Below are positions 1-64,000 of a DNA stretch of 64,000 bases, piece after piece (the stretch's first letter is position 1; each line of letters opens with the position of its first letter). The notes below the pieces were generated by a model. It was not told the DNA's origin. It saw only the letters and a list, made by a program, of their open reading frames with translations, and searched no databases. The translations under genes were made by a program, and so were the position numbers. Source of the DNA: Massilia alkalitolerans DSM 17462 (GTDB lineage Bacteria > Pseudomonadota > Gammaproteobacteria > Burkholderiales > Burkholderiaceae_D). Location of the stretch: the NCBI RefSeq assembly GCF_000427785.1, contig NZ_ATYR01000003.1, forward strand, positions 37,650-101,649, written 5' to 3'.

Positions 1-330
1 CGACACCTGCTGCCCCGGCTCGACCGGCAGGTACTGCTGGTCAGCGACGGCCATGGGGCGTACCGCAGTTTCGCCCGCAAGCATGGCATTGCGCACCAGG
101 CGGTGAACCTGCGTGCCGGCGTGCGGGTACGCAGCGGCGTTGCCGGCGCCATCCATGTGCAGAATGTGAACGCCTATCACCAGCGCTTCCGGCAATGGTT
201 GAGCCGCTTCCGCGGAGTCGCTTCGCGCTACCTGCCGAACTACCTGGGCTGGCGCCGGGCGCTCGACGCTGGACGGATCACGACGGTGGAGCACTTGCTG
301 CGTCTCGCGTTCGGAGTCATCCATAGCTAA
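1..330 (+). CDS. IS1595-family (ISXO2-like) transposase, 3' part
   Basis: The frame is open from the first base of the window to a TAA at 328-330, so only the C-terminal about 109 residues are seen. They contain a LLVSDGHGAY stretch (one acidic catalytic position of the DDE core) followed by a HVQNVNAYHQRFRQWL block and a YLPNYLGW block. These are typical of the ISXO2-like transposase domain of the IS1595 family, which moves DNA by cut-and-paste. The start and the left inverted repeat lie outside the window, so I cannot say whether the copy is intact. No convincing terminal repeat was seen between its stop and the ahpF terminator. Family call is from memory of the motif pattern. Confidence 0.75.
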   Translation, partial: RHLLPRLDRQVLLVSDGHGAYRSFARKHGIAHQAVNLRAGVRVRSGVAGAIHVQNVNAYHQRFRQWLSRFRGVASRYLPNYLGWRRALDAGRITTVEHLLRLAFGVIHS

Positions 331-344
331 GGAGGACAGCGCCT

Positions 345-380
345 AAAAAAAACGCCATCCCCAAGTCGGGAATGGCGTTC
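345..380 (-). terminator. Rho-independent terminator of ahpF
   Basis: Read on the minus strand, a GC-rich stem (GAACGCCAT pairing with ATGGCGTT, extended by CCC/GGG) is followed by eight T residues. It lies about 10 bases after the ahpF stop codon and is a textbook intrinsic terminator for the ahpC-ahpF unit. Confidence 0.85.
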
Positions 381-390
381 CTGGTGTTGC

Positions 391-1974
391 TTAAGCTGCC
401 TTGGCTTCCTCGGCAGTGCTCTCTTCTTCCACCGGCAGGCGCATCAGGTAATCGAAGGCCGCCAGCGAGGCCTTGGCGCCCTCGCCCACCGCGATCACGA
501 TCTGCTTGAACGGCACCGTGGTCACGTCGCCGGCCGCGAACACGCCCGGGATCGAGGTCTGGCCCTTGGCGTCGACTTCGATTTCGCCGTGCGCCGACAG
601 GTCCAGCGTGCCCTTCAGCCATTCGGCGTTCGGCACCAGGCCGATCTGGACGAACACGCCTTCCAGGTCGACGCGCTTCAGTTCGCCGCTGTTGCGGTCC
701 TTGTACGACAGGCCGTTGACGATCTTGCCGTCGCCGTGGATCTCGGTGGTCTGGGCCGACTTGATCACGGTGACGTTCTTCAGCGAGTAGAGCTTGCGCT
801 GCAGGACCGCATCGGCACGCAGTTCGGCGCCGAACTCGATCAGGGTCACTTCCTTGACGATGCCCGCCAGGTCGATCGCCGCTTCCACGCCCGAGTTGCC
901 GCCGCCGATCACGGCCACGCGCTTGCCCTTGAACAGCGGGCCGTCGCAGTGCGGGCAGTAGGCCACGCCCTTGTTGCGGTACTCGCGCTCGCCCGGCACG
1001 TTGATCTCGCGCCAGCGGGCGCCGGTGGCGATGATCACCGACTTGCTCTTCAATACCGCGCCGGTTTCGGTGTGCACCTCGATCATCTTGCCTTCGACCA
1101 GCTTGTTGGCGCGCTGGGTGTTCATGATGTCGACTTCGTAGTGCTTGACGTGCTCTTCCAGGGCGACGGCGAACTTCGGGCCGTCGGTTTCCTTCATCGA
1201 GACGAAGTTCTCGATGGCGAGCGTGTCCAGCACCTGGCCGCCGAAGCGGTCGGCCAGCACGCCGGTGCGGATGCCCTTGCGGGCGGCGTAGATCGCCGCG
1301 GCCGCGCCGGCAGGACCGCCGCCGACGATCAGCACGTCGAACGGGTCTTTCTGGTTCAGCTCAGCCGCCTTGCGGGCGCCGGCGCCGGTGTCGATCTTCG
1401 ACAGGATCTCTTCCACGCTGGTGCGGCCCTGGCCGAAGTGCTGGCCGTTCAGGAACATCATCGGTACCGCCATAATCTGGCGCGCTTCGACTTCGCTCTT
1501 GAACACGCCGCCGTCGATGGCGACGACCTTGATGCGTGGGTTGATGACCGACATCGCGTTGAGGGCCTGCACCACTTCCGGGCAGTTATGGCAGCTCAGC
1601 GAGATGAAGGTTTCGAATACGTAGTCGCCGTCCAGGTTCTTGATCTGGTCGATGACGGCCTGGTCCAGCTTGATCGGGTGGCCGCCCACCTGCAGCAGCG
1701 CCAGCACCAGCGAGCTGAATTCGTGGCCGAGCGGGATGCCGGCGAAATCCACGGCGATATCGGTGCCCACGCGCTTGATCGAGAACGAAGGCTTGCGGGC
1801 GTTGGTGCCGTCGGTGCGCACGGTGATCTTGTCGCTCAACGCGGCGATTTCGCGGAGCAGTTCATCCATTTCGCGCGCTTTCGGCGAATCATCCAGCGAT
1901 GCAACGAGCTCAATCGGCTGCACCACTTTTTCCAGATAGGCCTGCAACTGCTTCTTGAGGGTTGCGTCCAGCAT
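391..1974 (-). CDS. ahpF: Alkyl hydroperoxide reductase subunit F
   Basis: A 527-residue flavoprotein that passes electrons from NADH to AhpC, close to the usual AhpF length of about 520. The N-terminal tandem thioredoxin-fold part carries the CHNC redox pair at residues 128-131. An FAD-binding GGGPAG glycine motif is at about 218, an NAD-binding GGGNSG motif at about 357, the CPHC redox pair at 340-343, and GVFAAGD near the C-terminus. The frame is open further upstream, but the ATG at 1974 is chosen because a GAGGA ribosome-binding sequence precedes it and the family N-terminus ([10 protein letters not shown]) begins there. It lies 122 bases downstream of ahpC, with two hairpins in between, and is probably cotranscribed with it as the peroxide-detoxification pair. 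Confidence 0.96.
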
Positions 1975-2023
1975 GATATTTTCCTCGACTATGACGTTGT
2001 TGTTTAAGTGTATGGCGGTGCCT

Positions 2024-2074
2024 GGGATCCAAAACGGATCCCTGAAATGCACCGGGCCGCCCACGGCGGCCCGG
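2024..2074 (-). other. Two tandem hairpins between ahpC and ahpF
   Basis: Two perfect inverted repeats lie side by side: GGGATCC-5-GGATCCC (2024-2042) and a 10-base stem CCGGGCCGCC-3-GGCGGCCCGG (2052-2074). Neither is followed by a clear T-run on the minus strand. They may stabilise the 3' end of ahpC RNA or attenuate transcription so that AhpC exceeds AhpF. That role is inferred from position only. Confidence 0.6.
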
Positions 2075-2096
2075 GACAGTACTACTGAACTGCTAT

Positions 2097-2660
2097 TTAG
2101 ATCTTGCCGACCAGGTCCAGCGACGGGGTCAGGGTTTCTGCGCCTTCGGTCCACTTGGCCGGGCACACTTCACCCGGGTGCGAAGCGACGTACTGGGCAG
2201 CCTTGACTTTACGCATCAGTTCCGAAGCGTCGCGGCCGATGCCGTTGTCGTGCACTTCCATGACCTTGATCTGGCCTTCCGGATTGATCACGAAGGTGCC
2301 GCGCAGTGCCATGCCTTCTTCTTCGATCATGACTTCGAAATTGCGCGACAGGGTGCCGGTCGGGTCACCGATCAGCGGGTAGTTCACTTTCTTGATGGCG
2401 TCCGAGGTGTCGTGCCATGCCTTGTGGGCGAAGTGGCTGTCGGTCGACACGCCGTAGACGTTCACGCCCATCTTTTCGAATTCAGGCTGGAAGGCAGCCA
2501 GGTCTTCCAGTTCGGTCGGGCAGACGAAGGTGAAGTCAGCCGGGTAGAACATCAGAACCGACCAGGTGCCCTTGAAGTTCTCTTCCGTCAGATCGATGAA
2601 CTTGCCGTTGTGGTAAGCGGTGGCTTTGAACGGCTTGATCTGGGTGTTGATGAGGGACAT
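2097..2660 (-). CDS. ahpC: Peroxiredoxin, alkyl hydroperoxide reductase subunit C
   Basis: A 187-residue typical 2-Cys peroxiredoxin, exactly the size of enterobacterial AhpC. The peroxidatic cysteine is C47 in [13 protein letters not shown] and the resolving cysteine is C166 in EVCPAKW near the C-terminus. It reduces H2O2 and organic hydroperoxides in the cytoplasm and is re-reduced by AhpF, encoded just downstream. The start at 2660 is supported by AGGAGATTAC directly before the ATG. Upstream there is a good sigma70-like promoter abutted by an OxyR-like binding site, so induction by peroxide is likely. Confidence 0.97.
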
Positions 2661-2703
2661 GTAATCTCCTGTTTTCGGGTGGTTAAAAGATTTGATAGAC
2701 GCC

Positions 2704-2769
2704 AGTGTACCGACCTGAGCGTCTTTTGTGAAATTGATTGATGCGATACCGCCGATTGATTTTAACTAT
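2704..2769 (-). promoter_or_regulatory. Putative OxyR-activated promoter of ahpC
   Basis: On the minus strand TTTCAC (plus 2728-2733) and TACACT (2704-2709) are 18 bases apart, giving a promoter with a weak -35. Immediately upstream, 2733-2769 fits the two-half OxyR pattern ATAG-N7-CTAT spaced by 7 bases: the distal half 2755-2769 matches at 9 of 10 consensus positions, the proximal half 2733-2747 at 7 of 10. The site abuts the -35, as expected for OxyR activation. Binding is inferred. Confidence 0.55.
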
Positions 2770-2952
2770 CGAGCAAGTATTGCTCTCCCCTTGAAGGGAT
2801 TATCGAGCCGGCAAGCCAGCCCAATCTGTGAGTGTGGACGAAACGACAGCGTGATGCAACCCACGCTTCGATTGAGGAGGATACGTGGGCTGTGTTACAG
2901 GATGGTTTCGTGGGTGGGCGGCAAAGCGGCCCATCCCACGGTATGGAAGAGA

Positions 2953-4167
2953 TCAGGCCGTGGTGGCCGTATCGACCGTCTGCTCGCAGGTCGGCAGGAT
3001 CAAGGAGAAGGTCGAGCCCTCCCCCGGCTTGCTGCTCACGCGCAATTCGCCGCCGTGCGAGATCGCCAGCTGGCGCGAGATGTACAGTCCCAGGCCCAGG
3101 CCCTTGGGCTCGCCGTTGCGGGCGCCGCGCTCGTAGGGCTCGAAGATGCGTTCCAGGTCGCTCTGGGCGATGCCCTTGCCCTCGTCGCGCACGTCGATCC
3201 GCACCGTGTCGTCGGCGTACTGCACGCTCACCTCGACCGGCTGCCCGCCGCCATAGCGCAGCGCATTGGTCAAGAGGTTGACCACCACCTGCTCGATGCG
3301 GAACTCGTCCCAGCAGCCCTCCACCGGCGGATGCGGCTGCAGCGACAGCTTGCAGCCGGTGGCCGCCGCCTGCAGCGACAGGTCGCTGACCACGCGTTCC
3401 AATAGATCCATCAGCTGCACCTGGCCCGGACGGATCGACAGCTGGCCGCTGCGCATGCGCGAGACGTCGAGCATGTCGTCGATAAGGCGGATCATGGCCT
3501 TGATCTGGCGCTCGTCGCGCTTGATCATAGCTTCGAACTGGTCGGGCTTGATGGTGGCCAGGGTGCCGCGCTTGAGCTGCAGGCTGCGCATCTGCGCTTC
3601 CAGGAACAGGGTGTTGAGCGGCGTGCGCAGCTCGTGCGCCACCAGCGACATGAATTCGTCGCGCATGCGCAGCGAGCGCTGCAGCTCTTCCTGGGTCTGG
3701 TTCAGTTCGCGCAGCAGGGTTTCCTGTTCCTGGCGGCTGCGCTCGATCGCGGCCATCTGGCGCTGCATCTGGCGGCGCTGCTGGTCGAGCGTGACGAACA
3801 CGTTGACCTTGCTGCGCACCGCGTCCGAGTCGAGCGGCTTGTAGAGGAAGTCGACGGCGCCGGTCTCGTAGCCCTTGAAGGCGTAGTTCAGCTCGCGGCC
3901 GGCGGCCGACACGAACACGATCGGGATGGCGCGGGTACGGGACGTGGAGCGCATCATTTCGGCCAGTTCGAAGCCGTCCATCCCCGGCATCTGGACGTCG
4001 AGGATGGCCAGCGCGAAATCGTGTTCCAGCATCAGCGCCAGCGCCTCCTCGCCCGTGGAAGCCTGGAAGACGAGGCGTCCTTCGCCGCGGATCAGGGCGT
4101 CGAGGGCGCGCAGGTTTTCCGGCAGGTCGTCGACGATCAAAAGTTTGCTAGGGTCTTGCGAGCTCAT
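2953..4167 (-). CDS. Receiver domain-histidine kinase (two-component)
   Basis: A 404-residue cytoplasmic protein with an N-terminal receiver domain (residues about 8-125, phosphoacceptor D57 in FALAILDVQM, K110 in FLYKPLD) joined by a coiled coil (about 128-165) to a HisKA domain (H178 in SLVAHELRTPL) and an HATPase_c domain (N box NLLTNALRYGGG, G boxes DEGKGIA and GLGLGLYIS). No membrane segment is seen, so its input is probably phosphorylation of the receiver or a partner protein. The ATG at 4167 overlaps the cheB stop as ATGA, which argues for translational coupling in the four-gene signalling operon. The output partner is unknown. Confidence 0.88.
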   Translation of the reverse strand: MSSQDPSKLLIVDDLPENLRALDALIRGEGRLVFQASTGEEALALMLEHDFALAILDVQMPGMDGFELAEMMRSTSRTRAIPIVFVSAAGRELNYAFKGYETGAVDFLYKPLDSDAVRSKVNVFVTLDQQRRQMQRQMAAIERSRQEQETLLRELNQTQEELQRSLRMRDEFMSLVAHELRTPLNTLFLEAQMRSLQLKRGTLATIKPDQFEAMIKRDERQIKAMIRLIDDMLDVSRMRSGQLSIRPGQVQLMDLLERVVSDLSLQAAATGCKLSLQPHPPVEGCWDEFRIEQVVVNLLTNALRYGGGQPVEVSVQYADDTVRIDVRDEGKGIAQSDLERIFEPYERGARNGEPKGLGLGLYISRQLAISHGGELRVSSKPGEGSTFSLILPTCEQTVDTATTA

Positions 4168-4781
4168 AAGTTCCTCAGCATGGGAAGCAGTGTCCGGATA
4201 CCGGACAGCGGCAGCACGAGATGGGGCGCGCAGCGCCGGATCGCCTCGATCGGCATGGCGCTGGCCTGGGCCTCGTCCGGGTCCTGCACGACGGTCAGTC
4301 CGCCGCGCTCGCGGATATGGCACATGCCGTCGGCGCCGTCGTGGTTGGCGCCGGTCAGCAGGATGCCGGCCAGGGCCGGGCCGTAGGCGTCGGCAGCGGA
4401 TTCCATCAGCACGTCGATCGCCGGGCGCGCGAACTGCACCGGCGGCTCGCAGCTGAGCGAGAAGCAGCGGTCGCGCTCGACCGACAGATGATAGCCCGAT
4501 CCGGCGAAATAGATCACGCCGGGTTCCAGCTGCTCCTTGTCGCGCGCCTCGCGCACCGGCAGCGCGGCGCGCATCTCGAACAGCTCGGCCAGGCGGCTGT
4601 CGCGGTCGGCCGGCACGTGCAGGATGCACACGACAGTGGAGCGAAAGCCAGCCGGGATGCTGGGCAGCAGCTGGAACAGCGCATCGACGCCGCCGGCCGA
4701 GCCGCCGATGACGACCAGCTCCACGCGGCGGCCGCGCAGGGCCGCGCCAACGTCCGCCAGGGCGCTCGCCGGAATGCTCAC
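4164..4781 (-). CDS. Stand-alone CheB-type methylesterase, no receiver domain
   Basis: A 205-residue CheB catalytic domain. The Ser-His-Asp triad is visible as S28 in GGSAGG, H55 in CILHVPA and D148 in TGANHDGADGM. Full CheB has an N-terminal receiver, which is missing here, so activity is not controlled by direct phosphorylation of the same chain. The family removes methyl groups from glutamates of chemoreceptors. The GTG start at 4781 overlaps the cheR TGA as GTGA, and the stop overlaps the next gene as ATGA. With CheR and two kinases but no receptor or CheA/CheW, it resembles CheB/CheR modules tied to hybrid kinases rather than flagellar chemotaxis. Confidence 0.88.
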   Translation of the reverse strand: MSIPASALADVGAALRGRRVELVVIGGSAGGVDALFQLLPSIPAGFRSTVVCILHVPADRDSRLAELFEMRAALPVREARDKEQLEPGVIYFAGSGYHLSVERDRCFSLSCEPPVQFARPAIDVLMESAADAYGPALAGILLTGANHDGADGMCHIRERGGLTVVQDPDEAQASAMPIEAIRRCAPHLVLPLSGIRTLLPMLRNL

Positions 4782-5620
4782 AGCGCACCCTTGCGGTAGA
4801 TGCGCTCGCGCCGGGCCAGCACGTCGAAGCGGTCGGCATAGCTGGAGAACTCGATGCTCTCCTTGCTGCCCAGGCCCAGGAAGCCGCGGTAGCACAGCGA
4901 CTCGTGGAACAGGCCGAGCACGCGGTCCTGCAGCTTGCGGTTGAAATAGATCAGCACATTGCGGCAGCTGACGAAATGGGTCTCCGAGAACACGGTGTCG
5001 GTGGCCAGGCTGTGGTCGGCGAAGGTCACGTTCTCGATCAGGGCGCGGTCGAACAGCGCGCCGTTGTAGGCCGCCGTGTAGTAGTCGGAAAAAGCCCGCT
5101 TGCCGCCGGCCTTCTGGTAGTTCTCGGTGTACAGGCGCATGCGTTCGAGGTTGAACACGCCGCGCCGCGCCGCCTCCAGCGATTCCGGGTTGATGTCGGT
5201 GGCGTAGATGATGGCGCGGTCGAGCAGGCCTTCTTCCTGCAACAGGATCGCCAGCGAATACACCTCCTCGCCGGTGCTGCAGCCGGCCACCCACACCTTC
5301 AGCGAGGGATAGGTCTTGAGAAAAGGCACCACGTGCTCGCGCAGCGCCAGCCAGTATTCCGGGTCGCGGAACATCTCGGTAACCGGAATCGTCAGGTACT
5401 GCAGCAGCTGGGCGAAGCCGTCCGGCTCGTGCATCACCTTGGCCTGCAGGCTCGAGACGGTATCGCAGTCCATCTCGCGCATGGCCACCAGGATGCGCCG
5501 CTTCTGCGAAGCACCCGTATAGTCCCTGAAGTCGTAGTTGTACTTCAGGTAGACGGCTTCGACCAGCATCTTCAGCTCGATGTCGAAGTCGTCCGGCGGT
5601 GTCGGATCGATGGGGCTCAT
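4778..5620 (-). CDS. CheR-type protein-glutamate methyltransferase
   Basis: A 280-residue protein with an N-terminal CheR helical domain (about 15-80) and an SAM-dependent methyltransferase domain (about 85-275). The SAM motif is VWVAGCSTGEEVYSLA, followed by YATDINPESL and SCRNVLIYFN, all characteristic of CheR. It would methylate glutamates on a sensory protein, reversed by the CheB encoded next. The ATG at 5620 was chosen because the frame upstream overlaps the kinase gene and the methionine lies just 8 bases after that gene's stop. Its partner may be the CHASE3 hybrid kinase encoded directly upstream. Confidence 0.88.
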   Translation of the reverse strand: MSPIDPTPPDDFDIELKMLVEAVYLKYNYDFRDYTGASQKRRILVAMREMDCDTVSSLQAKVMHEPDGFAQLLQYLTIPVTEMFRDPEYWLALREHVVPFLKTYPSLKVWVAGCSTGEEVYSLAILLQEEGLLDRAIIYATDINPESLEAARRGVFNLERMRLYTENYQKAGGKRAFSDYYTAAYNGALFDRALIENVTFADHSLATDTVFSETHFVSCRNVLIYFNRKLQDRVLGLFHESLCYRGFLGLGSKESIEFSSYADRFDVLARRERIYRKGAL

Positions 5621-5628
5621 TGGCGTGC

Positions 5629-9096
<3,468 letters not shown>

Positions 9097-9220
9097 GCGT
9101 GACGAAAAGTTAGGGAAAAAATATCCCAAGTGTAACGCATGGTCGTATTTTCCGTCACACAATTGGATGAATGATCGACATCTCAATTGTTAATACGGAA
9201 ATTAGATTCCGACGAATCCT

Positions 9221-11788
9221 TTATGCAAGGTGGGTCGCAAGATACGGCGCCGTGCGGCTGGCCTTGCAGCGCGCCACCTCTTCCGGCGGCCCGGCGCAGA
9301 TCAGCTTGCCCCCCTCGTCGCCCGCTCCAGGGCCGACATCGATCACCCAGTCGCAGCCCGCCACCACGCGCATGGTGTGCTCGACCACGATCACCGTGTT
9401 GCCGGCGTCGACCAGGCGGTTCAATTGCGCCACCAGGCGGTCGGCATCACGCGGGTGCAGGCCGGTGGTCGGCTCGTCCAGCACGTACAGGGTATTGCCG
9501 CGCCCGGCGCGCTGCAGCTCGGCCGCCAGCTTGATGCGCTGCGCCTCGCCGCCCGACAGTTCGGTCGCCGGCTGGCCCAGGCGCAGGTAGTCCAGGCCGA
9601 CTTCACGCAGCACCTCGAGCGAGCGCTCCACTAGCGGCTCGCCCTCGAAGAAGCGAATCGCCTCGCCCACCGTCATGCCCAGCACCTCGGCGATGTTCTT
9701 GCCGCGGTAGCGCACCTCCAGGGTCTTGGCGTTGTAGCGCGCGCCTTCGCAGGTCGGGCATGGCGCATACACGCTGGGCAGGAACAGCAGCTCGACCATG
9801 ACGAAACCCTCGCCGGCGCAGTGCTCGCAGCGCCCCTTGGCCACGTTGAAGGAGAATCGGCCGGCGTCATAGCGGCGCTTCTTCGCGTCCGGCGTGGCGG
9901 CAAACAGCTTGCGCACCTGGTCGAACAGGCCGGTATAGGTGGCCAGGTTGGAGCGCGGGGTGCGGCCGATCGGCTTCTGGTCGACCCGCACCATGCGCCG
10001 TATCCCCTCCATGCCGGCGACGATGCGGCCTTCGAGCGGCAAGGCGGCTTCCTGTTCCAGGCCCGGTTCTTCGACCTCCGGGGCATCGGTCTCCGGCGCG
10101 CCCTGGCCGAGGGCGGCGCTGACCAGCTCCACCAGCACCTGGCTGACCAGGCTCGACTTGCCGGAACCGGACACGCCGGTGACGGCCGTCAGCACGCCGA
10201 GCGGGAAGTCGGCGCTGATGCCGTCGAGGTTATTGCGGCGCACGCCCTCCAGGCGCAGCCAGCCGAGCGGCTGGCGCGGCGCGCGTTTTTCCAATGGCGC
10301 TTCGTTGAACAGGTAGCGCCGCGTCTGCGAGTCCGCGACCTTCTTCAATCCGTCGGGTTCGCCGCTGTACAGCACCTGCCCGCCCTTCTCGCCCGCTTGC
10401 GGGCCGACGTCGACGATCCAGTCGGCCTGGCGGATCACGTCGAGCGCGTGCTCGACCACGAACAGCGAGTTGCCGGCGCTCTTCAACTGTGCGAGCGCGT
10501 CGAGCAGGGCTTCGGTATCGGCCGGGTGCAGGCCGGCCGAAGGCTCGTCCAGCACGTAGACCACGCCGAACAGGTTGGAGCGCACCTGGGTCGCCAGGCG
10601 CAGGCGCTGCAGCTCGCCCGGCGACAGGGTCGGCGTGCTGCGTTCCAGCGCCAGGTAGCCAAGGCCCAGGTCGAGCAGCACGCGCAGGCGCGCGCACAGG
10701 TCCTGTGCGATGCGCTGGGTAACGATCATCTGTTCGGGGTGTTCTTTTGCGCGGGTCTTGTCCTTGGCCGCCTCGCCCGCCGCGTAGGGCTGCAACAGCT
10801 CGCTGAGCCGCGCCAGCGGCATGCGCGACAGTTCCATGATGTCGATGCCGGCAAAGGTGACCGACAGCGCTTCCTGGCGCAGGCGCTTGCCGCGGCACAG
10901 CGGGCATTCGGTCGAGACCATGTAGCGCGCCACGCGCTTCTTCATCGAGGCGCTTTCGGTATTGGCGAAGGTCTGCAGCACGTAGCGGCGCGCGCCGGTG
11001 AAGGTGCCCTGGTAGCTGGGCGTGTCCTTGCGCTTGAGCGCCGCCTTCGTTTCCTTGGGCGTGAGGCCGGCGTAGACCGGCACGGTCGGGGTCTCGTCGG
11101 TGAACAGGATCCAGTCGCGGTCCTTCTTCGGCAAGTCGCGCCAGGGGGTATCGACGTCGTAACCCATGGTGACGAGGATGTCGCGCAGGTTCTGGCCATG
11201 CCAGGCCGGCGGCCAGGCGGCCACCGCGCGCTCGCGGATGGTGAGCGAATCGTCCGGCACCAGCGATTGTTCCGTCACTTCGTAGACCCGGCCCAGGCCC
11301 GAGCACTGCGGGCAGGCGCCTTCCGGCGTATTCGGCGAAAAGGACTCCGCGTACAAGAGTTCCTGGCCAGGCGGATAGTCGCCGGCGCGCGAATACAGCA
11401 TGCGCAGGGAATTCGACAGCGTGCTCACGCTCCCCACCGAAGAGCGCGCGGTGGGCGAACCGCGCTGCTGCTGCAGGGCCACCGCCGGCGGCAGGCCGTC
11501 GATCTCGTCGACCTCGGGCACCGGCATCTGGTGGAACAGGCGGCGCGCATAGGGCGACACCGATTCCAGGTAGCGGCGCTGGGCTTCCGCGTACAGGGTG
11601 CCGAAGGCGAGCGAGGACTTGCCCGAGCCGGACACGCCGGTAAACACCACCAGGCTGCCCCTCGGGATGTCGACGTCGACATTCTTCAGGTTGTGTTCGC
11701 GGGCGCCGCGCACCCGGACGTAGCCTGCGCGGCTTTCGCCCGCGGTGGAAGAATGGTCGTGCTTGTGGCCCGTCGGCTTGTCGCGCAT
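9221..11788 (-). CDS. Class II UvrA-like ATPase (UvrA2 type)
   Basis: An 855-residue tandem-ATPase of the UvrA family, shorter than housekeeping UvrA (about 940). Walker A motifs are TGVSGSGKSS (twice). Zinc modules are CPQC...CPLC in the first half and CEHC...CPTC in the second. The ABC signatures are LSPGELQ and LSGGEAQ. Between the LYSRAG segment and the first zinc module only a few residues remain, so the UvrB-binding insertion of UvrA is absent. That marks class II UvrA paralogues, which bind damaged or drug-modified DNA but cannot load UvrB in the normal way. Role in repair or drug tolerance is inferred. The ATG at 11788 follows GGGGAAA. Confidence 0.85.
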   Translation of the reverse strand: MRDKPTGHKHDHSSTAGESRAGYVRVRGAREHNLKNVDVDIPRGSLVVFTGVSGSGKSSLAFGTLYAEAQRRYLESVSPYARRLFHQMPVPEVDEIDGLPPAVALQQQRGSPTARSSVGSVSTLSNSLRMLYSRAGDYPPGQELLYAESFSPNTPEGACPQCSGLGRVYEVTEQSLVPDDSLTIRERAVAAWPPAWHGQNLRDILVTMGYDVDTPWRDLPKKDRDWILFTDETPTVPVYAGLTPKETKAALKRKDTPSYQGTFTGARRYVLQTFANTESASMKKRVARYMVSTECPLCRGKRLRQEALSVTFAGIDIMELSRMPLARLSELLQPYAAGEAAKDKTRAKEHPEQMIVTQRIAQDLCARLRVLLDLGLGYLALERSTPTLSPGELQRLRLATQVRSNLFGVVYVLDEPSAGLHPADTEALLDALAQLKSAGNSLFVVEHALDVIRQADWIVDVGPQAGEKGGQVLYSGEPDGLKKVADSQTRRYLFNEAPLEKRAPRQPLGWLRLEGVRRNNLDGISADFPLGVLTAVTGVSGSGKSSLVSQVLVELVSAALGQGAPETDAPEVEEPGLEQEAALPLEGRIVAGMEGIRRMVRVDQKPIGRTPRSNLATYTGLFDQVRKLFAATPDAKKRRYDAGRFSFNVAKGRCEHCAGEGFVMVELLFLPSVYAPCPTCEGARYNAKTLEVRYRGKNIAEVLGMTVGEAIRFFEGEPLVERSLEVLREVGLDYLRLGQPATELSGGEAQRIKLAAELQRAGRGNTLYVLDEPTTGLHPRDADRLVAQLNRLVDAGNTVIVVEHTMRVVAGCDWVIDVGPGAGDEGGKLICAGPPEEVARCKASRTAPYLATHLA

Positions 11789-11864
11789 GATTTCCCCGGC
11801 ATCGTGAGGTCGATCCCGTATTACAGCCGACGTCCAAGGAATTGTCCGTGCGTTTAGCAACAGT

Positions 11865-13112
11865 TCAGCGCACAAGCGAGGTCAAGCGCTCGCACATGGG
11901 CGCCAGGTCCGCCGGTCCGCATAGCGCGGCGACCTTGCGGCAGGCTTCGTTCACATCATTATTGTCAACAACTTCTGCCAGCCGCTTCTCGAGCCGCCGT
12001 GATGTCAGTCGAGCGGCGTTCAGGCTGGCGCCCACACCCAGCGCCCTCACCCTTGCCGCGTTGTCGAACTGGTCGTGCGCCAGCGGCACCACCAGCTGCG
12101 GCGTGCCGGCGCGCAGGGCTTCGGCCGTGGTGCCGATGCCGCCATGGTGCACCAGCGCCGCCACGTGCGGCAGCAAGGCGCGCAGCGGCACGTAGTCCTG
12201 CCACAGCACCGGCGTCGGCAGCTGGGCCGGCAGCTGCTCGCGGTGCGGCGTCAACAGGATGGCGCGCAGGCCACGCCGGGCGCAGGCGTCCAGGGCGCAG
12301 CGGAAGTAATGGGCCGCCTGGCGGTTGCCGGTGCCGGGCGTGAACACCACCGGCTTGGGCCCCTCCTCCAGGAAGCGCGCCACTTGCGGCGACAGCTCGG
12401 CCTGGGGCGATGGGTCGAACAAGGGAAAGCCGGCGCGCGCCAAAGGCTGCGGCCAGTCTGGCTGGGTCGGCGCAAACCAGTCGGGGAACAGGGTCACGGA
12501 CAGGTCGGGCACCTGCACGATGTGTTCGATCAGGCTGGCGACCGGCGCCAGCCCGTGCGAGGCCCGCGCCGCGTTCACGTCGGGCAGCGAAACCGGATCG
12601 ATCAGGGCTTTGCCGGTGCGTCGCCACAGCCAGCGGCGCGCGCCCAGCGGCACCCAGCGCGGCACCGGATACGGCCCGAGTATGAGCGGGTCATGCACGG
12701 TCGGCAGGTTGGATGGCGCCAGGTAGATTGCCGCGACTTTCAGGCCGGGCCGCTGCGCACGACACAGGTCCGCTTCCGGCAGCGCGAGCGGATGCGCCAG
12801 CAGCACGACCTGCTCGTCCTGCGGCAGCGCGGCCACGAAAGCGGGAATCTGCGCCATCGCCGGGCGCGTGGCGCGCCACACCACGGCCAGGCCGCGCGTG
12901 GGGTGCCACAGGTCGGGATGGTCGAGCACCGCTTCGTCGGCCGGCAGGCCGTGGAAGGTCAGGCCGGTCGGCTCCACGAAAGGCGCATGCTGTACCGGCC
13001 CGAGCATGCTGACCCGGTGTCCGCCCTCGCGCAGCGCCAGCGCCACGCGCATGAAGGGAAACAGGTCGCCGGCCGAGCCGATGGTGACGACGACGAAGTG
13101 CAACTGCGGCAT
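11865..13112 (-). CDS. UGT-like glycosyltransferase (GT1 family)
   Basis: A 415-residue GT-B fold enzyme. The N-terminal half starts with [16 protein letters not shown], the acceptor-domain start seen in macrolide and rhamnolipid glycosyltransferases. The C-terminal nucleotide-sugar domain has [10 protein letters not shown] and the donor-binding motif [29 protein letters not shown]. It should transfer a sugar from an NDP-sugar to a small lipid or natural product; the acceptor cannot be read from sequence. It lies 15 bases downstream of the oxidase-like gene and probably shares its transcript. No polyketide or rhamnolipid genes are near. Confidence 0.8.
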   Translation of the reverse strand: [415 protein letters not shown]

Positions 13113-13127
13113 CGCAAAGCCCGCCCG

Positions 13128-13664
13128 TCAGAAGCTGAGCGTGCCCTCGATCGAATCGTCGAGCGTCTTGCCGAGCACCGCGCCGACCACCACCTTGGCG
13201 CCGGCCACCGCGTCGCCATGCTTGTTGTCCCAGTAGTAGCCCTGGCGCGGGATCACGCGGATAGCGGTGATGCGCGGGTCGTCCTCGCCCTCCGTGAACC
13301 AGGTCTTGAGCATGAAGTTCCACAATTCCTTGATGCGCTGGCGGTCGGTGATCACCTCGGCATAGCCGTCGAGCTCGAGGAAGCCGGAATGCGCGCCCTG
13401 CTGGAAATACAGTTTCACAGCCGGGTGCGCCGCGATTTCTGCGTTCTTGTGGCTGTCGCTGGCGCTCAGGAACCAGAGCTGGCCGGCGTCGTCCACCTCG
13501 CGCACGCTCATCGGGCGCACGCCACGGCTCGGTCCGGCGCCGCCCTGGGTGACGAAGAAGCAGCTGTCGGCGTCGTCGGCCATGTCCTTGAGGCGCTGCA
13601 CGGCCTGCTCGCCGCTGAGGTCGAGGCGGTTCTGTTCCGGCTGGTTGCGGTTGATCGAATCCAT
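13128..13664 (-). CDS. Pyridoxamine 5'-phosphate oxidase-like general stress protein
   Basis: A 178-residue split-beta-barrel flavin-binding protein of the general stress protein 26 type (PNPOx-like). Recognisable parts are CFFVTQ, RPMSVREVDDAGQLWFLS and SHKNAEI followed by VKLYFQQ, the usual FMN-contact region of the family, then GYAEVITD and FTEGEDDPRI. Members bind FMN or related cofactors and are linked to oxidative or general stress; the substrate is not known. GGGAGACTTC before the ATG at 13664 supports the start. First gene of a two-gene unit with the glycosyltransferase. Confidence 0.82.
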   Translation of the reverse strand: MDSINRNQPEQNRLDLSGEQAVQRLKDMADDADSCFFVTQGGAGPSRGVRPMSVREVDDAGQLWFLSASDSHKNAEIAAHPAVKLYFQQGAHSGFLELDGYAEVITDRQRIKELWNFMLKTWFTEGEDDPRITAIRVIPRQGYYWDNKHGDAVAGAKVVVGAVLGKTLDDSIEGTLSF

Positions 13665-13760
13665 GAAGTCTCCCGGTAGGCGTAAGCGGATAGGAGGACT
13701 CTACCCGCGATGTGCTTGCGGGTATGTGAACGGACGTACACTGACGGTCGAAACGCCCGG

Positions 13761-14201
13761 TCAATCCTGTGACGCGCCCGGCTCCAGCGCCGCCGCCTGG
13801 GCCAGCCATCGCGCCACGGTCTGCAGTTCTTCCGGCGTGAAGCCTTCCGCCAGGCGTGCATTCAGCTCGACCAGCACTTCCCCGGCGCGGGTGCCGGCTT
13901 CCCGGCCGCTGCCGGTCATCCGCAGGCGCGTCAGCCGCGCGTCGTGCGCATCGGCCACGCGCTCGACCATCCCGGCCGCCTGCATGCGCTTGGACAGGTT
14001 GGTGACGGCGGCGGGCGCCACGCCCAGTTCCGTGGCGATCTCCCCCACTGCGGCGTCGCCGCGCGCGCGCAGCACGAACAGCAGGCCGACCTGGGCCGCG
14101 CTGATGCCTTCCCAGGATTCGGGCCGCGCCTCGATCCAGCGCTGCAGGGCGCGCTGCGCGCGGCCCAGCAGCTGGACGAAGCGGGGTTTAGCCGCTGGCA
14201 T
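13761..14201 (-). CDS. MarR-family transcriptional regulator
   Basis: A 146-residue winged-helix regulator. The helix-turn-helix spans about residues 52-76 (VGEIATELGVAPAAVTNLSKRMQAAGMVER), and the wing DAHDARLTRLRMTGSGR has the MarR-typical DxRxxxLxLT shape. The start at 14201 overlaps the end of the hydrolase gene by 14 bases, so both are cotranscribed and probably coupled. A perfect 9-2-9 palindrome at the hydrolase start (15094-15113) is the obvious candidate operator, which would make the pair autorepressed and relieved by a small ligand, as is common in this family. Confidence 0.9.
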   Translation of the reverse strand: MPAAKPRFVQLLGRAQRALQRWIEARPESWEGISAAQVGLLFVLRARGDAAVGEIATELGVAPAAVTNLSKRMQAAGMVERVADAHDARLTRLRMTGSGREAGTRAGEVLVELNARLAEGFTPEELQTVARWLAQAAALEPGASQD

Positions 14202-15093
14202 GCGCGACCTCCCGCGCCTGGGTGGCCCTGGCATGCAGCCAGTCGGCCACCTGCGGCCACAGCGCCGCTTCGCAGCGGCGCCGGAAGAAGCCCATGTGCC
14301 CCACCGCCGGCACGCCGGCCGCACGCGGGTCGATGTTGCGGCGCTCCAGCTGCGCATTGACCAGGTGCGACACCAGCATGTCGACCGCCACCGGGTTGGC
14401 CCAGGGATCGTCGTCGAAGCCCAGCACCAGCAGCGGGATGTCGACCCGGGCCATGCGGCGCGCGGCGTCGAGCGCCGGGTCATCGAAAAAGTAGCGCGGC
14501 AACGCGGTCCACCGGGCCCATTGCAGCATGACGCCGCGCGGCAGGTCTTCGCCCAGGCCGATGCGGCGTCCCGGCATGTAGCCGAGCAGCGCGCACAGGA
14601 GCGGCGCCAGCACGCGCAGCACGAAGCGCACGCGCAGGCGCTCGCCAAAGCCGCGCACGGTGCGGCTGGCGCCCGCATGGGACGCCACCAGCACCGCGGC
14701 GCGCAGGCGCGCGCTCTCGGGCGACAGGCCGATCGCATGGCCGCCCACGCTGTGCCCCACCGCCAGCAGCGGCGAGCCGGGGAAGCGCTCCTCGGTCCAG
14801 CGCGTGACGGCGGCGACGTCCTTGTCGATCCAGTCCGTCATGCTCGCCTTGAAGCCGCGCAGGCTGTGCGGGCGCGAGCGCCCGGTGCCGCGGTAGTCGT
14901 AGGTCACAACATTGAATCCGCGCCCCGCCAGCCAGGCCGCGAAAGGCGCGTAATAGGCCTGCGTGACCGCGGTCGCCGGATGCAGGATGACGGTGGCGGC
15001 GGCACCGGGCGCCGACCAGCAGCTGGCTTCGACCGGGATCCTGCCGGCGGGAATCGAGAGATGTTCGGCTTGCATGGCAGCGATATCGCCCAT
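14188..15093 (-). CDS. Alpha/beta hydrolase
   Basis: A 301-residue alpha/beta-hydrolase (predicted serine esterase/lipase type). The nucleophile elbow is GHSVGG (about residues 108-113), preceded by the YDYRGTGRS strand-loop and with a late acidic residue in LLVLGFDDDPW and a histidine in GHMGFFRRR completing a plausible triad. The substrate is unknown; the linked MarR gene suggests induction by an aromatic or ester compound. ATG at 15093 abuts the palindrome and has no ribosome-binding sequence; a second ATG at 15075 (MQAEHLSIP) is an equally possible start if transcription begins within the palindrome. Confidence 0.82.
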   Translation of the reverse strand: MGDIAAMQAEHLSIPAGRIPVEASCWSAPGAAATVILHPATAVTQAYYAPFAAWLAGRGFNVVTYDYRGTGRSRPHSLRGFKASMTDWIDKDVAAVTRWTEERFPGSPLLAVGHSVGGHAIGLSPESARLRAAVLVASHAGASRTVRGFGERLRVRFVLRVLAPLLCALLGYMPGRRIGLGEDLPRGVMLQWARWTALPRYFFDDPALDAARRMARVDIPLLVLGFDDDPWANPVAVDMLVSHLVNAQLERRNIDPRAAGVPAVGHMGFFRRRCEAALWPQVADWLHARATQAREVAHASG

Positions 15094-15113
15094 TTCGTTA
15101 ACGTGTTAACGAA
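15094..15113. promoter_or_regulatory. Candidate MarR operator, perfect palindrome
   Basis: TTCGTTAAC-GT-GTTAACGAA is a perfect 9-base inverted repeat with a 2-base centre, directly abutting the hydrolase ATG. On the minus strand a possible promoter (TTGCGC-17-TAAATT) ends just upstream, so a bound dimer would block transcription start. Binding by the MarR encoded in the same operon is inferred. Confidence 0.65.
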
Positions 15114-15181
15114 TTTAGCACCAAGCAGCTTGCGGCGCAACCTCATGTCGTCGCGATGGCTTAACAGCTAGTTGAACTTGG

Positions 15182-15307
15182 GCCCCGGACTTCGCCGGGG
15201 CGACGGTCTCACTGCAAACTATAAGAACAACGTCAGCTTTGTTCTACTGTTGCCCCAAAGACCGTCATCCCGGCGAAGGCGTGAACAATGCCACTGGCAT
15301 TGTTCAC
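15182..15307. repeat. Two strong hairpins downstream of the SDR gene
   Basis: 15182-15201 is GCCCCGG-6-CCGGGGC. 15281-15307 is a perfect 12-base stem GTGAACAATGCC-3-GGCATTGTTCAC. Between them is a GTCATCCCGGCGAAGGC string of the kind found in dispersed REP-like repeats. The 267-base gap 15094-15360 has no credible gene. The hairpins may protect or end the SDR transcript, but no T-run follows. Confidence 0.6.
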
Positions 15308-15360
15308 TCCAATTCCGCACCGCAGCCAACAGCTCATCCGGCGGCCAACGAAGATGGAAT

Positions 15361-16428
15361 TCAAGGAATCAGGCGTGCCGCGCGCAGCTGCCCGAACAGG
15401 TCGAAGAAGGAGTCGTCGGTGGCCTGGTAAGCCGTGAAGCCGAGCTTGCGGCTGCGCGCCATGTCGGTCATCACCTCGATCGGGCGGCCCAGGTCGAGGT
15501 CGGTATGCCAGGGCGACGCCAGGCGATCGAGGTCGGCTTCCGCCAAGCCGTGGCGCGCGGCGATGTCGCGCCACAGCGCATGGTCGTTCGCCATCGCGCT
15601 TTCCAACGGCTGCACCGTGCCGTTGAAGCCCGCGGCCTGCACGCCAAAATAGTCGGCGATGCGGCCCCACAGCCAGCTCCAGCGGAACAGGTCGCCGTTG
15701 ACGATGTTGAAGGCTTCGTTGCGCGCCGCGTCGGTATTCGCCGCCCAGACCAGCTGCCTGGCCAGCATGCGCGCGTCGGTGACGTCGGACAGGCCGTTCC
15801 ACTGCGCGCCAGAGCCGGGGAACTGGAACGGGCGCCCGGTCTCCCTGCAGATGGTGGCGTACACGGCCAGCGTGGTGCCGAGGTTCATGGCATTGCCGAC
15901 CGCCATGCCGATGACCGTGTGCGGGCGGTGGACGGTCCAGGTAAAGCGGTCGCGCTCGGCGGCTGCGTAGACCTCGTCTTCCTGGGCATAGTAGAAATTT
16001 TCGACCGGCAGGCGCGGCTGGCTTTCGCGCAGCGGCGTGTCCGGCAGCGTGCCGGAAGCGGCATAGGCTTCGAAGGGGCCGAGGTAGTGCTTCAGGCCGG
16101 TGACCAGGGCCACGTGGCGCAGCGACTTCTTGCTCGACAAGGTGGAGAGCAGGTTGCGCACCATGGCCGCGTTGACGCGGATGTTCTCGCTTTCCGTGGC
16201 CTGGCGCATCCAGGTGGTGATGAAGACATGGGTGGGCGCGACATCGGCCAGCGCGGCAGCCAGCCCTGCCTCGTCGAGCAGGTCGGCCGCGACCGGCGTC
16301 ACGCCCGGAACATCATTGCCGGGACGGCGCGCCAGTCCGTAGACCTGCCAGCCGTCCGCCACCAGGGCTTTCGCCGTGTAGTTCCCGCCGATCCCGCTAG
16401 CGCCTACTACCAGTGCAGTTCGTTGCAT
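15361..16428 (-). CDS. PRISE-type SDR oxidoreductase (5-beta-reductase/iridoid synthase-like)
   Basis: A 355-residue atypical short-chain dehydrogenase. The NADP-binding start is LVVGASGIGG. GLKHYLGPFE (111-120) and NFYYAQED (144-151) are the signature motifs of the progesterone 5-beta-reductase/iridoid synthase-like family, giving K113 and Y147 as the catalytic pair. These enzymes reduce activated C=C bonds of enones with NADPH; the bacterial substrate is unknown. GGAAGGAAAC precedes the ATG at 16428, which excludes the 7 extra upstream codons. It stands alone, downstream of but separate from the DUF1854 gene. Confidence 0.85.
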   Translation of the reverse strand: MQRTALVVGASGIGGNYTAKALVADGWQVYGLARRPGNDVPGVTPVAADLLDEAGLAAALADVAPTHVFITTWMRQATESENIRVNAAMVRNLLSTLSSKKSLRHVALVTGLKHYLGPFEAYAASGTLPDTPLRESQPRLPVENFYYAQEDEVYAAAERDRFTWTVHRPHTVIGMAVGNAMNLGTTLAVYATICRETGRPFQFPGSGAQWNGLSDVTDARMLARQLVWAANTDAARNEAFNIVNGDLFRWSWLWGRIADYFGVQAAGFNGTVQPLESAMANDHALWRDIAARHGLAEADLDRLASPWHTDLDLGRPIEVMTDMARSRKLGFTAYQATDDSFFDLFGQLRAARLIP

Positions 16429-16487
16429 TGCCGTTTCCTTCCGTATCAAAGGAAAAACGGTAGCACGGATGGACGAATCGGGTCGTC

Positions 16488-16955
16488 TTACAGGAAGCGG
16501 TCCAGGATCTTGCGGCTGTGCTTGTCGATATGGAACATGTCGCGCACCAGGAAGTTGATGCCGTGGTTGTCCGCAATCAGCAGCGAGGCTTCGCCGATGC
16601 GGCGGATGTCCTCGTCCACCTTCAGCACGAACTCGGTGTCGCCGCGGTCGGTCGTCACAAACCAGGTGCAGGGCGTGGCGAAGCTCGACACGTCCTTGAT
16701 CGTCAGGATCTCGGGAATGAATTCGCGGCCCTCGATCTCTTCCTGGATCATGGCGCGCACCTGCTCCGGCACCTCGGCCAGGTCGTCGATCCAGGCCACT
16801 TCCTTGCCGCCCTCGCGCACCAGCGAAATGCCGCGCGTCGGCGCCTGGATCGGGAAGGCGCGCACCGGAATGACGCCGACGTGTTCTTCACCTTCGGCGG
16901 TGGTGAGCACCAGCCTGCCGAAGCTGTCGCGCCGTAGTTGGAAAGTGCTGCTCAT
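16488..16955 (-). CDS. DUF1854 protein linked to cyanophycin metabolism
   Basis: A 155-residue soluble protein of the DUF1854 family. It begins FQLRRDSFGRLVLTTAEG and has the conserved VPVRAFPI, IEGREFIPEI and ITDRGDTEF-like segments. No catalytic motif is visible. The ATG follows the ABC transporter stop with no gap, and its ribosome-binding sequence (AAGGA) lies inside that gene, so the two are translationally coupled. Homologous DUF1854-ABC pairs next to cphA genes are known from other proteobacteria; the biochemical role is not established. Confidence 0.8.
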   Translation of the reverse strand: MSSTFQLRRDSFGRLVLTTAEGEEHVGVIPVRAFPIQAPTRGISLVREGGKEVAWIDDLAEVPEQVRAMIQEEIEGREFIPEILTIKDVSSFATPCTWFVTTDRGDTEFVLKVDEDIRRIGEASLLIADNHGINFLVRDMFHIDKHSRKILDRFL

Positions 16956-19235
16956 TTAATCTTCCTTGTCGTCCGGTTCCCCGTCCACGTTGCGCGCCTG
17001 CGCTTCGTAGAGGCGGTGGTAGGCGCCTTCGCGCGCCATCAGCGCGTCGTGGCTGCCCTCTTCCACCACCACGCCGCGGTCCAGCACCACCAGGCGGTCG
17101 GCCCGGTGCAGCGTGGACAGGCGGTGCGCGATGGCGATCGTGGTGCGGCCCTGCACGAGGTTGTCGAGCGCCTTCTGGATCTCTTTCTCGGTTTCCGAGT
17201 CCACCGAGGACGTCGCTTCGTCCAGGATCAGGATCGGCGGGTCGATCAGCAGCGCACGCGCGATCGAGATGCGCTGGCGCTCGCCGCCCGACAGGCCCTG
17301 GCCGCGTTCGCCCACCATCGAGTCGTAGCCCTGCGGCAGGCGCAGGATGAACTCGTGCGCGTGGGCCGCGCGCGCCGCCGCGATGATCTCTTCGCGGGTG
17401 GCGCCCGGTTTGCCGTAGGCGATGTTCTCGGCAATCGTCCCGAAGAACAGGAAAGGCTCCTGCAGCACCAGGCCGATGTGGCGGCGGTAGTCGCTGACCG
17501 CGAAGGTCCGGATATCCTGGCCGTCGAGCAGGATCGCGCCCTCGGCCACGTCGTAGAAGCGGCAGATCAGGTTGACCAGCGTGCTCTTGCCCGAACCCGA
17601 GTGGCCGACCAGGCCCACCATCTCGCCCGCCTTGATCTTCAGCGAGATGCCGCGGTTGACCGCGCGGTTGCCGTAACGGAAACCGACTTCGCGCAGCTCG
17701 ATATTGCCCGCCACCTTGTCGACCTTCACCGGGTTGACCGGGTCCGGCACGCTCGACACGTGGTCGAGGATGTCGAAGATGCGCTTGGCCGCCGAGGCCG
17801 ACTTCTGGGTCACCGAGACGATGCGGCTCATGGAATCGAGCTTCACGTAGAAACGGCCGCTGTAGGCGATGAAGGCGGTCAGGGTGCCGACCGTGATCTC
17901 GCCGCGCGAGACCTGCCAGATGCCGAAGATCCAGATCACCAGCAGACCCATTTCGGTCAGCAGCGAGACGGTCGGCGAGAACAGCGACCAGACCTTGTTC
18001 AATTTGTCGTTGACGGCCAGGTTGTGCTTGTTCGCTTCGCGGAAGCGCGCCGCTTCGCGTTTTTCCTGGGCGAAGGCTTTCACCACGCGGATGCCCGGGA
18101 TGGTGTCGGCCAGCACGTTGGTCACCTCGCCCCATACCCGGTCGATCTTCTCGAAGCCGGTGCGCAGCCTGTCGCGCACCACGTGGATCATCCAGGCGAT
18201 GAAGGGAAGCGGAACAAGCGTCACCAGCGCCAGCCAGGGATTCATGCTGAACAGGATCACGCCCGTCATGATGATCAGGAGGACGTCCGACAGGAAGTCG
18301 AGCAGGTGCAGCGACAGGAAGACGCTGATCCGGTCGGAGCCGCTGCCGATGCGCGACATCAGGTCGCCGGTGCGCTTGCCGCCGAAGTATTCCAGCGACA
18401 GGCGCAGCAGGTGTTCATATGTGGTCGAGCGCAGGTCGGCGCTGATGCGCTCGGAGGCCAGCGCCAGCACGTAGGTCTTGCCCCAGCCGAGCGCCCAGGC
18501 CAGCAGCGCCGCCCCGAACAGGCCGCCCATATATACATAGACGAGCGAGGTGTCGATGACTTGGCCGTTCTGGTACGGGATCAGGACGTTGTCCATCAGC
18601 GGCTTGGTGAGATACGGCGGAATCATGTGGGCGCCGGTCGAGCCCACCATCAGCAGGAAGCCCAGCAGCAGCTGACCCTTGTAGGGCCGGGCGAAGCGCC
18701 ACAAACGGAACAGGGTCCAGGTCGACGGCGGGGTGTGCAGCACCTTGGCGCACACCGCGCATTCGGCGTCGTCGGCCTCGAGCGGGGCCTTGCAGCTCGG
18801 GCAGGTGTGCTGTTCCGGCGGCGTCACCGGCACGCCGGTCACGACGCTTTTCAGCTGTTCGTTGAAATGGTCGACCACCCGGATCGCCCCCAGGTTCTGG
18901 CCCAGGGTGAAGCGCCAGGCTCCCAGGCGGCCCTCTAGATCGACCAGTTCGAGATGGCCGACACCCGCATGGTCGTGGTGGCGCAGCTGCAGGCCGGATC
19001 GGTAAGTCCAGTCGCGCCAGGCGTCTTCGCCCGGGCTTCTCGCCAGCAAACGGCGGCTGGTGACCACCACCAGGCCCTTCCGGAAATGTAATTTCGCATC
19101 GAGGTCAACCTCGACGCTGCTTAAAACGTTTTCCCCTGGTGCAAGCTGTTTCGTAACGTCATTTTGCCAGTGTTCGGGCAAAAGGTTGGCGGCGACCGCC
19201 AGGGACGACGGAATAGCAGGTTGTTGAGTTGTCAT
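16956..19235 (-). CDS. ABC exporter half-transporter with N-terminal zinc ribbon, cyanophycin-associated
   Basis: A 759-residue fused permease-ATPase. Residues 1-170 are an unusual soluble extension ending in a zinc ribbon (CPSC...CAVC, about 144-162). Six membrane helices follow (about 190-470), then an ATPase with Walker [11 protein letters not shown]-loop LVLQEPFLF, signature [15 protein letters not shown], Walker [10 protein letters not shown] and H-loop IAHRLST. This is the architecture of homodimeric exporters (ABCB/MsbA type). It is divergent from the cphA genes and coupled to DUF1854, so a role in moving cyanophycin-related peptides or sensing granules is an inference; the substrate is unknown. 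Confidence 0.85.
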
Positions 19236-19548
19236 GTGTTGCGCCCGAAATCAGGCATTTGGTTCTGGTGGGGTACAAACAGCGGCGGGGCTTGGCAAGG
19301 CACAGGACTGCCGGGATGCCCGCTTGCGTGAAGCGTTCCACAAACAGGCTTAACGTTTCTGCGTATCCTTTGGATGACAGAAGGTGGCGTTCTGGCAGAA
19401 AAGGAAGCGACCCGATAAGCTTCGGGCCGGCAAGTATATATGAAGTGCGCTGCGGGGAACCGGCTTTGGGTACCGTAGCAGCAGGCAGGTAATTTAAGGT
19501 AACGCCAACGTTGCGCGCAACAGTCGCGGCTGGCAAAGACATTTTTTC
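19236..19548. other. Divergent intergenic region between the ABC gene and cphA'
   Basis: 313 bases with no credible gene. A small hairpin CCCGA-6-TCGGG lies at 19411-19426. AT-rich strings (TATATA near 19436, TAATTT near 19490) could serve as -10 elements for the plus-strand cphA genes, but no convincing paired -35 or operator was found. Neither flanking gene has a strong ribosome-binding sequence. Confidence 0.5.
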
Positions 19549-21732
19549 ATGAACAAGAAGAACGACATCAAGTTCCTCCGCGTGACCCACCTGCGCGGCC
19601 CGAACATCTGGACCTACCGACCGGTGATCGAGGCCTGGCTCGACATTGGGGAGCTCGAAGACTTCCCCTCGAACACCTTGCCCGGATTCACCGAGCGCCT
19701 GACCGCCTGGCTGCCGGGCCTGGTCGAACACCGCTGCGGCGTCGGCAGCCGCGGCGGCTTCCTGGAACGCCTGCGCGACGGCACCTGGGCCGGCCACATC
19801 CTCGAGCACATCGTGCTCGAGTTGCAGAACATGGCCGGCATGAAGACCGGCTTCGGCAAGACCCGCTCGACCGGCCTGCGCGGCGTCTACAAGATGGCTT
19901 TCCGCACCCGCGACGAGATCGTCGGCCGCGCCGCCCTCGAAGCCGGCCACCGCCTGCTCATGGCGGCCATTAACGACACGCCCTTCGACATGGCCGCCAC
20001 GGTGCAGGGTCTGACCGAGCTGGTCGACCGCTGGTGCCTGGGCCCGTCGACCGCCCACATCGTCGATGCCGCCACCGACCGCCGTATCCCCTCGATCCGC
20101 CTCACCGAAGGCAACCTGGTGCAGCTCGGCCACGGCGCCGCCCAGCGCCGCATCTGGACCGCCGAGACCGACCGCACCAGCGCCATCGGCGAAGGCATCG
20201 CCAGCGACAAGGACCTGACCAAGACCCTGCTCGCCTCCTGCGGCGTGCCGGTGCCGGAAGGCGCCCTGGTGAGAAGCGCCGAAGAGGCATGGGAAGAAGC
20301 CCAGGACATCGGCCTGCCGGTCGTGGTCAAGCCGGTCGACGGCAACCATGGACGTGGCGTGACGCTGAACCTGATGAGCGAAGCGGAAGTGACGACCGCC
20401 TATGCGATCGCCGCCGAAGCCGGCGACAGCAGCGCGGTGCTGGTCGAGCGCTTCATCCCCGGCAACGAGCACCGACTGCTGGTGGTCGGCCGCGAGGTGG
20501 TGGCCGCCGCCAGCGGCGAATCGCTGTGGGTGACGGGCGACGGCAGGCAAACCGTGCTTCAGCTGTGCGACAGCCAGATCAACACGGATCCGCGCCGCGG
20601 CGAGAGCGAAGAACACCCGCTCGGCCGCGTCAACCCGCACGACAGCGAAATCATGCTGGACCTGAAGCGCCAGGGCCTCACGCCCGAGTCAAGGCCGCAG
20701 GCTGGCCAGAAGGTGCTGATCCAGGTGAACGGCAACGTCGCCGACGACGTCACCGACCTGGTGCACCCTTCGGTTGCCCACGCCGCCGCGCTGGCGGCGC
20801 GCATCGTCGGCCTGGACATCGCCGGCATCGACCTGGTGTGCGAAGACATCTCGCGTCCGCTGGAAGAGCAGCGCGGCGCCATCATCGAAGTCAATTCGAG
20901 CCCGGGCCTGCTGGCCCACATCAAGCCGGCCAGCGGCCAGCCGCGCAACGTGGGCAAGGCCATTGTCGACCACCTGTTCGCACAAGAAGAAACCGGACGC
21001 ATCCCGGTAGTCGGCGTCACCGGCACGCTCGGCACCAGCCTGATCGCGCGCCTGGTGGGCTGCCTGGTCCACATCACCGGCAAGCACGTCGGCGTGGCCA
21101 ACGGCGAAGGCCTGTACCTCGACGCGCGCCAGGTATCGAACCGCGACTCGACCGGCTTCGAAGCCGGCCAGCGCCTCCTGATTAACCGCACCGTGCAGAC
21201 CGCCGTGTTCGAATCGAACGCGCGCTCGATCCTGTCGGCGGGCCTGCCCTACGACCGCTGCCTGGTGGGCATCGTCACCGACATGGAAGGCCTGGCTGAC
21301 GTGGCCGAGTTCCACATCAATGACCAGGACGCGCTGCGCAACGTGATCCGCAGCCAGGTCGACGTGGTTCTGTCGGAAGGCACCGCGGTGCTGAACGCGG
21401 CCAACGAACAGGTCGCTGCGCTGGCGGAACTGTCGGACGGCCGCGTGATCTTCTACGCGCTCGACGAAAACAACCCGACCGTGGCAAACCATCGGGCGCA
21501 GGGCGAACGCGTGGTGTTCGTGCGCGACAACCGCATCGTGCTGGCCGAAGGCTTCGATACCGAAGACGTGCTGCTCGACCTGGCCAGGATCCCGCCGGCG
21601 ACGGTGAAGCACCCGGACAGCGTGCTGGCCGCCGTGGCGGCGGCCTGGGCACTGGGCGTGCCCTCCGACCTGATCTGCGGTGGCCTGCGCGCCTTCGACG
21701 CCACCCCGAAGAAAACGACCCACTCAATTTAA
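19549..21732 (+). CDS. Cyanophycin synthetase paralogue with degenerate Mur domain (CphA'/CphA2-like)
   Basis: A 727-residue relative of CphA. The N-terminal domain begins RVTHLRGPNIW. An ATP-grasp domain follows (about 215-465: SDKDLTKTLLASCGVPVPEG, VVVKPVDGNHGRGV, EVNSSPGLL). The Mur-ligase-like part then starts, but its P-loop is VGVTGTLGTS (residues 488-497) instead of GTNGKT(T/S), losing the ATP-contacting lysine. The protein ends about 130 residues before the normal C-terminus, so the Mur C-terminal lobe is missing. Such forms retain only the ATP-grasp active site and are thought to use beta-Asp-Arg dipeptides or to partner CphA. It is followed 12 bases later by cphA. Confidence 0.88.
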   Translation: MNKKNDIKFLRVTHLRGPNIWTYRPVIEAWLDIGELEDFPSNTLPGFTERLTAWLPGLVEHRCGVGSRGGFLERLRDGTWAGHILEHIVLELQNMAGMKTGFGKTRSTGLRGVYKMAFRTRDEIVGRAALEAGHRLLMAAINDTPFDMAATVQGLTELVDRWCLGPSTAHIVDAATDRRIPSIRLTEGNLVQLGHGAAQRRIWTAETDRTSAIGEGIASDKDLTKTLLASCGVPVPEGALVRSAEEAWEEAQDIGLPVVVKPVDGNHGRGVTLNLMSEAEVTTAYAIAAEAGDSSAVLVERFIPGNEHRLLVVGREVVAAASGESLWVTGDGRQTVLQLCDSQINTDPRRGESEEHPLGRVNPHDSEIMLDLKRQGLTPESRPQAGQKVLIQVNGNVADDVTDLVHPSVAHAAALAARIVGLDIAGIDLVCEDISRPLEEQRGAIIEVNSSPGLLAHIKPASGQPRNVGKAIVDHLFAQEETGRIPVVGVTGTLGTSLIARLVGCLVHITGKHVGVANGEGLYLDARQVSNRDSTGFEAGQRLLINRTVQTAVFESNARSILSAGLPYDRCLVGIVTDMEGLADVAEFHINDQDALRNVIRSQVDVVLSEGTAVLNAANEQVAALAELSDGRVIFYALDENNPTVANHRAQGERVVFVRDNRIVLAEGFDTEDVLLDLARIPPATVKHPDSVLAAVAAAWALGVPSDLICGGLRAFDATPKKTTHSI

Positions 21733-21744
21733 GACTGAAGGTTT

Positions 21745-24315
21745 ATGGAAGTATCTCGTGTACGGGCCCTGCGCGGCCCAAATCTGTGGAGTCATCACAC
21801 CTCGGTGGAGGCGATCGTCTCCTGCACGCCCGACGAAGAATCGATCCGCGGCCTGGCCGGCTTCGAGACGCGCCTGCGCGCGCGCTTTCCGCAGGTAGGC
21901 GAACTGCAGCCCTACGGCCACGACGACACCGTGCCTCTGGCCCAGGTGCTCGAACGCGTGGCCCTGGCCCTGCAGGCCGAAGCCGGCTGCCCGGTCACCT
22001 TCAGCCGCACCACCGCCACCGTCGAGCGCGGCATCTACCAGGTCGTGGTCGAGTACAGCGAGGAAGACGTCGGCCGCCTGGCCCTGGAACTGGCCCAGGA
22101 ACTGGTCGAGGCGGCGCGCAAGGATGCCGCCTTCGACCTGGCGGGCGCCCTGGCGAAACTGCGCGAAGTCGACGAGGACGTGCGCCTCGGCCCGTCCACC
22201 GGCGCCATCGTGCAGGCTGCGGTGGCCCGCAACATTCCCTTCCGCCGCCTGACCGAAGGCAGCCTGGTGCAGTTCGGCTGGGGCAGCCGCCAGCGCCGCA
22301 TCCAGGCCGCCGAGATCGACGCCACCGGTGCGATCGCCGAGACCATCGCCCAGGACAAGGAACTGACCAAGAAGCTGCTCGACGCCGCCGGCGTGCCGGT
22401 GCCGATGGGCCGCAGCGTGAGCGACCCGGAAGACGCCTGGGCCGCCGCCCTCGAGATCGGCCTGCCGGTCGTGATCAAGCCGAAGGACGGCAACCAGGGC
22501 AAGGGCGTGACCGTCAACGTCACGACCAGGGAGCAGCTGACCGCGGGCTTCCACACCGCCTCCGAGTTCCGCGACGACATCCTGGTCGAGCGCTACCTGC
22601 CGGGCCACGACTACCGCGTGCTGGTCATCGGCGACAAGATGGTGGCTTGCGCCCGCCGCGATCCGCCGCAAGTGGTGGGTGACGGCGTGCACAGCGTGCG
22701 CCAACTGGTCGAGCAGGTCAACAAGGACCCGCGCCGCGGCGACGGCCATGCCACCTCGCTGACCAAGATCCGCTTCGACGACATCGCCCTGGCTACGCTC
22801 GCCAAGCATGGCATGGATGCCGACTCGGTACCTAGCAATGGCCAGCGCGTGGTGCTGCGCAATAACGCCAACCTGTCCACCGGCGGCACCGCCACCGATG
22901 TGACCGACGACGTCCATCCGGAAGTCGCGGAGCGCTGCATCGCCGCCGCCCACATGGTCGGCCTGGACATCTGCGGCGTCGACCTGGTGTGCGACAGCGT
23001 GCTGAAGCCCATCGAGGAACAGCACGGCGGCATCGTCGAAGTCAACGCCGCGCCGGGCCTGCGCATGCACCTGTCGCCCTCGTTCGGCAAGCCCCGTCCG
23101 ATCGGCGAAGCCATCATGGATACCCTGTTCGCACCCGGCGACGACGGCCGCATCCCGGTGGTAGCCGTAACCGGCACCAACGGCAAGACCACCACCGTTC
23201 GCCTGATCGCCCACCTGTTCACCGCATCGGGCCTGCGCACCGGCATGACCAACACCGACGGCGTCTACATCGAAGGCCGCCGCATCGACAGCGGCGACTG
23301 CTCGGGTCCGCGCAGCGCCCGCAACGTGCTGCTACACCCGGACGTCGATGCGGCCGTGTTCGAGACCGCGCGCGGCGGCCTGCTGCGCGAAGGCCTCGCT
23401 TTTGATCGCTGCCAGGTGGCGGTGGTGACCAACATCGGCGCCGGCGACCACCTCGGCCTGAACTACATCACCACGCTGGAAGACCTCGCGGTGCTCAAGC
23501 GCGTGATCGTCCAGAACGTGGCGGCCGGCGGCATGGCCGTGCTGAACGCGGCCGACCCGGCGGTGGCCGCGATGGCCGAAGTGACCCGCGGCGACGTGAC
23601 CTTCTTCGCGCTCGACGTCGGCCACCCGATCATGTCCATGCACCGCGCCCAGGGCCGCCGCGTCGTCTTCGTCGAAGACGGCCAGCTGGTCGCCGCCCAG
23701 GGCAATGTCGAACACCGCGTGTCCCTGGCGGAGGTCCCGATCACCCGCGGCGGCAGCGTCGGCTTCCAGGTCGAGAACGTGCTGGCCTCGGTGGCCGCGG
23801 CCTGGGCCGTGGGCACCGCCTGGGACAAGATCCGCCTTGGCCTGAAGACCTTCGTCGGCGAGAGCGACAACGCGCCGGGCCGCTTCAACGTGTTCGACTA
23901 CCGCGGCGCCACCGTCATCGCCGACTACGGCCACAACCCGGACGCGATCGCCGCGCTGGTCAATGCAGTTGAAGGCATGCCGGGCAAGCGCCGCTCGGTG
24001 GTGATCAGCGGCGCCGGCGACCGCCGCGACCAGGACATCACCCAGCAGACCGAAATCCTCGGCAAGGCTTTCGATGAGGTGCTGCTGTACCAGGACCAGT
24101 GCCAGCGCGGCCGCGCCGACGGCGAGGTGGTCGCCTTGCTGCGCAAGGGCTTGAGCGGCGCAACCCGCACCAGCCATGTGGAAGAAATCAACGGCGAGTT
24201 CGTCGCGATCGACCGCGCGCTGTCGCGTCTCGAGAACGGCGACCTGTGCCTGATCCTGATCGACCAGGTGGACGCGGCGCTGGCGCACATCAAGCAACGC
24301 GTCGCCGAGGGCTAA
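21745..24315 (+). CDS. cphA: Cyanophycin synthetase
   Basis: An 856-residue full-length CphA that builds multi-L-arginyl-poly-aspartate without a template. It has an N-terminal domain (RVRALRGPNLWS), an ATP-grasp domain (about 200-450: KPKDGNQGKGV, VEVNAAPGLR) that adds aspartate, and a Mur-ligase domain with an intact P-loop AVTGTNGKTTT (K481) and the DNAPGRFN/YGHNPDAI C-terminal lobe that adds arginine. GAAGG ahead of the ATG at 21745 supports the start. Same operon as cphA' upstream; its TAA overlaps the next ATG as TAATG. Confidence 0.95.
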   Translation: MEVSRVRALRGPNLWSHHTSVEAIVSCTPDEESIRGLAGFETRLRARFPQVGELQPYGHDDTVPLAQVLERVALALQAEAGCPVTFSRTTATVERGIYQVVVEYSEEDVGRLALELAQELVEAARKDAAFDLAGALAKLREVDEDVRLGPSTGAIVQAAVARNIPFRRLTEGSLVQFGWGSRQRRIQAAEIDATGAIAETIAQDKELTKKLLDAAGVPVPMGRSVSDPEDAWAAALEIGLPVVIKPKDGNQGKGVTVNVTTREQLTAGFHTASEFRDDILVERYLPGHDYRVLVIGDKMVACARRDPPQVVGDGVHSVRQLVEQVNKDPRRGDGHATSLTKIRFDDIALATLAKHGMDADSVPSNGQRVVLRNNANLSTGGTATDVTDDVHPEVAERCIAAAHMVGLDICGVDLVCDSVLKPIEEQHGGIVEVNAAPGLRMHLSPSFGKPRPIGEAIMDTLFAPGDDGRIPVVAVTGTNGKTTTVRLIAHLFTASGLRTGMTNTDGVYIEGRRIDSGDCSGPRSARNVLLHPDVDAAVFETARGGLLREGLAFDRCQVAVVTNIGAGDHLGLNYITTLEDLAVLKRVIVQNVAAGGMAVLNAADPAVAAMAEVTRGDVTFFALDVGHPIMSMHRAQGRRVVFVEDGQLVAAQGNVEHRVSLAEVPITRGGSVGFQVENVLASVAAAWAVGTAWDKIRLGLKTFVGESDNAPGRFNVFDYRGATVIADYGHNPDAIAALVNAVEGMPGKRRSVVISGAGDRRDQDITQQTEILGKAFDEVLLYQDQCQRGRADGEVVALLRKGLSGATRTSHVEEINGEFVAIDRALSRLENGDLCLILIDQVDAALAHIKQRVAEG

Positions 24316-25169
24316 TGCCTGCCTCTCCTGCCACCCATGTGCCGGCGCTGCCGGCCATGGGGCCCGGCATCCTGCTGCGGGCGCTGCTCAAACGTCCGCA
24401 ACACCCCCTCCCCGCCCGGTTGCCGGAACTCGTCACCGAGTACCGCCTCGACAGTCTCCCGCTGGACGACATCGCGCGCTACCGCGCGGCCTTCGGTTTC
24501 GCGGGCGACGGTATTCCGCTGACCTGGTGGTATCTGCCGGCCCAGCGCGCCCACCTGGCCACGATGCTCGACCCGCGCTTTCCCTTCCGGATCGCGGGAC
24601 TCGTCCACATGGACAACGTGATCGAGGAGCACGGCAGCGTCGCGCCCGGCCAGGCCCTGTTACTGCGCACCGTGTTGCGGATACTGCCGCCGTCGGCCAG
24701 CGGCGCCCTGCGCTGCGTACTGGAGACCACCGGCATTGCGGCCGGGGCGCCGGTATTCAGCTGTTCCAGCACTTACCTCATCCGGCGGGGCGAACACGGC
24801 GCCGCCAGTCTGCCCGAGGCGGGCCCCGACCTGTCCGGCCGGTCATTGGCGCAGTGGACGCTGGACCCGGCAGCGGGCCGCCGTTACGCCCGACTTTCGG
24901 GGGACTGGAACCCGATCCACCTCACCCGCTGGAGCGCCCGCCTGATGGGCATGCGCAAGCCGATCATCCATGGCATGCACACGCTGGCATCGTGTTGCTC
25001 GGTACTGGAAAACGAGAGCGGCCGCAGCGCTGTCCGCATCGAATGCCGTTTCCGCTCACCCGTGGCCCTGGGCAGCGCTGTCGTCCTGCGTGCGACTGCC
25101 GGGACCGGCGGATTCGTGGTGGAAGCGGACGGCAAGCAGGCCGTCACGGGACACTGCTTGCTCGCATGA
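24315..25169 (+). CDS. MaoC-like hot-dog dehydratase
   Basis: A 284-residue double hot-dog protein with the hydratase motif in its second half: SGDWNPIHLTRWSARLMGMRKPIIHGMHTLA, where D and H are the catalytic pair of R-specific enoyl-CoA hydratases. The first half (about 30-160) is a degenerate hot-dog. The start codon overlaps the cphA stop (TAATG), so translation is coupled to cyanophycin synthetase. No known reaction links the two; it may simply be carried in the operon, or act in the linked storage-polymer (PHA) metabolism. Function beyond the fold is inference. Confidence 0.78.
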   Translation: MPASPATHVPALPAMGPGILLRALLKRPQHPLPARLPELVTEYRLDSLPLDDIARYRAAFGFAGDGIPLTWWYLPAQRAHLATMLDPRFPFRIAGLVHMDNVIEEHGSVAPGQALLLRTVLRILPPSASGALRCVLETTGIAAGAPVFSCSSTYLIRRGEHGAASLPEAGPDLSGRSLAQWTLDPAAGRRYARLSGDWNPIHLTRWSARLMGMRKPIIHGMHTLASCCSVLENESGRSAVRIECRFRSPVALGSAVVLRATAGTGGFVVEADGKQAVTGHCLLA

Positions 25170-25187
25170 GCACGGCGGTGGACTTCG

Positions 25188-25901
25188 TTACTGCTTGCGC
25201 CCCGGCTCGACAGCGACCTTGATCGACTTGTAGAACACTGCGCTTCTTGCCTCGAAACCGGAGTCGATCCCGAAGAAGACCCAGATGTCACCGTTGGCAT
25301 TGCTGGTGACCGCCAAGGGAGCCGTACTCTTGAGTACCTTGGTCTGGAAAACCTGGGGGCCGCAGTCCGGCACGGCGTTGGCGACGTTGCCCAGCACCTG
25401 GGACGCAGCGCCCGGTGTCGCCTGGTTGCCGCGGTCGAGGTCGACCCTCCACTCGCCATTGACCTGCACGGTCTTCGGCTCCGTTGGCGCCGCGCCCGCG
25501 ACCACGTAGACGCTTTCGCCCGGCGCACCGCCGACGCCGACGCAACCGGATGACTGGTTGGTGGCGATCTCGATTTCAAAGCGCAACAGGTAGGAGGTCG
25601 ACGGCGCATAGCCGCTGAATTTTTTCCTGCTGTAGACAAACAGGTCGTCGCTGCGATTGGTCCCGCCCGTGTAGTAGGCCTGGCCCGACAAGGGCGCCGG
25701 CAATGGGCGCAACTCCCACACGAGCTCGGTCGGCGCCGTCGCCTCCTCATAGTCGGCGAACGCGCCCACCCAGCCGTCGAGCGAGGCGGCGAAGGTAGTG
25801 CTGATCTGTGGCGTCGGTGCGTCGAGCGTGTCACCACCACAAGCGGCGAGCAGGCAGGCAGAGCTGATCATGCCCAGAATGAGTCTCTTTTGAATGGCCA
25901 T
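25188..25901 (-). CDS. Predicted lipoprotein, unknown function
   Basis: A 237-residue protein with a lipoprotein signal: a hydrophobic stretch LILGMISSACLLAAC with the lipobox cysteine at about residue 21, followed by GGDT. The mature part is rich in beta-strand-like sequence with a few cysteines (SSGCVGVGG, VPDCGPQ), and looks like a periplasmic or surface beta-sandwich; no family was recognised. Of two in-frame ATGs, 25901 is preferred because GGAGGTG lies just before it and within the longer reading. It converges on the MaoC-like gene with an 18-base gap. Confidence 0.7.
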   Translation of the reverse strand: MAIQKRLILGMISSACLLAACGGDTLDAPTPQISTTFAASLDGWVGAFADYEEATAPTELVWELRPLPAPLSGQAYYTGGTNRSDDLFVYSRKKFSGYAPSTSYLLRFEIEIATNQSSGCVGVGGAPGESVYVVAGAAPTEPKTVQVNGEWRVDLDRGNQATPGAASQVLGNVANAVPDCGPQVFQTKVLKSTAPLAVTSNANGDIWVFFGIDSGFEARSAVFYKSIKVAVEPGRKQ

Positions 25902-25990
25902 CGGCACCTCCATGGTGGATATCGAGGAAGCCGAGGATAGGAGACTGTGGTGTCAGAAAATAGACGATATTTGTCCGAGAATTGTAGAGC

Positions 25991-26458
25991 TCAATCGGGA
26001 GCCGCCTGCCCTCGCGGCCGGCGCGCCTTCACCAGGTCCTGGAAGTGGCGCATGCGCGGCGCCGCCTCTTCTTCGGGGAGAAAGCGCTGGGGATGGTCGG
26101 CGCGGTACAGGGGCGTACCGTCCGCACCGGGCGTCGCGCGCAGGAACCACAGGCCCTTCTGGCCGACGCTGTAGTGGATGTCGCCACTGGAGCGCAGCGC
26201 CCCGGCGGGAGACAGTACCAGGCGCACGACGCGGGGCTGCCCGGCTCCCTTGAGGACCTGGCGGACATCGAGGATGCCCGTTTCGGCCGGGCCTGCGCCC
26301 CCCGGCCCGGCCTGGCGCTCGATGCGCACCAGCGTGGCCGAGACGATCAGGTCGGAATGCTCGACGAGCTCGGGATCGCCGAAGCGTGCCGACGAGGCCC
26401 CGGCCGCTCCTGCAAGCATGCATGTGGCCAACAGGAGAAGCAAGGCGACTGCTTTCAT
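25991..26458 (-). CDS. Small secreted protein, unknown function
   Basis: A 155-residue protein with a clear signal peptide (KAVALLLLLATCMLAGAAGASSA, cleavage near residue 23). The mature region (DLIVSATLVRIERQ, DVRQVLKGAGQPRVVRLVL, YSVGQKGLWFLRA) resembles small beta-barrel periplasmic proteins, but I do not recognise a family. GGTGAACGC precedes the chosen ATG. It lies about 50 bases downstream of the metalloprotease gene on the same strand and may be cotranscribed. Confidence 0.6.
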   Translation of the reverse strand: MKAVALLLLLATCMLAGAAGASSARFGDPELVEHSDLIVSATLVRIERQAGPGGAGPAETGILDVRQVLKGAGQPRVVRLVLSPAGALRSSGDIHYSVGQKGLWFLRATPGADGTPLYRADHPQRFLPEEEAAPRMRHFQDLVKARRPRGQAAPD

Positions 26459-26507
26459 GCGTTCACCCACGCGGCACTGACGCAACACCAGCGTGGGTTC
26501 CAGACGA

Positions 26508-27314
26508 TCAGGCGCGGCGGCGGGCAGCGCTTAGCGCAGCCAGCCCCAGGCCGATCAGCAGCAGCGAGCCCGGCACCGGCACCGGGTTGGTATTGGCGGC
26601 GCCGTAGATATAGCGTGCGCCGGCGATGTCGTCCGCCTGCAGGCCGCGGAAGGCTTCGGTGTAATAGGGATTCATGAGCGAGCCCGGGGTCGTGCTGTGG
26701 TTCAGGCCGATGGCGTGGCCGATCTCGTGCGCCGCCACCTGGAAGATGTCGAAGCCCGGACCACCGAAGCCCAGCTTCCAGGTTTCGCCGATGTCGAAGT
26801 GGATGTCGCCGGCGGCCGTCGCGCCGTTTGCAGGCGGGTAGTAGCCATGCGCCAGCGTGCCGAAGGCGCCATCCATGGCGTGGCCGCCGAAACGCAGGTC
26901 CGCGACCGTGCCGGGTGCGTTGAAGGGCACGCCATTGTCTTCCACCTGGGTAAAGATGATGTCCGCGACGGCCGACCAGGCGGCAAAGGCGGCATTCAGG
27001 GCGGCCAGGTAGCCGGTCGGCATGAAGTCGCCCAGGGCGGTGCAGGATCCGCCACCATCGGCGGCGCAGCTGGTGCCGGTTGGCATCAGGCTCCAGGTCA
27101 CGACTGCGCCGGTACCAAACACTGGGGAACCCCACTTGCCGGGCGTGGTCGGTCCGAGCACGTAGCCACCGCTCTGCAGCGGCACGTCGTGGGCGTGGTC
27201 ATCATGGTCCACGTCGCCGGAGCCGATCACCATGGCATGCGCAGGCAGGGCGATCGATGCAGCCGCCAGGATTGCCGTTGCCAGGATTTGTTTGGTTTTG
27301 ATTACTGCACGCAT
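26508..27314 (-). CDS. Matrixin-family metalloprotease with PEP-CTERM sorting signal
   Basis: A 268-residue secreted protein. Signal peptide about 1-27 (ending ALPAHA), then a catalytic domain with the metzincin zinc motif HEIGHAIGLNH (H196, H200, H206, E197) and a Met-turn around M214. Residues about 246-268 are a PEP-CTERM sorting tail: VPVPGS, a hydrophobic helix LLLIGLGLAAL, then AARRRA. It should be exported, processed at the PEP motif by an exosortase-type transpeptidase and released or anchored outside. AAGGA precedes the ATG at 27314. Confidence 0.9.
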   Translation of the reverse strand: MRAVIKTKQILATAILAAASIALPAHAMVIGSGDVDHDDHAHDVPLQSGGYVLGPTTPGKWGSPVFGTGAVVTWSLMPTGTSCAADGGGSCTALGDFMPTGYLAALNAAFAAWSAVADIIFTQVEDNGVPFNAPGTVADLRFGGHAMDGAFGTLAHGYYPPANGATAAGDIHFDIGETWKLGFGGPGFDIFQVAAHEIGHAIGLNHSTTPGSLMNPYYTEAFRGLQADDIAGARYIYGAANTNPVPVPGSLLLIGLGLAALSAARRRA

Positions 27315-27623
27315 CGTCGAGTCCTTATGGGTTGATAAGAATGTGGAAGAGCCTCCCCATAGGCAAGAAACGTGCCACACATTAATTAAAAATAGGAAAC
27401 TCAAGCGATACAAGGACTTATTTCTCTTGTGCAGCAAGCCTCTCCAAGCAAAGAATGTTCAGTGTAAAATTTTTCGACATGGAAACATTCCGCTCCGTGG
27501 CGCGAGCGAAGGAAAGACACCGGATAGGAAGTTGACAAGCACTACCCCGCTTTCGGCCAGCCGTTCGCGGTAAAATGGCGAGCCCTGGCTCAGCACCCGC
27601 CTGCCGTACCGAAACACGAAGAA
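27315..27623. other. Non-coding stretch between the metalloprotease gene and the mutS remnant
   Basis: About 310 bases without a credible gene. It must contain the metalloprotease promoter (minus) and the promoter of the mutS remnant (plus); a possible -10 TAAAAT lies at 27571-27576 and a TTGACA at 27532-27537, but their spacing is too long to be a pair. Confidence 0.45.
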
Positions 27624-27716
27624 ATGAACGCTCCCAACGAAATCAATGCCGCCGCCCTGAAGACCGGCGCGACGGAAAAAGTCACTCCCATGATGCAACG
27701 GCGTGTTCTCCTATGA
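27624..27716 (+). pseudogene. mutS: mutS 5' remnant cut by the prophage
   Basis: An ATG at 27624 opens a frame whose first 25 residues, ending TEKVTPMMQ, match the start of MutS, where TPMMQQYL is the conserved beginning of the mismatch-recognition domain. After MMQ the reading turns to RRVLL and stops at 27714-27716 instead of continuing QY(L/M)..YPDTLVFYRMGDFYELF. Base composition also drops here. The simplest explanation is integration of the prophage within codons 25-27 of mutS; the remaining gene should lie right of the window. The identification rests on a short but distinctive stretch. Confidence 0.7.
27690..27703. other. Probable left attachment junction (attL) inside mutS
   Basis: The MutS-like reading ends in CCCATGATGCAA and foreign sequence follows, so the crossover core probably lies around ATGATGCA. 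The matching attR is outside the window, so the core cannot be delimited. Confidence 0.45.
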
Positions 27717-27788
27717 AGAAATTCGTGTTTTGCTAAAACTTACGCCATAAGCTACGCCAGCAGCCACAGGTTTTATGTCGTGTAAGTG

Positions 27789-27815
27789 TTGCCTGACCTA
27801 AAGTATACGTATAAT
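27789..27815 (+). promoter_or_regulatory. Promoter of the two-gene moron
   Basis: TTGCCT (27789-27794) and a consensus TATAAT (27810-27815) are 15 bases apart (16 if GTTGCC is used), in AT-rich DNA, 27 bases before the first moron start codon. AGGA lies six bases before that ATG. Confidence 0.6.
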
Positions 27816-27841
27816 CGTGTCACTTTATTATCAGGACTGCT

Positions 27842-28891
27842 ATGTTGACCGACGTCAAAATTTGGCTGTACGAGTTTCCTAAGTGCGGGTACTTTACCTT
27901 TCGCGGCAATACACCTGCTTTGTTTGGTGGCATCTCCCAAACTTTTGACGCGCTCACTGCTTGGGCGCGCGGCAAGCAACTTGGGGAGACAGCGACGTTC
28001 TCGACCAAAGAGCCCGATGGAACAGTAGTCGGCGGCGCTTACTTTCTCGACATAGCCAAGCATACGAACGGCGATTTTCTCATCGGTGTCTGGAATCGCC
28101 TTCCGGGCAATAAGAACAACATCACATCAGTGGGGGTTGGTGACGTAGTAGGGAGCGCTTCGGCGGCCGAGACTGTCATCGATAGAAATAGAATCCCAGG
28201 TTTTGCAACGTATTTTTGGATCATGCCGGCAGAGCAACGCATTGCATGCCTTCGGCTGAAACATGAGACGCAGGGCCTTGATGCCTTTAAGAAGTACATG
28301 CTTTCGTTCCTCAAGAACATCAATCCGCAAAACGTGATTCAGGGGCCTCCTGGCCCAAATGGCGAGATCAACGTTGTAGGTTATCGCCCAGACACGACTA
28401 CTACCACACCGACTGGGGGCGCTTTTCCTAAACTTTCTGTAAAATCGATTGTGCTCTCCGGGGACATCACTTACCTTAGACACAACGCAGCCGCGATTGA
28501 CAAAGTGCTCAGCAAGACCACGTTGTCGTCCGAGTCTCCCGGAGATTTTCAACGCTGGCAAAAAGTGATGGACATCTCTCGGTTTCTGCGCAAACCACCT
28601 CCGCTACGCGAAGAGTCGTTGATCCGGATGGAGTTTCCGATGAGCTTTACCACCCAAGAGCTCGATGAGGCCATTGCCAGCTGGCAGGACCGGGAGGGAA
28701 ACAATGATGCCAGCGATCAAGATGATCTGGGTTTCCATTTGCGCACTGGTGAAACCAAATGGCTTAGCAAGAGTCAGGCTCGAATTGGGTATCAAATCGA
28801 CGTGATGTGGACCGACGCCGAGCTGGTCAACGTAACTACCCTGCTTTCGCAACTGCAGGTCTACCGCAGTGCAGTGCTTGCTCTAGGATGA
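27842..28891 (+). CDS. Prophage moron protein 1, unknown, candidate defence/exclusion gene
   Basis: A 349-residue soluble protein that I do not recognise. The N-terminal half (FPKCGYFTFRGNTPALFGGI, GGAYFLDIAKHTNGDFLIGVWNRLP, GFATYFWIMPAEQRIACLRLKHETQGLDAFKKYM) looks like a compact alpha/beta domain. A threonine-rich linker (about 185-195) leads to a second domain (KSIVLSGDITYLRHNAAAIDKVL ... VLALG). It has its own promoter, uses AT-richer codons than the host and the phage late genes, and is followed one base later by a four-helix membrane protein. The soluble-plus-membrane pair at a prophage edge resembles the RexA/RexB layout of lambda; no sequence relationship is claimed. Confidence 0.75.
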   Translation: MLTDVKIWLYEFPKCGYFTFRGNTPALFGGISQTFDALTAWARGKQLGETATFSTKEPDGTVVGGAYFLDIAKHTNGDFLIGVWNRLPGNKNNITSVGVGDVVGSASAAETVIDRNRIPGFATYFWIMPAEQRIACLRLKHETQGLDAFKKYMLSFLKNINPQNVIQGPPGPNGEINVVGYRPDTTTTTPTGGAFPKLSVKSIVLSGDITYLRHNAAAIDKVLSKTTLSSESPGDFQRWQKVMDISRFLRKPPPLREESLIRMEFPMSFTTQELDEAIASWQDREGNNDASDQDDLGFHLRTGETKWLSKSQARIGYQIDVMWTDAELVNVTTLLSQLQVYRSAVLALG

Positions 28892-28892
28892 T

Positions 28893-29402
28893 ATGAAATT
28901 TATGCGCTTTGGGATCGTCGTCGTAATAGCCTGGCTAGGCTATTACTTCGGCGCGCCCATAGCGCTTAAAGATCAGTGGCCGCTTTACGACGCGCTTCGG
29001 AATACGACATCGATCGTGTTCGGAATCATGGGCGCGTTGATTGCATTGGTCTACCCCGATGCCGTCAAAAATGCCTTACGTGGTGGGCAGCCGGCGCAAG
29101 CGGTCGATGGAGGGCTTGGGAAACTGATCACTCCTTGTGGTCACTCAGCATTGCTTCTGATCATGCTTGTCGTTCTCGCACCAGTTATCGCTTGGGTTGC
29201 GACCTTTGAGCCAGCTACGAGAGCGGCAGACATAACGACCCTTCAAAAGGTTTCGTTCTCACTATTCTGTGTGCTGTCTTATTGGCAGGTTGTAATTCTA
29301 CTGATGGTGCTCATCCCCTTTGATGAGATGTACTCGAAGGTGCACGATGACATCAGACGGGCTAGGTTGCGTCGCAATTTGCACAGTAACGGCCCTGGCT
29401 AA
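28893..29402 (+). CDS. Prophage moron protein 2, four-helix membrane protein
   Basis: A 169-residue inner-membrane protein with hydrophobic segments at about 7-22, 38-55, 86-105 and 123-142, and a basic cytoplasmic tail (DDIRRARLRRNLHSNGPG). No family recognised. The ATG is one base after the stop of the upstream gene and uses AGGA within its end, so the two are coupled and probably act together. Ion-channel-like effectors of abortive infection have this size and topology, but that role is only a hypothesis. Confidence 0.75.
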   Translation: MKFMRFGIVVVIAWLGYYFGAPIALKDQWPLYDALRNTTSIVFGIMGALIALVYPDAVKNALRGGQPAQAVDGGLGKLITPCGHSALLLIMLVVLAPVIAWVATFEPATRAADITTLQKVSFSLFCVLSYWQVVILLMVLIPFDEMYSKVHDDIRRARLRRNLHSNGPG

Positions 29403-29575
29403 TCGTTCGGACGTCGCTTACCGAAGAAACGACGTTAATGTCGTAAGCTTGGGAAGCCGTGCAGAGAATCTCATAACCATGCGGTTTTCGAACCCTTTCG
29501 CGCTCCACAAAATCCGCTGATCACCTCGCCTAAACGCTAGTATTCATGCGGCTCCTGTTCCCTTTGTGGAGCATT
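29403..29575. other. Short non-coding gap after the moron pair
   Basis: 173 bases between the plus-strand moron and the first minus-strand phage gene. No clear terminator, promoter or gene was seen. Confidence 0.4.
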
Positions 29576-29827
29576 TCAAGCGTTCGGCGGGAGCTTCGGG
29601 AACTCCCTTACGCACGGCTCGTCAGCCAAAGTTTTCCGGATCGACTCGAGCAGGCCTCCCTGCTGGCCAGGAAGAGTGCCAAGCATGCGCTGCAGCTGGT
29701 CAGCGTACAGGACGAGAGATCGCAGGCGCGCCACTTCCCACAGCACGGCTTTCATGTCTTCCGAGTCGAGATTGCGCGCCTGAATAGCTTCAAGGTCTGC
29801 GCGTGTCAGGGGCTTCTTGAATCGCAT
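29576..29827 (-). CDS. Small phage protein, unknown
   Basis: An 83-residue acidic/helical protein starting MRFKKPLTRADLEAIQARN and containing AVLWEVARLRSLVLYADQLQRML. The frame continues upstream to a GTG at 29905, but the ATG at 29827 fits the apparent N-terminus and avoids overlap with the divergent neighbour. No strong ribosome-binding sequence. Function unknown; small helical proteins like this are common at the ends of phage late operons. Confidence 0.55.
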   Translation of the reverse strand: MRFKKPLTRADLEAIQARNLDSEDMKAVLWEVARLRSLVLYADQLQRMLGTLPGQQGGLLESIRKTLADEPCVREFPKLPPNA

Positions 29828-29907
29828 CTGCCGAGTGTAGCACTGCTGAGCCAGGTCGCTGAATCCAGCCGAGTGGCATAATTCTGTGTCAGCCAGGAGC
29901 CCCACCC

Positions 29908-30267
29908 ATGTTCATCACACGCCGGCAGCACCCATCCATCGAGTTCATTCCCGCCGAAGGGCAGCAGGAACCACACCTGGTGCACTACTTCAGCGACCGG
30001 GGCGACCCGTTTAAGTCAGTGCTACCGCTGCTGGTGGAAGGTGCTGGGCAAGACGAAGAGCGTGTGTTCATGGTCGAGTCGCCCCTAAGCGAATTGGTCA
30101 GCTGGACGATCGAGCTCAACCGGCACCATGGCTTCCCCGATCGCGTGCTGATGGACGAGAAGCACCGAGCATTCTTCGAGGCGGTGAAGGCGTCGCTCTC
30201 AAGAGCAATTGCGAATATCGACGGGATCGAGTATGCCCGGCTGGATGAGCCGGATGAGGAAGGTTGA
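29908..30267 (+). CDS. Small phage protein, unknown
   Basis: A 119-residue protein (MFITRRQHPSIEFIPAEG ... LDEPDEEG), with mixed alpha/beta content and an acidic end. The ATG at 29908 is preceded by AGGAGCCCCACCC. It is divergent from the 83-residue gene and possibly expressed in the lysogen like the moron pair. Not recognised. Confidence 0.55.
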   Translation: MFITRRQHPSIEFIPAEGQQEPHLVHYFSDRGDPFKSVLPLLVEGAGQDEERVFMVESPLSELVSWTIELNRHHGFPDRVLMDEKHRAFFEAVKASLSRAIANIDGIEYARLDEPDEEG

Positions 30268-30310
30268 GCAGGATCAAGCCTGTGCTGTTGGTGGTTGGTA
30301 TGCTGGCCGG

Positions 30311-30547
30311 ATGATCAAGCGTACCGACCGCATGACTGCGTTCCACGTCGACCTGGCTGTCAATTTGGCCGGTTCGCATGGCGTTGCCGCAGGCGCTCGC
30401 GAGATGTTCCGGCTGGGCCTGCCGCTCGATCTAGCCCACCGAGTTCTGCTCAGGCCGCAGGAACGTCGGACTGATCGATCCGGGCCGCCTGCAGCGCGAC
30501 TAGATCAGCTTCAGCCGCCCGCAGCCGTGCCAGCTCCTGCGCGCTAA
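30311..30547 (+). CDS. Possible small protein overlapping the lysis operon end
   Basis: A 78-residue reading (MIKRTDRMTAFHVDLAVN) whose core GAREMFRLGLPLDLAHRVLLRPQERR resembles small betaproteobacterial proteins with a GVPLxVALRVL..P..RR pattern known to me from memory. Its last 98 bases run antisense to the 64-residue gene, so the C-terminus may not be natural. Weak candidate. Confidence 0.35.
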   Translation: MIKRTDRMTAFHVDLAVNLAGSHGVAAGAREMFRLGLPLDLAHRVLLRPQERRTDRSGPPAARLDQLQPPAAVPAPAR

Positions 30548-30644
30548 TCATCTGCAGCGGCGTCTCGTCTCCGGCGCTGCGGTGGATGGTGCACACATGG
30601 GTCACACCCTTGTCGGTGTAGGCGTGGAGCTCGAGCGTGCTCAT
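30450..30644 (-). CDS. Small phage protein after Rz
   Basis: A 64-residue protein (MSTLELHAYTDKGVTHVC ... LQAARIDQSDVPAA), a short beta segment followed by an alanine-rich helix. The ATG overlaps the Rz stop as ATGA, so it is the last gene of the lysis operon. Function unknown. Confidence 0.6.
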   Translation of the reverse strand: MSTLELHAYTDKGVTHVCTIHRSAGDETPLQMISAQELARLRAAEADLVALQAARIDQSDVPAA

Positions 30645-31144
30645 TTCGCGTTTACTTCCAGGCAGGCTTCGAAGCGCTCGACGACACGCTCATATCGCCG
30701 CACGAGTCCGCCAACGTCTGCGGCGATGCCGAGAAGATCAGCAGCAGTCTCTGGCACAATGCTCGGTCCTGTGCGGTCAGCCTGAGATCCGCCGGTAGCG
30801 GGTCGATCACCGGCCGGCGCGGCGGCTGGTACTGGCCCTGCTGGGCAGCGCAGCCGGTCATCGCCAGCGCGCATGCGACGCTGAGCAGCTTCAAGGTTCG
30901 TTGCATGTTCCTGCTCCTTTCGTAAGGCGGTGGTGTCTTGCTCCAGCAGGCGGGTGCGGAGACCTGACTCGATCGCCAGGTTGGCGAGGACCGCGGCGTC
31001 GCGCGCTTCCTTGCCGTCGGCCACGGCAGCGGCGTAGCCGGCGCGGTACTGGGCGGAGCCGTAGCTCCGCACGGCCAGCGCCCCTCCGAACAGCAGGAGC
31101 ACCAGCAGCACAGCGCCGACGAGCAGGCGCTCAAGCGAGTTCAT
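30641..31144 (-). CDS. Rz-like i-spanin
   Basis: A 167-residue inner-membrane spanin: an N-terminal membrane helix (about 7-25, LLVGAVLLVLLLFGGALAV) and a long periplasmic helix rich in A, E, R and Q (about 45-95), ending in a helical C-terminus. It links with the Rz1 lipoprotein to fuse inner and outer membranes at the last step of lysis. The ATG overlaps the lysin stop (ATGA). The Rz1 gene lies wholly inside it in another frame, which strongly supports the call. Confidence 0.88.
   Translation of the reverse strand: MNSLERLLVGAVLLVLLLFGGALAVRSYGSAQYRAGYAAAVADGKEARDAAVLANLAIESGLRTRLLEQDTTALRKEQEHATNLEAAQRRMRAGDDRLRCPAGPVPAAAPAGDRPATGGSQADRTGPSIVPETAADLLGIAADVGGLVRRYERVVERFEACLEVNAK
30652..30906 (-). 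CDS. Rz1-like o-spanin lipoprotein, embedded in Rz
   Basis: An 84-residue outer-membrane lipoprotein read in an alternative frame within the Rz gene. It starts MQRTLKLLSVACALAMTGC, with the lipobox cysteine at residue 19, followed by a proline-rich segment (QYQPPRRPVIDPLPADLRL) typical of Rz1. The embedded arrangement is the same as in lambda. Together with Rz it completes the spanin complex. Confidence 0.87.
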   Translation of the reverse strand: MQRTLKLLSVACALAMTGCAAQQGQYQPPRRPVIDPLPADLRLTAQDRALCQRLLLIFSASPQTLADSCGDMSVSSSASKPAWK

Positions 31145-31605
31145 TTCGCGTCCGGTGGAAGCTGATCGTAGAACTGCAGGTTGCGCGCCCGGATGGTGGC
31201 CTGCAGCTTCTTCGCGTAGTCGGGATCGGTTGCGTACCCGGCCTTCTGCAAAGCAGTCGCCCAGCCCATGCCGGTCGTTTCCTTGAAGCAGTCCCGATAG
31301 CGCGGGTTCGCCAGCAGGAAACGGCCGTGGTCGACCATGCTTTCGGCGTAGCTGGCATATGCTCGGAACTTGTCGGTGAGGCTGACGCTCTTCCCGCCGA
31401 TGTGCTCCGTGGTGCGGAAAGCTACGGTCAGACCGGTCCAGCTCTTGTCCGCTTTGATGCCGAAGAGGTTGTTACCGAGCGCGCGCGAACCCCATGCGGA
31501 TTCGAGCGCGGCCTGCGCCAGGATAATCGATGCCGGGATGCCGGTCTTACGCTGGCACGCCTGGGCCGCGCCGGCCAGCATGCCGATGAAAGCGCTCGGC
31601 GGCAT
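31141..31605 (-). CDS. Phage lysin, glucosaminidase (GH73) domain
   Basis: A 154-residue single-domain lysin of the mannosyl-glycoprotein endo-beta-N-acetylglucosaminidase/GH73 type, as in FlgJ. ASIILAQAALESAWGSRALGNNLFGIKAD contains the catalytic glutamate (ALESAWG). FRAYASYAESMVDHGRFLL and FKETTGMGWATALQKAGYATDPDYAKKL complete the fold. No signal peptide, so export relies on the holin. It lies between holin and Rz with overlapping stop/start codons on both sides. Confidence 0.9.
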   Translation of the reverse strand: MPPSAFIGMLAGAAQACQRKTGIPASIILAQAALESAWGSRALGNNLFGIKADKSWTGLTVAFRTTEHIGGKSVSLTDKFRAYASYAESMVDHGRFLLANPRYRDCFKETTGMGWATALQKAGYATDPDYAKKLQATIRARNLQFYDQLPPDAK

Positions 31606-31985
31606 CAGATCACCTCCTTCACGTCCTTGACGATCTCGGCCAGGTCGGCGTCCTTATGCTTGTCCAGGTACTTGAACAGCGCGCGGACCACCAACCAGCC
31701 CGGCAGGCCACATGCGAAAGCCAGGCCAAGAATGCCCATCAGACCAAAGACATCATCGACCCAGTGCTCCAGTCCCAAGGCTTTGACGACCGCCGCACCG
31801 CCACAGATGGAACCGACTACGGTGCAGATCAGTGAGATCCGCCATTCCTCATCGGTCTTCGGTTTGGTTTTGGCGTACACGATGTATGCAGCCAGACCGG
31901 CGCCAATACCACCGATGCCCACCAGGCCACCAAGCAGCTTCCAGCCAGCGACGCCTGCCGCAGTGCCTGAAATGGGTTCGCTCAT
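31605..31985 (-). CDS. Putative holin
   Basis: A 126-residue membrane protein with three hydrophobic segments (about 13-35, 48-65, 83-105) and a charged C-terminal tail (KYLDKHKDADLAEIVKDVKEVI). Size, topology and position immediately before the lysin fit a holin. MSEPISGTAAGVAGWKLLGG is a start familiar from other phage holins. An ATG five codons earlier (32000) is an alternative. A copy of the GTCTCA-N13-TGAGAC dyad lies 60-85 bases upstream and may control the lysis genes. Confidence 0.8.
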   Translation of the reverse strand: MSEPISGTAAGVAGWKLLGGLVGIGGIGAGLAAYIVYAKTKPKTDEEWRISLICTVVGSICGGAAVVKALGLEHWVDDVFGLMGILGLAFACGLPGWLVVRALFKYLDKHKDADLAEIVKDVKEVI

Positions 31986-32044
31986 TAAGTTTTCTTTCAT
32001 AAGGTGATTGGTTCCTGCGAAGTCCACAGTGTCCCCGTCACCTT

Positions 32045-32069
32045 GTCTCATTTCTAGGAAAGTTGAGAC
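32045..32069. promoter_or_regulatory. Late-region dyad copy 1 (lysis)
   Basis: GTCTCA-N13-TGAGAC with spacer TTTCTAGGAAAGT. It lies in the 131-base gap between the amidase-fold gene and the holin. Two further copies with near-identical spacers are at 44889 and 49713. Candidate binding site for the phage late activator. Confidence 0.65.
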
Positions 32070-32116
32070 TATTTCACTGGGCCGTATTGAAGCGGGTGGA
32101 CGTAAAAAACCCGCTA

Positions 32117-32548
32117 TCAAGCGGGTTGGCGGAAAAGCGTGATTGCACTCGCGAGCGTGCTCGGGTCGTACCGCCAGGGATCAGGGAAGCCAAGCGCTGC
32201 AGCGACAGCCTCGGAGCAGAACCAGCGCTTGCGGCTGTGCGGAATGGCGGCCAGCACGAATTGCAGATTGCCCACGACGTCGTACTTGGCGCCGCGGTGC
32301 GCTACGAACCAGTCGACCGCAGTCGCCTCAAGATGCGCCGGCAGATCGACCAAGTCCCACTTCGCCGGATCGAAGTCGATCAGCTTGGAGCGCACGCCAC
32401 CGTCTTCGAACGATGCCGACCAGGCGCGGCCGGTCGACACCACCAGCTCAACGTGCGAGTACGGCGAGCTGGTCCACCACCGCACCAAGCGGTTGTAGAT
32501 GCCGGCGACACCTGGGCGCGTGCCCTTATAGAAGGCGGCGCGCAGCAT
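32117..32548 (-). CDS. Permuted NlpC/P60-like (papain-fold) phage protein
   Basis: A 143-residue protein with YSHVELVVS (histidine) in the N-terminal half and RKRWFCSEAVAAALG (cysteine) in the C-terminal half, the order expected for circularly permuted NlpC/P60-type hydrolases. A peptidoglycan hydrolase acting during DNA entry, or a tail-tip assembly protease, are possible roles. Start TGATG-overlaps the upstream gene. Distal tail region, before the lysis block. Confidence 0.65.
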   Translation of the reverse strand: MLRAAFYKGTRPGVAGIYNRLVRWWTSSPYSHVELVVSTGRAWSASFEDGGVRSKLIDFDPAKWDLVDLPAHLEATAVDWFVAHRGAKYDVVGNLQFVLAAIPHSRKRWFCSEAVAAALGFPDPWRYDPSTLASAITLFRQPA

Positions 32549-33039
32549 CACAGTCCCGCAGCAGTGATGAACAGCTGATCGAGCTTGGCGGCATCGAGCC
32601 CCAGCGCCTCGCCGATCTGGATCACCAGCGGGCGAGTGCGCACGAACTCGAGCGAGTCTTCCCACTCGATTTGGGCCATGCGGCGCTGAACCGGGTCGGG
32701 AATGGCGTCGATGGCGGGCTGAACGTTATCGAGCAGTTCTGCCATGAGCAGCGCCTGTCGCGCCTGCCGGCGGGTGACGGTCTGCGGCACGATTATTACT
32801 TGCTCGCCCGGCAGCGGTGGCGGCAGCAGCTCCAGGCTGTCGCGCGCCTCGTTGGCGCGGTAGTTGACCCAGGCCGGAGCGAGGGTCTCGTCGATGACGA
32901 TCATGCGGTCGGCGTGTCCGTCCGGCGGCACTTGCAGGTAGCAGCCGTCGAGCGCGCCTTCAGGGGTGAAGGTAACGTAGCGCAGCGGTTGCGGCTCGGC
33001 TGGCAGTTCTGGAGTGATTGGGGTGTCGAGGTTATCCAT
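32548..33039 (-). CDS. Phage tail-region protein, fibre-assembly type
   Basis: A 163-residue acidic protein. Its C-terminal half (TRRQARQALLMAELLDNVQPAIDAI, RRMAQIEWEDSLEFVRTRPLVIQIGEALGLDAAKLDQLF) resembles small proteins that follow tail-fibre genes, where they may act as assembly chaperones. Located directly after the fibre-like gene. Function inferred from position. Confidence 0.6.
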   Translation of the reverse strand: MDNLDTPITPELPAEPQPLRYVTFTPEGALDGCYLQVPPDGHADRMIVIDETLAPAWVNYRANEARDSLELLPPPLPGEQVIIVPQTVTRRQARQALLMAELLDNVQPAIDAIPDPVQRRMAQIEWEDSLEFVRTRPLVIQIGEALGLDAAKLDQLFITAAGL

Positions 33040-34028
33040 TAGGCGACTTTCGTGATGTTCAACTCGGTATAGGTCTCGTTCACGCCACTCACGCTCACCG
33101 CATTGCCCAGGCCGGTGCTGGTGGTAGCCTGACCCGTGTAATGTCGGACGGAGAAGGTCTTAGCTGTCGTGAGCACGATGCGGCCCATGAACGCGGACGA
33201 GCTCTGTACGCCGCCGGCAGGGGATGCGTACTCCGAACTCCCAACCAGGGCAGGGGTGCCATCCGTGACGTTGTAGAGCGACGCGCGGTGATAGCCCACC
33301 GCATGCGCCGGGGCGCGGCCCTGGATTTCGTAGGTTCCAGGCTGAATCGTGACTTGGTTGCCCGACAGCGTCACGCCGGCAGTGTTGTAATCGGTCGTGT
33401 TCAGAGTTCGGGTCTGCTCACCCGTCACATTCGTGCCGCCGCTTACTCCGGAGGATTTGCGGTCGCTAAACTTGGCAGACGGATTGATCGCTGCAGCCCC
33501 GGTGTCGCCCTTGTCTCCGGTGCGCTGGAGATGAAGTATCACAGGATCGTTCTCTGCAAACAGCCCATTCTCCAGCACGTAGCTAACAGCGAAGTAGCCG
33601 TACTTGCCGCCGGCATCCTCTGTGTAGGAAGTGATGTTGTAAATCGCAAACGTAGACGGATCGCTTTGCTTGACGATCCTCAGCGTGCCTTTGACGGCAC
33701 TCGAAGACGTGGAGATCGCGTTGAGGATCGCTTTGACCGAAACGCCCTGAAGGTTCTTCGTGTCTATGAGCAGGACCGTCGCCTCGTTGGAGAATGCGAG
33801 GTGCCCGCCCGATGCCGTACCGACAGCGCCGCCGATGGCAGCGGCCGGACTGTTGAAGAGGTAAGGTAGCGCATACGCCCCTCCCGCTGCGATGGAGTTG
33901 AGGTTGGCGACGAGGCCGACCAGTTCACTGACGAAGTTGATCAGCCAGGTGATGAAAGCGTCGACGCGCTGCGCGAACGTGGCGCGGTCCCCGCGCTGGG
34001 GCGCCGCCGGCGGTGGTGTAAGTGCCAT
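33039..34028 (-). CDS. Putative tail fibre / receptor-binding protein
   Basis: A 329-residue protein. The N-terminus has a helical segment (FITWLINFVSELVGLVANLNSIA) likely to form a trimeric coiled coil. A short collagen-like GDKGDTGAAA run (about 175) separates it from a beta-rich C-terminal domain (TVTIQPGTYEIQGRAPAH, GRIVLTTAKTFSVRHYTGQ) of C1q/TNF-like appearance. This is the organisation of many short fibres. It is the last large structural gene before the small distal genes and probably determines host binding. Confidence 0.7.
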   Translation of the reverse strand: MALTPPPAAPQRGDRATFAQRVDAFITWLINFVSELVGLVANLNSIAAGGAYALPYLFNSPAAAIGGAVGTASGGHLAFSNEATVLLIDTKNLQGVSVKAILNAISTSSSAVKGTLRIVKQSDPSTFAIYNITSYTEDAGGKYGYFAVSYVLENGLFAENDPVILHLQRTGDKGDTGAAAINPSAKFSDRKSSGVSGGTNVTGEQTRTLNTTDYNTAGVTLSGNQVTIQPGTYEIQGRAPAHAVGYHRASLYNVTDGTPALVGSSEYASPAGGVQSSSAFMGRIVLTTAKTFSVRHYTGQATTSTGLGNAVSVSGVNETYTELNITKVA

Positions 34029-34948
34029 TAGATTAATCCTTGAACGTTAAGAGAAAGTTGGCAGCGCCCCGGCCCGTCGGCGGAAATCTCGGCGCTGCCA
34101 AGGCCGAAGACGCGCAGGAAGCCGTACTCCTGCAACCCGGATGCGATCCATACCGCAGGTACATCGAGGACGCTGCGAATGATGTCTGTGACAGCGTTCG
34201 CCTCCGACACATCGAGGTGCGCGGACGCCGACATGTCCATCGCGGTCTTGCGGCGCTTGATGGACGTCCTCCCGAAGTCGTCGGTCTTGATGTAGCTGTA
34301 GGTCTTCGGCTTGGCCTTGGCGCCGTACTGAGTTCTGCCCAGCGACCGGAGATCGCCGATGGCGAGCACTCCGCACTTGACCGCGCCGCCGGCAGAGGAC
34401 AGCGTCAGGGTCAGCTCCGCGCTGTTGTATTGCTCGATGTCGCTGGCGAGGAAGTCGGTCAGCGGCTTGAAGCGGTCGAAGAAATACTCGTCATAGTCGG
34501 CCGGCTGCGAACCCTCCAGCTGCCCGGTGTAGCTGTAGATCACAACCCCGCTGGGCGCATCCTTGACGGTGATCGAGATCGACCCGGCATCCACCCCGGC
34601 CAAATACAGGCCGGAGAAGCTGCCCGGGCGCAGCACGACGGTCAGCGGCGAGGCAGCGACCGTTTGGGTGCTCACCTCTTCGTCGAACATTGCCCACCGG
34701 TTCGTGGGGCCAATATCGAGCCAGTACACGGTCGTGCCAGCACGGTTCGTCACATCGTCCGGGTTCTTCCCGGTATGCGGCGTCATGCACTGGTAGATGC
34801 GGTGCGTGGCAGGGCTGATGCAGAAGGCGTCCTTCACGTACGCTGTGCCAGCAGCCCATGCGGCGTAGTCGGCCTCCGGCACCGTGCTGCTGATGAGAGT
34901 CGTGTTATCGACCTCCACCGGCACCAAAACACTCAACGAAGGCGTCAT
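34028..34948 (-). CDS. Phage tail protein, unknown
   Basis: A 306-residue protein with a carbohydrate-binding-like N-terminal part (AAGTAYVKDAFCISPATHRIYQCM) and a beta-rich middle (GSISITVKDAPSGVVIYSY). The C-terminal segment (RTQYGAKAKPKTYSYIKTDDFGRTSIKRRKTA) is seen in distal tail proteins. Its stop and start overlap the neighbours. Probably a distal tail or baseplate-hub component. Confidence 0.65.
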   Translation of the reverse strand: MTPSLSVLVPVEVDNTTLISSTVPEADYAAWAAGTAYVKDAFCISPATHRIYQCMTPHTGKNPDDVTNRAGTTVYWLDIGPTNRWAMFDEEVSTQTVAASPLTVVLRPGSFSGLYLAGVDAGSISITVKDAPSGVVIYSYTGQLEGSQPADYDEYFFDRFKPLTDFLASDIEQYNSAELTLTLSSAGGAVKCGVLAIGDLRSLGRTQYGAKAKPKTYSYIKTDDFGRTSIKRRKTAMDMSASAHLDVSEANAVTDIIRSVLDVPAVWIASGLQEYGFLRVFGLGSAEISADGPGRCQLSLNVQGLI

Positions 34949-37900
34949 TCCACGACCTCCACCTGTACCGGTCCGCCGCCATTGGTTGCTTTGTCGAACA
35001 TTTCTTTATGCTCCCCAGTGTTGTCGGCAATCTTGGACAGGACCGCCCGAATCTGCCGGTTCTCCTCGCGAACCGCACGCAGTTCTGCGACGATGGCGGC
35101 GCTGTTGTCAGACGGCCTCATCAGGCCGGACAGAAGATTGCTTGTCTGTCCAGCATTCCAGATCCGCGACGGACCAGTCGCCTCCAGTTCCGGACCGTTC
35201 TCACCGACGATCCGGAGACCGCCACCGAACATGCCGCCCGAAGCGAAGCCCGGGATGCCCTTGTACTCGGCGCCCTCCATGATCATCTTGCGCACCTGGT
35301 CGAGCGACAGGCCACCGGCTACCGCGTTCTGCCAGTAGTCGAGGCCTGCGCTGTCAGCCGGGCGGTCCAGCAGTTCGCGGTACAGGTTGGCGATGCTGCC
35401 GCCCGCGCTTGCGACCGGATCCGCCTTTGCTGCACCAAGCGCACCTTGGAAGCCGCTGATCGCCTGGGCTAGCGTGATCACCGAGTAGTCGATCCCCTTC
35501 AGCGCGTTGACCTGCTGCTGCGCGCTGTCGAGGATGCCGTCCAATGCCTTGAGCGACTTTTCCTCCACGCTCAGGGCGTCATCGGTGAGGCCAGCGAGGG
35601 CCGCGATGTCGTTCTGCGTCGAGTAGAAGTCGCGCAGGTAGTCCTGCTGGGTCGCGAACATGGACGAAGCGCCCCTGCTCAGGACCGACAGGGCACCTTT
35701 CAGGCTATCGGCATCCGGCAGCACGCCGCCGGCTTTGGCGATCGCCAGCGCCGCCTGAATCTGGGCGCGCGCATTCTGGCGGTCTTCCACCTCGCGACCG
35801 GCGACGCTCATGCTGTCCAGCGTGCCCCGCAAGGCCGACGACAGCGCGCGGTGGGCGTTGGTCGTCTCCTGCAAGAGCGTCTTCTCGCGGCCCACCACGG
35901 TTTGCAGGGCCGAGAAGGCGCTGTCCACGCCGGACAGAAGGTTGGCTGCGCGGTCCTTCGTGGCCTGCGTCAGGTTGCGTTGGGCCTCGACCTGTGCTTC
36001 CAGCGCCGCCTTCGAGTCCTTGAGCGCGTTAATCTGGTCAAACAGAGGGCGGTTGCTTTCGTGCAGCGCGTCCCCCTGCTTCTCCAGCAGCTGCGCCGAC
36101 GTCATCGTCATCTCATCCAGCTGCTGCTGGAGATCCTTGCGTTCGTCATAGATGTACTGCTCGGCATCGGCGATCTGCTTGAGGGCCGGGGCGATCTGGC
36201 TGAGGACGGCGAAGGCCTTGGCGCCGGCATCGGTAGCCGGGTCGAGCGCGACCAGGTAGTCGCGGAACATCCTGGTCGCGTCCTCGCCCGACGCCTTTAG
36301 GCCGTACTGGCTCAGGATCGGCTGCACCCGCGCCTTCAGCGCTTCCGCCTGCTCCTGTTCGGTGAAGAAGTCCCGCAGGAACTGCTCGCTGTTCTGCACG
36401 AACTTCTGCAGGCCGCCGGACAGGTCGAGGAGGTGCTGCCGCGCGGCGATCGAGTCGAGGCCGATCGCGCCGAAGGTCATCCCCATCGACTGCATGACGA
36501 CGTCGACCGACTGGTAGCCCTGGGCGATGCGCACCAGGGTTTCCATGTAGCCTTCGCCAACTTGCTGGAACTGCTCCAGGCCGCCGACCGCGAACTGGGC
36601 CATGTCGTCGCCGAGCTTCGAGAACACCGCCTGCAGGGTCTTCTCGATCTCGTCGGCCTTCATGTCCTTGAAGCTGATCTTGCCGATGTCGACGACGAAC
36701 CCGTCCAACTTCTGGGCGAAGGCATCGGTCGGCAGGCCCATAGCGATACCGGCCTCGCGGATCCCGTCGGACAGCGACAGCAGGACCTTCGTGATCTGGC
36801 GATTGCCGTCGGCGCCCAGGCCTTCCAGCTGGGTGCTCATCTTGTCGCTACGGAACCAGCCGCCGTCCTTCTTGATGTCGGCATAACTCATGGCGTTCAG
36901 GCCGCCGTTGGCGATGGTGGCCAGCGAGGCCTTGTCGAGCGTGAAGCCGCTGTCCTCCAGCGTCTTCTTGCCGCCGAAGATCGCGCCCATGATCTTGCCA
37001 GTGGCCTTGCTCAGCCAGCCGCCCGTAAGCTTATCCAGGACCATGCCGACCATGCCGCCCTGAAGGAAGGTCGCCTTGTCGGAGCTCCAGAATTCCTCGG
37101 CACTGCCCTGCCCCAGGCCCTTGACGGGCGCCTGGCCGGTGATGTTGGTGTCGCGCACGACAAGCGCCGAGAATGAGCCGATATTGCTTTTGATCTCGGT
37201 GAGCGCGTTCAGCATGCCCATGCTGATGGCAAGGCCCTGGTAGGTGTTGTCCTCGACCCGTTCCAGCGAACGCGCGATCGATTCCGACTTGGCGCCGGCG
37301 TCGCCGAAGACGCTGCCGGTGCCCTGCGACTCCTGACGCGACTGCGACAGGCTGACGCTCGATCCGCCGACACCGCCGAACATCTTCGCGCCGACCGCCA
37401 CGACCGCCGCCATGGTGGCTGCGCCGGCCGCCAGGTTCAGCGGGAACGGTAGCGACGCGATCGCCTTGACGACGGCTGTGATGCCCCAGGCGCTGGCCTC
37501 GGTTGCAGCCAGGCCGGTCGAGGCGGCCGTAGTGGTGGCTTCGCCGGCCAGCTTGGTGGCATTCAGAGTGGTATGGGCCGCCACTTCCGCTTCCTTGAAG
37601 AACAGCTTCTTCGCGAGCGTCTCGGCGGACATGGCCAGCTCATAGGCGCGGAAAGCCTTCTCGGTGGTCTCCAGCGCGCGGTACCCCCTGCTGCCCTCGG
37701 AGAAGAATCCCTTGGCGGCGGCGGTCATGTCGCCATAGGCGGTGACGCGGCTGCGCAGCTCGTCGCGCGAGATTGCGGCCGAGGCGGCGGCGTAGCCCTT
37801 CGAGTCGGACGCGAACCTGGTCGCAGCATCCTTGCGGGCCTTGTCGACCTCGGCCTGACGGATGGCATAGGCGTCGAGGTTGCTGACGAGCTGGGTCAGC

Positions 37901-39771
37901 GAGTCGCCAGCCGTGCCGAACGCGCCCTTGAGCGCCTCGCCGAAGGTCTGGGCCTTGGTCGGGTCGAGGAACTTGTCCAGATCCTCGCCGGCCTTCTTTA
38001 CCACTTCGCTGGTGTCGACCGAAACCAGCGCCGCTGCGCTGCGCTTCTTGGCAGCAATCAGCTTTTCCAGATGCTCGATTTCTTCGCGATCCAACTTAAG
38101 GGACGCACTCTGGGCTAATTGGTCCTCAAGACGCGCAAGCTCAACCTGTTCAATTGCTCCCTTGGTCATCCCGAACGTGCGGGCCAGCACCTCGTTGCGT
38201 GTTGCTTCTTCTGTCGCATTGTCCAGCACTTTCGCCATCGCATCAGACTTTTCCTTGCGGGCCTTGTCGATCTTCTCTTGAGCTTCCACCGCGCGTTTGT
38301 TCGACTCGATCACCGCGTTGCTAGCCTCCAGCTCCTGCAGCAGGCCGTCCACTACGGCGCGCTGCTTGGAAGTAAGGCTGAGCTTACCTGCACCGATCTG
38401 CTCGTCGAGGCGGATCTGCTCCTGCTGCGCAGCGGTCGCCGCCTTGCCGGTGTTGGCCTCGATCTGGGACTGCTTGATTTTCGCTTTGATCGATTCAGTA
38501 AGGGCGCGATAGGCCTCGGCTGCTTTCTCAGCCTCTTCGGCGTCGCTGCTCTTTCCGGAACTATAGTTTGCAGGCGGCTTATCAGGGTCGGGGGCGCTTG
38601 GACCTTTCGCAGCACCTTTACGATCAGCAAAGCGCGCCATTACGGCTTGCTCAACTAAATTTGCAGGTTCGTTCCAGAGGCGAACGTACTCAGCATTTGC
38701 TTCCTCAAGAACCTTGTTGCGCGCCGCCAGAGCAGATTTTATGCCTTTAAGCGGGTCTTCTCCCTTGGCGTATTTAAGGGCAATGTTGGCAGGATTCTTA
38801 AGTTGCGCTAACTCAACTGCGGTGGTCGCTAAATACTCGACATCGGCGCCAATCACTTTAAGGCTGCTCCACACTGCAGATGCAGTGCGAGGAATCAACG
38901 CCAAAACATCAACAACGCGCGCAGCTCCCATCGCCATTGCTTCTGCCCAGCCAGTGTCCTCGCTAGCAGCCAACTTGCTCTGAGCTTTCATCACATCCGA
39001 TATGCCGCCTGCGAGATCAGTCATTGCAGGAAGGCCGGACACAACGATGCCTTCGAAAAGCTCGCCCGATCGCACGCGCAACATGCCCCACTGGTCCTGC
39101 AGGGCAGTGGCCTGGGCAACGGCTTCTTTCGACGTCGCGGAGAAGTCGTCGACTGATTCCGCCACGTCGCCCAGGTACGGCAGCAGTTCCCGTCCAGATT
39201 TTCCGAAAAGGTCGTTAGCAAGCGCAGCTTTGCCAGCTCCATCCTTGTAGCCCTGAAGACGCTTAGCGATGTCCTCCATCAGCTTATCAGGCTCGCGCAG
39301 CTTGCCCGCACTGTCCTTTGCCGAGATTCCGAGGAATGCGAGAGCCCTCCTGGTTTTACTAGATTCTTCATCCGCTCCGGACAAGCCCTTGTTCAGGTTC
39401 GCCAACGCGGTGCCGACCGTGCCAAAATCAGCGCCGAATACGGCCGCTACTTTCTGCAGCCGCGACAAGCCCTCGACGCTCGCGCCAGTTCTCTGGGCCA
39501 TGTCGTCCAGATCACCGAACTTGTCGAGCGTAGCGCCGATCTTGTCCGAGAGCATGTTCAGAGAGACCCCCGCAATGGTGAACGATGCGATATCGCCGAT
39601 GCGCGAGTGGAGTCCGCTGATGCGATCGTTCAGGGCGCCAACCTGGCCGGACAGGCCCGCCAGGGATTCCGCATTCATACGCCGGAAGGCCTCGGCGACG
39701 CTGTCAATATTGCGACGACTTTCCGGCGCTCCGTCGACGCCCATCGTGATTGTTGCGCGTGTACCCGTCAT
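34945..39771 (-). CDS. Tape measure protein
   Basis: A 1608-residue protein that sets tail length. The N-terminal part is helical (TGTRATITMGVDGAPESRRNIDSVAEAFRRM), with a GDLDDMAQRTGASVEGLSRL segment typical of tape measures, long alanine/lysine-rich coiled coils (about 430-620), and a hydrophobic stretch (about 740-820). Near the C-terminus (about 1495-1540) ANLYRELLDRPADSAGLDYWQNAVAGG matches the DUF4214 type repeat, and GFASGGMFGGGLRIVGENGPELEATGPSRI is the usual tape-measure end. Follows the tail-chaperone frameshift pair, as in lambda. Confidence 0.93.
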   Translation of the reverse strand: MTGTRATITMGVDGAPESRRNIDSVAEAFRRMNAESLAGLSGQVGALNDRISGLHSRIGDIASFTIAGVSLNMLSDKIGATLDKFGDLDDMAQRTGASVEGLSRLQKVAAVFGADFGTVGTALANLNKGLSGADEESSKTRRALAFLGISAKDSAGKLREPDKLMEDIAKRLQGYKDGAGKAALANDLFGKSGRELLPYLGDVAESVDDFSATSKEAVAQATALQDQWGMLRVRSGELFEGIVVSGLPAMTDLAGGISDVMKAQSKLAASEDTGWAEAMAMGAARVVDVLALIPRTASAVWSSLKVIGADVEYLATTAVELAQLKNPANIALKYAKGEDPLKGIKSALAARNKVLEEANAEYVRLWNEPANLVEQAVMARFADRKGAAKGPSAPDPDKPPANYSSGKSSDAEEAEKAAEAYRALTESIKAKIKQSQIEANTGKAATAAQQEQIRLDEQIGAGKLSLTSKQRAVVDGLLQELEASNAVIESNKRAVEAQEKIDKARKEKSDAMAKVLDNATEEATRNEVLARTFGMTKGAIEQVELARLEDQLAQSASLKLDREEIEHLEKLIAAKKRSAAALVSVDTSEVVKKAGEDLDKFLDPTKAQTFGEALKGAFGTAGDSLTQLVSNLDAYAIRQAEVDKARKDAATRFASDSKGYAAASAAISRDELRSRVTAYGDMTAAAKGFFSEGSRGYRALETTEKAFRAYELAMSAETLAKKLFFKEAEVAAHTTLNATKLAGEATTTAASTGLAATEASAWGITAVVKAIASLPFPLNLAAGAATMAAVVAVGAKMFGGVGGSSVSLSQSRQESQGTGSVFGDAGAKSESIARSLERVEDNTYQGLAISMGMLNALTEIKSNIGSFSALVVRDTNITGQAPVKGLGQGSAEEFWSSDKATFLQGGMVGMVLDKLTGGWLSKATGKIMGAIFGGKKTLEDSGFTLDKASLATIANGGLNAMSYADIKKDGGWFRSDKMSTQLEGLGADGNRQITKVLLSLSDGIREAGIAMGLPTDAFAQKLDGFVVDIGKISFKDMKADEIEKTLQAVFSKLGDDMAQFAVGGLEQFQQVGEGYMETLVRIAQGYQSVDVVMQSMGMTFGAIGLDSIAARQHLLDLSGGLQKFVQNSEQFLRDFFTEQEQAEALKARVQPILSQYGLKASGEDATRMFRDYLVALDPATDAGAKAFAVLSQIAPALKQIADAEQYIYDERKDLQQQLDEMTMTSAQLLEKQGDALHESNRPLFDQINALKDSKAALEAQVEAQRNLTQATKDRAANLLSGVDSAFSALQTVVGREKTLLQETTNAHRALSSALRGTLDSMSVAGREVEDRQNARAQIQAALAIAKAGGVLPDADSLKGALSVLSRGASSMFATQQDYLRDFYSTQNDIAALAGLTDDALSVEEKSLKALDGILDSAQQQVNALKGIDYSVITLAQAISGFQGALGAAKADPVASAGGSIANLYRELLDRPADSAGLDYWQNAVAGGLSLDQVRKMIMEGAEYKGIPGFASGGMFGGGLRIVGENGPELEATGPSRIWNAGQTSNLLSGLMRPSDNSAAIVAELRAVREENRQIRAVLSKIADNTGEHKEMFDKATNGGGPVQVEVVE

Positions 39772-39777
39772 CGCCGC

Positions 39778-40469
39778 CTAACCTTTCCGTTTCTCCGCCC
39801 ACTCTTCCAGGCAAGCTTGTTCCATCAACTGCACCGAGGCAAACAGCTCGGTGCGCTTCTTGCGCGCGATGTCACGCATCCGTATGCAGGCTTCAACCCC
39901 GGCATAGTTGAGGCCGACCGCACCGGCCATACCCACGTTCCACTGGGTCTGCAAGCCAAGCCAAAGCTCGAAAGCTTCTTCGTTTTCGGGCCAAAGCCAA
40001 TACTCCTGCTGCTCCAGCACCGGTCCAACGGCATACAGGCCGAGGGCGGCGAGCGCCTCATTGACGTGCCGCTCGGCCTTGCCCGCCTCGCTGCTGAAGC
40101 GAAGGTCGCCGCGCGCCATGAGGCGCACGGCCTTGATCAGTTTTTTGCCGCGACCGCGATCTGCTTCATGTAGCTGGTGAAGCACAGCATGGGCATGCCG
40201 GCGGTGCTCAGGAGGCCATTCAGACCATCCTCGCTAAATGTCACGGCCGCACCGTTCTCGTCCTTCACTTGCTCCCAGCCTTCGGCGACGCCGCGCAGAA
40301 AGCCCTTGACGGAGCCATGCTTGTCGTTCTGTTCGGCTTCGACTTCTTCCTGGGTAAGGCGCTTGCAGTGCAGGATGAAGTCGAACTCGACCGGCTTGCC
40401 GTCCTCGCCCGGCAGGGTGCCCTTGACGCGAACCGGGAGCTTGTTCAGTTTTTTCAGTACGAATGCCAT
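39778..40469 (-). CDS. Tail assembly chaperone long form (G-T like, by -1 frameshift)
   Basis: About 230 residues if ribosomes slip at A-AAA-AAC at the end of the short form and continue LIKAVRLMARGDLRF in the -1 frame. The T-like part (about 120 residues) contains LGLYAVGPVLEQQEYWLWPENEEAFELWLGLQTQW, a DUF1799-like tail-assembly segment. It lacks a good independent start with ribosome-binding sequence at the frame head. In lambda the G-T fusion bridges the tape measure and tail tube proteins, and the gene order here (tube, G, T, tape measure) is identical. Confidence 0.75.
40137..40469 (-). CDS. Tail assembly chaperone short form (G-like)
   Basis: A 110-residue protein (MAFVLKKLNKLPVRVKGTLP ... 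KQIAVAAKN). The beta-rich N-terminal half and helical rest fit phage tail assembly chaperones of the G type, which coat the tape measure before tail tube polymerisation. Its last codons GCA AAA AAC then TGA place a slippery heptamer exactly in phase. Confidence 0.8.
   Translation of the reverse strand: MAFVLKKLNKLPVRVKGTLPGEDGKPVEFDFILHCKRLTQEEVEAEQNDKHGSVKGFLRGVAEGWEQVKDENGAAVTFSEDGLNGLLSTAGMPMLCFTSYMKQIAVAAKN
40140..40146 (-). promoter_or_regulatory. -1 frameshift slippery heptamer A AAA AAC
   Basis: On the minus strand A-AAA-AAC is read in phase as (gc)A AAA AAC, directly before the TGA of the G-like gene. Slipping one base back joins it to the T-like frame. This matches the X-XXY-YYZ rule and the conserved use of frameshifting in tail chaperone genes. 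Confidence 0.8.
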
Positions 40470-40504
40470 GTGGCGATTCCTTGCAAATTGAGTTGGTGGA
40501 TGGG

Positions 40505-41467
40505 TTATTGGGTGACGATGCGCCACTCGTCGTTACCGCTGACTGGGACCAGGCGCACGTCGTAGCCGATCAGGCGCTTGCCGTTGAGCTCGGACTTCTT
40601 CGGGTTGGTCAGCTGGGCGGCCGGGGCGAACACGATGATCTTGTTGCCGGCCACGGTGCCGATGGTCAGGGCCAGGCTCTGGGTCGTATTCGCCTTGACG
40701 GCCGCCATCAGCGCGACTTCCTGCTCGGCGGTCAGTTCGAGTTCGATCGTGGCGGTCGACTCGCGGTCGGTGATGTCCACGGTCTCGGTGCCGAGCATCG
40801 GCGTGAAGTTGACGACATTACCGAAGTTGAGCTCCAGTCCGGTGCTGTTGTAGACCGTACCGCCCGTCAGGGCGCCGGCCGCATAGGTCGCACCGAGCGT
40901 GATGTCCACCACGTTGGCCTTGGTCATGGCGACCGGCTTCTTCCACGGCGTGAAGGTCGGAGCCACATTCGGCACCGCGGCGATGCCGCCATCCAGGCCG
41001 GTCCATTCGAAGCGCAGCACAGGGCGGTCGCCGACCTTGGCCGACAGCGTGCAGTTACCCATCGACGCCAGCAGCTTGTGCAGAACGCCGTCGTCGTAGT
41101 AGTACTGGGTCAGCGACTTCAGGCTGGTCGACACCGGCTGGTATTCCACGCGCGCCGGGGTCGCCAGCACACCTTCAGCCACGGCGCAGCCCTGCAGCAG
41201 CTGGCCCCAGGCTGGCGCAGTGCCGGCGGTGCCGGAGCCTGCCAGCTCGACGGTGTAGGAAATCTTGACGCTGCCAGGGCCGACCAGCTGCTCGCTGCCT
41301 CCGAAGTAGCCGCGGACCAGGTTGCGGCCAATGGCCTGGGATTCGAGCGGCGTGATGCTGACGTCGGAGACCAGCACCGCGTTGGCGGCACCGGTTGGCG
41401 CTGCGTCCACGCCGGTAGTCGTTTCAACCTTGGCGGTGACGATCGTGTTCTTGATGCTACGTGGCAT
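40505..41467 (-). CDS. Major tail tube protein
   Basis: A 320-residue beta-rich protein. The N-terminus NTIVTAKVETTTGVDAAPTGAANAVLVSDVSITPLE and the C-terminal region (SLALTIGTVAGNKIIVFAPAAQL) are typical of phage tail tube subunits. It forms the non-contractile tube. CCAGGAGTAATCC before the ATG is a strong ribosome-binding site fitting a highly expressed structural gene. Followed by the chaperone pair. Confidence 0.85.
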   Translation of the reverse strand: MPRSIKNTIVTAKVETTTGVDAAPTGAANAVLVSDVSITPLESQAIGRNLVRGYFGGSEQLVGPGSVKISYTVELAGSGTAGTAPAWGQLLQGCAVAEGVLATPARVEYQPVSTSLKSLTQYYYDDGVLHKLLASMGNCTLSAKVGDRPVLRFEWTGLDGGIAAVPNVAPTFTPWKKPVAMTKANVVDITLGATYAAGALTGGTVYNSTGLELNFGNVVNFTPMLGTETVDITDRESTATIELELTAEQEVALMAAVKANTTQSLALTIGTVAGNKIIVFAPAAQLTNPKKSELNGKRLIGYDVRLVPVSGNDEWRIVTQ

Positions 41468-41470
41468 GGA

Positions 41471-41659
41471 TTACTCCTGGTCGGTGGCCGAGGTACCGGC
41501 CTGTTCGTTGCCTGCGTCGGCCGGGCCGGCTTCGTCAGGGGCTTCGGCAGCGACCGGATCATTCGAGATCCAGGCCCACTGCGCTTCGTCGAAGGTCCAC
41601 GAGCCACCGCCAGGCATGGGCGGGATCTCGCGGGTGTCGCTGTTTTTTTCGATTTGCAT
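41471..41659 (-). CDS. Small phage protein, unknown
   Basis: A 62-residue acidic protein (MQIEKNSDTREIPPMPGGG, ending AGTSATDQE), with SWTFDEAQWAWISND in the middle. The frame extends upstream over the neighbouring gene, but the ATG at 41659 fits the intergenic position. Between the tail terminator-like and tail tube genes; function unknown. Confidence 0.55.
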   Translation of the reverse strand: MQIEKNSDTREIPPMPGGGSWTFDEAQWAWISNDPVAAEAPDEAGPADAGNEQAGTSATDQE

Positions 41660-41660
41660 G

Positions 41661-42098
41661 TCAGCTGATGAGTGCGTTTTCGGTTCGGTGCTGGGCGACG
41701 TAGGTAAGACGCACCCATCCAGTTTTCTTGCCTTCGCTCGTGTTCTCGGCCTCGATGCCGGCAATGACCAGGTCATCGAGCATGCCGCCCAGCGTAGGGT
41801 CTGCCGCCAGGCGCTCGTACACGCGCTCAAGGAGCGGATCGACCACAACGTCGCCGGTCACGCCGACTGCACCGCTGCGCGCATAGCAGTCGACGGTGAG
41901 CCGGGTCGACCAGTCGATCGGCGCGCCCGTGATCGTTCCTTGCTGCGGGAGCGCCTGCTCCCACTGCACGCTGATCGACTCGTCTTCCTGTTCCGGCACG
42001 ACGTGGGCGCGGGCGCGGTGGATCGACTTGCAGACCGCCGGGCTGGTCGACAGCGCCGAGATGACCGCGCTCACCGCTTTCGAGAAGGCGGTGCTCAC
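41661..42098 (-). CDS. Putative tail terminator / minor tail protein
   Basis: A 145-residue protein containing SIHRARAHVVPEQEDESISVQW, then DWSTRLTVDCYARSGAVG and DPLLERVYERLAADPTLGG, similar in layout to tail completion proteins located between head-tail joining and tube genes. A GTG at 42098 overlapping the upstream stop (GTGA) is preferred to the GTG at 42107. Assigned mainly by position. Confidence 0.6.
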   Translation of the reverse strand: MSTAFSKAVSAVISALSTSPAVCKSIHRARAHVVPEQEDESISVQWEQALPQQGTITGAPIDWSTRLTVDCYARSGAVGVTGDVVVDPLLERVYERLAADPTLGGMLDDLVIAGIEAENTSEGKKTGWVRLTYVAQHRTENALIS

Positions 42099-42391
42099 TG
42101 CACGCACTCCACGGTGAGCATGGTCAGGCCGGTGCCGTCGGGTGCAGTCGCGACGATTGCATACGGGACGCCGGCGATGTGGACCAACTGGTTGATCGGC
42201 TCGGCCATTACCGCGCTCGAGGCGACGGTGAGGGTCGGACTGGTGTCGGCCGCGCCGCCGCCGAGGTTCGCCACCGACGAAGGACGCTCGAAGATGCCCG
42301 GTACCGTAGCGCCCGCGATTACCACCCGGACATTGGCCAGGTGGTTCAGCACGTTGGCATTCGCCGCGGCTTCGAGGTTGGCGAAGAACAT
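42095..42391 (-). CDS. Head-tail joining protein (Phage_attach / FII-like)
   Basis: A 98-residue protein with VVIAGATVPGIFERP, ADTSPTLTV and EPINQLVHIAGVPYAIVATAPDGTGLTMLTVEC, a pattern seen in lambda FII-like head-tail attachment proteins. It lies between the head decoration gene and the tail completion gene, as expected. Confidence 0.7.
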   Translation of the reverse strand: MFFANLEAAANANVLNHLANVRVVIAGATVPGIFERPSSVANLGGGAADTSPTLTVASSAVMAEPINQLVHIAGVPYAIVATAPDGTGLTMLTVECVQ

Positions 42392-42402
42392 GGCGGGACG
42401 GG

Positions 42403-42735
42403 TTAGCGGATCGCGCCGTCGAGCAGGACGGTGGCGGTGGTGTCGCTGCCGCCCTTGGCCACGGCCAGGGCGCCGACCAGGGTGTTGTTGGTGGCGGTCT
42501 TGGTCAGCTTGCGGGCGGTGTCGTCCCAGTACATCTTGTCGCCCGCGGCGCCCGTGTCTGCGGTGACGGCGGCCAGCGCGTACACGCCGGTGCGGTCGAT
42601 CTCGACCGGGCTACCCTGCGCGGCATCGCCCGCGGCGACGCCGAACAGCGCGCCGACCTTGACGCCCTGGCCGCTCGTCACGGCATACGGTGCGATGACG
42701 GCGATGACATCGCCCTTCTGGATCTTGTTTTTCAT
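42403..42735 (-). CDS. DUF2190 capsid cement-like protein
   Basis: A 110-residue protein (IQKGDVIAVIAPYAVTSGQGVKVGALFGVAAGDAAQG, then GAAGDKMYWDDTARKLTKT and VGALAVAKGG), the pattern of DUF2190 proteins that decorate phage capsids. AGGAAGC precedes the ATG. Adjacent to the capsid gene. Confidence 0.8.
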   Translation of the reverse strand: MKNKIQKGDVIAVIAPYAVTSGQGVKVGALFGVAAGDAAQGSPVEIDRTGVYALAAVTADTGAAGDKMYWDDTARKLTKTATNNTLVGALAVAKGGSDTTATVLLDGAIR

Positions 42736-42785
42736 GCGAGTTGCTTCCTATCGTTCGTTGGACGGTTGATCCTGTAGGCCGCGGC

Positions 42786-44882
42786 TTAGGCGCCGTTGCC
42801 CTTGTACAGGCCGCGGTGGTCGACTGCCTTGGCGGCGAAGTCCAGGCGGCACTTCCAGGTGACGCCATCCACTTCGAAGCCGGTCTGGCTTTCGATGACC
42901 GGGCCTTCGGCGCCGTCCAGGTAGCAGTACTCGACGGTGTCGATCTGGCTGTTGTTGCTGGCCATGAACCAGGCGGTTTCGCTGATGCCGTCGAGGATCG
43001 GCTCGACGATCGGCTCGACCGCGGTACGGCCGCCGGCACGGAATTCGTTCACGTCGCCCTGCTTTGCCGGCACGTAGTTCGAGCTGGTCAGCTGGTAGGC
43101 GTCCTGCTCCAGGGCGGCTGGCACGATCAGGAAGTTCGGCGCGAGGTTCAGCTCTTCGCCGGCCAGGCCCTTTTGCTTACGCATTGCGGTGCGGCCGGCC
43201 TTGAGCGAGTTCAGCTGCAGGGCCGAGCCGACGCCGGTGCCGAGGTTGCCGTGGCTGGCGTGGAACAGGACTTCGCCGTCGCCCATCATCGGGTTGCCGG
43301 TCAGCTGGCTGTACACCAGGCGGTTTTCCAGGCGGCTGGAGCTTGCGCCGAAGGCGGTCACCAGACGCTCGAAGGCGCGCAGGTCGTCATTGATGATGGC
43401 CTGGCGGGTCAGCGAGACCATGCGGCCGTAGGTGACCAGGGCATACGACACGGCTCCGTCCTTCATCGTGCCGTACTTGAACTCGCCGTGTTCGTTGGTC
43501 TGCAGCAGGTCCGGCGCACCCGACAGCTGCGCGAGGTTGATGTTCTTGAAGTCCGGTGCGTTCGGCGCGCGGCGTGCCCACTGGGTGTAGGTACCGACGT
43601 TTTCCTGGTAGGCGTCGCGCATGCGCTTGTTGGCGACGTTCGCGAACAGGGCGGCGAAGTCGCTGGTACCGTGCATGCCCGAGCGATAGGTCAGGATCTC
43701 GGTGGCGAGGCGCAGGCGGTCCATGCCGCGGGTGTTGATGCCACGCGCTTCCAGGAAATCGCGGCCGACCTCGAGCAGGGTCATACCGCGATACTGGCGA
43801 CCGTTGTCGGTCAGCTGGGCGCCGGCATGGATGCGGTGCATCATCGCTTCTTCGATGCCGGCCATGCGCACTTGGTGTTCGTCGCTGACGACCTGGATGC
43901 GGACGTTGTTGTGGCCGCCGCGGGCGGCGTCGTCGCGGGCCAATTCGTCCAGCACGGCGGCGCGCGCCTGGTCGACCGAGTTGCCGCTGCGGATCAGGCC
44001 GGCGGCCAGGTTGGTGACGCCGTGGCGCTCGCACAGTTCAGTGATGTCGGCAGCGCGCGTGGCGGCTTCCTGCGCTGCACGGGTGGCTGCATCGTCGGCG
44101 GCCGGTGCGGCAGCTGGTGCCGACGCGGCGGCCGGGGCCGGTGCAGCACCCGAACGGGTGGCGTCGATAGGCGCAGGGTTCTGGGCGCCCGATTGGGTAG
44201 CAGTTGGCATGTTGTCTTCCTGGTTGGATGGAACGGAATGGGCGGGCGCCCGGGTAATGAACTCGCATGGCGTACCGCCAGCTGGCTGCTCGCGCGTGCT
44301 TGCGTTGGCGTCGGCCGGGACGGTTACAAAACTGATTTCGTATGGCTGCCAGTCGATGGCGCGGTACAGCGGCACGGTGCCGCCATCGGTGCGGTCGATG
44401 GCTGGCGTGATCTCATACTTGCGCACGACGTAACCGAAGCTGATCGAGCGGATGACGCCAGCCTTGATGTCCGAAACCTTGCCGGCCATTTCAGGGCGGC
44501 TCGACAGGCGGAGTGTGGCCAGTCCCTGACCGCTCTGGATGCTGCCCTTGGTGGCGACGCCCATGATCGAGTCGGTGCCGCGATAGATCTGGTGATTGTC
44601 GATCACCTGGACCACGCCGGCATCGAAGCGCGACATGTCGACCGCTTCAGGCGTGACGACGAGCTCTTCGTCGAAGTAGGTGTCGCGGTACCAGTCGTAG
44701 CGACGCACAAGCGCGCCGGTGTTGGTCCACACGCATTCGATGGTGTTGGCCGCTTCGTCGAACGTCGAAGGCTCCAGTACGGCTGCGCGAGTCAGTACCG
44801 GCATGTTGCCGGTGCCGTCCTGAGGCGAGCGGCTGGTGGTGGTTTGAGCAGTAGGCGTCGTCATGCAGCCCATTCTGCTCAT
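42786..44882 (-). CDS. Prohead protease-major capsid protein fusion
   Basis: Up to 698 residues in one chain. The N-terminal 230 residues carry a prohead protease domain (RAAVLEPSTFDEAANTIECVW, VVQVIDNHQIYRG, GVIRSISFGYVVRKYEI). An alanine/proline linker (about 235-275) and a helical scaffold-like segment follow, then the HK97-fold capsid domain (DRLRLATEILTYRSGM to the end). Self-cleavage would release capsid subunits. ATGs at 44882, 44873, 44864 and 44804 are all possible; none has a strong ribosome-binding sequence, and a dyad sits at 44889-44913, right at the gene start. Confidence 0.85.
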   Translation of the reverse strand: MSRMGCMTTPTAQTTTSRSPQDGTGNMPVLTRAAVLEPSTFDEAANTIECVWTNTGALVRRYDWYRDTYFDEELVVTPEAVDMSRFDAGVVQVIDNHQIYRGTDSIMGVATKGSIQSGQGLATLRLSSRPEMAGKVSDIKAGVIRSISFGYVVRKYEITPAIDRTDGGTVPLYRAIDWQPYEISFVTVPADANASTREQPAGGTPCEFITRAPAHSVPSNQEDNMPTATQSGAQNPAPIDATRSGAAPAPAAASAPAAAPAADDAATRAAQEAATRAADITELCERHGVTNLAAGLIRSGNSVDQARAAVLDELARDDAARGGHNNVRIQVVSDEHQVRMAGIEEAMMHRIHAGAQLTDNGRQYRGMTLLEVGRDFLEARGINTRGMDRLRLATEILTYRSGMHGTSDFAALFANVANKRMRDAYQENVGTYTQWARRAPNAPDFKNINLAQLSGAPDLLQTNEHGEFKYGTMKDGAVSYALVTYGRMVSLTRQAIINDDLRAFERLVTAFGASSSRLENRLVYSQLTGNPMMGDGEVLFHASHGNLGTGVGSALQLNSLKAGRTAMRKQKGLAGEELNLAPNFLIVPAALEQDAYQLTSSNYVPAKQGDVNEFRAGGRTAVEPIVEPILDGISETAWFMASNNSQIDTVEYCYLDGAEGPVIESQTGFEVDGVTWKCRLDFAAKAVDHRGLYKGNGA

Positions 44883-44888
44883 TGCGCT

Positions 44889-44913
44889 GTCTCAATTCTC
44901 GGAAAACTGAGAC
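44889..44913. promoter_or_regulatory. Late-region dyad copy 2 (capsid)
   Basis: GTCTCA-N13-TGAGAC, extendable to CTGTCTCA/TGAGACAG, spacer ATTCTCGGAAAAC. It fills the gap between the 61-residue gene and the protease-capsid gene. Same sequence class as copies at 32045 and 49713. Confidence 0.65.
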
Positions 44914-44926
44914 AGTTTTTACATGC

Positions 44927-45112
44927 CTACTTTTCGAGGTCTACAGCTCGATACTTGCCATCCACGATCGTGAGGCTTTTGGCTGGGTAGCCAGGAGCAG
45001 GTTCAACAACTGAATTTTCGGCGCCCATGGTTGGCAGCTCGGGCGGCTGCTGCACTGTGGCCTCCCTAGCCAACAGCGCGCGCACTGACGGGTTGTCGGC
45101 AATGCGGATCAT
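44927..45112 (-). CDS. Small phage protein, unknown
   Basis: A 61-residue protein (MIRIADNPSVRALLAREA ... KYRAVDLEK). Starts within the stop of the upstream gene (TGATG). Not recognised. Confidence 0.55.
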   Translation of the reverse strand: MIRIADNPSVRALLAREATVQQPPELPTMGAENSVVEPAPGYPAKSLTIVDGKYRAVDLEK

Positions 45113-45654
45113 CAGGTGTCGTCCCTATTGAAATACGTAGTCTTGTCGAAGCGTTCGCCATTCGCGCAGCGGACACGCGCCGTCCACTTCCAGTCGGGCG
45201 GAGGATTACCCTCAATGCCACCCAGGAACGCTACGACAAAGGTGCGTTGCACACCGTTGATTGTCGCCACCTCAATCACTGGTTCTTCAAGCTGCGTAAC
45301 CCCTGTCAGGACCAGAACAAGCTCATTCGGCACCGCAGTGGTGTTACGGTCGTGCAGCTCCTGCGTGATGTCAGCCGCATAGTAGCTCTCCTCGTCGGGA
45401 TCCCGATCGACCATCCATTTGTTGCCGACCTTATAGGCTTCTTTTGCACTCATCTGATCAAACCTTATTCTGCTTCCGCTACCTTCGAAAATAACTAGCC
45501 GCGTTCCACTGCCCTCGAACACAACCACTCGCTGCGCTGATACTTTTGATATGGAGAGGCCGTTCTGGGGAGGTAGTTCGATCACTACCGGCACCTCTGC
45601 AGGAGCCAAATACGCCCGCCCGCCGATGCTCGCCGGGTGTAGATAGGCAGTCAT
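45112..45654 (-). CDS. Phage accessory protein, unknown
   Basis: A 180-residue beta-rich protein with a short duplicated element, RVVVFEGSGTR and RLVIFEGSGSR (residues about 42-62), followed by a conventional mixed region. It follows the SGNH-like gene directly with no gap and may work with it. No family recognised. Confidence 0.6.
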   Translation of the reverse strand: MTAYLHPASIGGRAYLAPAEVPVVIELPPQNGLSISKVSAQRVVVFEGSGTRLVIFEGSGSRIRFDQMSAKEAYKVGNKWMVDRDPDEESYYAADITQELHDRNTTAVPNELVLVLTGVTQLEEPVIEVATINGVQRTFVVAFLGGIEGNPPPDWKWTARVRCANGERFDKTTYFNRDDT

Positions 45655-47850
45655 TTACGCCACCGTCACTGTGCGGAACAAGTTGCGCCCGTCGGCCATC
45701 TGCACGACCACAGAACCTGAACTGCCGGCCGCAAGGGTAGACTGCACGGCGAGCGTCATCACGCCCGAAGCATTGGTCGTCACGTTTGCGGCTCTGAAGC
45801 GCGGCGCGGTATGCAGGTCCGGTGTCGGCTCGTCGTAGAAGGCAACCTTCAAGCCAGCTAGGTTCGCTGCTGGAATGGGCTGGCTGTTCGCGTCCATGCC
45901 AGTGGCAAGCGTGAGCGTTACCGTGCGGTTGCTCAGCACCGGCTGCGCGACGCCTGCCATCAAGGCCTGCATCTTGGCGGTGAAGCCTGCGGCCACCATG
46001 GCATTACTGAGCAGATTGCGGTGCACGGCGTCGGAGGCATACAGGTTGCTACCGCCCGTCGTGTTGCCGCTGCCACTGATGCCAGCCTGATACCCGGCGC
46101 CCAGGTCGAGCAACTTGACTTTCGCATCGCTGCTGCGCGCCGCGACTGCCGCCGCGATCGCCGAGCGCGCCTTCCCGCTGGCAGGCACGGCCACGAAAAT
46201 CCATGCAGCCGGATCGGCCGCGCGGAACTGCTCGATCACGCTCTCAACCATCGCCTGCGTGGTCGTTCCGTTGGTGCCGTGCTCGATGAAGTGGAAATCA
46301 CGCGGGGGTGCGAACTTGCCGTTCACCAGGCGGGAGCGCCCCTCAGAGAAGAACATCAGCGCCTCGGTGACTGCCGGGCGACCGTTCGATGCCTGACCGT
46401 AGCCCTGCCCGCTGAAGCCGAAGTGTCCATACTCGGCGTCCAGCGCCTTGGCGATCATCGGTGCAATCGTGTTGCGTGCGAAGTTGCCCGAGGTGGAGGT
46501 TCCCACCCAGCCTTCAAGGATCGAATCCCCATGGAACTCGCCCAGTAGCGGACGCGTGGCGGCGGCCGAGTAGGAGCCTCCGTTCGGCAAGCTGAAGCCG
46601 GTGATACGCAGCCCTGCGGGATTCGTCCACTCCGGCACACTGGTGCCGATGGCGCGCAGCTGCACTTCCAGCGTATGTGAGCCGGTGCTCAAGCCGTTGC
46701 GGGTGACCGTGGTCGTGCCGCTGTTAAGCTGGAAATCGTTGAACACATAGCCGTCGATCAAGGTCGTGACAATCGGATAGTCCGCCGCCGCCACGCCAGC
46801 CGCGACCAGGGCAGACACGTCCACGTTGACGCTGACTTCGGTCACGCCGCTGAAAGCAAAGCGAACATAGGCGCCGGCTGCTACCGCCTCCTTGCGCGTG
46901 CCGTAGTCATCCCAGTTCGGCGACCAGTACACAGCCGGGTCGTTGTGCGGGATCGACACGTTCGATGCGGCTGCGATCACGACATCGAAGGCGTTGGAAT
47001 CTGCGTACTGGCCAACCGTGTCGGTGGCGCGCACCTTGATGTCCTCAGTCGTGCCGGCGCTCGCTACCGTGCCGCTGATGACGCCGGTTTCGCTGTTGAT
47101 GCTCAAGCCGGAAGGCCACGCGGTACCGCCTGGGCTGGCCGAGTAGGTCAGCGCGTCGGTATCGCTGAATGCCGATGCCACGCTGACCGACGTAATCGCG
47201 TTTCCCGCAGTGCCGCTGATGTTGGCGATGGACCCGGTGAAAGTCGGGGCGTTGTTGACTGGCGGCGGCGTTTCGGTATTGCCGCCGCCTCCGCCGTAGG
47301 CCGGGCCGCTCAGACTCGCGCCCGAGGCGCTGATGTTACAGTTGGTTGTCGGGGTGCTGACAGTAACAGTGACGGTCAGTTCAGCGTTGTCCACGCCTGC
47401 CTGAAACACAATGGTCGCGTCGCAGTTGCCTGCCGAACCGTGCGCCACTGGTGCGGCCGTGGCGGACCCATCCGACAGGGTGGCGGTGACATTGGCGCGG
47501 CAGTTGTAACCGCCAACGAACAGTTTCAACGTGCGAACGTTTGTGTCGGCCGGAACCTTGAAGGAGTAGCCGGAACCAACCTGCAAGGTGGTTCCATTGA
47601 GGGCGTAGATGCCGCCGCCGCTCGTGCCGGATGCGGTAGGCGCGCCGTCGCTCCACGAGAGCATGCGTCCGGTGGTGCTGTTGTAGGCGGTGTCAGTCGA
47701 AGTGCCGACCCTGCCCACCACGATTTTGCCGCCACCGCTCGCCTTGCGAGCGGGCGTCAGCGTGTTCGGGTAGATAAGCCAGTCTTGCGTGCCGAGAGCG
47801 CTCAGGTCGGAGCTTACCCCGGCGACTACAGATACAGAAAGTTGCGGCAT
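45655..47850 (-). CDS. Ig-like/SGNH-esterase phage protein
   Basis: A 731-residue secreted-looking but signal-less virion-type protein. Residues about 1-195 are a beta-rich domain. Residues 200-292 form an Ig/cadherin-like repeat (NAPTFTGSIANISGTAG, TYSASPGGTAWPSGLSINSETGVISGT). Residues 300-430 are a beta domain. An SGNH-hydrolase domain (about 433-625) has GDSILEG (S443), SGQGYG (G482), HGTNG (N527) and DAVH (D607, H610), the four consensus blocks. A final beta domain closes. SGNH enzymes deacetylate or de-esterify surface sugars. Location between portal and capsid genes is odd for a tail enzyme. Confidence 0.75.
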   Translation of the reverse strand: MPQLSVSVVAGVSSDLSALGTQDWLIYPNTLTPARKASGGGKIVVGRVGTSTDTAYNSTTGRMLSWSDGAPTASGTSGGGIYALNGTTLQVGSGYSFKVPADTNVRTLKLFVGGYNCRANVTATLSDGSATAAPVAHGSAGNCDATIVFQAGVDNAELTVTVTVSTPTTNCNISASGASLSGPAYGGGGGNTETPPPVNNAPTFTGSIANISGTAGNAITSVSVASAFSDTDALTYSASPGGTAWPSGLSINSETGVISGTVASAGTTEDIKVRATDTVGQYADSNAFDVVIAAASNVSIPHNDPAVYWSPNWDDYGTRKEAVAAGAYVRFAFSGVTEVSVNVDVSALVAAGVAAADYPIVTTLIDGYVFNDFQLNSGTTTVTRNGLSTGSHTLEVQLRAIGTSVPEWTNPAGLRITGFSLPNGGSYSAAATRPLLGEFHGDSILEGWVGTSTSGNFARNTIAPMIAKALDAEYGHFGFSGQGYGQASNGRPAVTEALMFFSEGRSRLVNGKFAPPRDFHFIEHGTNGTTTQAMVESVIEQFRAADPAAWIFVAVPASGKARSAIAAAVAARSSDAKVKLLDLGAGYQAGISGSGNTTGGSNLYASDAVHRNLLSNAMVAAGFTAKMQALMAGVAQPVLSNRTVTLTLATGMDANSQPIPAANLAGLKVAFYDEPTPDLHTAPRFRAANVTTNASGVMTLAVQSTLAAGSSGSVVVQMADGRNLFRTVTVA

Positions 47851-47940
47851 TTATACACCCACTTCGCACTCGACGCGGATCATCGCTTCAGCGCGCAACA
47901 CCTGCTCGGCGAAATCGTGAAGTGCTTTCAGTGTAAGCAT
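47851..47940 (-). CDS. Possible 29-residue phage peptide
   Basis: ATG at 47940 (preceded by AAAGAGAAAACC) opens MLTLKALHDFAEQVLRAEAM followed by IRVECEVGV, ending one base before the SGNH gene ATG. Compact spacing and a helix-strand pattern suggest a real short gene, but proof is lacking. Confidence 0.4.
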   Translation of the reverse strand: MLTLKALHDFAEQVLRAEAMIRVECEVGV

Positions 47941-47988
47941 GGTTTTCTCTTTGGTTTATTCGAACACGAATTTGCGGACCTGCACGAA

Positions 47989-49476
47989 TCAGGCTGTGCT
48001 GGCCTTGTCAGTGCCGCCAGCCTGAGTAGGCAGATTCCCTCGCTGGAGGAACAGCAGCACATCAAGGATGCCCATCTGGCGGAACTTCTCGATGTCGTCC
48101 TTGAGTTCATTGAAAACGACGTCCGGGTCGTAGCCACGCTGACGCAGCTTTTCGCTGAAGCTCGCTAGGCCGCCGCCGATCTCGGCCAGGTCGGCCTTCA
48201 CGTCCTGCTCGGGATTCACGTAGTCCCACTTCGGGGGGCTGAAGTCGACGGACATGTCCCGCCCGCGGATCTTTCCGCCCAGGTAGGCAGCCTCGACAAA
48301 CGCTTCGTGCACGGGGATCAGCAGCTTCGGGACCAGCACGAGCCATTGCATCTGCTGGACGGCGCGGCGGAAGTCCAGCAGGCGCACACGAGCGCTGCTG
48401 AAGTTCACCCCGGTCATGTCGCCGGTCACCGTCTCATAGGGGACACCCACGCCGGTGGCGAAGATGTGCATCTGGTATTTCACGTACTCGACGTAGCCTG
48501 GCGCGGCCTTCGGCTCGATGACGGTAAAACTCATCCCGGGCGGCATGCCGACGATGCCGCCAGCGCCCAGGTCGCCCAGGTCGCGCGCGCCACCGCCCTG
48601 CTCGCCCCCCGCGCCGCCGAGCGATGCCGGGTTTTCCATGCCGGCCGTGTCACCGCTGGCCAGCACGCTGAGGCGGGTCTCGAGGTTCTTGCGCGCCAGC
48701 TCGGCATCTTCGTACAGCTGCAGGTCGCGCACGCGCGCGATCACCGGCGCGAAGCGGGTGAAGCCGCGGCCCTGGCCGGGCCGCTCCGGGTTGTAAAGGT
48801 GGATGATGAACTGGGCCGGCACGCGCGTGCTCTGGGTCTTGCGGCCACGTAAGGTGCCCGTGTCGCCAGGGTGCTGGTCCCACAGGTAGTAGGCTGCTAC
48901 CGCCCCGAGGGCGTCGTACTCAATCCCGTTGATGATCTGGTTGCCGCCATTGGTGCCATTGGTGCCAGTGCGCGAGTCGTCCAGCCAGTCGATTTCGAGC
49001 AGCTGCAGCTGCAGCGGAACGGGGAGATTGTCGCTCGGGCGACGCGGACGCAGACGCACCAGCACCTCGCCGTCCTGCTCCATGGCAGCGTAGGCCGCCT
49101 TCACCATGCCGTAGTAGTCGTACCGGCCATCTGCGTCGCACACCCTGTTCCACTCGGCGAACAGCTTGTTGATCTTTTCCTTTTCCTGGCCGGTTGCACG
49201 CGGGACGATGCCCGTGCCCACAGTTGCCGATGACAGGCCATCCAGGGCCGCACGGCAGTATGGAACGTTCTGCACCAGGGCGCGGGCCTTGACCCGCAGC
49301 GTCCTGGCGTCGGCCTGGTGGTCCGCATTCGCGCTGGCCCCGGCGCGGCGTGGGCGCCAGGTGTCGCGCGGGCTGGCCGCCTCGTAGGCGCGGGCCAACT
49401 GCTGGCGGGCGAAGTGTCGGGCGATGCCGGCATGGGGATTGACCCAGCCGACGATCCGGTCGAGCAGGTTTGGCAT
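47989..49476 (-). CDS. Portal protein, lambda family
   Basis: A 495-residue portal. RAYEAASPRDTWRPRR, RVKARALVQNVPYCRAALDGLSSATVGTGI and the C-terminal VNFSSARVRLLDFRRAVQQMQWLVLVPKLL are typical of lambda-type portals. Forms the dodecameric DNA gate and terminase dock. Start TGATG-overlaps the gpW-like gene. Confidence 0.92.
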   Translation of the reverse strand: MPNLLDRIVGWVNPHAGIARHFARQQLARAYEAASPRDTWRPRRAGASANADHQADARTLRVKARALVQNVPYCRAALDGLSSATVGTGIVPRATGQEKEKINKLFAEWNRVCDADGRYDYYGMVKAAYAAMEQDGEVLVRLRPRRPSDNLPVPLQLQLLEIDWLDDSRTGTNGTNGGNQIINGIEYDALGAVAAYYLWDQHPGDTGTLRGRKTQSTRVPAQFIIHLYNPERPGQGRGFTRFAPVIARVRDLQLYEDAELARKNLETRLSVLASGDTAGMENPASLGGAGGEQGGGARDLGDLGAGGIVGMPPGMSFTVIEPKAAPGYVEYVKYQMHIFATGVGVPYETVTGDMTGVNFSSARVRLLDFRRAVQQMQWLVLVPKLLIPVHEAFVEAAYLGGKIRGRDMSVDFSPPKWDYVNPEQDVKADLAEIGGGLASFSEKLRQRGYDPDVVFNELKDDIEKFRQMGILDVLLFLQRGNLPTQAGGTDKASTA

Positions 49477-49688
49477 CAGTCGCCCCTCGACGTGGTGAAA
49501 TTGAATTTGAAGACAGCGGGGCCGCGGTTGCGGCCGGCACTGTTGACGACAGTCGCAACGTGGTTGCGCGCGGTGATGAGCGCCGCGGTCGACTGGTAAG
49601 TAACTTTGCGCCCGTTGAATTCCACTGACAACGTGCCAGAGGCGATTGCGGAGTCGAGCGCGTCGAGGTCAGATTGAGAGAGGGCCAT
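49476..49688 (-). CDS. gpW-like head-tail joining protein
   Basis: A 70-residue protein (LSQSDLDALDSAIASGTLSVEFNGRKVTYQSTAALITARNHV), matching the small gpW-type head completion proteins next to lambda-type portals. It lies 24 bases downstream of dyad copy 3 and is therefore the first gene after the ISL3 insertion. Confidence 0.8.
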   Translation of the reverse strand: MALSQSDLDALDSAIASGTLSVEFNGRKVTYQSTAALITARNHVATVVNSAGRNRGPAVFKFNFTTSRGD

Positions 49689-49712
49689 GCCGCCAAGGGT
49701 AGCGACTGCCCT

Positions 49713-49737
49713 GTCTCACTTCTCGGAAAACTGAGAC
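49713..49737. promoter_or_regulatory. Late-region dyad copy 3 (head)
   Basis: GTCTCA-N13-TGAGAC, spacer CTTCTCGGAAAAC. It sits between the Mor-type gene and the gpW-portal genes, immediately beside the ISL3 target duplication. If it is an activator site, the gpW-portal operon keeps its own promoter despite the insertion. Confidence 0.65.
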
Positions 49738-49745
49738 ATTATTTC
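49738..49745. repeat. Target site duplication, left copy (ATTATTTC)
   Basis: ATTATTTC, repeated exactly at 51936-51943 on the other side of the ISL3-type element. Eight bases is the size made by ISL3-family transposition. Confidence 0.93.
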
Positions 49746-49780
49746 GGCTCTCCGGATTAGTTTGTGGAATGGATGAGTTC
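49746..49780. repeat. ISL3-type left terminal inverted repeat
   Basis: Thirty-five bases beginning GGCTCTCCGGATTAGT and ending GGATGAGTTC. Pairs with 51901-51935. A further direct copy of its core (CCGGATTAATTTGTGGAATG) at 49798-49821 may be a second transposase-binding site overlapping the passenger gene leader. Confidence 0.85.
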
Positions 49781-49826
49781 GGGGTATACTCAAATTCCGG
49801 ATTAATTTGTGGAATGGAGGTGTGCG

Positions 49827-50306
49827 ATGGACTACCGCGACGAACTCATGCAAGCCGGCCAGCTTGGTCGGACTGCTACGAACCGATTTGAAGAAGTTAG
49901 TGGGACTGACGAGCGTAGAGCTACCGAGGTGGCAGCAAAAGCTATCTACCGTTCGTTTGATGGCTCCGACGCTTACCCATGGGTCGAGGGTGGCAACAGT
50001 AATAAGCAAGAGGATGCGCGCCGGTATGCTCGCGCTGCCTTGCGGTCTGTTAAAGACATTCCTGAGCGCGACCAAATGAAGGGTGCTGAGGACCAAGGGA
50101 TGTTCCGCAAGTTTGACGTTCGCAGGCTTGACGGTACCGACCGCCCAGGAGGCAAGCATTACGGGTGTCGCTATTTCGTACTCGACTTAAGCCATGACAA
50201 AAATGCTAAGGCAGCAATGCGAGCGTACGCGGCATCGTGCTCGTCGACTCACCCCCAGCTCGCTGCGGATATTGAGGCTGAGTTTGGCGCCGGCAGTGCC
50301 GCATGA
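49827..50306 (+). CDS. Passenger gene A of the ISL3-type element
   Basis: A 159-residue protein. The N-terminal half is helical (DYRDELMQAGQLGRTATNRFEEV). The C-terminal half holds FRKFDVRRLDGTDRPGGKHYGCRYFVLDLSHDKNA, reminiscent of small phage-type proteins with a KHxGCxYFVLDLxHD motif, recalled from memory and not tested. GGAGGTG lies before the ATG at 49827. It overlaps gene B as ATGA. Function unknown; possibly a cargo gene or a regulator of transposition. Confidence 0.72.
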   Translation: MDYRDELMQAGQLGRTATNRFEEVSGTDERRATEVAAKAIYRSFDGSDAYPWVEGGNSNKQEDARRYARAALRSVKDIPERDQMKGAEDQGMFRKFDVRRLDGTDRPGGKHYGCRYFVLDLSHDKNAKAAMRAYAASCSSTHPQLAADIEAEFGAGSAA

Positions 50307-50500
50307 ACGCATATTGCCTTGGGTACACGCACAGCAAGTGTGATTATTGTCAGAACGAAAAAAACTGGCAAGTCCTAAACCAGATGCCAGACGCGTTGCG
50401 GAGGTCAATGCAGAACGGCATGGCAAGCATAAACAGCGACAAATGTAGACTTACCTGCATGGGTGAGTACGCGCCTATTCAGCCCGCAAGTCAGGTGTAA
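50303..50500 (+). CDS. Passenger gene B, small cysteine-rich protein
   Basis: A 65-residue protein (MNAYCLGYTHSKCDYCQNEK), with C5, C13, C16, C48 and C52 forming a likely zinc site. ATGA overlap with gene A implies coupling. It precedes the transposase by 15 bases. Zinc-finger-like; function unknown. Confidence 0.55.
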   Translation: MNAYCLGYTHSKCDYCQNEKNWQVLNQMPDALRRSMQNGMASINSDKCRLTCMGEYAPIQPASQV

Positions 50501-50515
50501 CGCGATAATTGTTGC

Positions 50516-51901
50516 ATGACGGACATACTTAACTTGCCTGACTGGCGTTGCATCGACAAACGCCAAGATGCCCTCGGCACTGAGCTTCATGTGGAATACA
50601 CCATCGACCCTGACTTCTGCCTGAAATGCGGGGTCGTTGGCAATCTGTACAAGCACGGCACTACCAGCACTACGTACCTCGACTGCCCAATGTACGGCAA
50701 GCCTTCCCGCCTGGTGGCCAAGGTGCGCCGTTACAAGTGCCGGGACTGCAGTGGCACATTCCTTCAGCCTCTAGGAAGCATCGACGCGGCGCGCAGAATG
50801 ACGGTCCGGGCCCTGGAGTACATTCAGCAGCAAAGCCTGCGCGACACCTTCCAGCGCGTTTGTGAGCACCTTGGCTGTGACGAGAAGACGGTCCGCAACG
50901 TGGCCAACGAATACATCGAGGTTAAAGACGACGGCTACAAGCCTTATCTACCCGAATGGATTGGGTTGGATGAGACGCACTTGAACAAGGTCATGCGAGC
51001 CATCATCACTGATGTCGCGGCAAGGAAGCCGGTAGACATGCTGCCGGACCGCGACAAGCAGACGCTGCGGCGTTGGTTCGGTCAGTTCCGCGACCGTAGC
51101 CACGTAAAGGGCCTGGCAATCGACATGTGGGCGCCGTACCGCGACATCGCCCGCGAACTCTTTCCAAACCTGCCAGTGGTTATCGACAAGTTCCACGTCG
51201 TCAAGATGGCCAACTCAAGCGTCGAGCGGGCCAGGATTAGGCTGGGCAAGGCGCAGGGCCAGAAGGTCAACCTGGCATGGAAGCGCAGTAAGGCCCTCAT
51301 CCGCATGCGTCATCGTGACCTGGGCGAGAAGCAGCGATTCAACCTCGACATGTGGCTGGATAACGAGCCCGACATGGCGGCTGCCTATCGCCTCAAGGAG
51401 CGGCTGTTTAACATCTACGACAAGCCCAAGGCTGAGGCTATCGCGGATTACGACAGCTTCGCAGGTGACGTGCCAGACAGTCTGAAGGCTGACTTCCACG
51501 AGTTGACCAGGGCTATGAAGAACTGGCGCAAGGAGATTCTGAATTACTTCGACCATCCAATCACGAACGCATACACCGAGAGTCTCAACGGGGTAGCCAA
51601 GGTGGCGAACAGGATGGGTCGTGGTTACTCGTTCGAAGTAATCCGGGCCCGCATCTTGTTCAACGACAGAAAGCCATCAGCTCGCCAGCTACGCGCCCAG
51701 AGAGCAGCTGCGGCGCCAGTGGTCGACGAGCCGATGACCCGTTGTGCGTACTGCGAGGGGCTTTTCTACAAGAACGAGTTGGATGGACTGACGTTGGACC
51801 ACTTCTTACCGAAGGACACCTCACGCAAGTTCGACATGTTGAATCTAGTAGTCGCATGCCACAGCTGTAACTCACGTTTCCACACAGCTAATGGGCTTTA
51901 G
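50516..51901 (+). CDS. ISL3-type transposase with C-terminal HNH domain
   Basis: A 461-residue protein. The N-terminus has the ISL3 zinc ribbon (CLKCG at 35-39, CRDC at 75-78), then a helix-turn-helix (LREDTFQ-like, about 100-135). The DDE catalytic core has D152 in WIGLDETH, D203/D224 (DMWAPY, VVIDKFHV) and E355 in TNAYTESLNG. After about residue 400 comes an extra domain: CAYC (410-413), LTLDHFLPKD (D428, H429), N443, CHSC (448-451) and N452, the pattern of HNH endonucleases. Standard ISL3 transposases end after the DDE domain. TAG at 51899-51901 overlaps the right repeat. Confidence 0.9.
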   Translation: MTDILNLPDWRCIDKRQDALGTELHVEYTIDPDFCLKCGVVGNLYKHGTTSTTYLDCPMYGKPSRLVAKVRRYKCRDCSGTFLQPLGSIDAARRMTVRALEYIQQQSLRDTFQRVCEHLGCDEKTVRNVANEYIEVKDDGYKPYLPEWIGLDETHLNKVMRAIITDVAARKPVDMLPDRDKQTLRRWFGQFRDRSHVKGLAIDMWAPYRDIARELFPNLPVVIDKFHVVKMANSSVERARIRLGKAQGQKVNLAWKRSKALIRMRHRDLGEKQRFNLDMWLDNEPDMAAAYRLKERLFNIYDKPKAEAIADYDSFAGDVPDSLKADFHELTRAMKNWRKEILNYFDHPITNAYTESLNGVAKVANRMGRGYSFEVIRARILFNDRKPSARQLRAQRAAAAPVVDEPMTRCAYCEGLFYKNELDGLTLDHFLPKDTSRKFDMLNLVVACHSCNSRFHTANGL

Positions 51902-51935
51902 AGCTCAACCGTTCCACAGATTAATCCGGATACCC
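51901..51935. repeat. ISL3-type right terminal inverted repeat
   Basis: Thirty-five bases; reverse complement begins GGGTATCCGGATTAATCT and pairs with 49746-49780 at 28 of 35 positions. Contains the transposase stop codon. Confidence 0.85.
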
Positions 51936-51943
51936 ATTATTTC
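51936..51943. repeat. Target site duplication, right copy (ATTATTTC)
   Basis: Exact match to 49738-49745. It contains the stop codon of the Mor-type gene, so the insertion did not alter that protein. Confidence 0.93.
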
Positions 51944-52296
51944 TTGCCGCCCTCTTGCTTGATGATCCGGTACACGGTAGCCCGCCCGATCCCGAGCCGC
52001 CGCGCCACCTCCGCTGCGTTGCGGCCGTTGAACACGCGCAGCACCTCTGCAGTGATCCGCGCACGCTCGGCGGTCGACCGGCGCGGAATATAGATCTCGA
52101 TCCCACTGAACTCGCGCCGCACCTCCTCTTTCAGCAGGGCCGTGCGGGGCGCCAGGTCCGGAAACTCAGTTTCGATGAATGCGAAGATGGCATCGACCAG
52201 GTCGGGGTCATCCAGTACCTCGCTGCTCACCACTGCCTCCCGACTGGTCGGCGCGGCATGCTGGAGGTCGATACAGGTTTCGTCGATGGCTGCCAT
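51937..52296 (-). CDS. Mor/C-type transcription activator
   Basis: A 119-residue protein. The middle (DLVDAIFAFIETEFPDLAPRTALLKEEVRREFSG) and the C-terminal helix-turn-helix (RNAAEVARRLGIGRATVYRIIKQEG) match the Mor transcription activator family of phage Mu, which turns on middle/late genes through dyad-containing promoters. Its 5' part overlaps the terminase end by 70 bases. Its stop lies in the ISL3 target site. The three GTCTCA-N13-TGAGAC dyads are proposed as its binding sites. Confidence 0.8.
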   Translation of the reverse strand: MAAIDETCIDLQHAAPTSREAVVSSEVLDDPDLVDAIFAFIETEFPDLAPRTALLKEEVRREFSGIEIYIPRRSTAERARITAEVLRVFNGRNAAEVARRLGIGRATVYRIIKQEGGKK

Positions 52297-54218
52297 TGTG
52301 CGGGTCTCGTTTGTTCTACTTGTGGTGGCACTGCGGGTGAGGCGGCGGTGGTCGCCGGGCTGTCTGCTGCCTGTGCAGGCGGCTGCTCGAACAGGTCGGG
52401 GGTGTCAGGGTCGACGAAGTCGCGCACGAGCTTCCACTGCGCTGCTGTTTTTTTGTGCAGACCAAGGTATTGCGCGCAAGCGACGCCGTAGACCATCAGG
52501 TCGCCCGCCTCGTTGCGGTCGGCCTTTTTCTTTTCCCAGACCCGAACCTTGCGCCCGCCCTTGAACACGGCCACGCAGTACTCGGCGGTCAGCTGCTCGT
52601 AGTACTCGGTCGGTAGGTCGGATGGGAAGTGGATGGCGCCCGGGCCGCTGGGGAGGTGGTAACGGGCAGCCAGGTAATCCTTTGCCGTGTCGGTACCGAT
52701 CATCCAGAGCTTGACGCCATGCGGCACGGTCTTGCCCTGCCAGTTGACATCGACGAGCGTGGGCTTCGTGCCGAGGATCGGTTTGTTCGGGGTCGAGTGG
52801 CCCTTGATCGCGTAGATGTTGCGGTGTTGACGGGTACGCGTGAAGTTGTACACGTCGTGGGTGTTGGCGCCGCCCGAGTCGATGAAGGCAGCACCGATCG
52901 GCAGCATGCGTCCGCCCGCGTGTTTGTAGCGCTGGAGCAGCGCCTGGTCCAGCTTGTCCTGGGTGGTCTGGTCGGACGGCGAGCCGTCGATCACCTGGTA
53001 GTCGACCACCCACACCTCCATGCCCTCGCCCCAGGCCAGCACCTTCAGCTCGAAGCGGTCGGGCTGGGTATCGACGGTGGCGGTGAGGATCAGGCCACCC
53101 TTCGGCACCGTGCCCATCTTGTAATCCTCGGCGCGCGCTTGCAGCTCGGTCGCCTTGGTCTGTTCCTTCTTGCGCTCCCAGCAGCGCGCCAGGCGCGTGT
53201 TGTAGAACGTGATCATCAGCTCCTCGCTGCCCTCATCCAGCTTGGCGCGGGCTGCGCGGTATTCGCGCAGCAGGGCAATCCACGGCAGCCAGCCGTAGGG
53301 CGCGAACATCGCGTTGATCGTGAAGCTGACCGTCTCGCCATCACCGGGCACGCCGTCCGACCACAGGCCGCGCGCGAACATGCGGTTCTTGTCGGTCTCG
53401 TACATGACGCCGCCGCAATCGGCGCACGGGTAGACGGCCCGGCCCTCGTCGTCCTGGTCGAGGCGCTCGAAGACCAGCGGCTGGGCGTGGCCGCAATGCA
53501 CGCACTCGGCCAGCGCCTCCTGCTGGGTACCCTGCTTGAACAGGCTCTCGATGATCGACTGGCCGGTGACCGTGGGTGAGCTGGGGAAATAGCTCTTGCG
53601 GTTGCGCTCGAAGGTGGTCTGGCGGGCCTTGGCCAAAGCGACTGGATCGCCCTCGCCATTGACGTTGGCCTCGGCACGGTCGACCTCGTCGAACAGCACC
53701 CGGCGTGCCGGGATCTCGGACAGGTTGGCAGCAGCGCCGGCGGTGACAATGTGCAGGGATCCGCCGATGTATTCCTTGGTGTCGAGGGTGTTGACGGAAT
53801 CGCGCGAGCGCGGTGCGGCAACCCGCTCGCGCACCTCCGGTACCGCGGCGATTGTCTTGCTCACCCGCGCACTGGTACGCTTGGCCAGCTTGCCGGTCGG
53901 GAGGATCCATAGGAAGTTCGCCGGCGACTGGTGTACGCTCGCGCAGAACCAGTTCAGGCCCACCTGGGTCTTGAGCATCTGCGAGGCGCCCATCAGGGCG
54001 ACGGTCTTGCAGGGATGATTGTCCGACAGCGCCTGCATAGGGAGGCGCGCGTGAGGCGTACGGCTGGTGCGGTACTTGCCCGATTCGTTTGCCCCCGACT
54101 CTTTCGGGATGATCATGTACTCGTCGGCCCATGCGTCGACCGTCATGTTCGGATCGGGCGCCAGGCCGCGCGCCATGGCCAAGCACACAACGGCAGCAGC
54201 TGATGCGAAGCCGATCAT
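52227..54218 (-). CDS. Terminase large subunit, GpA/lambda type
   Basis: A 663-residue packaging motor. ATPase motif ALMGASQMLKTQ (about 75-85), Walker B-like RRVLFDEVDRAEAN, a zinc site CVHCGHAQPL-CADCGG, and the nuclease domain with TATVDTQPDRFELKVLAWGEGMEVWVVDYQVIDG and FIDSGGANTHDVYNF match phage terminase GpA. ATGA overlap with the small subunit supports the start. Confidence 0.94.
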   Translation of the reverse strand: MIGFASAAAVVCLAMARGLAPDPNMTVDAWADEYMIIPKESGANESGKYRTSRTPHARLPMQALSDNHPCKTVALMGASQMLKTQVGLNWFCASVHQSPANFLWILPTGKLAKRTSARVSKTIAAVPEVRERVAAPRSRDSVNTLDTKEYIGGSLHIVTAGAAANLSEIPARRVLFDEVDRAEANVNGEGDPVALAKARQTTFERNRKSYFPSSPTVTGQSIIESLFKQGTQQEALAECVHCGHAQPLVFERLDQDDEGRAVYPCADCGGVMYETDKNRMFARGLWSDGVPGDGETVSFTINAMFAPYGWLPWIALLREYRAARAKLDEGSEELMITFYNTRLARCWERKKEQTKATELQARAEDYKMGTVPKGGLILTATVDTQPDRFELKVLAWGEGMEVWVVDYQVIDGSPSDQTTQDKLDQALLQRYKHAGGRMLPIGAAFIDSGGANTHDVYNFTRTRQHRNIYAIKGHSTPNKPILGTKPTLVDVNWQGKTVPHGVKLWMIGTDTAKDYLAARYHLPSGPGAIHFPSDLPTEYYEQLTAEYCVAVFKGGRKVRVWEKKKADRNEAGDLMVYGVACAQYLGLHKKTAAQWKLVRDFVDPDTPDLFEQPPAQAADSPATTAASPAVPPQVEQTRPAQWQPSTKPVSTSSMPRRPVGRQW

Positions 54219-54781
54219 TCGAACGCGCCTTCCACCTGGGCGGCCAGCTTCTCGTTGAAGCTGTGCGCCAGGCTTTCGAGCAGCAGGCGGTGTTCGCGCT
54301 CGATCACCGCCTCGCATTCGTCAGCCGTGGCCAAGGCCGCCACGTCCGCGGCGATGCGACGCGCGCAGTTCATCAGGCCGTCGCGCAGCGCCCTGGCCGC
54401 TTCGAACACGGCGGCATCGACGTCGGCCTTGACCAGGAACTGGCCGGCCTGCTCCGCCAGCTTGAGCTCGGCGAGCGTCGCCTCCGCCGCCTCCCTCCGC
54501 GCGCGGCTCGAATCGTACCCCGGCACCTTCGCCGGCGACTCCGGACCTCCTGCACCTCCCGCGCCCGCCGCGGCCGAGGGCTGCGCCCCATGTGCCAGAG
54601 GGTCAGGACGGTTGCCGTTCGCGCGCTGGCGGGTGTTCTTTGCGTACAGGTGCGACGCGTAGTCCGGGTCGACCTTGCCATCGGTGACCGGGATCTCGCA
54701 GCGCTTGACCGCATCGTATGCGGACTGGCGCGAGATCCCCACGGTCTTGGCCCACTCGGCAATGGTTGTCAGGTTCGGCAT
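54215..54781 (-). CDS. Terminase small subunit, Nu1-like
   Basis: A 188-residue DNA-binding protein. The N-terminal helix-turn-helix (LTTIAEWAKTVGISRQSAYDAVKRCEIPV) recognises the packaging site; an alanine/proline linker and a helical C-terminus for binding the large subunit follow. Size and neighbour fit Nu1-type small terminases. Confidence 0.85.
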   Translation of the reverse strand: MPNLTTIAEWAKTVGISRQSAYDAVKRCEIPVTDGKVDPDYASHLYAKNTRQRANGNRPDPLAHGAQPSAAAGAGGAGGPESPAKVPGYDSSRARREAAEATLAELKLAEQAGQFLVKADVDAAVFEAARALRDGLMNCARRIAADVAALATADECEAVIEREHRLLLESLAHSFNEKLAAQVEGAFE

Positions 54782-54894
54782 GTGTTTCGGTACGTTGTCA
54801 GGATGTTTGTCAGGAAATGTTTTCGGGTTCCGCTAGTGCGTTGACGGGGCCTGAATTACCCTTGCCTGCTATAGGCTGGGAAGAACCTAGACCC

Positions 54895-54904
54895 GGGGGG
54901 GGGG
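54895..54904. repeat. Run of ten G in the terminase leader
   Basis: A G10 homopolymer between the terminase small-subunit gene and the next gene, 16 bases beyond the latter's stop. Long G tracts are prone to slippage or to assembly error. Confidence 0.7.
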
Positions 54905-54919
54905 TGTCGCCCGCCGCCG

Positions 54920-55672
54920 TCAGAGGCGCGCCGTTCGCATCGCCTTCGCCAGCTCGCTTTCGAAGTGGACCGGGAAGCGCGTGGCCACCGTGGCCTGGCC
55001 GACCTCGTGGAACTTCAGGCGGGTCTGGTACTCAACCTTGGACACGAAGATGAACACCGGGCGGATCGCGCTGCCGTGGCCGAAGCGCCGCTTCAGGTAC
55101 ACGCCAGGCAGCAGGCCGCGGTTACCGTTCGGCAGGGCAAAGTAGGTCACGCCCTGGCGCGCGATCGTGCGGTTCGAGCGCTGGCTGCCGGTGGCGCGCG
55201 ACTCGTGGCCGGCCCCGCCCTGCACCTTCAGCTGGGACAGGATCTGCCTGAGCTGGCCGCGGCGGATGTTGCCGTTGCCGTCCAGCTGGGCGCCCGCCGC
55301 CGGCACCAGGTACGAGCCTTGTGGCATCAGGCCGGCAGCCTGGAGCAGGCGCTCCGAACCCTTGTGCCGGCGTTCGCCGCCGAAGATCTGTGGACCCAGG
55401 AAGCGGTCGGCCGGCACGCCCTTGCCGAATGGGTTGTCCTTCACCCAGACGCGCGCCTCGAGGTCGGTCTTCGTCGCACGCTTGAGGAACATGCCGTTCA
55501 GGGCGTAAGCGGTCGGGCGGTCGAACGAAGTGCGCATCTCATCCTTGATCGCGGCCTGGACGTCCTGCGCGGTGCGGGTCAAGGCTACGGCTGCGACGAA
55601 CGGGCCTTGCCGGCCCAGCTCGCTGATCCTGTCGGCCATGGCCGGGAAGTTCGACTTGATGCTCATCCGCAT
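54920..55672 (-). CDS. Phage virion-region protein, unknown
   Basis: A 250-residue basic protein (MRMSIKSNFPAMADRISELG), beginning after GAGGAGAGCAGT. SFDRPTAYALNGMFLKRATKTDLEARVWVKDN and LKFHEVGQATVATRFPVHFESELAKAM suggest a structural role, possibly minor head or tail. It stands upstream of the terminase genes. No family recognised with confidence. Confidence 0.65.
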   Translation of the reverse strand: MRMSIKSNFPAMADRISELGRQGPFVAAVALTRTAQDVQAAIKDEMRTSFDRPTAYALNGMFLKRATKTDLEARVWVKDNPFGKGVPADRFLGPQIFGGERRHKGSERLLQAAGLMPQGSYLVPAAGAQLDGNGNIRRGQLRQILSQLKVQGGAGHESRATGSQRSNRTIARQGVTYFALPNGNRGLLPGVYLKRRFGHGSAIRPVFIFVSKVEYQTRLKFHEVGQATVATRFPVHFESELAKAMRTARL

Positions 55673-55926
55673 ACTGCTCTCCTCATTTGGCAGGCTTTGC
55701 AGCCTATTTCTCAAACCCTGCAACTCTGTAACCCGCATGGATACCGCTTCTTGGCAGGGTGTGCAGGGATGCAGGGTTGTTTTTAATGTGGGCGTAAAAA
55801 AAATACCCACATCAGAACCACTGCATTTCGCGCATACGTGCGCAAAACCCGGCAAACCCTGCATACCCTGCTAGAACCCACTATCCATGCAGCTTCCAGC
55901 CTTGCAGGGTTTACATGCAACCCTGC

Positions 55927-58377
55927 TCAACCCTGCAACGCCCGGTCCGCACGAACGTCACTCAGCTTCCTGAACTTCGCGATCTGTGCTTCCAGGTCTT
56001 CCGGGTGGTCCGGGTTCTCGACCACGAAGACCATGCGCGTCTTCTTGTGCTTGCTCTCGACAGCCACGCTCTTCTTTGCCTTGTGCTCACGACTGGCGAT
56101 CAGGCCGGCGAACTTGCACAGCGTCAGCGGCTTCTCCCCGCTCTTGTCGCACCACCGCTTGTAGATGATGTACAGGTCCTCCGACAGGCAGGAGCAGTAC
56201 GGCGCATCCAGGTACCCATCCTTCCACGCGCGGTGGAAGCTCATCCAGCCGGCCAGGCCGAACTCGATCACGCGCTCCTTGGCCAGCGTCATCGGCGGCT
56301 TGGTGTGCTCGTTGAAGTCGTCCAGCGGCAGGTTCAGCAGGAAGTGGTAAAAGGCCTCGATGCCGCCGGCCACGATGGACCGCTGCACCTCGGCATAGAA
56401 GTCCGGGTCCTGCTTGCGCCTGGCCTCGATCACCATGAAGCGCCGGTCTTCCAGCTCGATCGGGATCGGCTGCGGTTCGTTCGACAGGAAGGCCGAGTTC
56501 ATGTGGTTGCGCTCGTCCCGCTCCGGCAGGTTCTTCTGGTTGATGCTCATGGTCTTGCCGGTGATCATGTACTTGAGCGTGCCGTTGTGGCTGTACTTGT
56601 CATCGCGCGAGAGCACCTCTTCGAAGAGGACGAACAGCTTGCGGCTGCGCCAGGCCGTGAAGCTGGAGTCCAGCTGGTGTTGGCTGGCCACCGTGCCGTA
56701 GTCGCCGTAGATCGGCAGCATCACGTCCTGGAAGAACAGGGACTTGCCGGTACCCTGCTTCTCGCCGAACATCAGCAGCGCGGTCTGCATCTTGGCGCCC
56801 GGGTGCTGGAGGGGATAGGCCAGCCAGCGCAGGATCCACTCGACGCATTCGGCGACCTTGTCTTCGGCGTCGCACAGCGATGCAAGGAGCGCGAGGATCG
56901 GCTCGACCAGCTTTGCGTTCTCTTTCGGCGACAGCGGCCAGCCAAGGAAGATGTTTACGTGGCTGACCGGGTCCGCGGTCTGGGTCGGATCGAACACCAG
57001 GTTGCGGGCCTCGATCGTCTTGCGCTGCGCATGCTCCTGCCACTTCGAGGTCAGCTCGGCCGTGTAGTCGGCGCGCACAGCGCCCAGCGTCATGACCTGC
57101 TGGCCGATCCCGTCCCATACCGTTTCGGTGCCGCGCAGCAGCGTCAGGTTGTCGAGCATCTCGCCCAGCTTGCCGCCGCCCGCGCCGCCCTCGACCGCTT
57201 TCCCCCCGATGAGGGTGGGCAGGGAGTCGCGCATGATCGTGCGGCGCTTAGAGTCCTTCTCCCAGGTGGCGGCCAGCTCCTTGCCGACCCAGGCGGTGAA
57301 GGCGGACTTCTTCAGGCGCTGCTTGCGCAGGCTGTCCCATACGTCCGTGGTCGGATAGATCAGGCTGAAGTGCGACAGCAGCACCTCGAGCGTCGGCACG
57401 ACCATCGCAGGCGCTTCCGGCACAGCGGAAGGCACGGAAGGTGGCGGCACTTCGTCCAAGTAGGCAGGGACCTCCCGGGCGGCTTGTGCGGCCGGCATCG
57501 GCGCATTGTAGGAACCGGGCGTGCGCGGCGGCCGCCAGCCAGCGTCGACGGCCATCTTGTAGACCGTGGCGACCGTGATGCCGCCGTCACCGCCGAACGA
57601 CTTCCAATGTCCTTCGAGGTCCTTGACGCCTGCATACTTGGACGAGCGCGACGACCAATAATCCCACACCGCCAAGCCGCTTGGACCAAGGGCTGCGTAG
57701 ATGCCCATGCCGACGCGGATCCAGTCGTCGTACCCGCAGTCCGGATTGATGCATGCCAGCGCGGAATCAAGCTTGGCTCGCTCATCGGTACCAGCTGGCG
57801 GCGGCAGTTGTGCGCGCGCAGGATTGGCGCCCTTCGCCTGCTGTACAGTCAGCTGCAGGCGGTTGAGAACACGGGCATCGATCGGCGCGACCTGGTCAGG
57901 GGTGCCGGGGAAAGGTGAAGCGGTGAAGGTGAAAAATTGCGCACCACAGAAAACCTCGAGGCCGATGTCGTTCGACTTGAAGGTCCTGGTCTCGCCGGAC
58001 ACGATGATGTGCACACCCTTACGCGAAGGGGAGTACTCGGTGTAGGAACCGCAGGCCTTGATGATGTCCGCCGCGCGCTGAGCAACGGCCCCCTCTTCGT
58101 CGATGCAGCCGTCGATATCAATACCGATGAGGCCGTCGCCAGGAAGGAAGGCAAAGCCGATGCCGGAGTAGCCAGCGTCGAGGCGCGCCATGGCGGCCGA
58201 CAGCGAGACCAGCTCGCTACGGTCTTCGTCGCTCCCCTGCTTGCCGGTACGGCGCCGGCCGGATGCGTAGTACGGCATCTTCTTCGGCTTTTTCTCGCCC
58301 GGTTCGAACTTCCACACCAGCCATTGGGACCGATTGGCGAGTTCTGCCGGGATCACGCTGGGATCAAGCGCCGACAT
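55927..58377 (-). CDS. Primase-helicase (prim-pol/D5-type)
   Basis: An 816-residue replication protein. The N-terminal primase-polymerase-like domain (GFAFLPGDGLIGIDIDGCID, EYSPSRKGVHIIVSGET) is followed by a PriCT-like segment (LDSALACINPDCGYDDWIRVGMGIYAAL) and an SF3-type helicase with Walker A GEKQGTGKS (538-546) and FVLFEEVLSRDDKY. It primes and unwinds phage DNA. ATG at 58377 overlaps the 59-residue gene by 14 bases. Confidence 0.9.
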   Translation of the reverse strand: MSALDPSVIPAELANRSQWLVWKFEPGEKKPKKMPYYASGRRRTGKQGSDEDRSELVSLSAAMARLDAGYSGIGFAFLPGDGLIGIDIDGCIDEEGAVAQRAADIIKACGSYTEYSPSRKGVHIIVSGETRTFKSNDIGLEVFCGAQFFTFTASPFPGTPDQVAPIDARVLNRLQLTVQQAKGANPARAQLPPPAGTDERAKLDSALACINPDCGYDDWIRVGMGIYAALGPSGLAVWDYWSSRSSKYAGVKDLEGHWKSFGGDGGITVATVYKMAVDAGWRPPRTPGSYNAPMPAAQAAREVPAYLDEVPPPSVPSAVPEAPAMVVPTLEVLLSHFSLIYPTTDVWDSLRKQRLKKSAFTAWVGKELAATWEKDSKRRTIMRDSLPTLIGGKAVEGGAGGGKLGEMLDNLTLLRGTETVWDGIGQQVMTLGAVRADYTAELTSKWQEHAQRKTIEARNLVFDPTQTADPVSHVNIFLGWPLSPKENAKLVEPILALLASLCDAEDKVAECVEWILRWLAYPLQHPGAKMQTALLMFGEKQGTGKSLFFQDVMLPIYGDYGTVASQHQLDSSFTAWRSRKLFVLFEEVLSRDDKYSHNGTLKYMITGKTMSINQKNLPERDERNHMNSAFLSNEPQPIPIELEDRRFMVIEARRKQDPDFYAEVQRSIVAGGIEAFYHFLLNLPLDDFNEHTKPPMTLAKERVIEFGLAGWMSFHRAWKDGYLDAPYCSCLSEDLYIIYKRWCDKSGEKPLTLCKFAGLIASREHKAKKSVAVESKHKKTRMVFVVENPDHPEDLEAQIAKFRKLSDVRADRALQG

Positions 58378-58543
58378 TGGCCACCTCATCGTTCTGCAGT
58401 GCGGCCAGCTGGGCGGTCAGGTGCGCGAGGACGCGGACCTTGTCCACCGGCGCCCGAACAGGCACCGGCCACAGGTCGCGGTGGGTGCGGCGGGAAGAGT
58501 CGGTCACGATGCGGTCGAGGGTCGGATTCGAGTCAGCGGCCAT
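58364..58543 (-). CDS. Small phage protein, unknown
   Basis: A 59-residue protein (MAADSNPTLDRIVTDSSRRT), with a C-terminal helix APVDKVRVLAHLTAQLAALQNDEV. It overlaps the preceding gene by 11 bases and the primase by 14, the tight packing expected of a real gene. Function unknown. Confidence 0.5.
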   Translation of the reverse strand: MAADSNPTLDRIVTDSSRRTHRDLWPVPVRAPVDKVRVLAHLTAQLAALQNDEVANVGA

Positions 58544-59021
58544 GACCAGGTGCTTCGATTGCAGCCGCCGGCTGGCGGCAGTAGATCTGGAACATGAGGG
58601 CCATTAGTTCGGCCATGGTCTTGTGCATCTGCTGGCCGATGTCCTCCAGGTCGTTGCGCTCTCGCGCATCGATCTCGCCGTCCCTCACCGCGTTGGTGTA
58701 GGTGGCCGACAGGGCGCCCAGTTCGGAATACAGCTCGTGGAACTTAGCGTGAAGTTCTTCGCCGGTCACGCACTCAGCCTGCGGCAGTTCCATGAACACG
58801 CCGCCGGATGCGGCAGCCACGGCCTGGGCAAAGTGGGTGGTGCCTGCGTAGGACTGGATCAGCAGCGCGGTGTCGACGCGCATGCCTTGCCCTTTCACTT
58901 CGTACACGCGGGCCTCCAACTGCGACTTCGTCATGCCGAGCGTCGCTGCGGTACCGTTCCAGCCGTGCACCTTGATCATGTCTTGGTAGGCGTTCAACAT
59001 TTCCACGGTCTTTCCTTCCAT
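58533..59021 (-). CDS. YmfL-like phage regulatory protein
   Basis: About 162 residues from the ATG at 59021 (59000 also possible). MLNAYQDMIKVHGWNGTAATLGMTKSQLEARVYEVKGQG is a winged-helix/CII-like DNA-binding segment of the YmfL family, named from the e14 element; ELYSELGALSATYTNAVRDGEIDARERND is a helical C-terminus found in CII/YmfL-like proteins. It may promote CI or control the replication genes downstream. Confidence 0.7.
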   Translation of the reverse strand: MEGKTVEMLNAYQDMIKVHGWNGTAATLGMTKSQLEARVYEVKGQGMRVDTALLIQSYAGTTHFAQAVAAASGGVFMELPQAECVTGEELHAKFHELYSELGALSATYTNAVRDGEIDARERNDLEDIGQQMHKTMAELMALMFQIYCRQPAAAIEAPGHGR

Positions 59022-59260
59022 TCCTTGGGTATTGCTGTTTGGACCAGTGCGATACATTTCCTGCATCAAACTAATTCCGTAATTAAATTTCCTATGGGCA
59101 ATTCTCAACGCGCACGAAAGTCACGCTTGCTGTCGAGGCTCCGGTGGGAGCGCAAACGAATTGCTCCAGTAATTCAGGTGACCTTGTTTGTTCGGTCAGG
59201 GCGCTTGCTTACCCTTTCGGCCAGGAAGGTCGGTGGCCGGGTCGTGTGGGGACTACAGCT

Positions 59261-59512
59261 TTAACGGCCGTTTTTTTGCTGTCCTACTGGTCGGTCTAAA
59301 AGCTCCGGCCAGATCACAGCCCACCCGTCAGGGAACATTTCCTTACGTGTGACCTGTCCCCCGGTAGCGGTTTCGATGCGTGCTCCGTATTCAACAGGAA
59401 TAGGACGTTTTCCTCTTGCCCAGCGGCTGACATCAGGGGCGTGTGCCCCAATCGCTTTAGCTAAAGCCGCCTGTCGGCCGCGTCCTTGAGAAAGGTAAGT
59501 TTTGATGTCCAT
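59261..59512 (-). CDS. Cro-like repressor (YdaS type)
   Basis: An 83-residue DNA-binding protein. GRQAALAKAIGAHAPDVSRWARGKRPIPVEYGARIE is the helix-turn-helix of Cro/YdaS proteins. Its ATG at 59512 lies only nine bases after a TATAAT (minus strand) so the mRNA is probably leaderless. It is divergent from CI and shares the three operators between them. Expected to favour lytic growth. Confidence 0.82.
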   Translation of the reverse strand: MDIKTYLSQGRGRQAALAKAIGAHAPDVSRWARGKRPIPVEYGARIETATGGQVTRKEMFPDGWAVIWPELLDRPVGQQKNGR

Positions 59513-59520
59513 AGCGACCA

Positions 59521-59597
59521 ATTATAGCGATTCGCTAAACAAATGCAATAGCGAATCGCATATTTCCAAATATAGCGTTTTGCTATTTAATGCGCGG
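59521..59597. promoter_or_regulatory. CI/Cro control region with three operators
   Basis: Three 13-base sites at an exact 24-base period: 59525-59537 TAGCGATTCGCTA (perfect palindrome ends), 59549-59561 TAGCGAATCGCAT (imperfect), 59573-59585 TAGCGTTTTGCTA (imperfect). On minus, TTGCAT-16-TATAAT (plus 59521-59526) is the Cro promoter and overlaps the first operator. On plus, TTTCCA-15-TATTTA could be a promoter for CI that starts near its ATG. Two more sites of this class are at 61148 and 61182. Confidence 0.82.
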
Positions 59598-60395
59598 ATG
59601 CAAACTAATGACGAAGTTCGAAGACTCAACCTTGAGCTTGCAATCAAGCGCGTTGGGTCCGCCGCCAAACTTGCCGAAGTGGCAAGAACATCGCCTGCCT
59701 ACTTGAGTCAGATCAAGAATCGAACGCCCGACAGCAAATCCGGCACCCCGAAGACTATGGGTGACGACATCGCGCGGCGCATAGAGGCTGCAATTGGAGA
59801 GCCGAATGGGTGGATCGATACCTTGCATGTGGATCACATCCGCCCGGCAGAATCAGGCGTTGAGCCCCCAGACAATCTAGTTTCGGTCGACAGACGCACC
59901 AACGAAAGACAGCTTCCGTTCAACAATTCGACGGTCGCTGCGTTTGATGCTGAGGACGGTGTGCCTGACGATATTGTCCTTGTGCCTGAGTCAAGAATCG
60001 AGTTTGCTGGTGGAGACGGGAAAATTCATTACGAGCTAGTTGAAGATGCTGAACCGGCAACCTACCGTCGGTCATGGTTCCAGAAGCACGGACTCAATCC
60101 TGATCGTGTGCGCCGCTTCAGAGTCGCAGGGGACAGTCAAGAGCCATTTTTATTCGACAGAGATACCATCCTTGTCAACCTGGACGAGATCGATGTGATT
60201 GACGGACGACTGTACGCACTCCGGTACGGCGATCAGTTGCGCGTGAAGTATTTAAGTAAGCGACTCGACGGCACTCTGGTTTTGCGAAGTGTGAATCCTG
60301 CCTATAAGGACGAGGAAGTGCCGGCTGATCTGGCAAACGAGCACATCACGGTTATCGGCCGCGTCCGCGACCGAAGCGGCACTGGCGGACTATAG
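59598..60395 (+). CDS. CI-like repressor, XRE-S24 type
   Basis: A 265-residue lysogeny repressor. N-terminal helix-turn-helix SAAKLAEVARTSPAYLSQIKN (about 20-42), linker, and a C-terminal S24/LexA-like domain. The serine lies in RVAGDSQEPFLFD, where the usual GDSMEP methionine is glutamine; a lysine in YGDQLRVKYLSK is the partner. Autocleavage on DNA damage is therefore likely but not assured. ATG 59598 preferred over the upstream frame, which crosses the operators. Divergent from Cro. Confidence 0.87.
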   Translation: MQTNDEVRRLNLELAIKRVGSAAKLAEVARTSPAYLSQIKNRTPDSKSGTPKTMGDDIARRIEAAIGEPNGWIDTLHVDHIRPAESGVEPPDNLVSVDRRTNERQLPFNNSTVAAFDAEDGVPDDIVLVPESRIEFAGGDGKIHYELVEDAEPATYRRSWFQKHGLNPDRVRRFRVAGDSQEPFLFDRDTILVNLDEIDVIDGRLYALRYGDQLRVKYLSKRLDGTLVLRSVNPAYKDEEVPADLANEHITVIGRVRDRSGTGGL

Positions 60396-60450
60396 GTCCA
60401 CGCTGGCTAACTGCGACATAGCTCAACGTGCAAACTAAAGTGGGAGCGAA

Positions 60451-61062
60451 ATGGGAATTGGAAGATGGGTGTTCCTGGGCGTTATCGTGATCGGTTGCGT
60501 GTATTCCACTCTGCCACAGCCGGCTCTCAAGCCGGCTGCCGCTGAGACTACGCTTCCGGCGCCCGCTAAAAAAATTGCGCCCCCCGAACGCAAAGCTATC
60601 ATTGCAGCCGCGACCAAGTCTCTCAAAGGCAAGTACGACAAGTTTGCCAATGCCGACTTCTACCAGGCGGACTCAAACACTTTGACGAGCAGTCGATTAA
60701 AAGCGTACATCGCGGTGCCAGCTGAAGGCCCAGCAGCACTCCGCTTCAGCCCGATCTACTACGGCTCACGATGGGTACTCTTCAAGCACGTGAAAATTGT
60801 CGCGGACGGAAGCCTCGTTTTCGACAGACCCATAGGTCGAGAACATATAACGAGAGATAATGATGGAGGCCACGTATGGGAAGTGGCTGATCTCCGAGCT
60901 GAGGCTGATGAGCAACGAATGCTGAGTAAAGTTGCAACTGCCAAGTCGGTGACTATCCGCTTCATTGGCCGGGACCGCACTCATGACCACGAGCTCACCA
61001 CTCGCGAGCGCGCTAACCTCAAACAAGTCTTGTCTGCGTTCTCAGCACTTGAATCGCTCTGA
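60451..61062 (+). CDS. Membrane-anchored prophage protein, unknown
   Basis: A 203-residue protein with one N-terminal hydrophobic helix (IGRWVFLGVIVIGCVYS), an alanine/proline stretch (about 22-45) and a periplasmic domain (AFSPIYYGSRWVLFKHVKIV, HDHELTTRERANLKQVLSAFSALESL). GGGAGCG precedes the ATG. It follows CI by 55 bases on the same strand and ends before a strong terminator, so it is probably expressed in the lysogen. A superinfection-exclusion role is plausible but untested. Confidence 0.68.
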   Translation: MGIGRWVFLGVIVIGCVYSTLPQPALKPAAAETTLPAPAKKIAPPERKAIIAAATKSLKGKYDKFANADFYQADSNTLTSSRLKAYIAVPAEGPAALRFSPIYYGSRWVLFKHVKIVADGSLVFDRPIGREHITRDNDGGHVWEVADLRAEADEQRMLSKVATAKSVTIRFIGRDRTHDHELTTRERANLKQVLSAFSALESL

Positions 61063-61081
61063 AGTATAGCGCCGCTAAATC

Positions 61082-61106
61082 TACCCGTTTATGCGGGTAT
61101 TTTTTT
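61082..61106 (+). terminator. Rho-independent terminator after the CI operon
   Basis: TACCCG-6-CGGGTA followed by seven T. It lies 20 bases after the 203-residue gene and separates the lysogenic unit from the rightward early promoter. Confidence 0.85.
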
Positions 61107-61147
61107 GTCTTCATCACCTACATTTCAGTCATACCAACAGCAATATT

Positions 61148-61198
61148 TAGCGCATCGCTACAAATAACGCTTTACAGACTTTAGCGAAGCGCTATAAT
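61148..61198 (+). promoter_or_regulatory. Rightward early promoter with two CI-type operators
   Basis: TTTACA (61171-61176) and a consensus TATAAT (61193-61198) are 16 bases apart. Operators TAGCGCATCGCTA (61148-61160) and TAGCGAAGCGCTA (61182-61194) lie upstream and across the -10; both match TAGCG-N3-CGCTA exactly. CI binding should silence the rightward genes. The TATAAT also shows that the ATG at 61197 cannot be the start of the first gene. Confidence 0.82.
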
Positions 61199-61226
61199 GA
61201 CTCTCATCAACCCTTTCGGAGCGATG

Positions 61227-61379
61227 ATGAGCACCTTCCAGATTACTGTCCGCACCGGCGGCAAGCCTTACGTCTACCCCGCCCTCGCTGCGTCGGCCGC
61301 TCAGGCTGCAGAAGACGCTGCTGAACGCTTTGCCGATGTGCCCTGCGGCATCACCGTCACCAGCTGCGAGGTGCAGTGA
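61227..61379 (+). CDS. First rightward early gene, small protein
   Basis: A 50-residue protein (MSTFQITVRTGGKPYVYPAL ... ITVTSCEVQ). GGAG at 61218-61221 sits five bases before the ATG at 61227. Alternative ATG at 61224. TGATG overlap with the next gene. Helical middle (AASAAQAAEDAAERF); function unknown. Confidence 0.65.
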   Translation: MSTFQITVRTGGKPYVYPALAASAAQAAEDAAERFADVPCGITVTSCEVQ

Positions 61380-61711
61380 TGACGACCGCCGCCAAACTGC
61401 GCGACACGATCCTCCGCTGTGCTCGCGAGGCCATCCAGGCCGAGCCAACCTGCGTCGATGACCGCCTGCACTCCTTCATCGCCAAGATGTCCGGCGCGAT
61501 GGAAGTCATCGGGGAGCGGGAACTGGACGAATCCCTCTGGAGCCTATTGCAGGCGCCGGCAAAGCCAGCCCAGCCCCATGACCTGGCAGCCTGGCGCAAT
61601 CAAAAGCTTTTCACCCTTTCGAGTTCCGCATCTGAGCCAGGATCGAAGCTCCTTTCGCAAGATCAAGAAGCATCGTCTTCGAAATCGGCTCCAGCCCCGG
61701 GGGGGCAGTGA
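61379..61711 (+). CDS. Early phage protein, unknown
   Basis: A 110-residue protein (MTTAAKLRDTILRCAREAIQ ... ). The first 75 residues (to WRNQKLF) are a convincing helical protein; the last 35 (serine-rich) run antisense to the 78-residue gene on minus and may be a read-through tail. Start codon overlaps the previous stop. Confidence 0.6.
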   Translation: MTTAAKLRDTILRCAREAIQAEPTCVDDRLHSFIAKMSGAMEVIGERELDESLWSLLQAPAKPAQPHDLAAWRNQKLFTLSSSASEPGSKLLSQDQEASSSKSAPAPGGQ

Positions 61712-61847
61712 ATTCCTCAAGCGCTTTTGCCAGCTTGCTCGGGTCGGCTGATTCGCTTGAAATCAGAGCATTCATGAAGCCTCGCAGGACTTCCTGGACA
61801 ACGGTCAGGGTGGCCATGTCGACCTTGGAGATATCTGGATGCGGCAT
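61611..61847 (-). CDS. Small minus-strand protein in the early region
   Basis: A 78-residue helical protein (MPHPDISKVDMATLTVVQEV, then SSESADPSKLAKALEEFTAPPG, MLLDLAKGASILAQMRNSKG). The composition is more protein-like than the opposite strand, and similar small proteins are familiar in prophages. It converges on and overlaps the previous gene by 101 bases. Function unknown; the reading is more natural than that of the opposed tail. Confidence 0.5.
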   Translation of the reverse strand: MPHPDISKVDMATLTVVQEVLRGFMNALISSESADPSKLAKALEEFTAPPGLEPISKTMLLDLAKGASILAQMRNSKG

Positions 61848-61916
61848 CGAAGCTCCTAAGTTGTGAAATTAACCATTTTGCCACAGCGTACCTCGGACGC
61901 CGAGAAAGGGAATGAC

Positions 61917-62009
61917 ATGGGTTTCTTCGCTCTCTACCGCTACTACCGATTCACTGGCCTGCGCCGCCTGGAGGCGATTCGCCGGGCCTACAAGCTGCGC
62001 ATGTACTGA
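61917..62009 (+). CDS. 30-residue basic peptide
   Basis: MGFFALYRYYRFTGLRRLEA followed by IRRAYKLRMY, preceded by AGAAAGGGAATGAC (good ribosome-binding sequence), with the next ATG one base after its stop. Strongly basic, aromatic. Probably a real phage microprotein. Confidence 0.5.
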   Translation: MGFFALYRYYRFTGLRRLEAIRRAYKLRMY

Positions 62010-62010
62010 C

Positions 62011-62196
62011 ATGCTCCGCATCGTTCCAGACCGCGCCGCTCTCGAAGTGGCGCACATGAGGCTCCAAACGGACGCCGACCTGGACGAAATGCTCAAGCAC
62101 CCGGCCCTCAAATTGATTTTGGAGGCCGTAGCACGCCGGCATATGCAGCGCCGCGCGCGCGTCGACGTGAAGAAGCTGCAGGCCAACGACAAATAA
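62011..62196 (+). CDS. Early phage protein, unknown
   Basis: A 61-residue basic helical protein (MLRIVPDRAALEVAHMRLQT ... RRARVDVKKLQANDK). Tightly spaced between its neighbours in the rightward early operon. Function unknown. Confidence 0.55.
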   Translation: MLRIVPDRAALEVAHMRLQTDADLDEMLKHPALKLILEAVARRHMQRRARVDVKKLQANDK

Positions 62197-62198
62197 CT

Positions 62199-63050
62199 AT
62201 GGCATACGCAAACCACATGGCCTCGCTGAAGGCCGCAGCCGAAGACAAGAGCAATCCGGCTGTATCGAAGACAACTCAGTTTGAGGTTGACCCGCGTGCC
62301 ATGGAGATCGAGGAAGGCTTCAATGCCCGACCTCTGGATCCTGACCACGTGGCCGCGATGTCGCTGGCAATGCGGAGCGGCGCGACCTTTCCGCCGCTGG
62401 AGGTGCGCGTCGAAGACAACCGCATCCTGATCGTGGATGGCCACCACCGCCACGCCGCCGCACTCGATGCGATCGACAAGGGCTTCGAGATCAAGGCCCT
62501 CGCTTGCCGCCAGTTCCGCGGGAACGACGCCGACCGCGTCGCCCACATGCTCAACAGCGCATCGGGCCTGGCGCTCACGCCGCTGCAGCTGGGCGTCCAG
62601 TACCGCAAGCTGATCGGCTTCGGATGGTCCGAGAAACAGATTGCCGACCGCCGCGGCAAGTCGGCCCAGCACGTGAAGGACATGATCCGGCTGGCCGAAT
62701 CGAACAGCGACGTGCACCAGGCGGTCACCGCCGGCCAGATCTCGGGCACCGCGGCGCTCAACATCGTCAAGAAGCACGGCAGCAAGGCCGGGGCGGTCAT
62801 TCGGGAAGGTCTGGAAGCCGCAAAGGCATCGGGCAAGAGCAAGGTCACGCCGAAGGCTCTCGCACGCGGCGCGGCCGGCAAGGTCAGCGACAAGCAGATC
62901 GTCGACTGGCTGGTGGCGAACCTCAAGATCTCGGGGCAATACGAGAGCGATAAAAACCGATTTTACGAACTCGACTTGACCATCGCGAAGACGGTCGAGC
63001 ACACCACCGACCTGCGCGCGCTGCTCACGGCCGCTGCTGGTCAGCAATAA
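62199..63050 (+). CDS. ParB/Srx-like nuclease-domain protein
   Basis: A 283-residue protein with an N-terminal ParB-type domain (about 30-125): DHVAAMSLAMRSGATFPPLEVRVEDNRILIVDGHHRHAAALDAI contains the GHHR signature. A KorB/helix-turn-helix segment follows (TPLQLGVQYRKLIGFGWSEKQIADRRGKSAQHVKDMIRLAE). The C-terminus is lysine-rich. In phages such proteins may regulate transcription or protect DNA. Start 62199 is directly after the previous stop. Confidence 0.82.
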   Translation: MAYANHMASLKAAAEDKSNPAVSKTTQFEVDPRAMEIEEGFNARPLDPDHVAAMSLAMRSGATFPPLEVRVEDNRILIVDGHHRHAAALDAIDKGFEIKALACRQFRGNDADRVAHMLNSASGLALTPLQLGVQYRKLIGFGWSEKQIADRRGKSAQHVKDMIRLAESNSDVHQAVTAGQISGTAALNIVKKHGSKAGAVIREGLEAAKASGKSKVTPKALARGAAGKVSDKQIVDWLVANLKISGQYESDKNRFYELDLTIAKTVEHTTDLRALLTAAAGQQ

Positions 63051-63071
63051 CCACAACCAGAAAGGACCAGC

Positions 63072-63269
63072 ATGGACCGCAACAACATCGGCCCCGGCTC
63101 CGCAGTCAAGTTCGACAGCGAAGCTGGCCCACAAACCGGCACCGTCCACGAGATTAAGACGGACATCAGCAACGGCGCCAAGGTCGCCTTGGTGCGCGTG
63201 GCAGGCACCCTCGGCGGCCAGCCGTGGCGTGTGCCAGTCAACGAACTGCAGCACGCGGAGGCGGCATGA
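63072..63269 (+). CDS. Small early phage protein
   Basis: A 65-residue protein (MDRNNIGPGSAVKFDSEAGP, PWRVPVNELQHAEAA) with a beta-barrel-like pattern. AGAAAGGACCAGC before the ATG. ATGA overlap with the next gene. Function unknown. Confidence 0.62.
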   Translation: MDRNNIGPGSAVKFDSEAGPQTGTVHEIKTDISNGAKVALVRVAGTLGGQPWRVPVNELQHAEAA

Positions 63270-63616
63270 GCTCGCGCGCATTCGCCATCTTCCTCCAGGA
63301 GCTGCGTGACGGCCGCACGCACACCGAGCTGACCACCCAGCTGGCCGCCCTGCTCGAGAAGGTGAAGGAAACCGGCAAGGGTGGCGAGCTGACGCTCAAG
63401 CTGAAGGTGAAGCCGGCAGGCCGCGGCTCGGACGTCGACAAGATCGTCATCGCCGACAGCATCAACATCACGCTGCCGAAACCCGAGCGCGGCGAGGACT
63501 TCTTCTGGCTGACCGAAGAAAACGACCTGTCCCGCAATCACCCGCGTCAGCAGTCGCTCGAACTGCGCGATGCGAAACCCACTCAACCCATCACCTTCAA
63601 GGAAGCCGCGAAGTGA
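63266..63616 (+). CDS. Early phage protein, unknown
   Basis: A 116-residue protein (MSSRAFAIFLQELRDGRTHT, ELTLKLKVKPAGRGSDVDKI, NHPRQQSLELRDAK). Pairs with the downstream DUF2303 gene via a GTGA overlap, a common neighbour pair in prophages. Function unknown. Confidence 0.68.
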   Translation: MSSRAFAIFLQELRDGRTHTELTTQLAALLEKVKETGKGGELTLKLKVKPAGRGSDVDKIVIADSINITLPKPERGEDFFWLTEENDLSRNHPRQQSLELRDAKPTQPITFKEAAK

Positions 63617-64000
63617 ACGACAACAAAAACGACAACGCCGGCACGACGGCCCATCTCCATATCGGTAGCCAAGGCAACACCGAGCACCTGGACATCGACG
63701 CCTCCGCTATCCAGCAAATCGGTGCTCTCTCGCTCGCAGCGTGCGCCGCCCAAGAAGTCAACGGCACGACGCACCTGGTGATCCCGAGCGACCACAAGCA
63801 CATCGACCTGACCGGTGCGATCGAGCGCGCGGCAGCGACACCGAATCGCAAGGCCGGCACGGTGCAGCTGGGCGACATCGCCAGCTTCAACGTGTTCGTC
63901 GCCGACCAGGGCAACACGCCGAACGTCTACATCTACGCCGACCCGGAAGCGCGCACGCTGACGGCGGTGCTGAACGACCACGTCAAGTCGGCCGAGACGG
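63613..64000 (+). CDS. DUF2303 phage protein, N-terminal part
   Basis: Starts GTG at 63613, overlapping the upstream TGA, and is still open at the window edge (129 residues seen). LVIPSDHKHIDLTGAIERAAATPNRKAGTVQLGDIASFNVFVADQGN and VYIYADPEARTLTAVLNDH are characteristic of DUF2303 proteins in early phage operons. The role is unknown. Confidence 0.8.
   Translation, partial: MNDNKNDNAGTTAHLHIGSQGNTEHLDIDASAIQQIGALSLAACAAQEVNGTTHLVIPSDHKHIDLTGAIERAAATPNRKAGTVQLGDIASFNVFVADQGNTPNVYIYADPEARTLTAVLNDHVKSAET

Follow-up and report, generated by a model that had tools for sequence, protein, structure and literature searches.

A tailed prophage in mutS of Massilia alkalitolerans supplies a replacement start and leaves a full-length mutS reading frame

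The prophage and the divided mutS gene

The window, a stretch of 64,000 nucleotides (G000:C13:37650-101649; window position = C13 position minus 37649), holds the 5' end of a host mutS gene and, from the conserved TPMMQ motif of that gene onwards, the greater part of a tailed prophage that continues beyond the window on the same contig. The features are given below, in window positions unless preceded by C13.

27624..27716, + strand: 5' end of the host mutS, cut off from the rest of the gene; 22 codons of host origin and the core, after which phage sequence runs to a stop; the joined flanks match the empty mutS sites of congeners
27690..27697, + strand: attL core ATGATGCA, 8 bp, codons 23-25 (ATG ATG CA), MMQ; recurs at C13:107100 and 107283
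27690..64000, no strand: prophage, left 36.3 kb in the window, continuing to C13:107107 (PHROGs, Pfam)
27739..27757, + strand: two putative integrase arm-type sites at the left end, CTTACGC and GCTACGC
27842..29402, + strand: cargo pair PDC-M18A and PDC-M18B, a candidate defence pair adjoining attL (PADLOC 1.6e-94 and 4.2e-49)
C13:105313-105537, + strand: AlpA-type excisionase/regulator (Pfam PF05930, 1.6e-10)
C13:105540-106844, - strand: tyrosine integrase, 434 aa, divergent from mutS (Pfam PF13356 and PF00589)
C13:107031-107107, + strand: mutS start provided by the phage, 23 codons followed by the core; first copy, belonging to the attP junction and separated from the integrase start by 186 nt
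C13:107195: single N between the attP junction and the attR copy (contig sequence)
C13:107214-109880, + strand: rebuilt mutS, 888 codons, with the attR core at C13:107283

An ATG at 27624 opens MNAPNEINAAALKTGATEKVTPMMQ, which is followed by RRVLL and a TGA at 27714-27716, and reading this stretch bears out a preliminary description according to which the frame resembles MutS through TPMMQ and then turns into foreign sequence and stops. That description placed the prophage in codons 25-27 of mutS; the integration point stands, but the core covers codons 23-25, and because codon 25 still encodes Q, the protein departs from MutS at codon 26 rather than 25. Beyond position 64000, where the same description expected it, the rest of mutS was found at C13:107214-109880 (Pfam; window-equivalent 69565-72231), past the prophage right end, about 42 kb downstream and outside the window, together with a second copy of ATGATGCA.

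With both cores, the prophage measures 41,769 nt. Its genes, assigned by PHROGs and Pfam, include those for an endolysin, tape measure, head/protease, portal, terminase gpA, primase, tail fibre and a CII-like protein, and thus structural, packaging, lysis and integration functions are all present, as befits a temperate tailed phage. The motif [CG][CT]TACGC occurs 23 times in the 41,769 nt, with 2 copies within 160 nt of the left end, 4 within 260 nt of the right end and 17 elsewhere; the copies at the prophage ends are likely integrase arm sites. Close to the terminase gene, an ISL3-type transposase with a C-terminal HNH domain (50516-51901) lies on the strand opposite its neighbours.

The rebuilt gene, its empty site and the attP junction

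In the lysogen, mutS reads MNLAEQMPLDQPLTDSGKSKVTPMMQQYLRIK... as one uninterrupted open reading frame, with a stop codon immediately upstream of its start and with five MutS Pfam domains, MutS I to V. The phage leader comprises 23 codons including the start codon, ends in KVTP ahead of the core, and is fused in frame to the mutS body; the V and P codons next to the core are synonymous between phage (GTT, CCT) and host (GTC, CCC). The arrangement is that of mutS-integrated elements: the TPMMQ motif is the insertion point, the host start lies upstream of the element, and the element supplies an in-frame start codon for mutS. At the level of the reading frame, mutS is rebuilt, not broken, by a prophage that brings a replacement start. 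An intact mutS elsewhere, which the preliminary description had treated as a possible objection to its reading, was considered as a second copy backing up the first and rejected, the other MutS_V match (on contig C20) lying in an open reading frame of 531 aa, too short for mutS. This second frame (L002) has hydrophobic stretches by eye and is not a mutS.

Joining the flanks in silico (200 nt left and 300 nt right) gives a sequence that encodes MNAPNEINAAALKTGATEKVTPMMQQYLRIKADYPTML in frame. It is 94% identical to the empty mutS site of the congener G296 over 430 positions across the join, with 3 gap positions, every one upstream of the start codon, and the empty sites of the five congeners tried align across the join at 91 to 94%. 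Excision, modelled as these joined flanks, is therefore predicted to leave the host mutS frame whole and without a scar. The opposite outcome, in which excision rather than integration damages mutS, has been shown for Vibrio splendidus 12B01, where a 2-bp deletion resulted (accessible text of PMC5296598). Here attL, attP and attR share one common 8-bp core and the joined flanks, in frame, match the empty sites of congeners, which makes excision damage extremely unlikely at this locus. An assembly chimera was also rejected, as congeners have empty mutS sites and other genomes have occupied ones.

The attR end is known from an assembly join with one N. Ahead of attR the contig runs through the prophage right end, the core, left-end sequence (95 nt with the core), the N, and the right end once more; both repeated stretches at this attP-N-attR arrangement are exactly 95 nt. 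A k of 95 is a common setting of de Bruijn assemblers, and the layout is the pattern that such an assembler leaves when an attP edge exists. In a relative of the same genus, G193, a phage contig shares an overlap of exactly 95 nt with the mutS contig and is closed by a self-overlap of 38 nt. The repeats point to circles or tandem copies in the sequenced DNA, either of which accounts for them. Tandem prophages as the sole source of the attP junction, with no excised circles, are a possibility that we consider somewhat unlikely; it concerns the junction alone and not the restart of mutS. Tandem copies yield an identical assembly graph, and in another genome, G195, two integrases of identical sequence lie 36,756 bp from each other at mutS (L187, L188, L226, L227), likely in tandem prophages, alongside a separate contig of 36,844 bp whose ends overlap by 88 nt. 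Against this, nothing in G000 separates a tandem from a circle, and the closed phage contig in G193 is compatible with both.

Relatives at the mutS site and selection on mutS

Searching 392 family genomes for the integrase (E 1e-20) returned 29 with a match, our own included: 21 have mutS divergent from it in the locus, three (G193, G195 and G379) have a mutS stub on the element end, and five have neither. Two of the 21 are weak: L024 has a fragment of an integrase next to a start of the host type, and L033 has an identity of 29%. Matches at class level came from 9 of 369 genomes (own included), and the 8 others, all outside the family, comprise six with mutS in the locus, one with only a TPMM string and one with neither. 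Within these family and class-level genomes, the integrase is thus kin to others beside mutS. Judged from sequence, these observations confirm the mutS site as a genuine site-specific integration point of a prophage; this is more than chance, because the 95-nt left-end repeat lies in the attP junction and related integrases sit at mutS in other genomes.

Over a wider collection of relative loci, some genomes of which are counted twice, mutS is divergent from the integrase in 72 of 174, while 46 of the 174 have less than 150 nt upstream and cannot be judged. Of the 64 loci in the genome_contigs set, mutS is present in 35, a stub in 4 and neither in 25, so mutS is not the only site used by integrases of the wider family. 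For the viral_contigs set, the best 80 of 137 loci, counted by hand, include 16 with mutS, 13 with a stub, 46 too short to judge and 5 with neither. In the Acidovorax phage Aval, the stub MQEKTEPNQQLAGIPISEHTPMM adjoins the integrase; no stub was seen in the first 400 nt of Burkholderia phage KS9. An integrase tree (74 rows, of which 8 were dropped for stops or a length under 380 aa and 66 kept) needs 4 changes between the mutS and other labels, against 20.9 in shuffles, a result obtained before the bootstrap had settled and one that does not imply a single origin. Side observations at the site include G379 (L186, L225), where about 12.7 kb lie between the element stub and mutS, suggesting that elements accrete there, and G286 (L024, L185), where a mutS whose start is of the host type has an integrase fragment upstream of it.

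The ends of these elements are consistent with a supplied start. An in-frame [TSA]PMM is present in 62 distinct ends, two of which (L067, L068) belong to loci in the other class. The mutS frame stays open over 20 or more codons in 59 of them, and the two remaining frames do so in 20 and 24; a possible start codon is present in all 62, and it is ATG in 53. Because these ends are related to one another and were chosen by their PMM motif, the open frame is support and not proof. The mutS frame could be followed to its stop in 43 of the 46 relative loci checked, at least 4 genomes being counted twice, while one runs off and two are without mutS.

Six mutS pairs were compared for dN/dS, with body and head taken apart. 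Across the pairs the body is under purifying selection, with dN/dS from 0.04 to 0.29. In G256 versus G315, body dN is 0.014 and dS 0.350, and the 30 head codons contain no amino-acid changes. Selection on the leader is not general, because the other five pairs score higher for the body (dN/dS 0.06 to 0.29) and range from 0.17 to 0.86 for the head. The G256 integrase is matched in two pieces, with stops; that of G315 was flagged for one TGA, but it cannot be called broken, because the sole stop within the stretch that matched is the final codon. Purifying selection on the mutS of relatives fits its expression, and the whole mutS in the 43 loci readable to the stop suggests that elements may be selected for keeping host mismatch repair.

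These data bear directly on the claim, made in the preliminary description, that the prophage inactivates mutS and leaves the lysogen with no intact mismatch-repair gene, as a mutator cured by excision, in effect a mutation-rate switch. The host start is indeed severed from the gene body, a promoter scan upstream of the phage start gave no match, and SpyCI elements in mutL behave in this way (accessible text of PMC3430984). Neither part of the claim is supported, given an 888-codon in-frame mutS with all five MutS domains in the lysogen and a joined empty site that is also in frame; together with the full-length frames of the relatives and the purifying selection on their mutS bodies, this leaves us regarding a mutator switch as very unlikely.

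A restarted mutS and its precedents

Our preferred reading, to which we assign a probability of roughly 0.9, is that a temperate tailed phage restarts mutS by integrating at a conserved core, fusing its own start and leader in frame, and providing a phage-side promoter. The tyrosine integrase would use the conserved ATGATGCA (MMQ) core in mutS codons 23-25, and integration would place the phage right-end start and its 23-codon leader in frame with the mutS body. In the lysogen, mutS would be driven by a promoter located either in the 186-nt gap that separates the divergent integrase from the phage start or within the integrase gene, so that mismatch repair may be kept, under phage instead of host regulatory DNA. 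By restarting its target, a phage could exploit a highly conserved site with the host not disabled.

The scan for sigma-70-like promoters in the integrase-mutS interval, where such a scan is weak, found 0 against 0.6 expected in shuffles, and with so few matches expected, the empty result says little. By eye, no obvious Shine-Dalgarno sequence precedes the phage start, and the last 170 nt of 20 hand-picked ends (of 65 distinct ones) contain the core and short repeats, with no clear -35/-10 pair. Because the scan gave no match, we infer the transcription of mutS in the lysogen. That the integrase-mutS interval might further couple MutS output to the state of the prophage, lysogeny tuning mutation rate or recombination barriers through the amount of MutS, is a speculative extension that we consider doubtful.

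This kind of element has been known since 2017, and the prophage described here is an additional member. The accessible text of Chu et al. 2017 (PMC5296598) describes elements integrated at the HTPMMQQ motif of mutS in hundreds of Beta- and Gammaproteobacteria, which supply a promoter and start; some are prophages, as in Burkholderia multivorans CF2. In V. splendidus 12B01 mutS was disrupted by excision, and in the three other strains where it was sequenced it stayed intact; a switched regulation of mutS was raised as an idea and, for non-scarring elements, left for further study. Our element is like these in its target gene, its TPMMQ motif and its element-supplied start and upstream region; it differs in being a 41.8-kb prophage in Massilia, and no excision scar is predicted for it, unlike the element of V. 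splendidus 12B01. A literature search on HTPMMQQ found PMC5296598 alone, and one for a Massilia prophage in mutS found no description, most subscription journals being outside the coverage of both.

Other systems are more distant. The parallel to SpyCI of Streptococcus pyogenes drawn in the preliminary description holds insofar as a phage-like element occupies the 5' end of a mismatch-repair gene; however, SpyCI sit in mutL and most carriers studied are mutators, whereas the target here is mutS, rebuilt in frame, and PMC5296598 is the closer precedent. According to the accessible text of PMC3430984, strain Manfredo is an exception in which a promoter inside a defective int rescues expression. 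IMEVchUSA3 in dusA, with a promoter shown by lacZ fusion, and the ICE SXT in prfC, as cited in the same partly accessible source (PMC8409611), differ in their targets and in being mobilizable or conjugative elements rather than a phage, and the promoter here is one that we infer. The Pseudomonas prophages described in the accessible text of PMC2647930 lie between mutS and cinA, not inside mutS.

On the doubtful reading that MutS output is coupled to the prophage, G343 and G256, whose integrase matches contain stops, would have taken over a phage leader as a permanent mutS start. Our analysis corrects the tempting reading that a prophage in mutS breaks the gene and makes the lysogen a mutator, and it adds a complete prophage to the known class of mutS-restarting elements. 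It also offers natural material for asking whether element DNA alters mutS expression, a question raised in the accessible text of PMC5296598.
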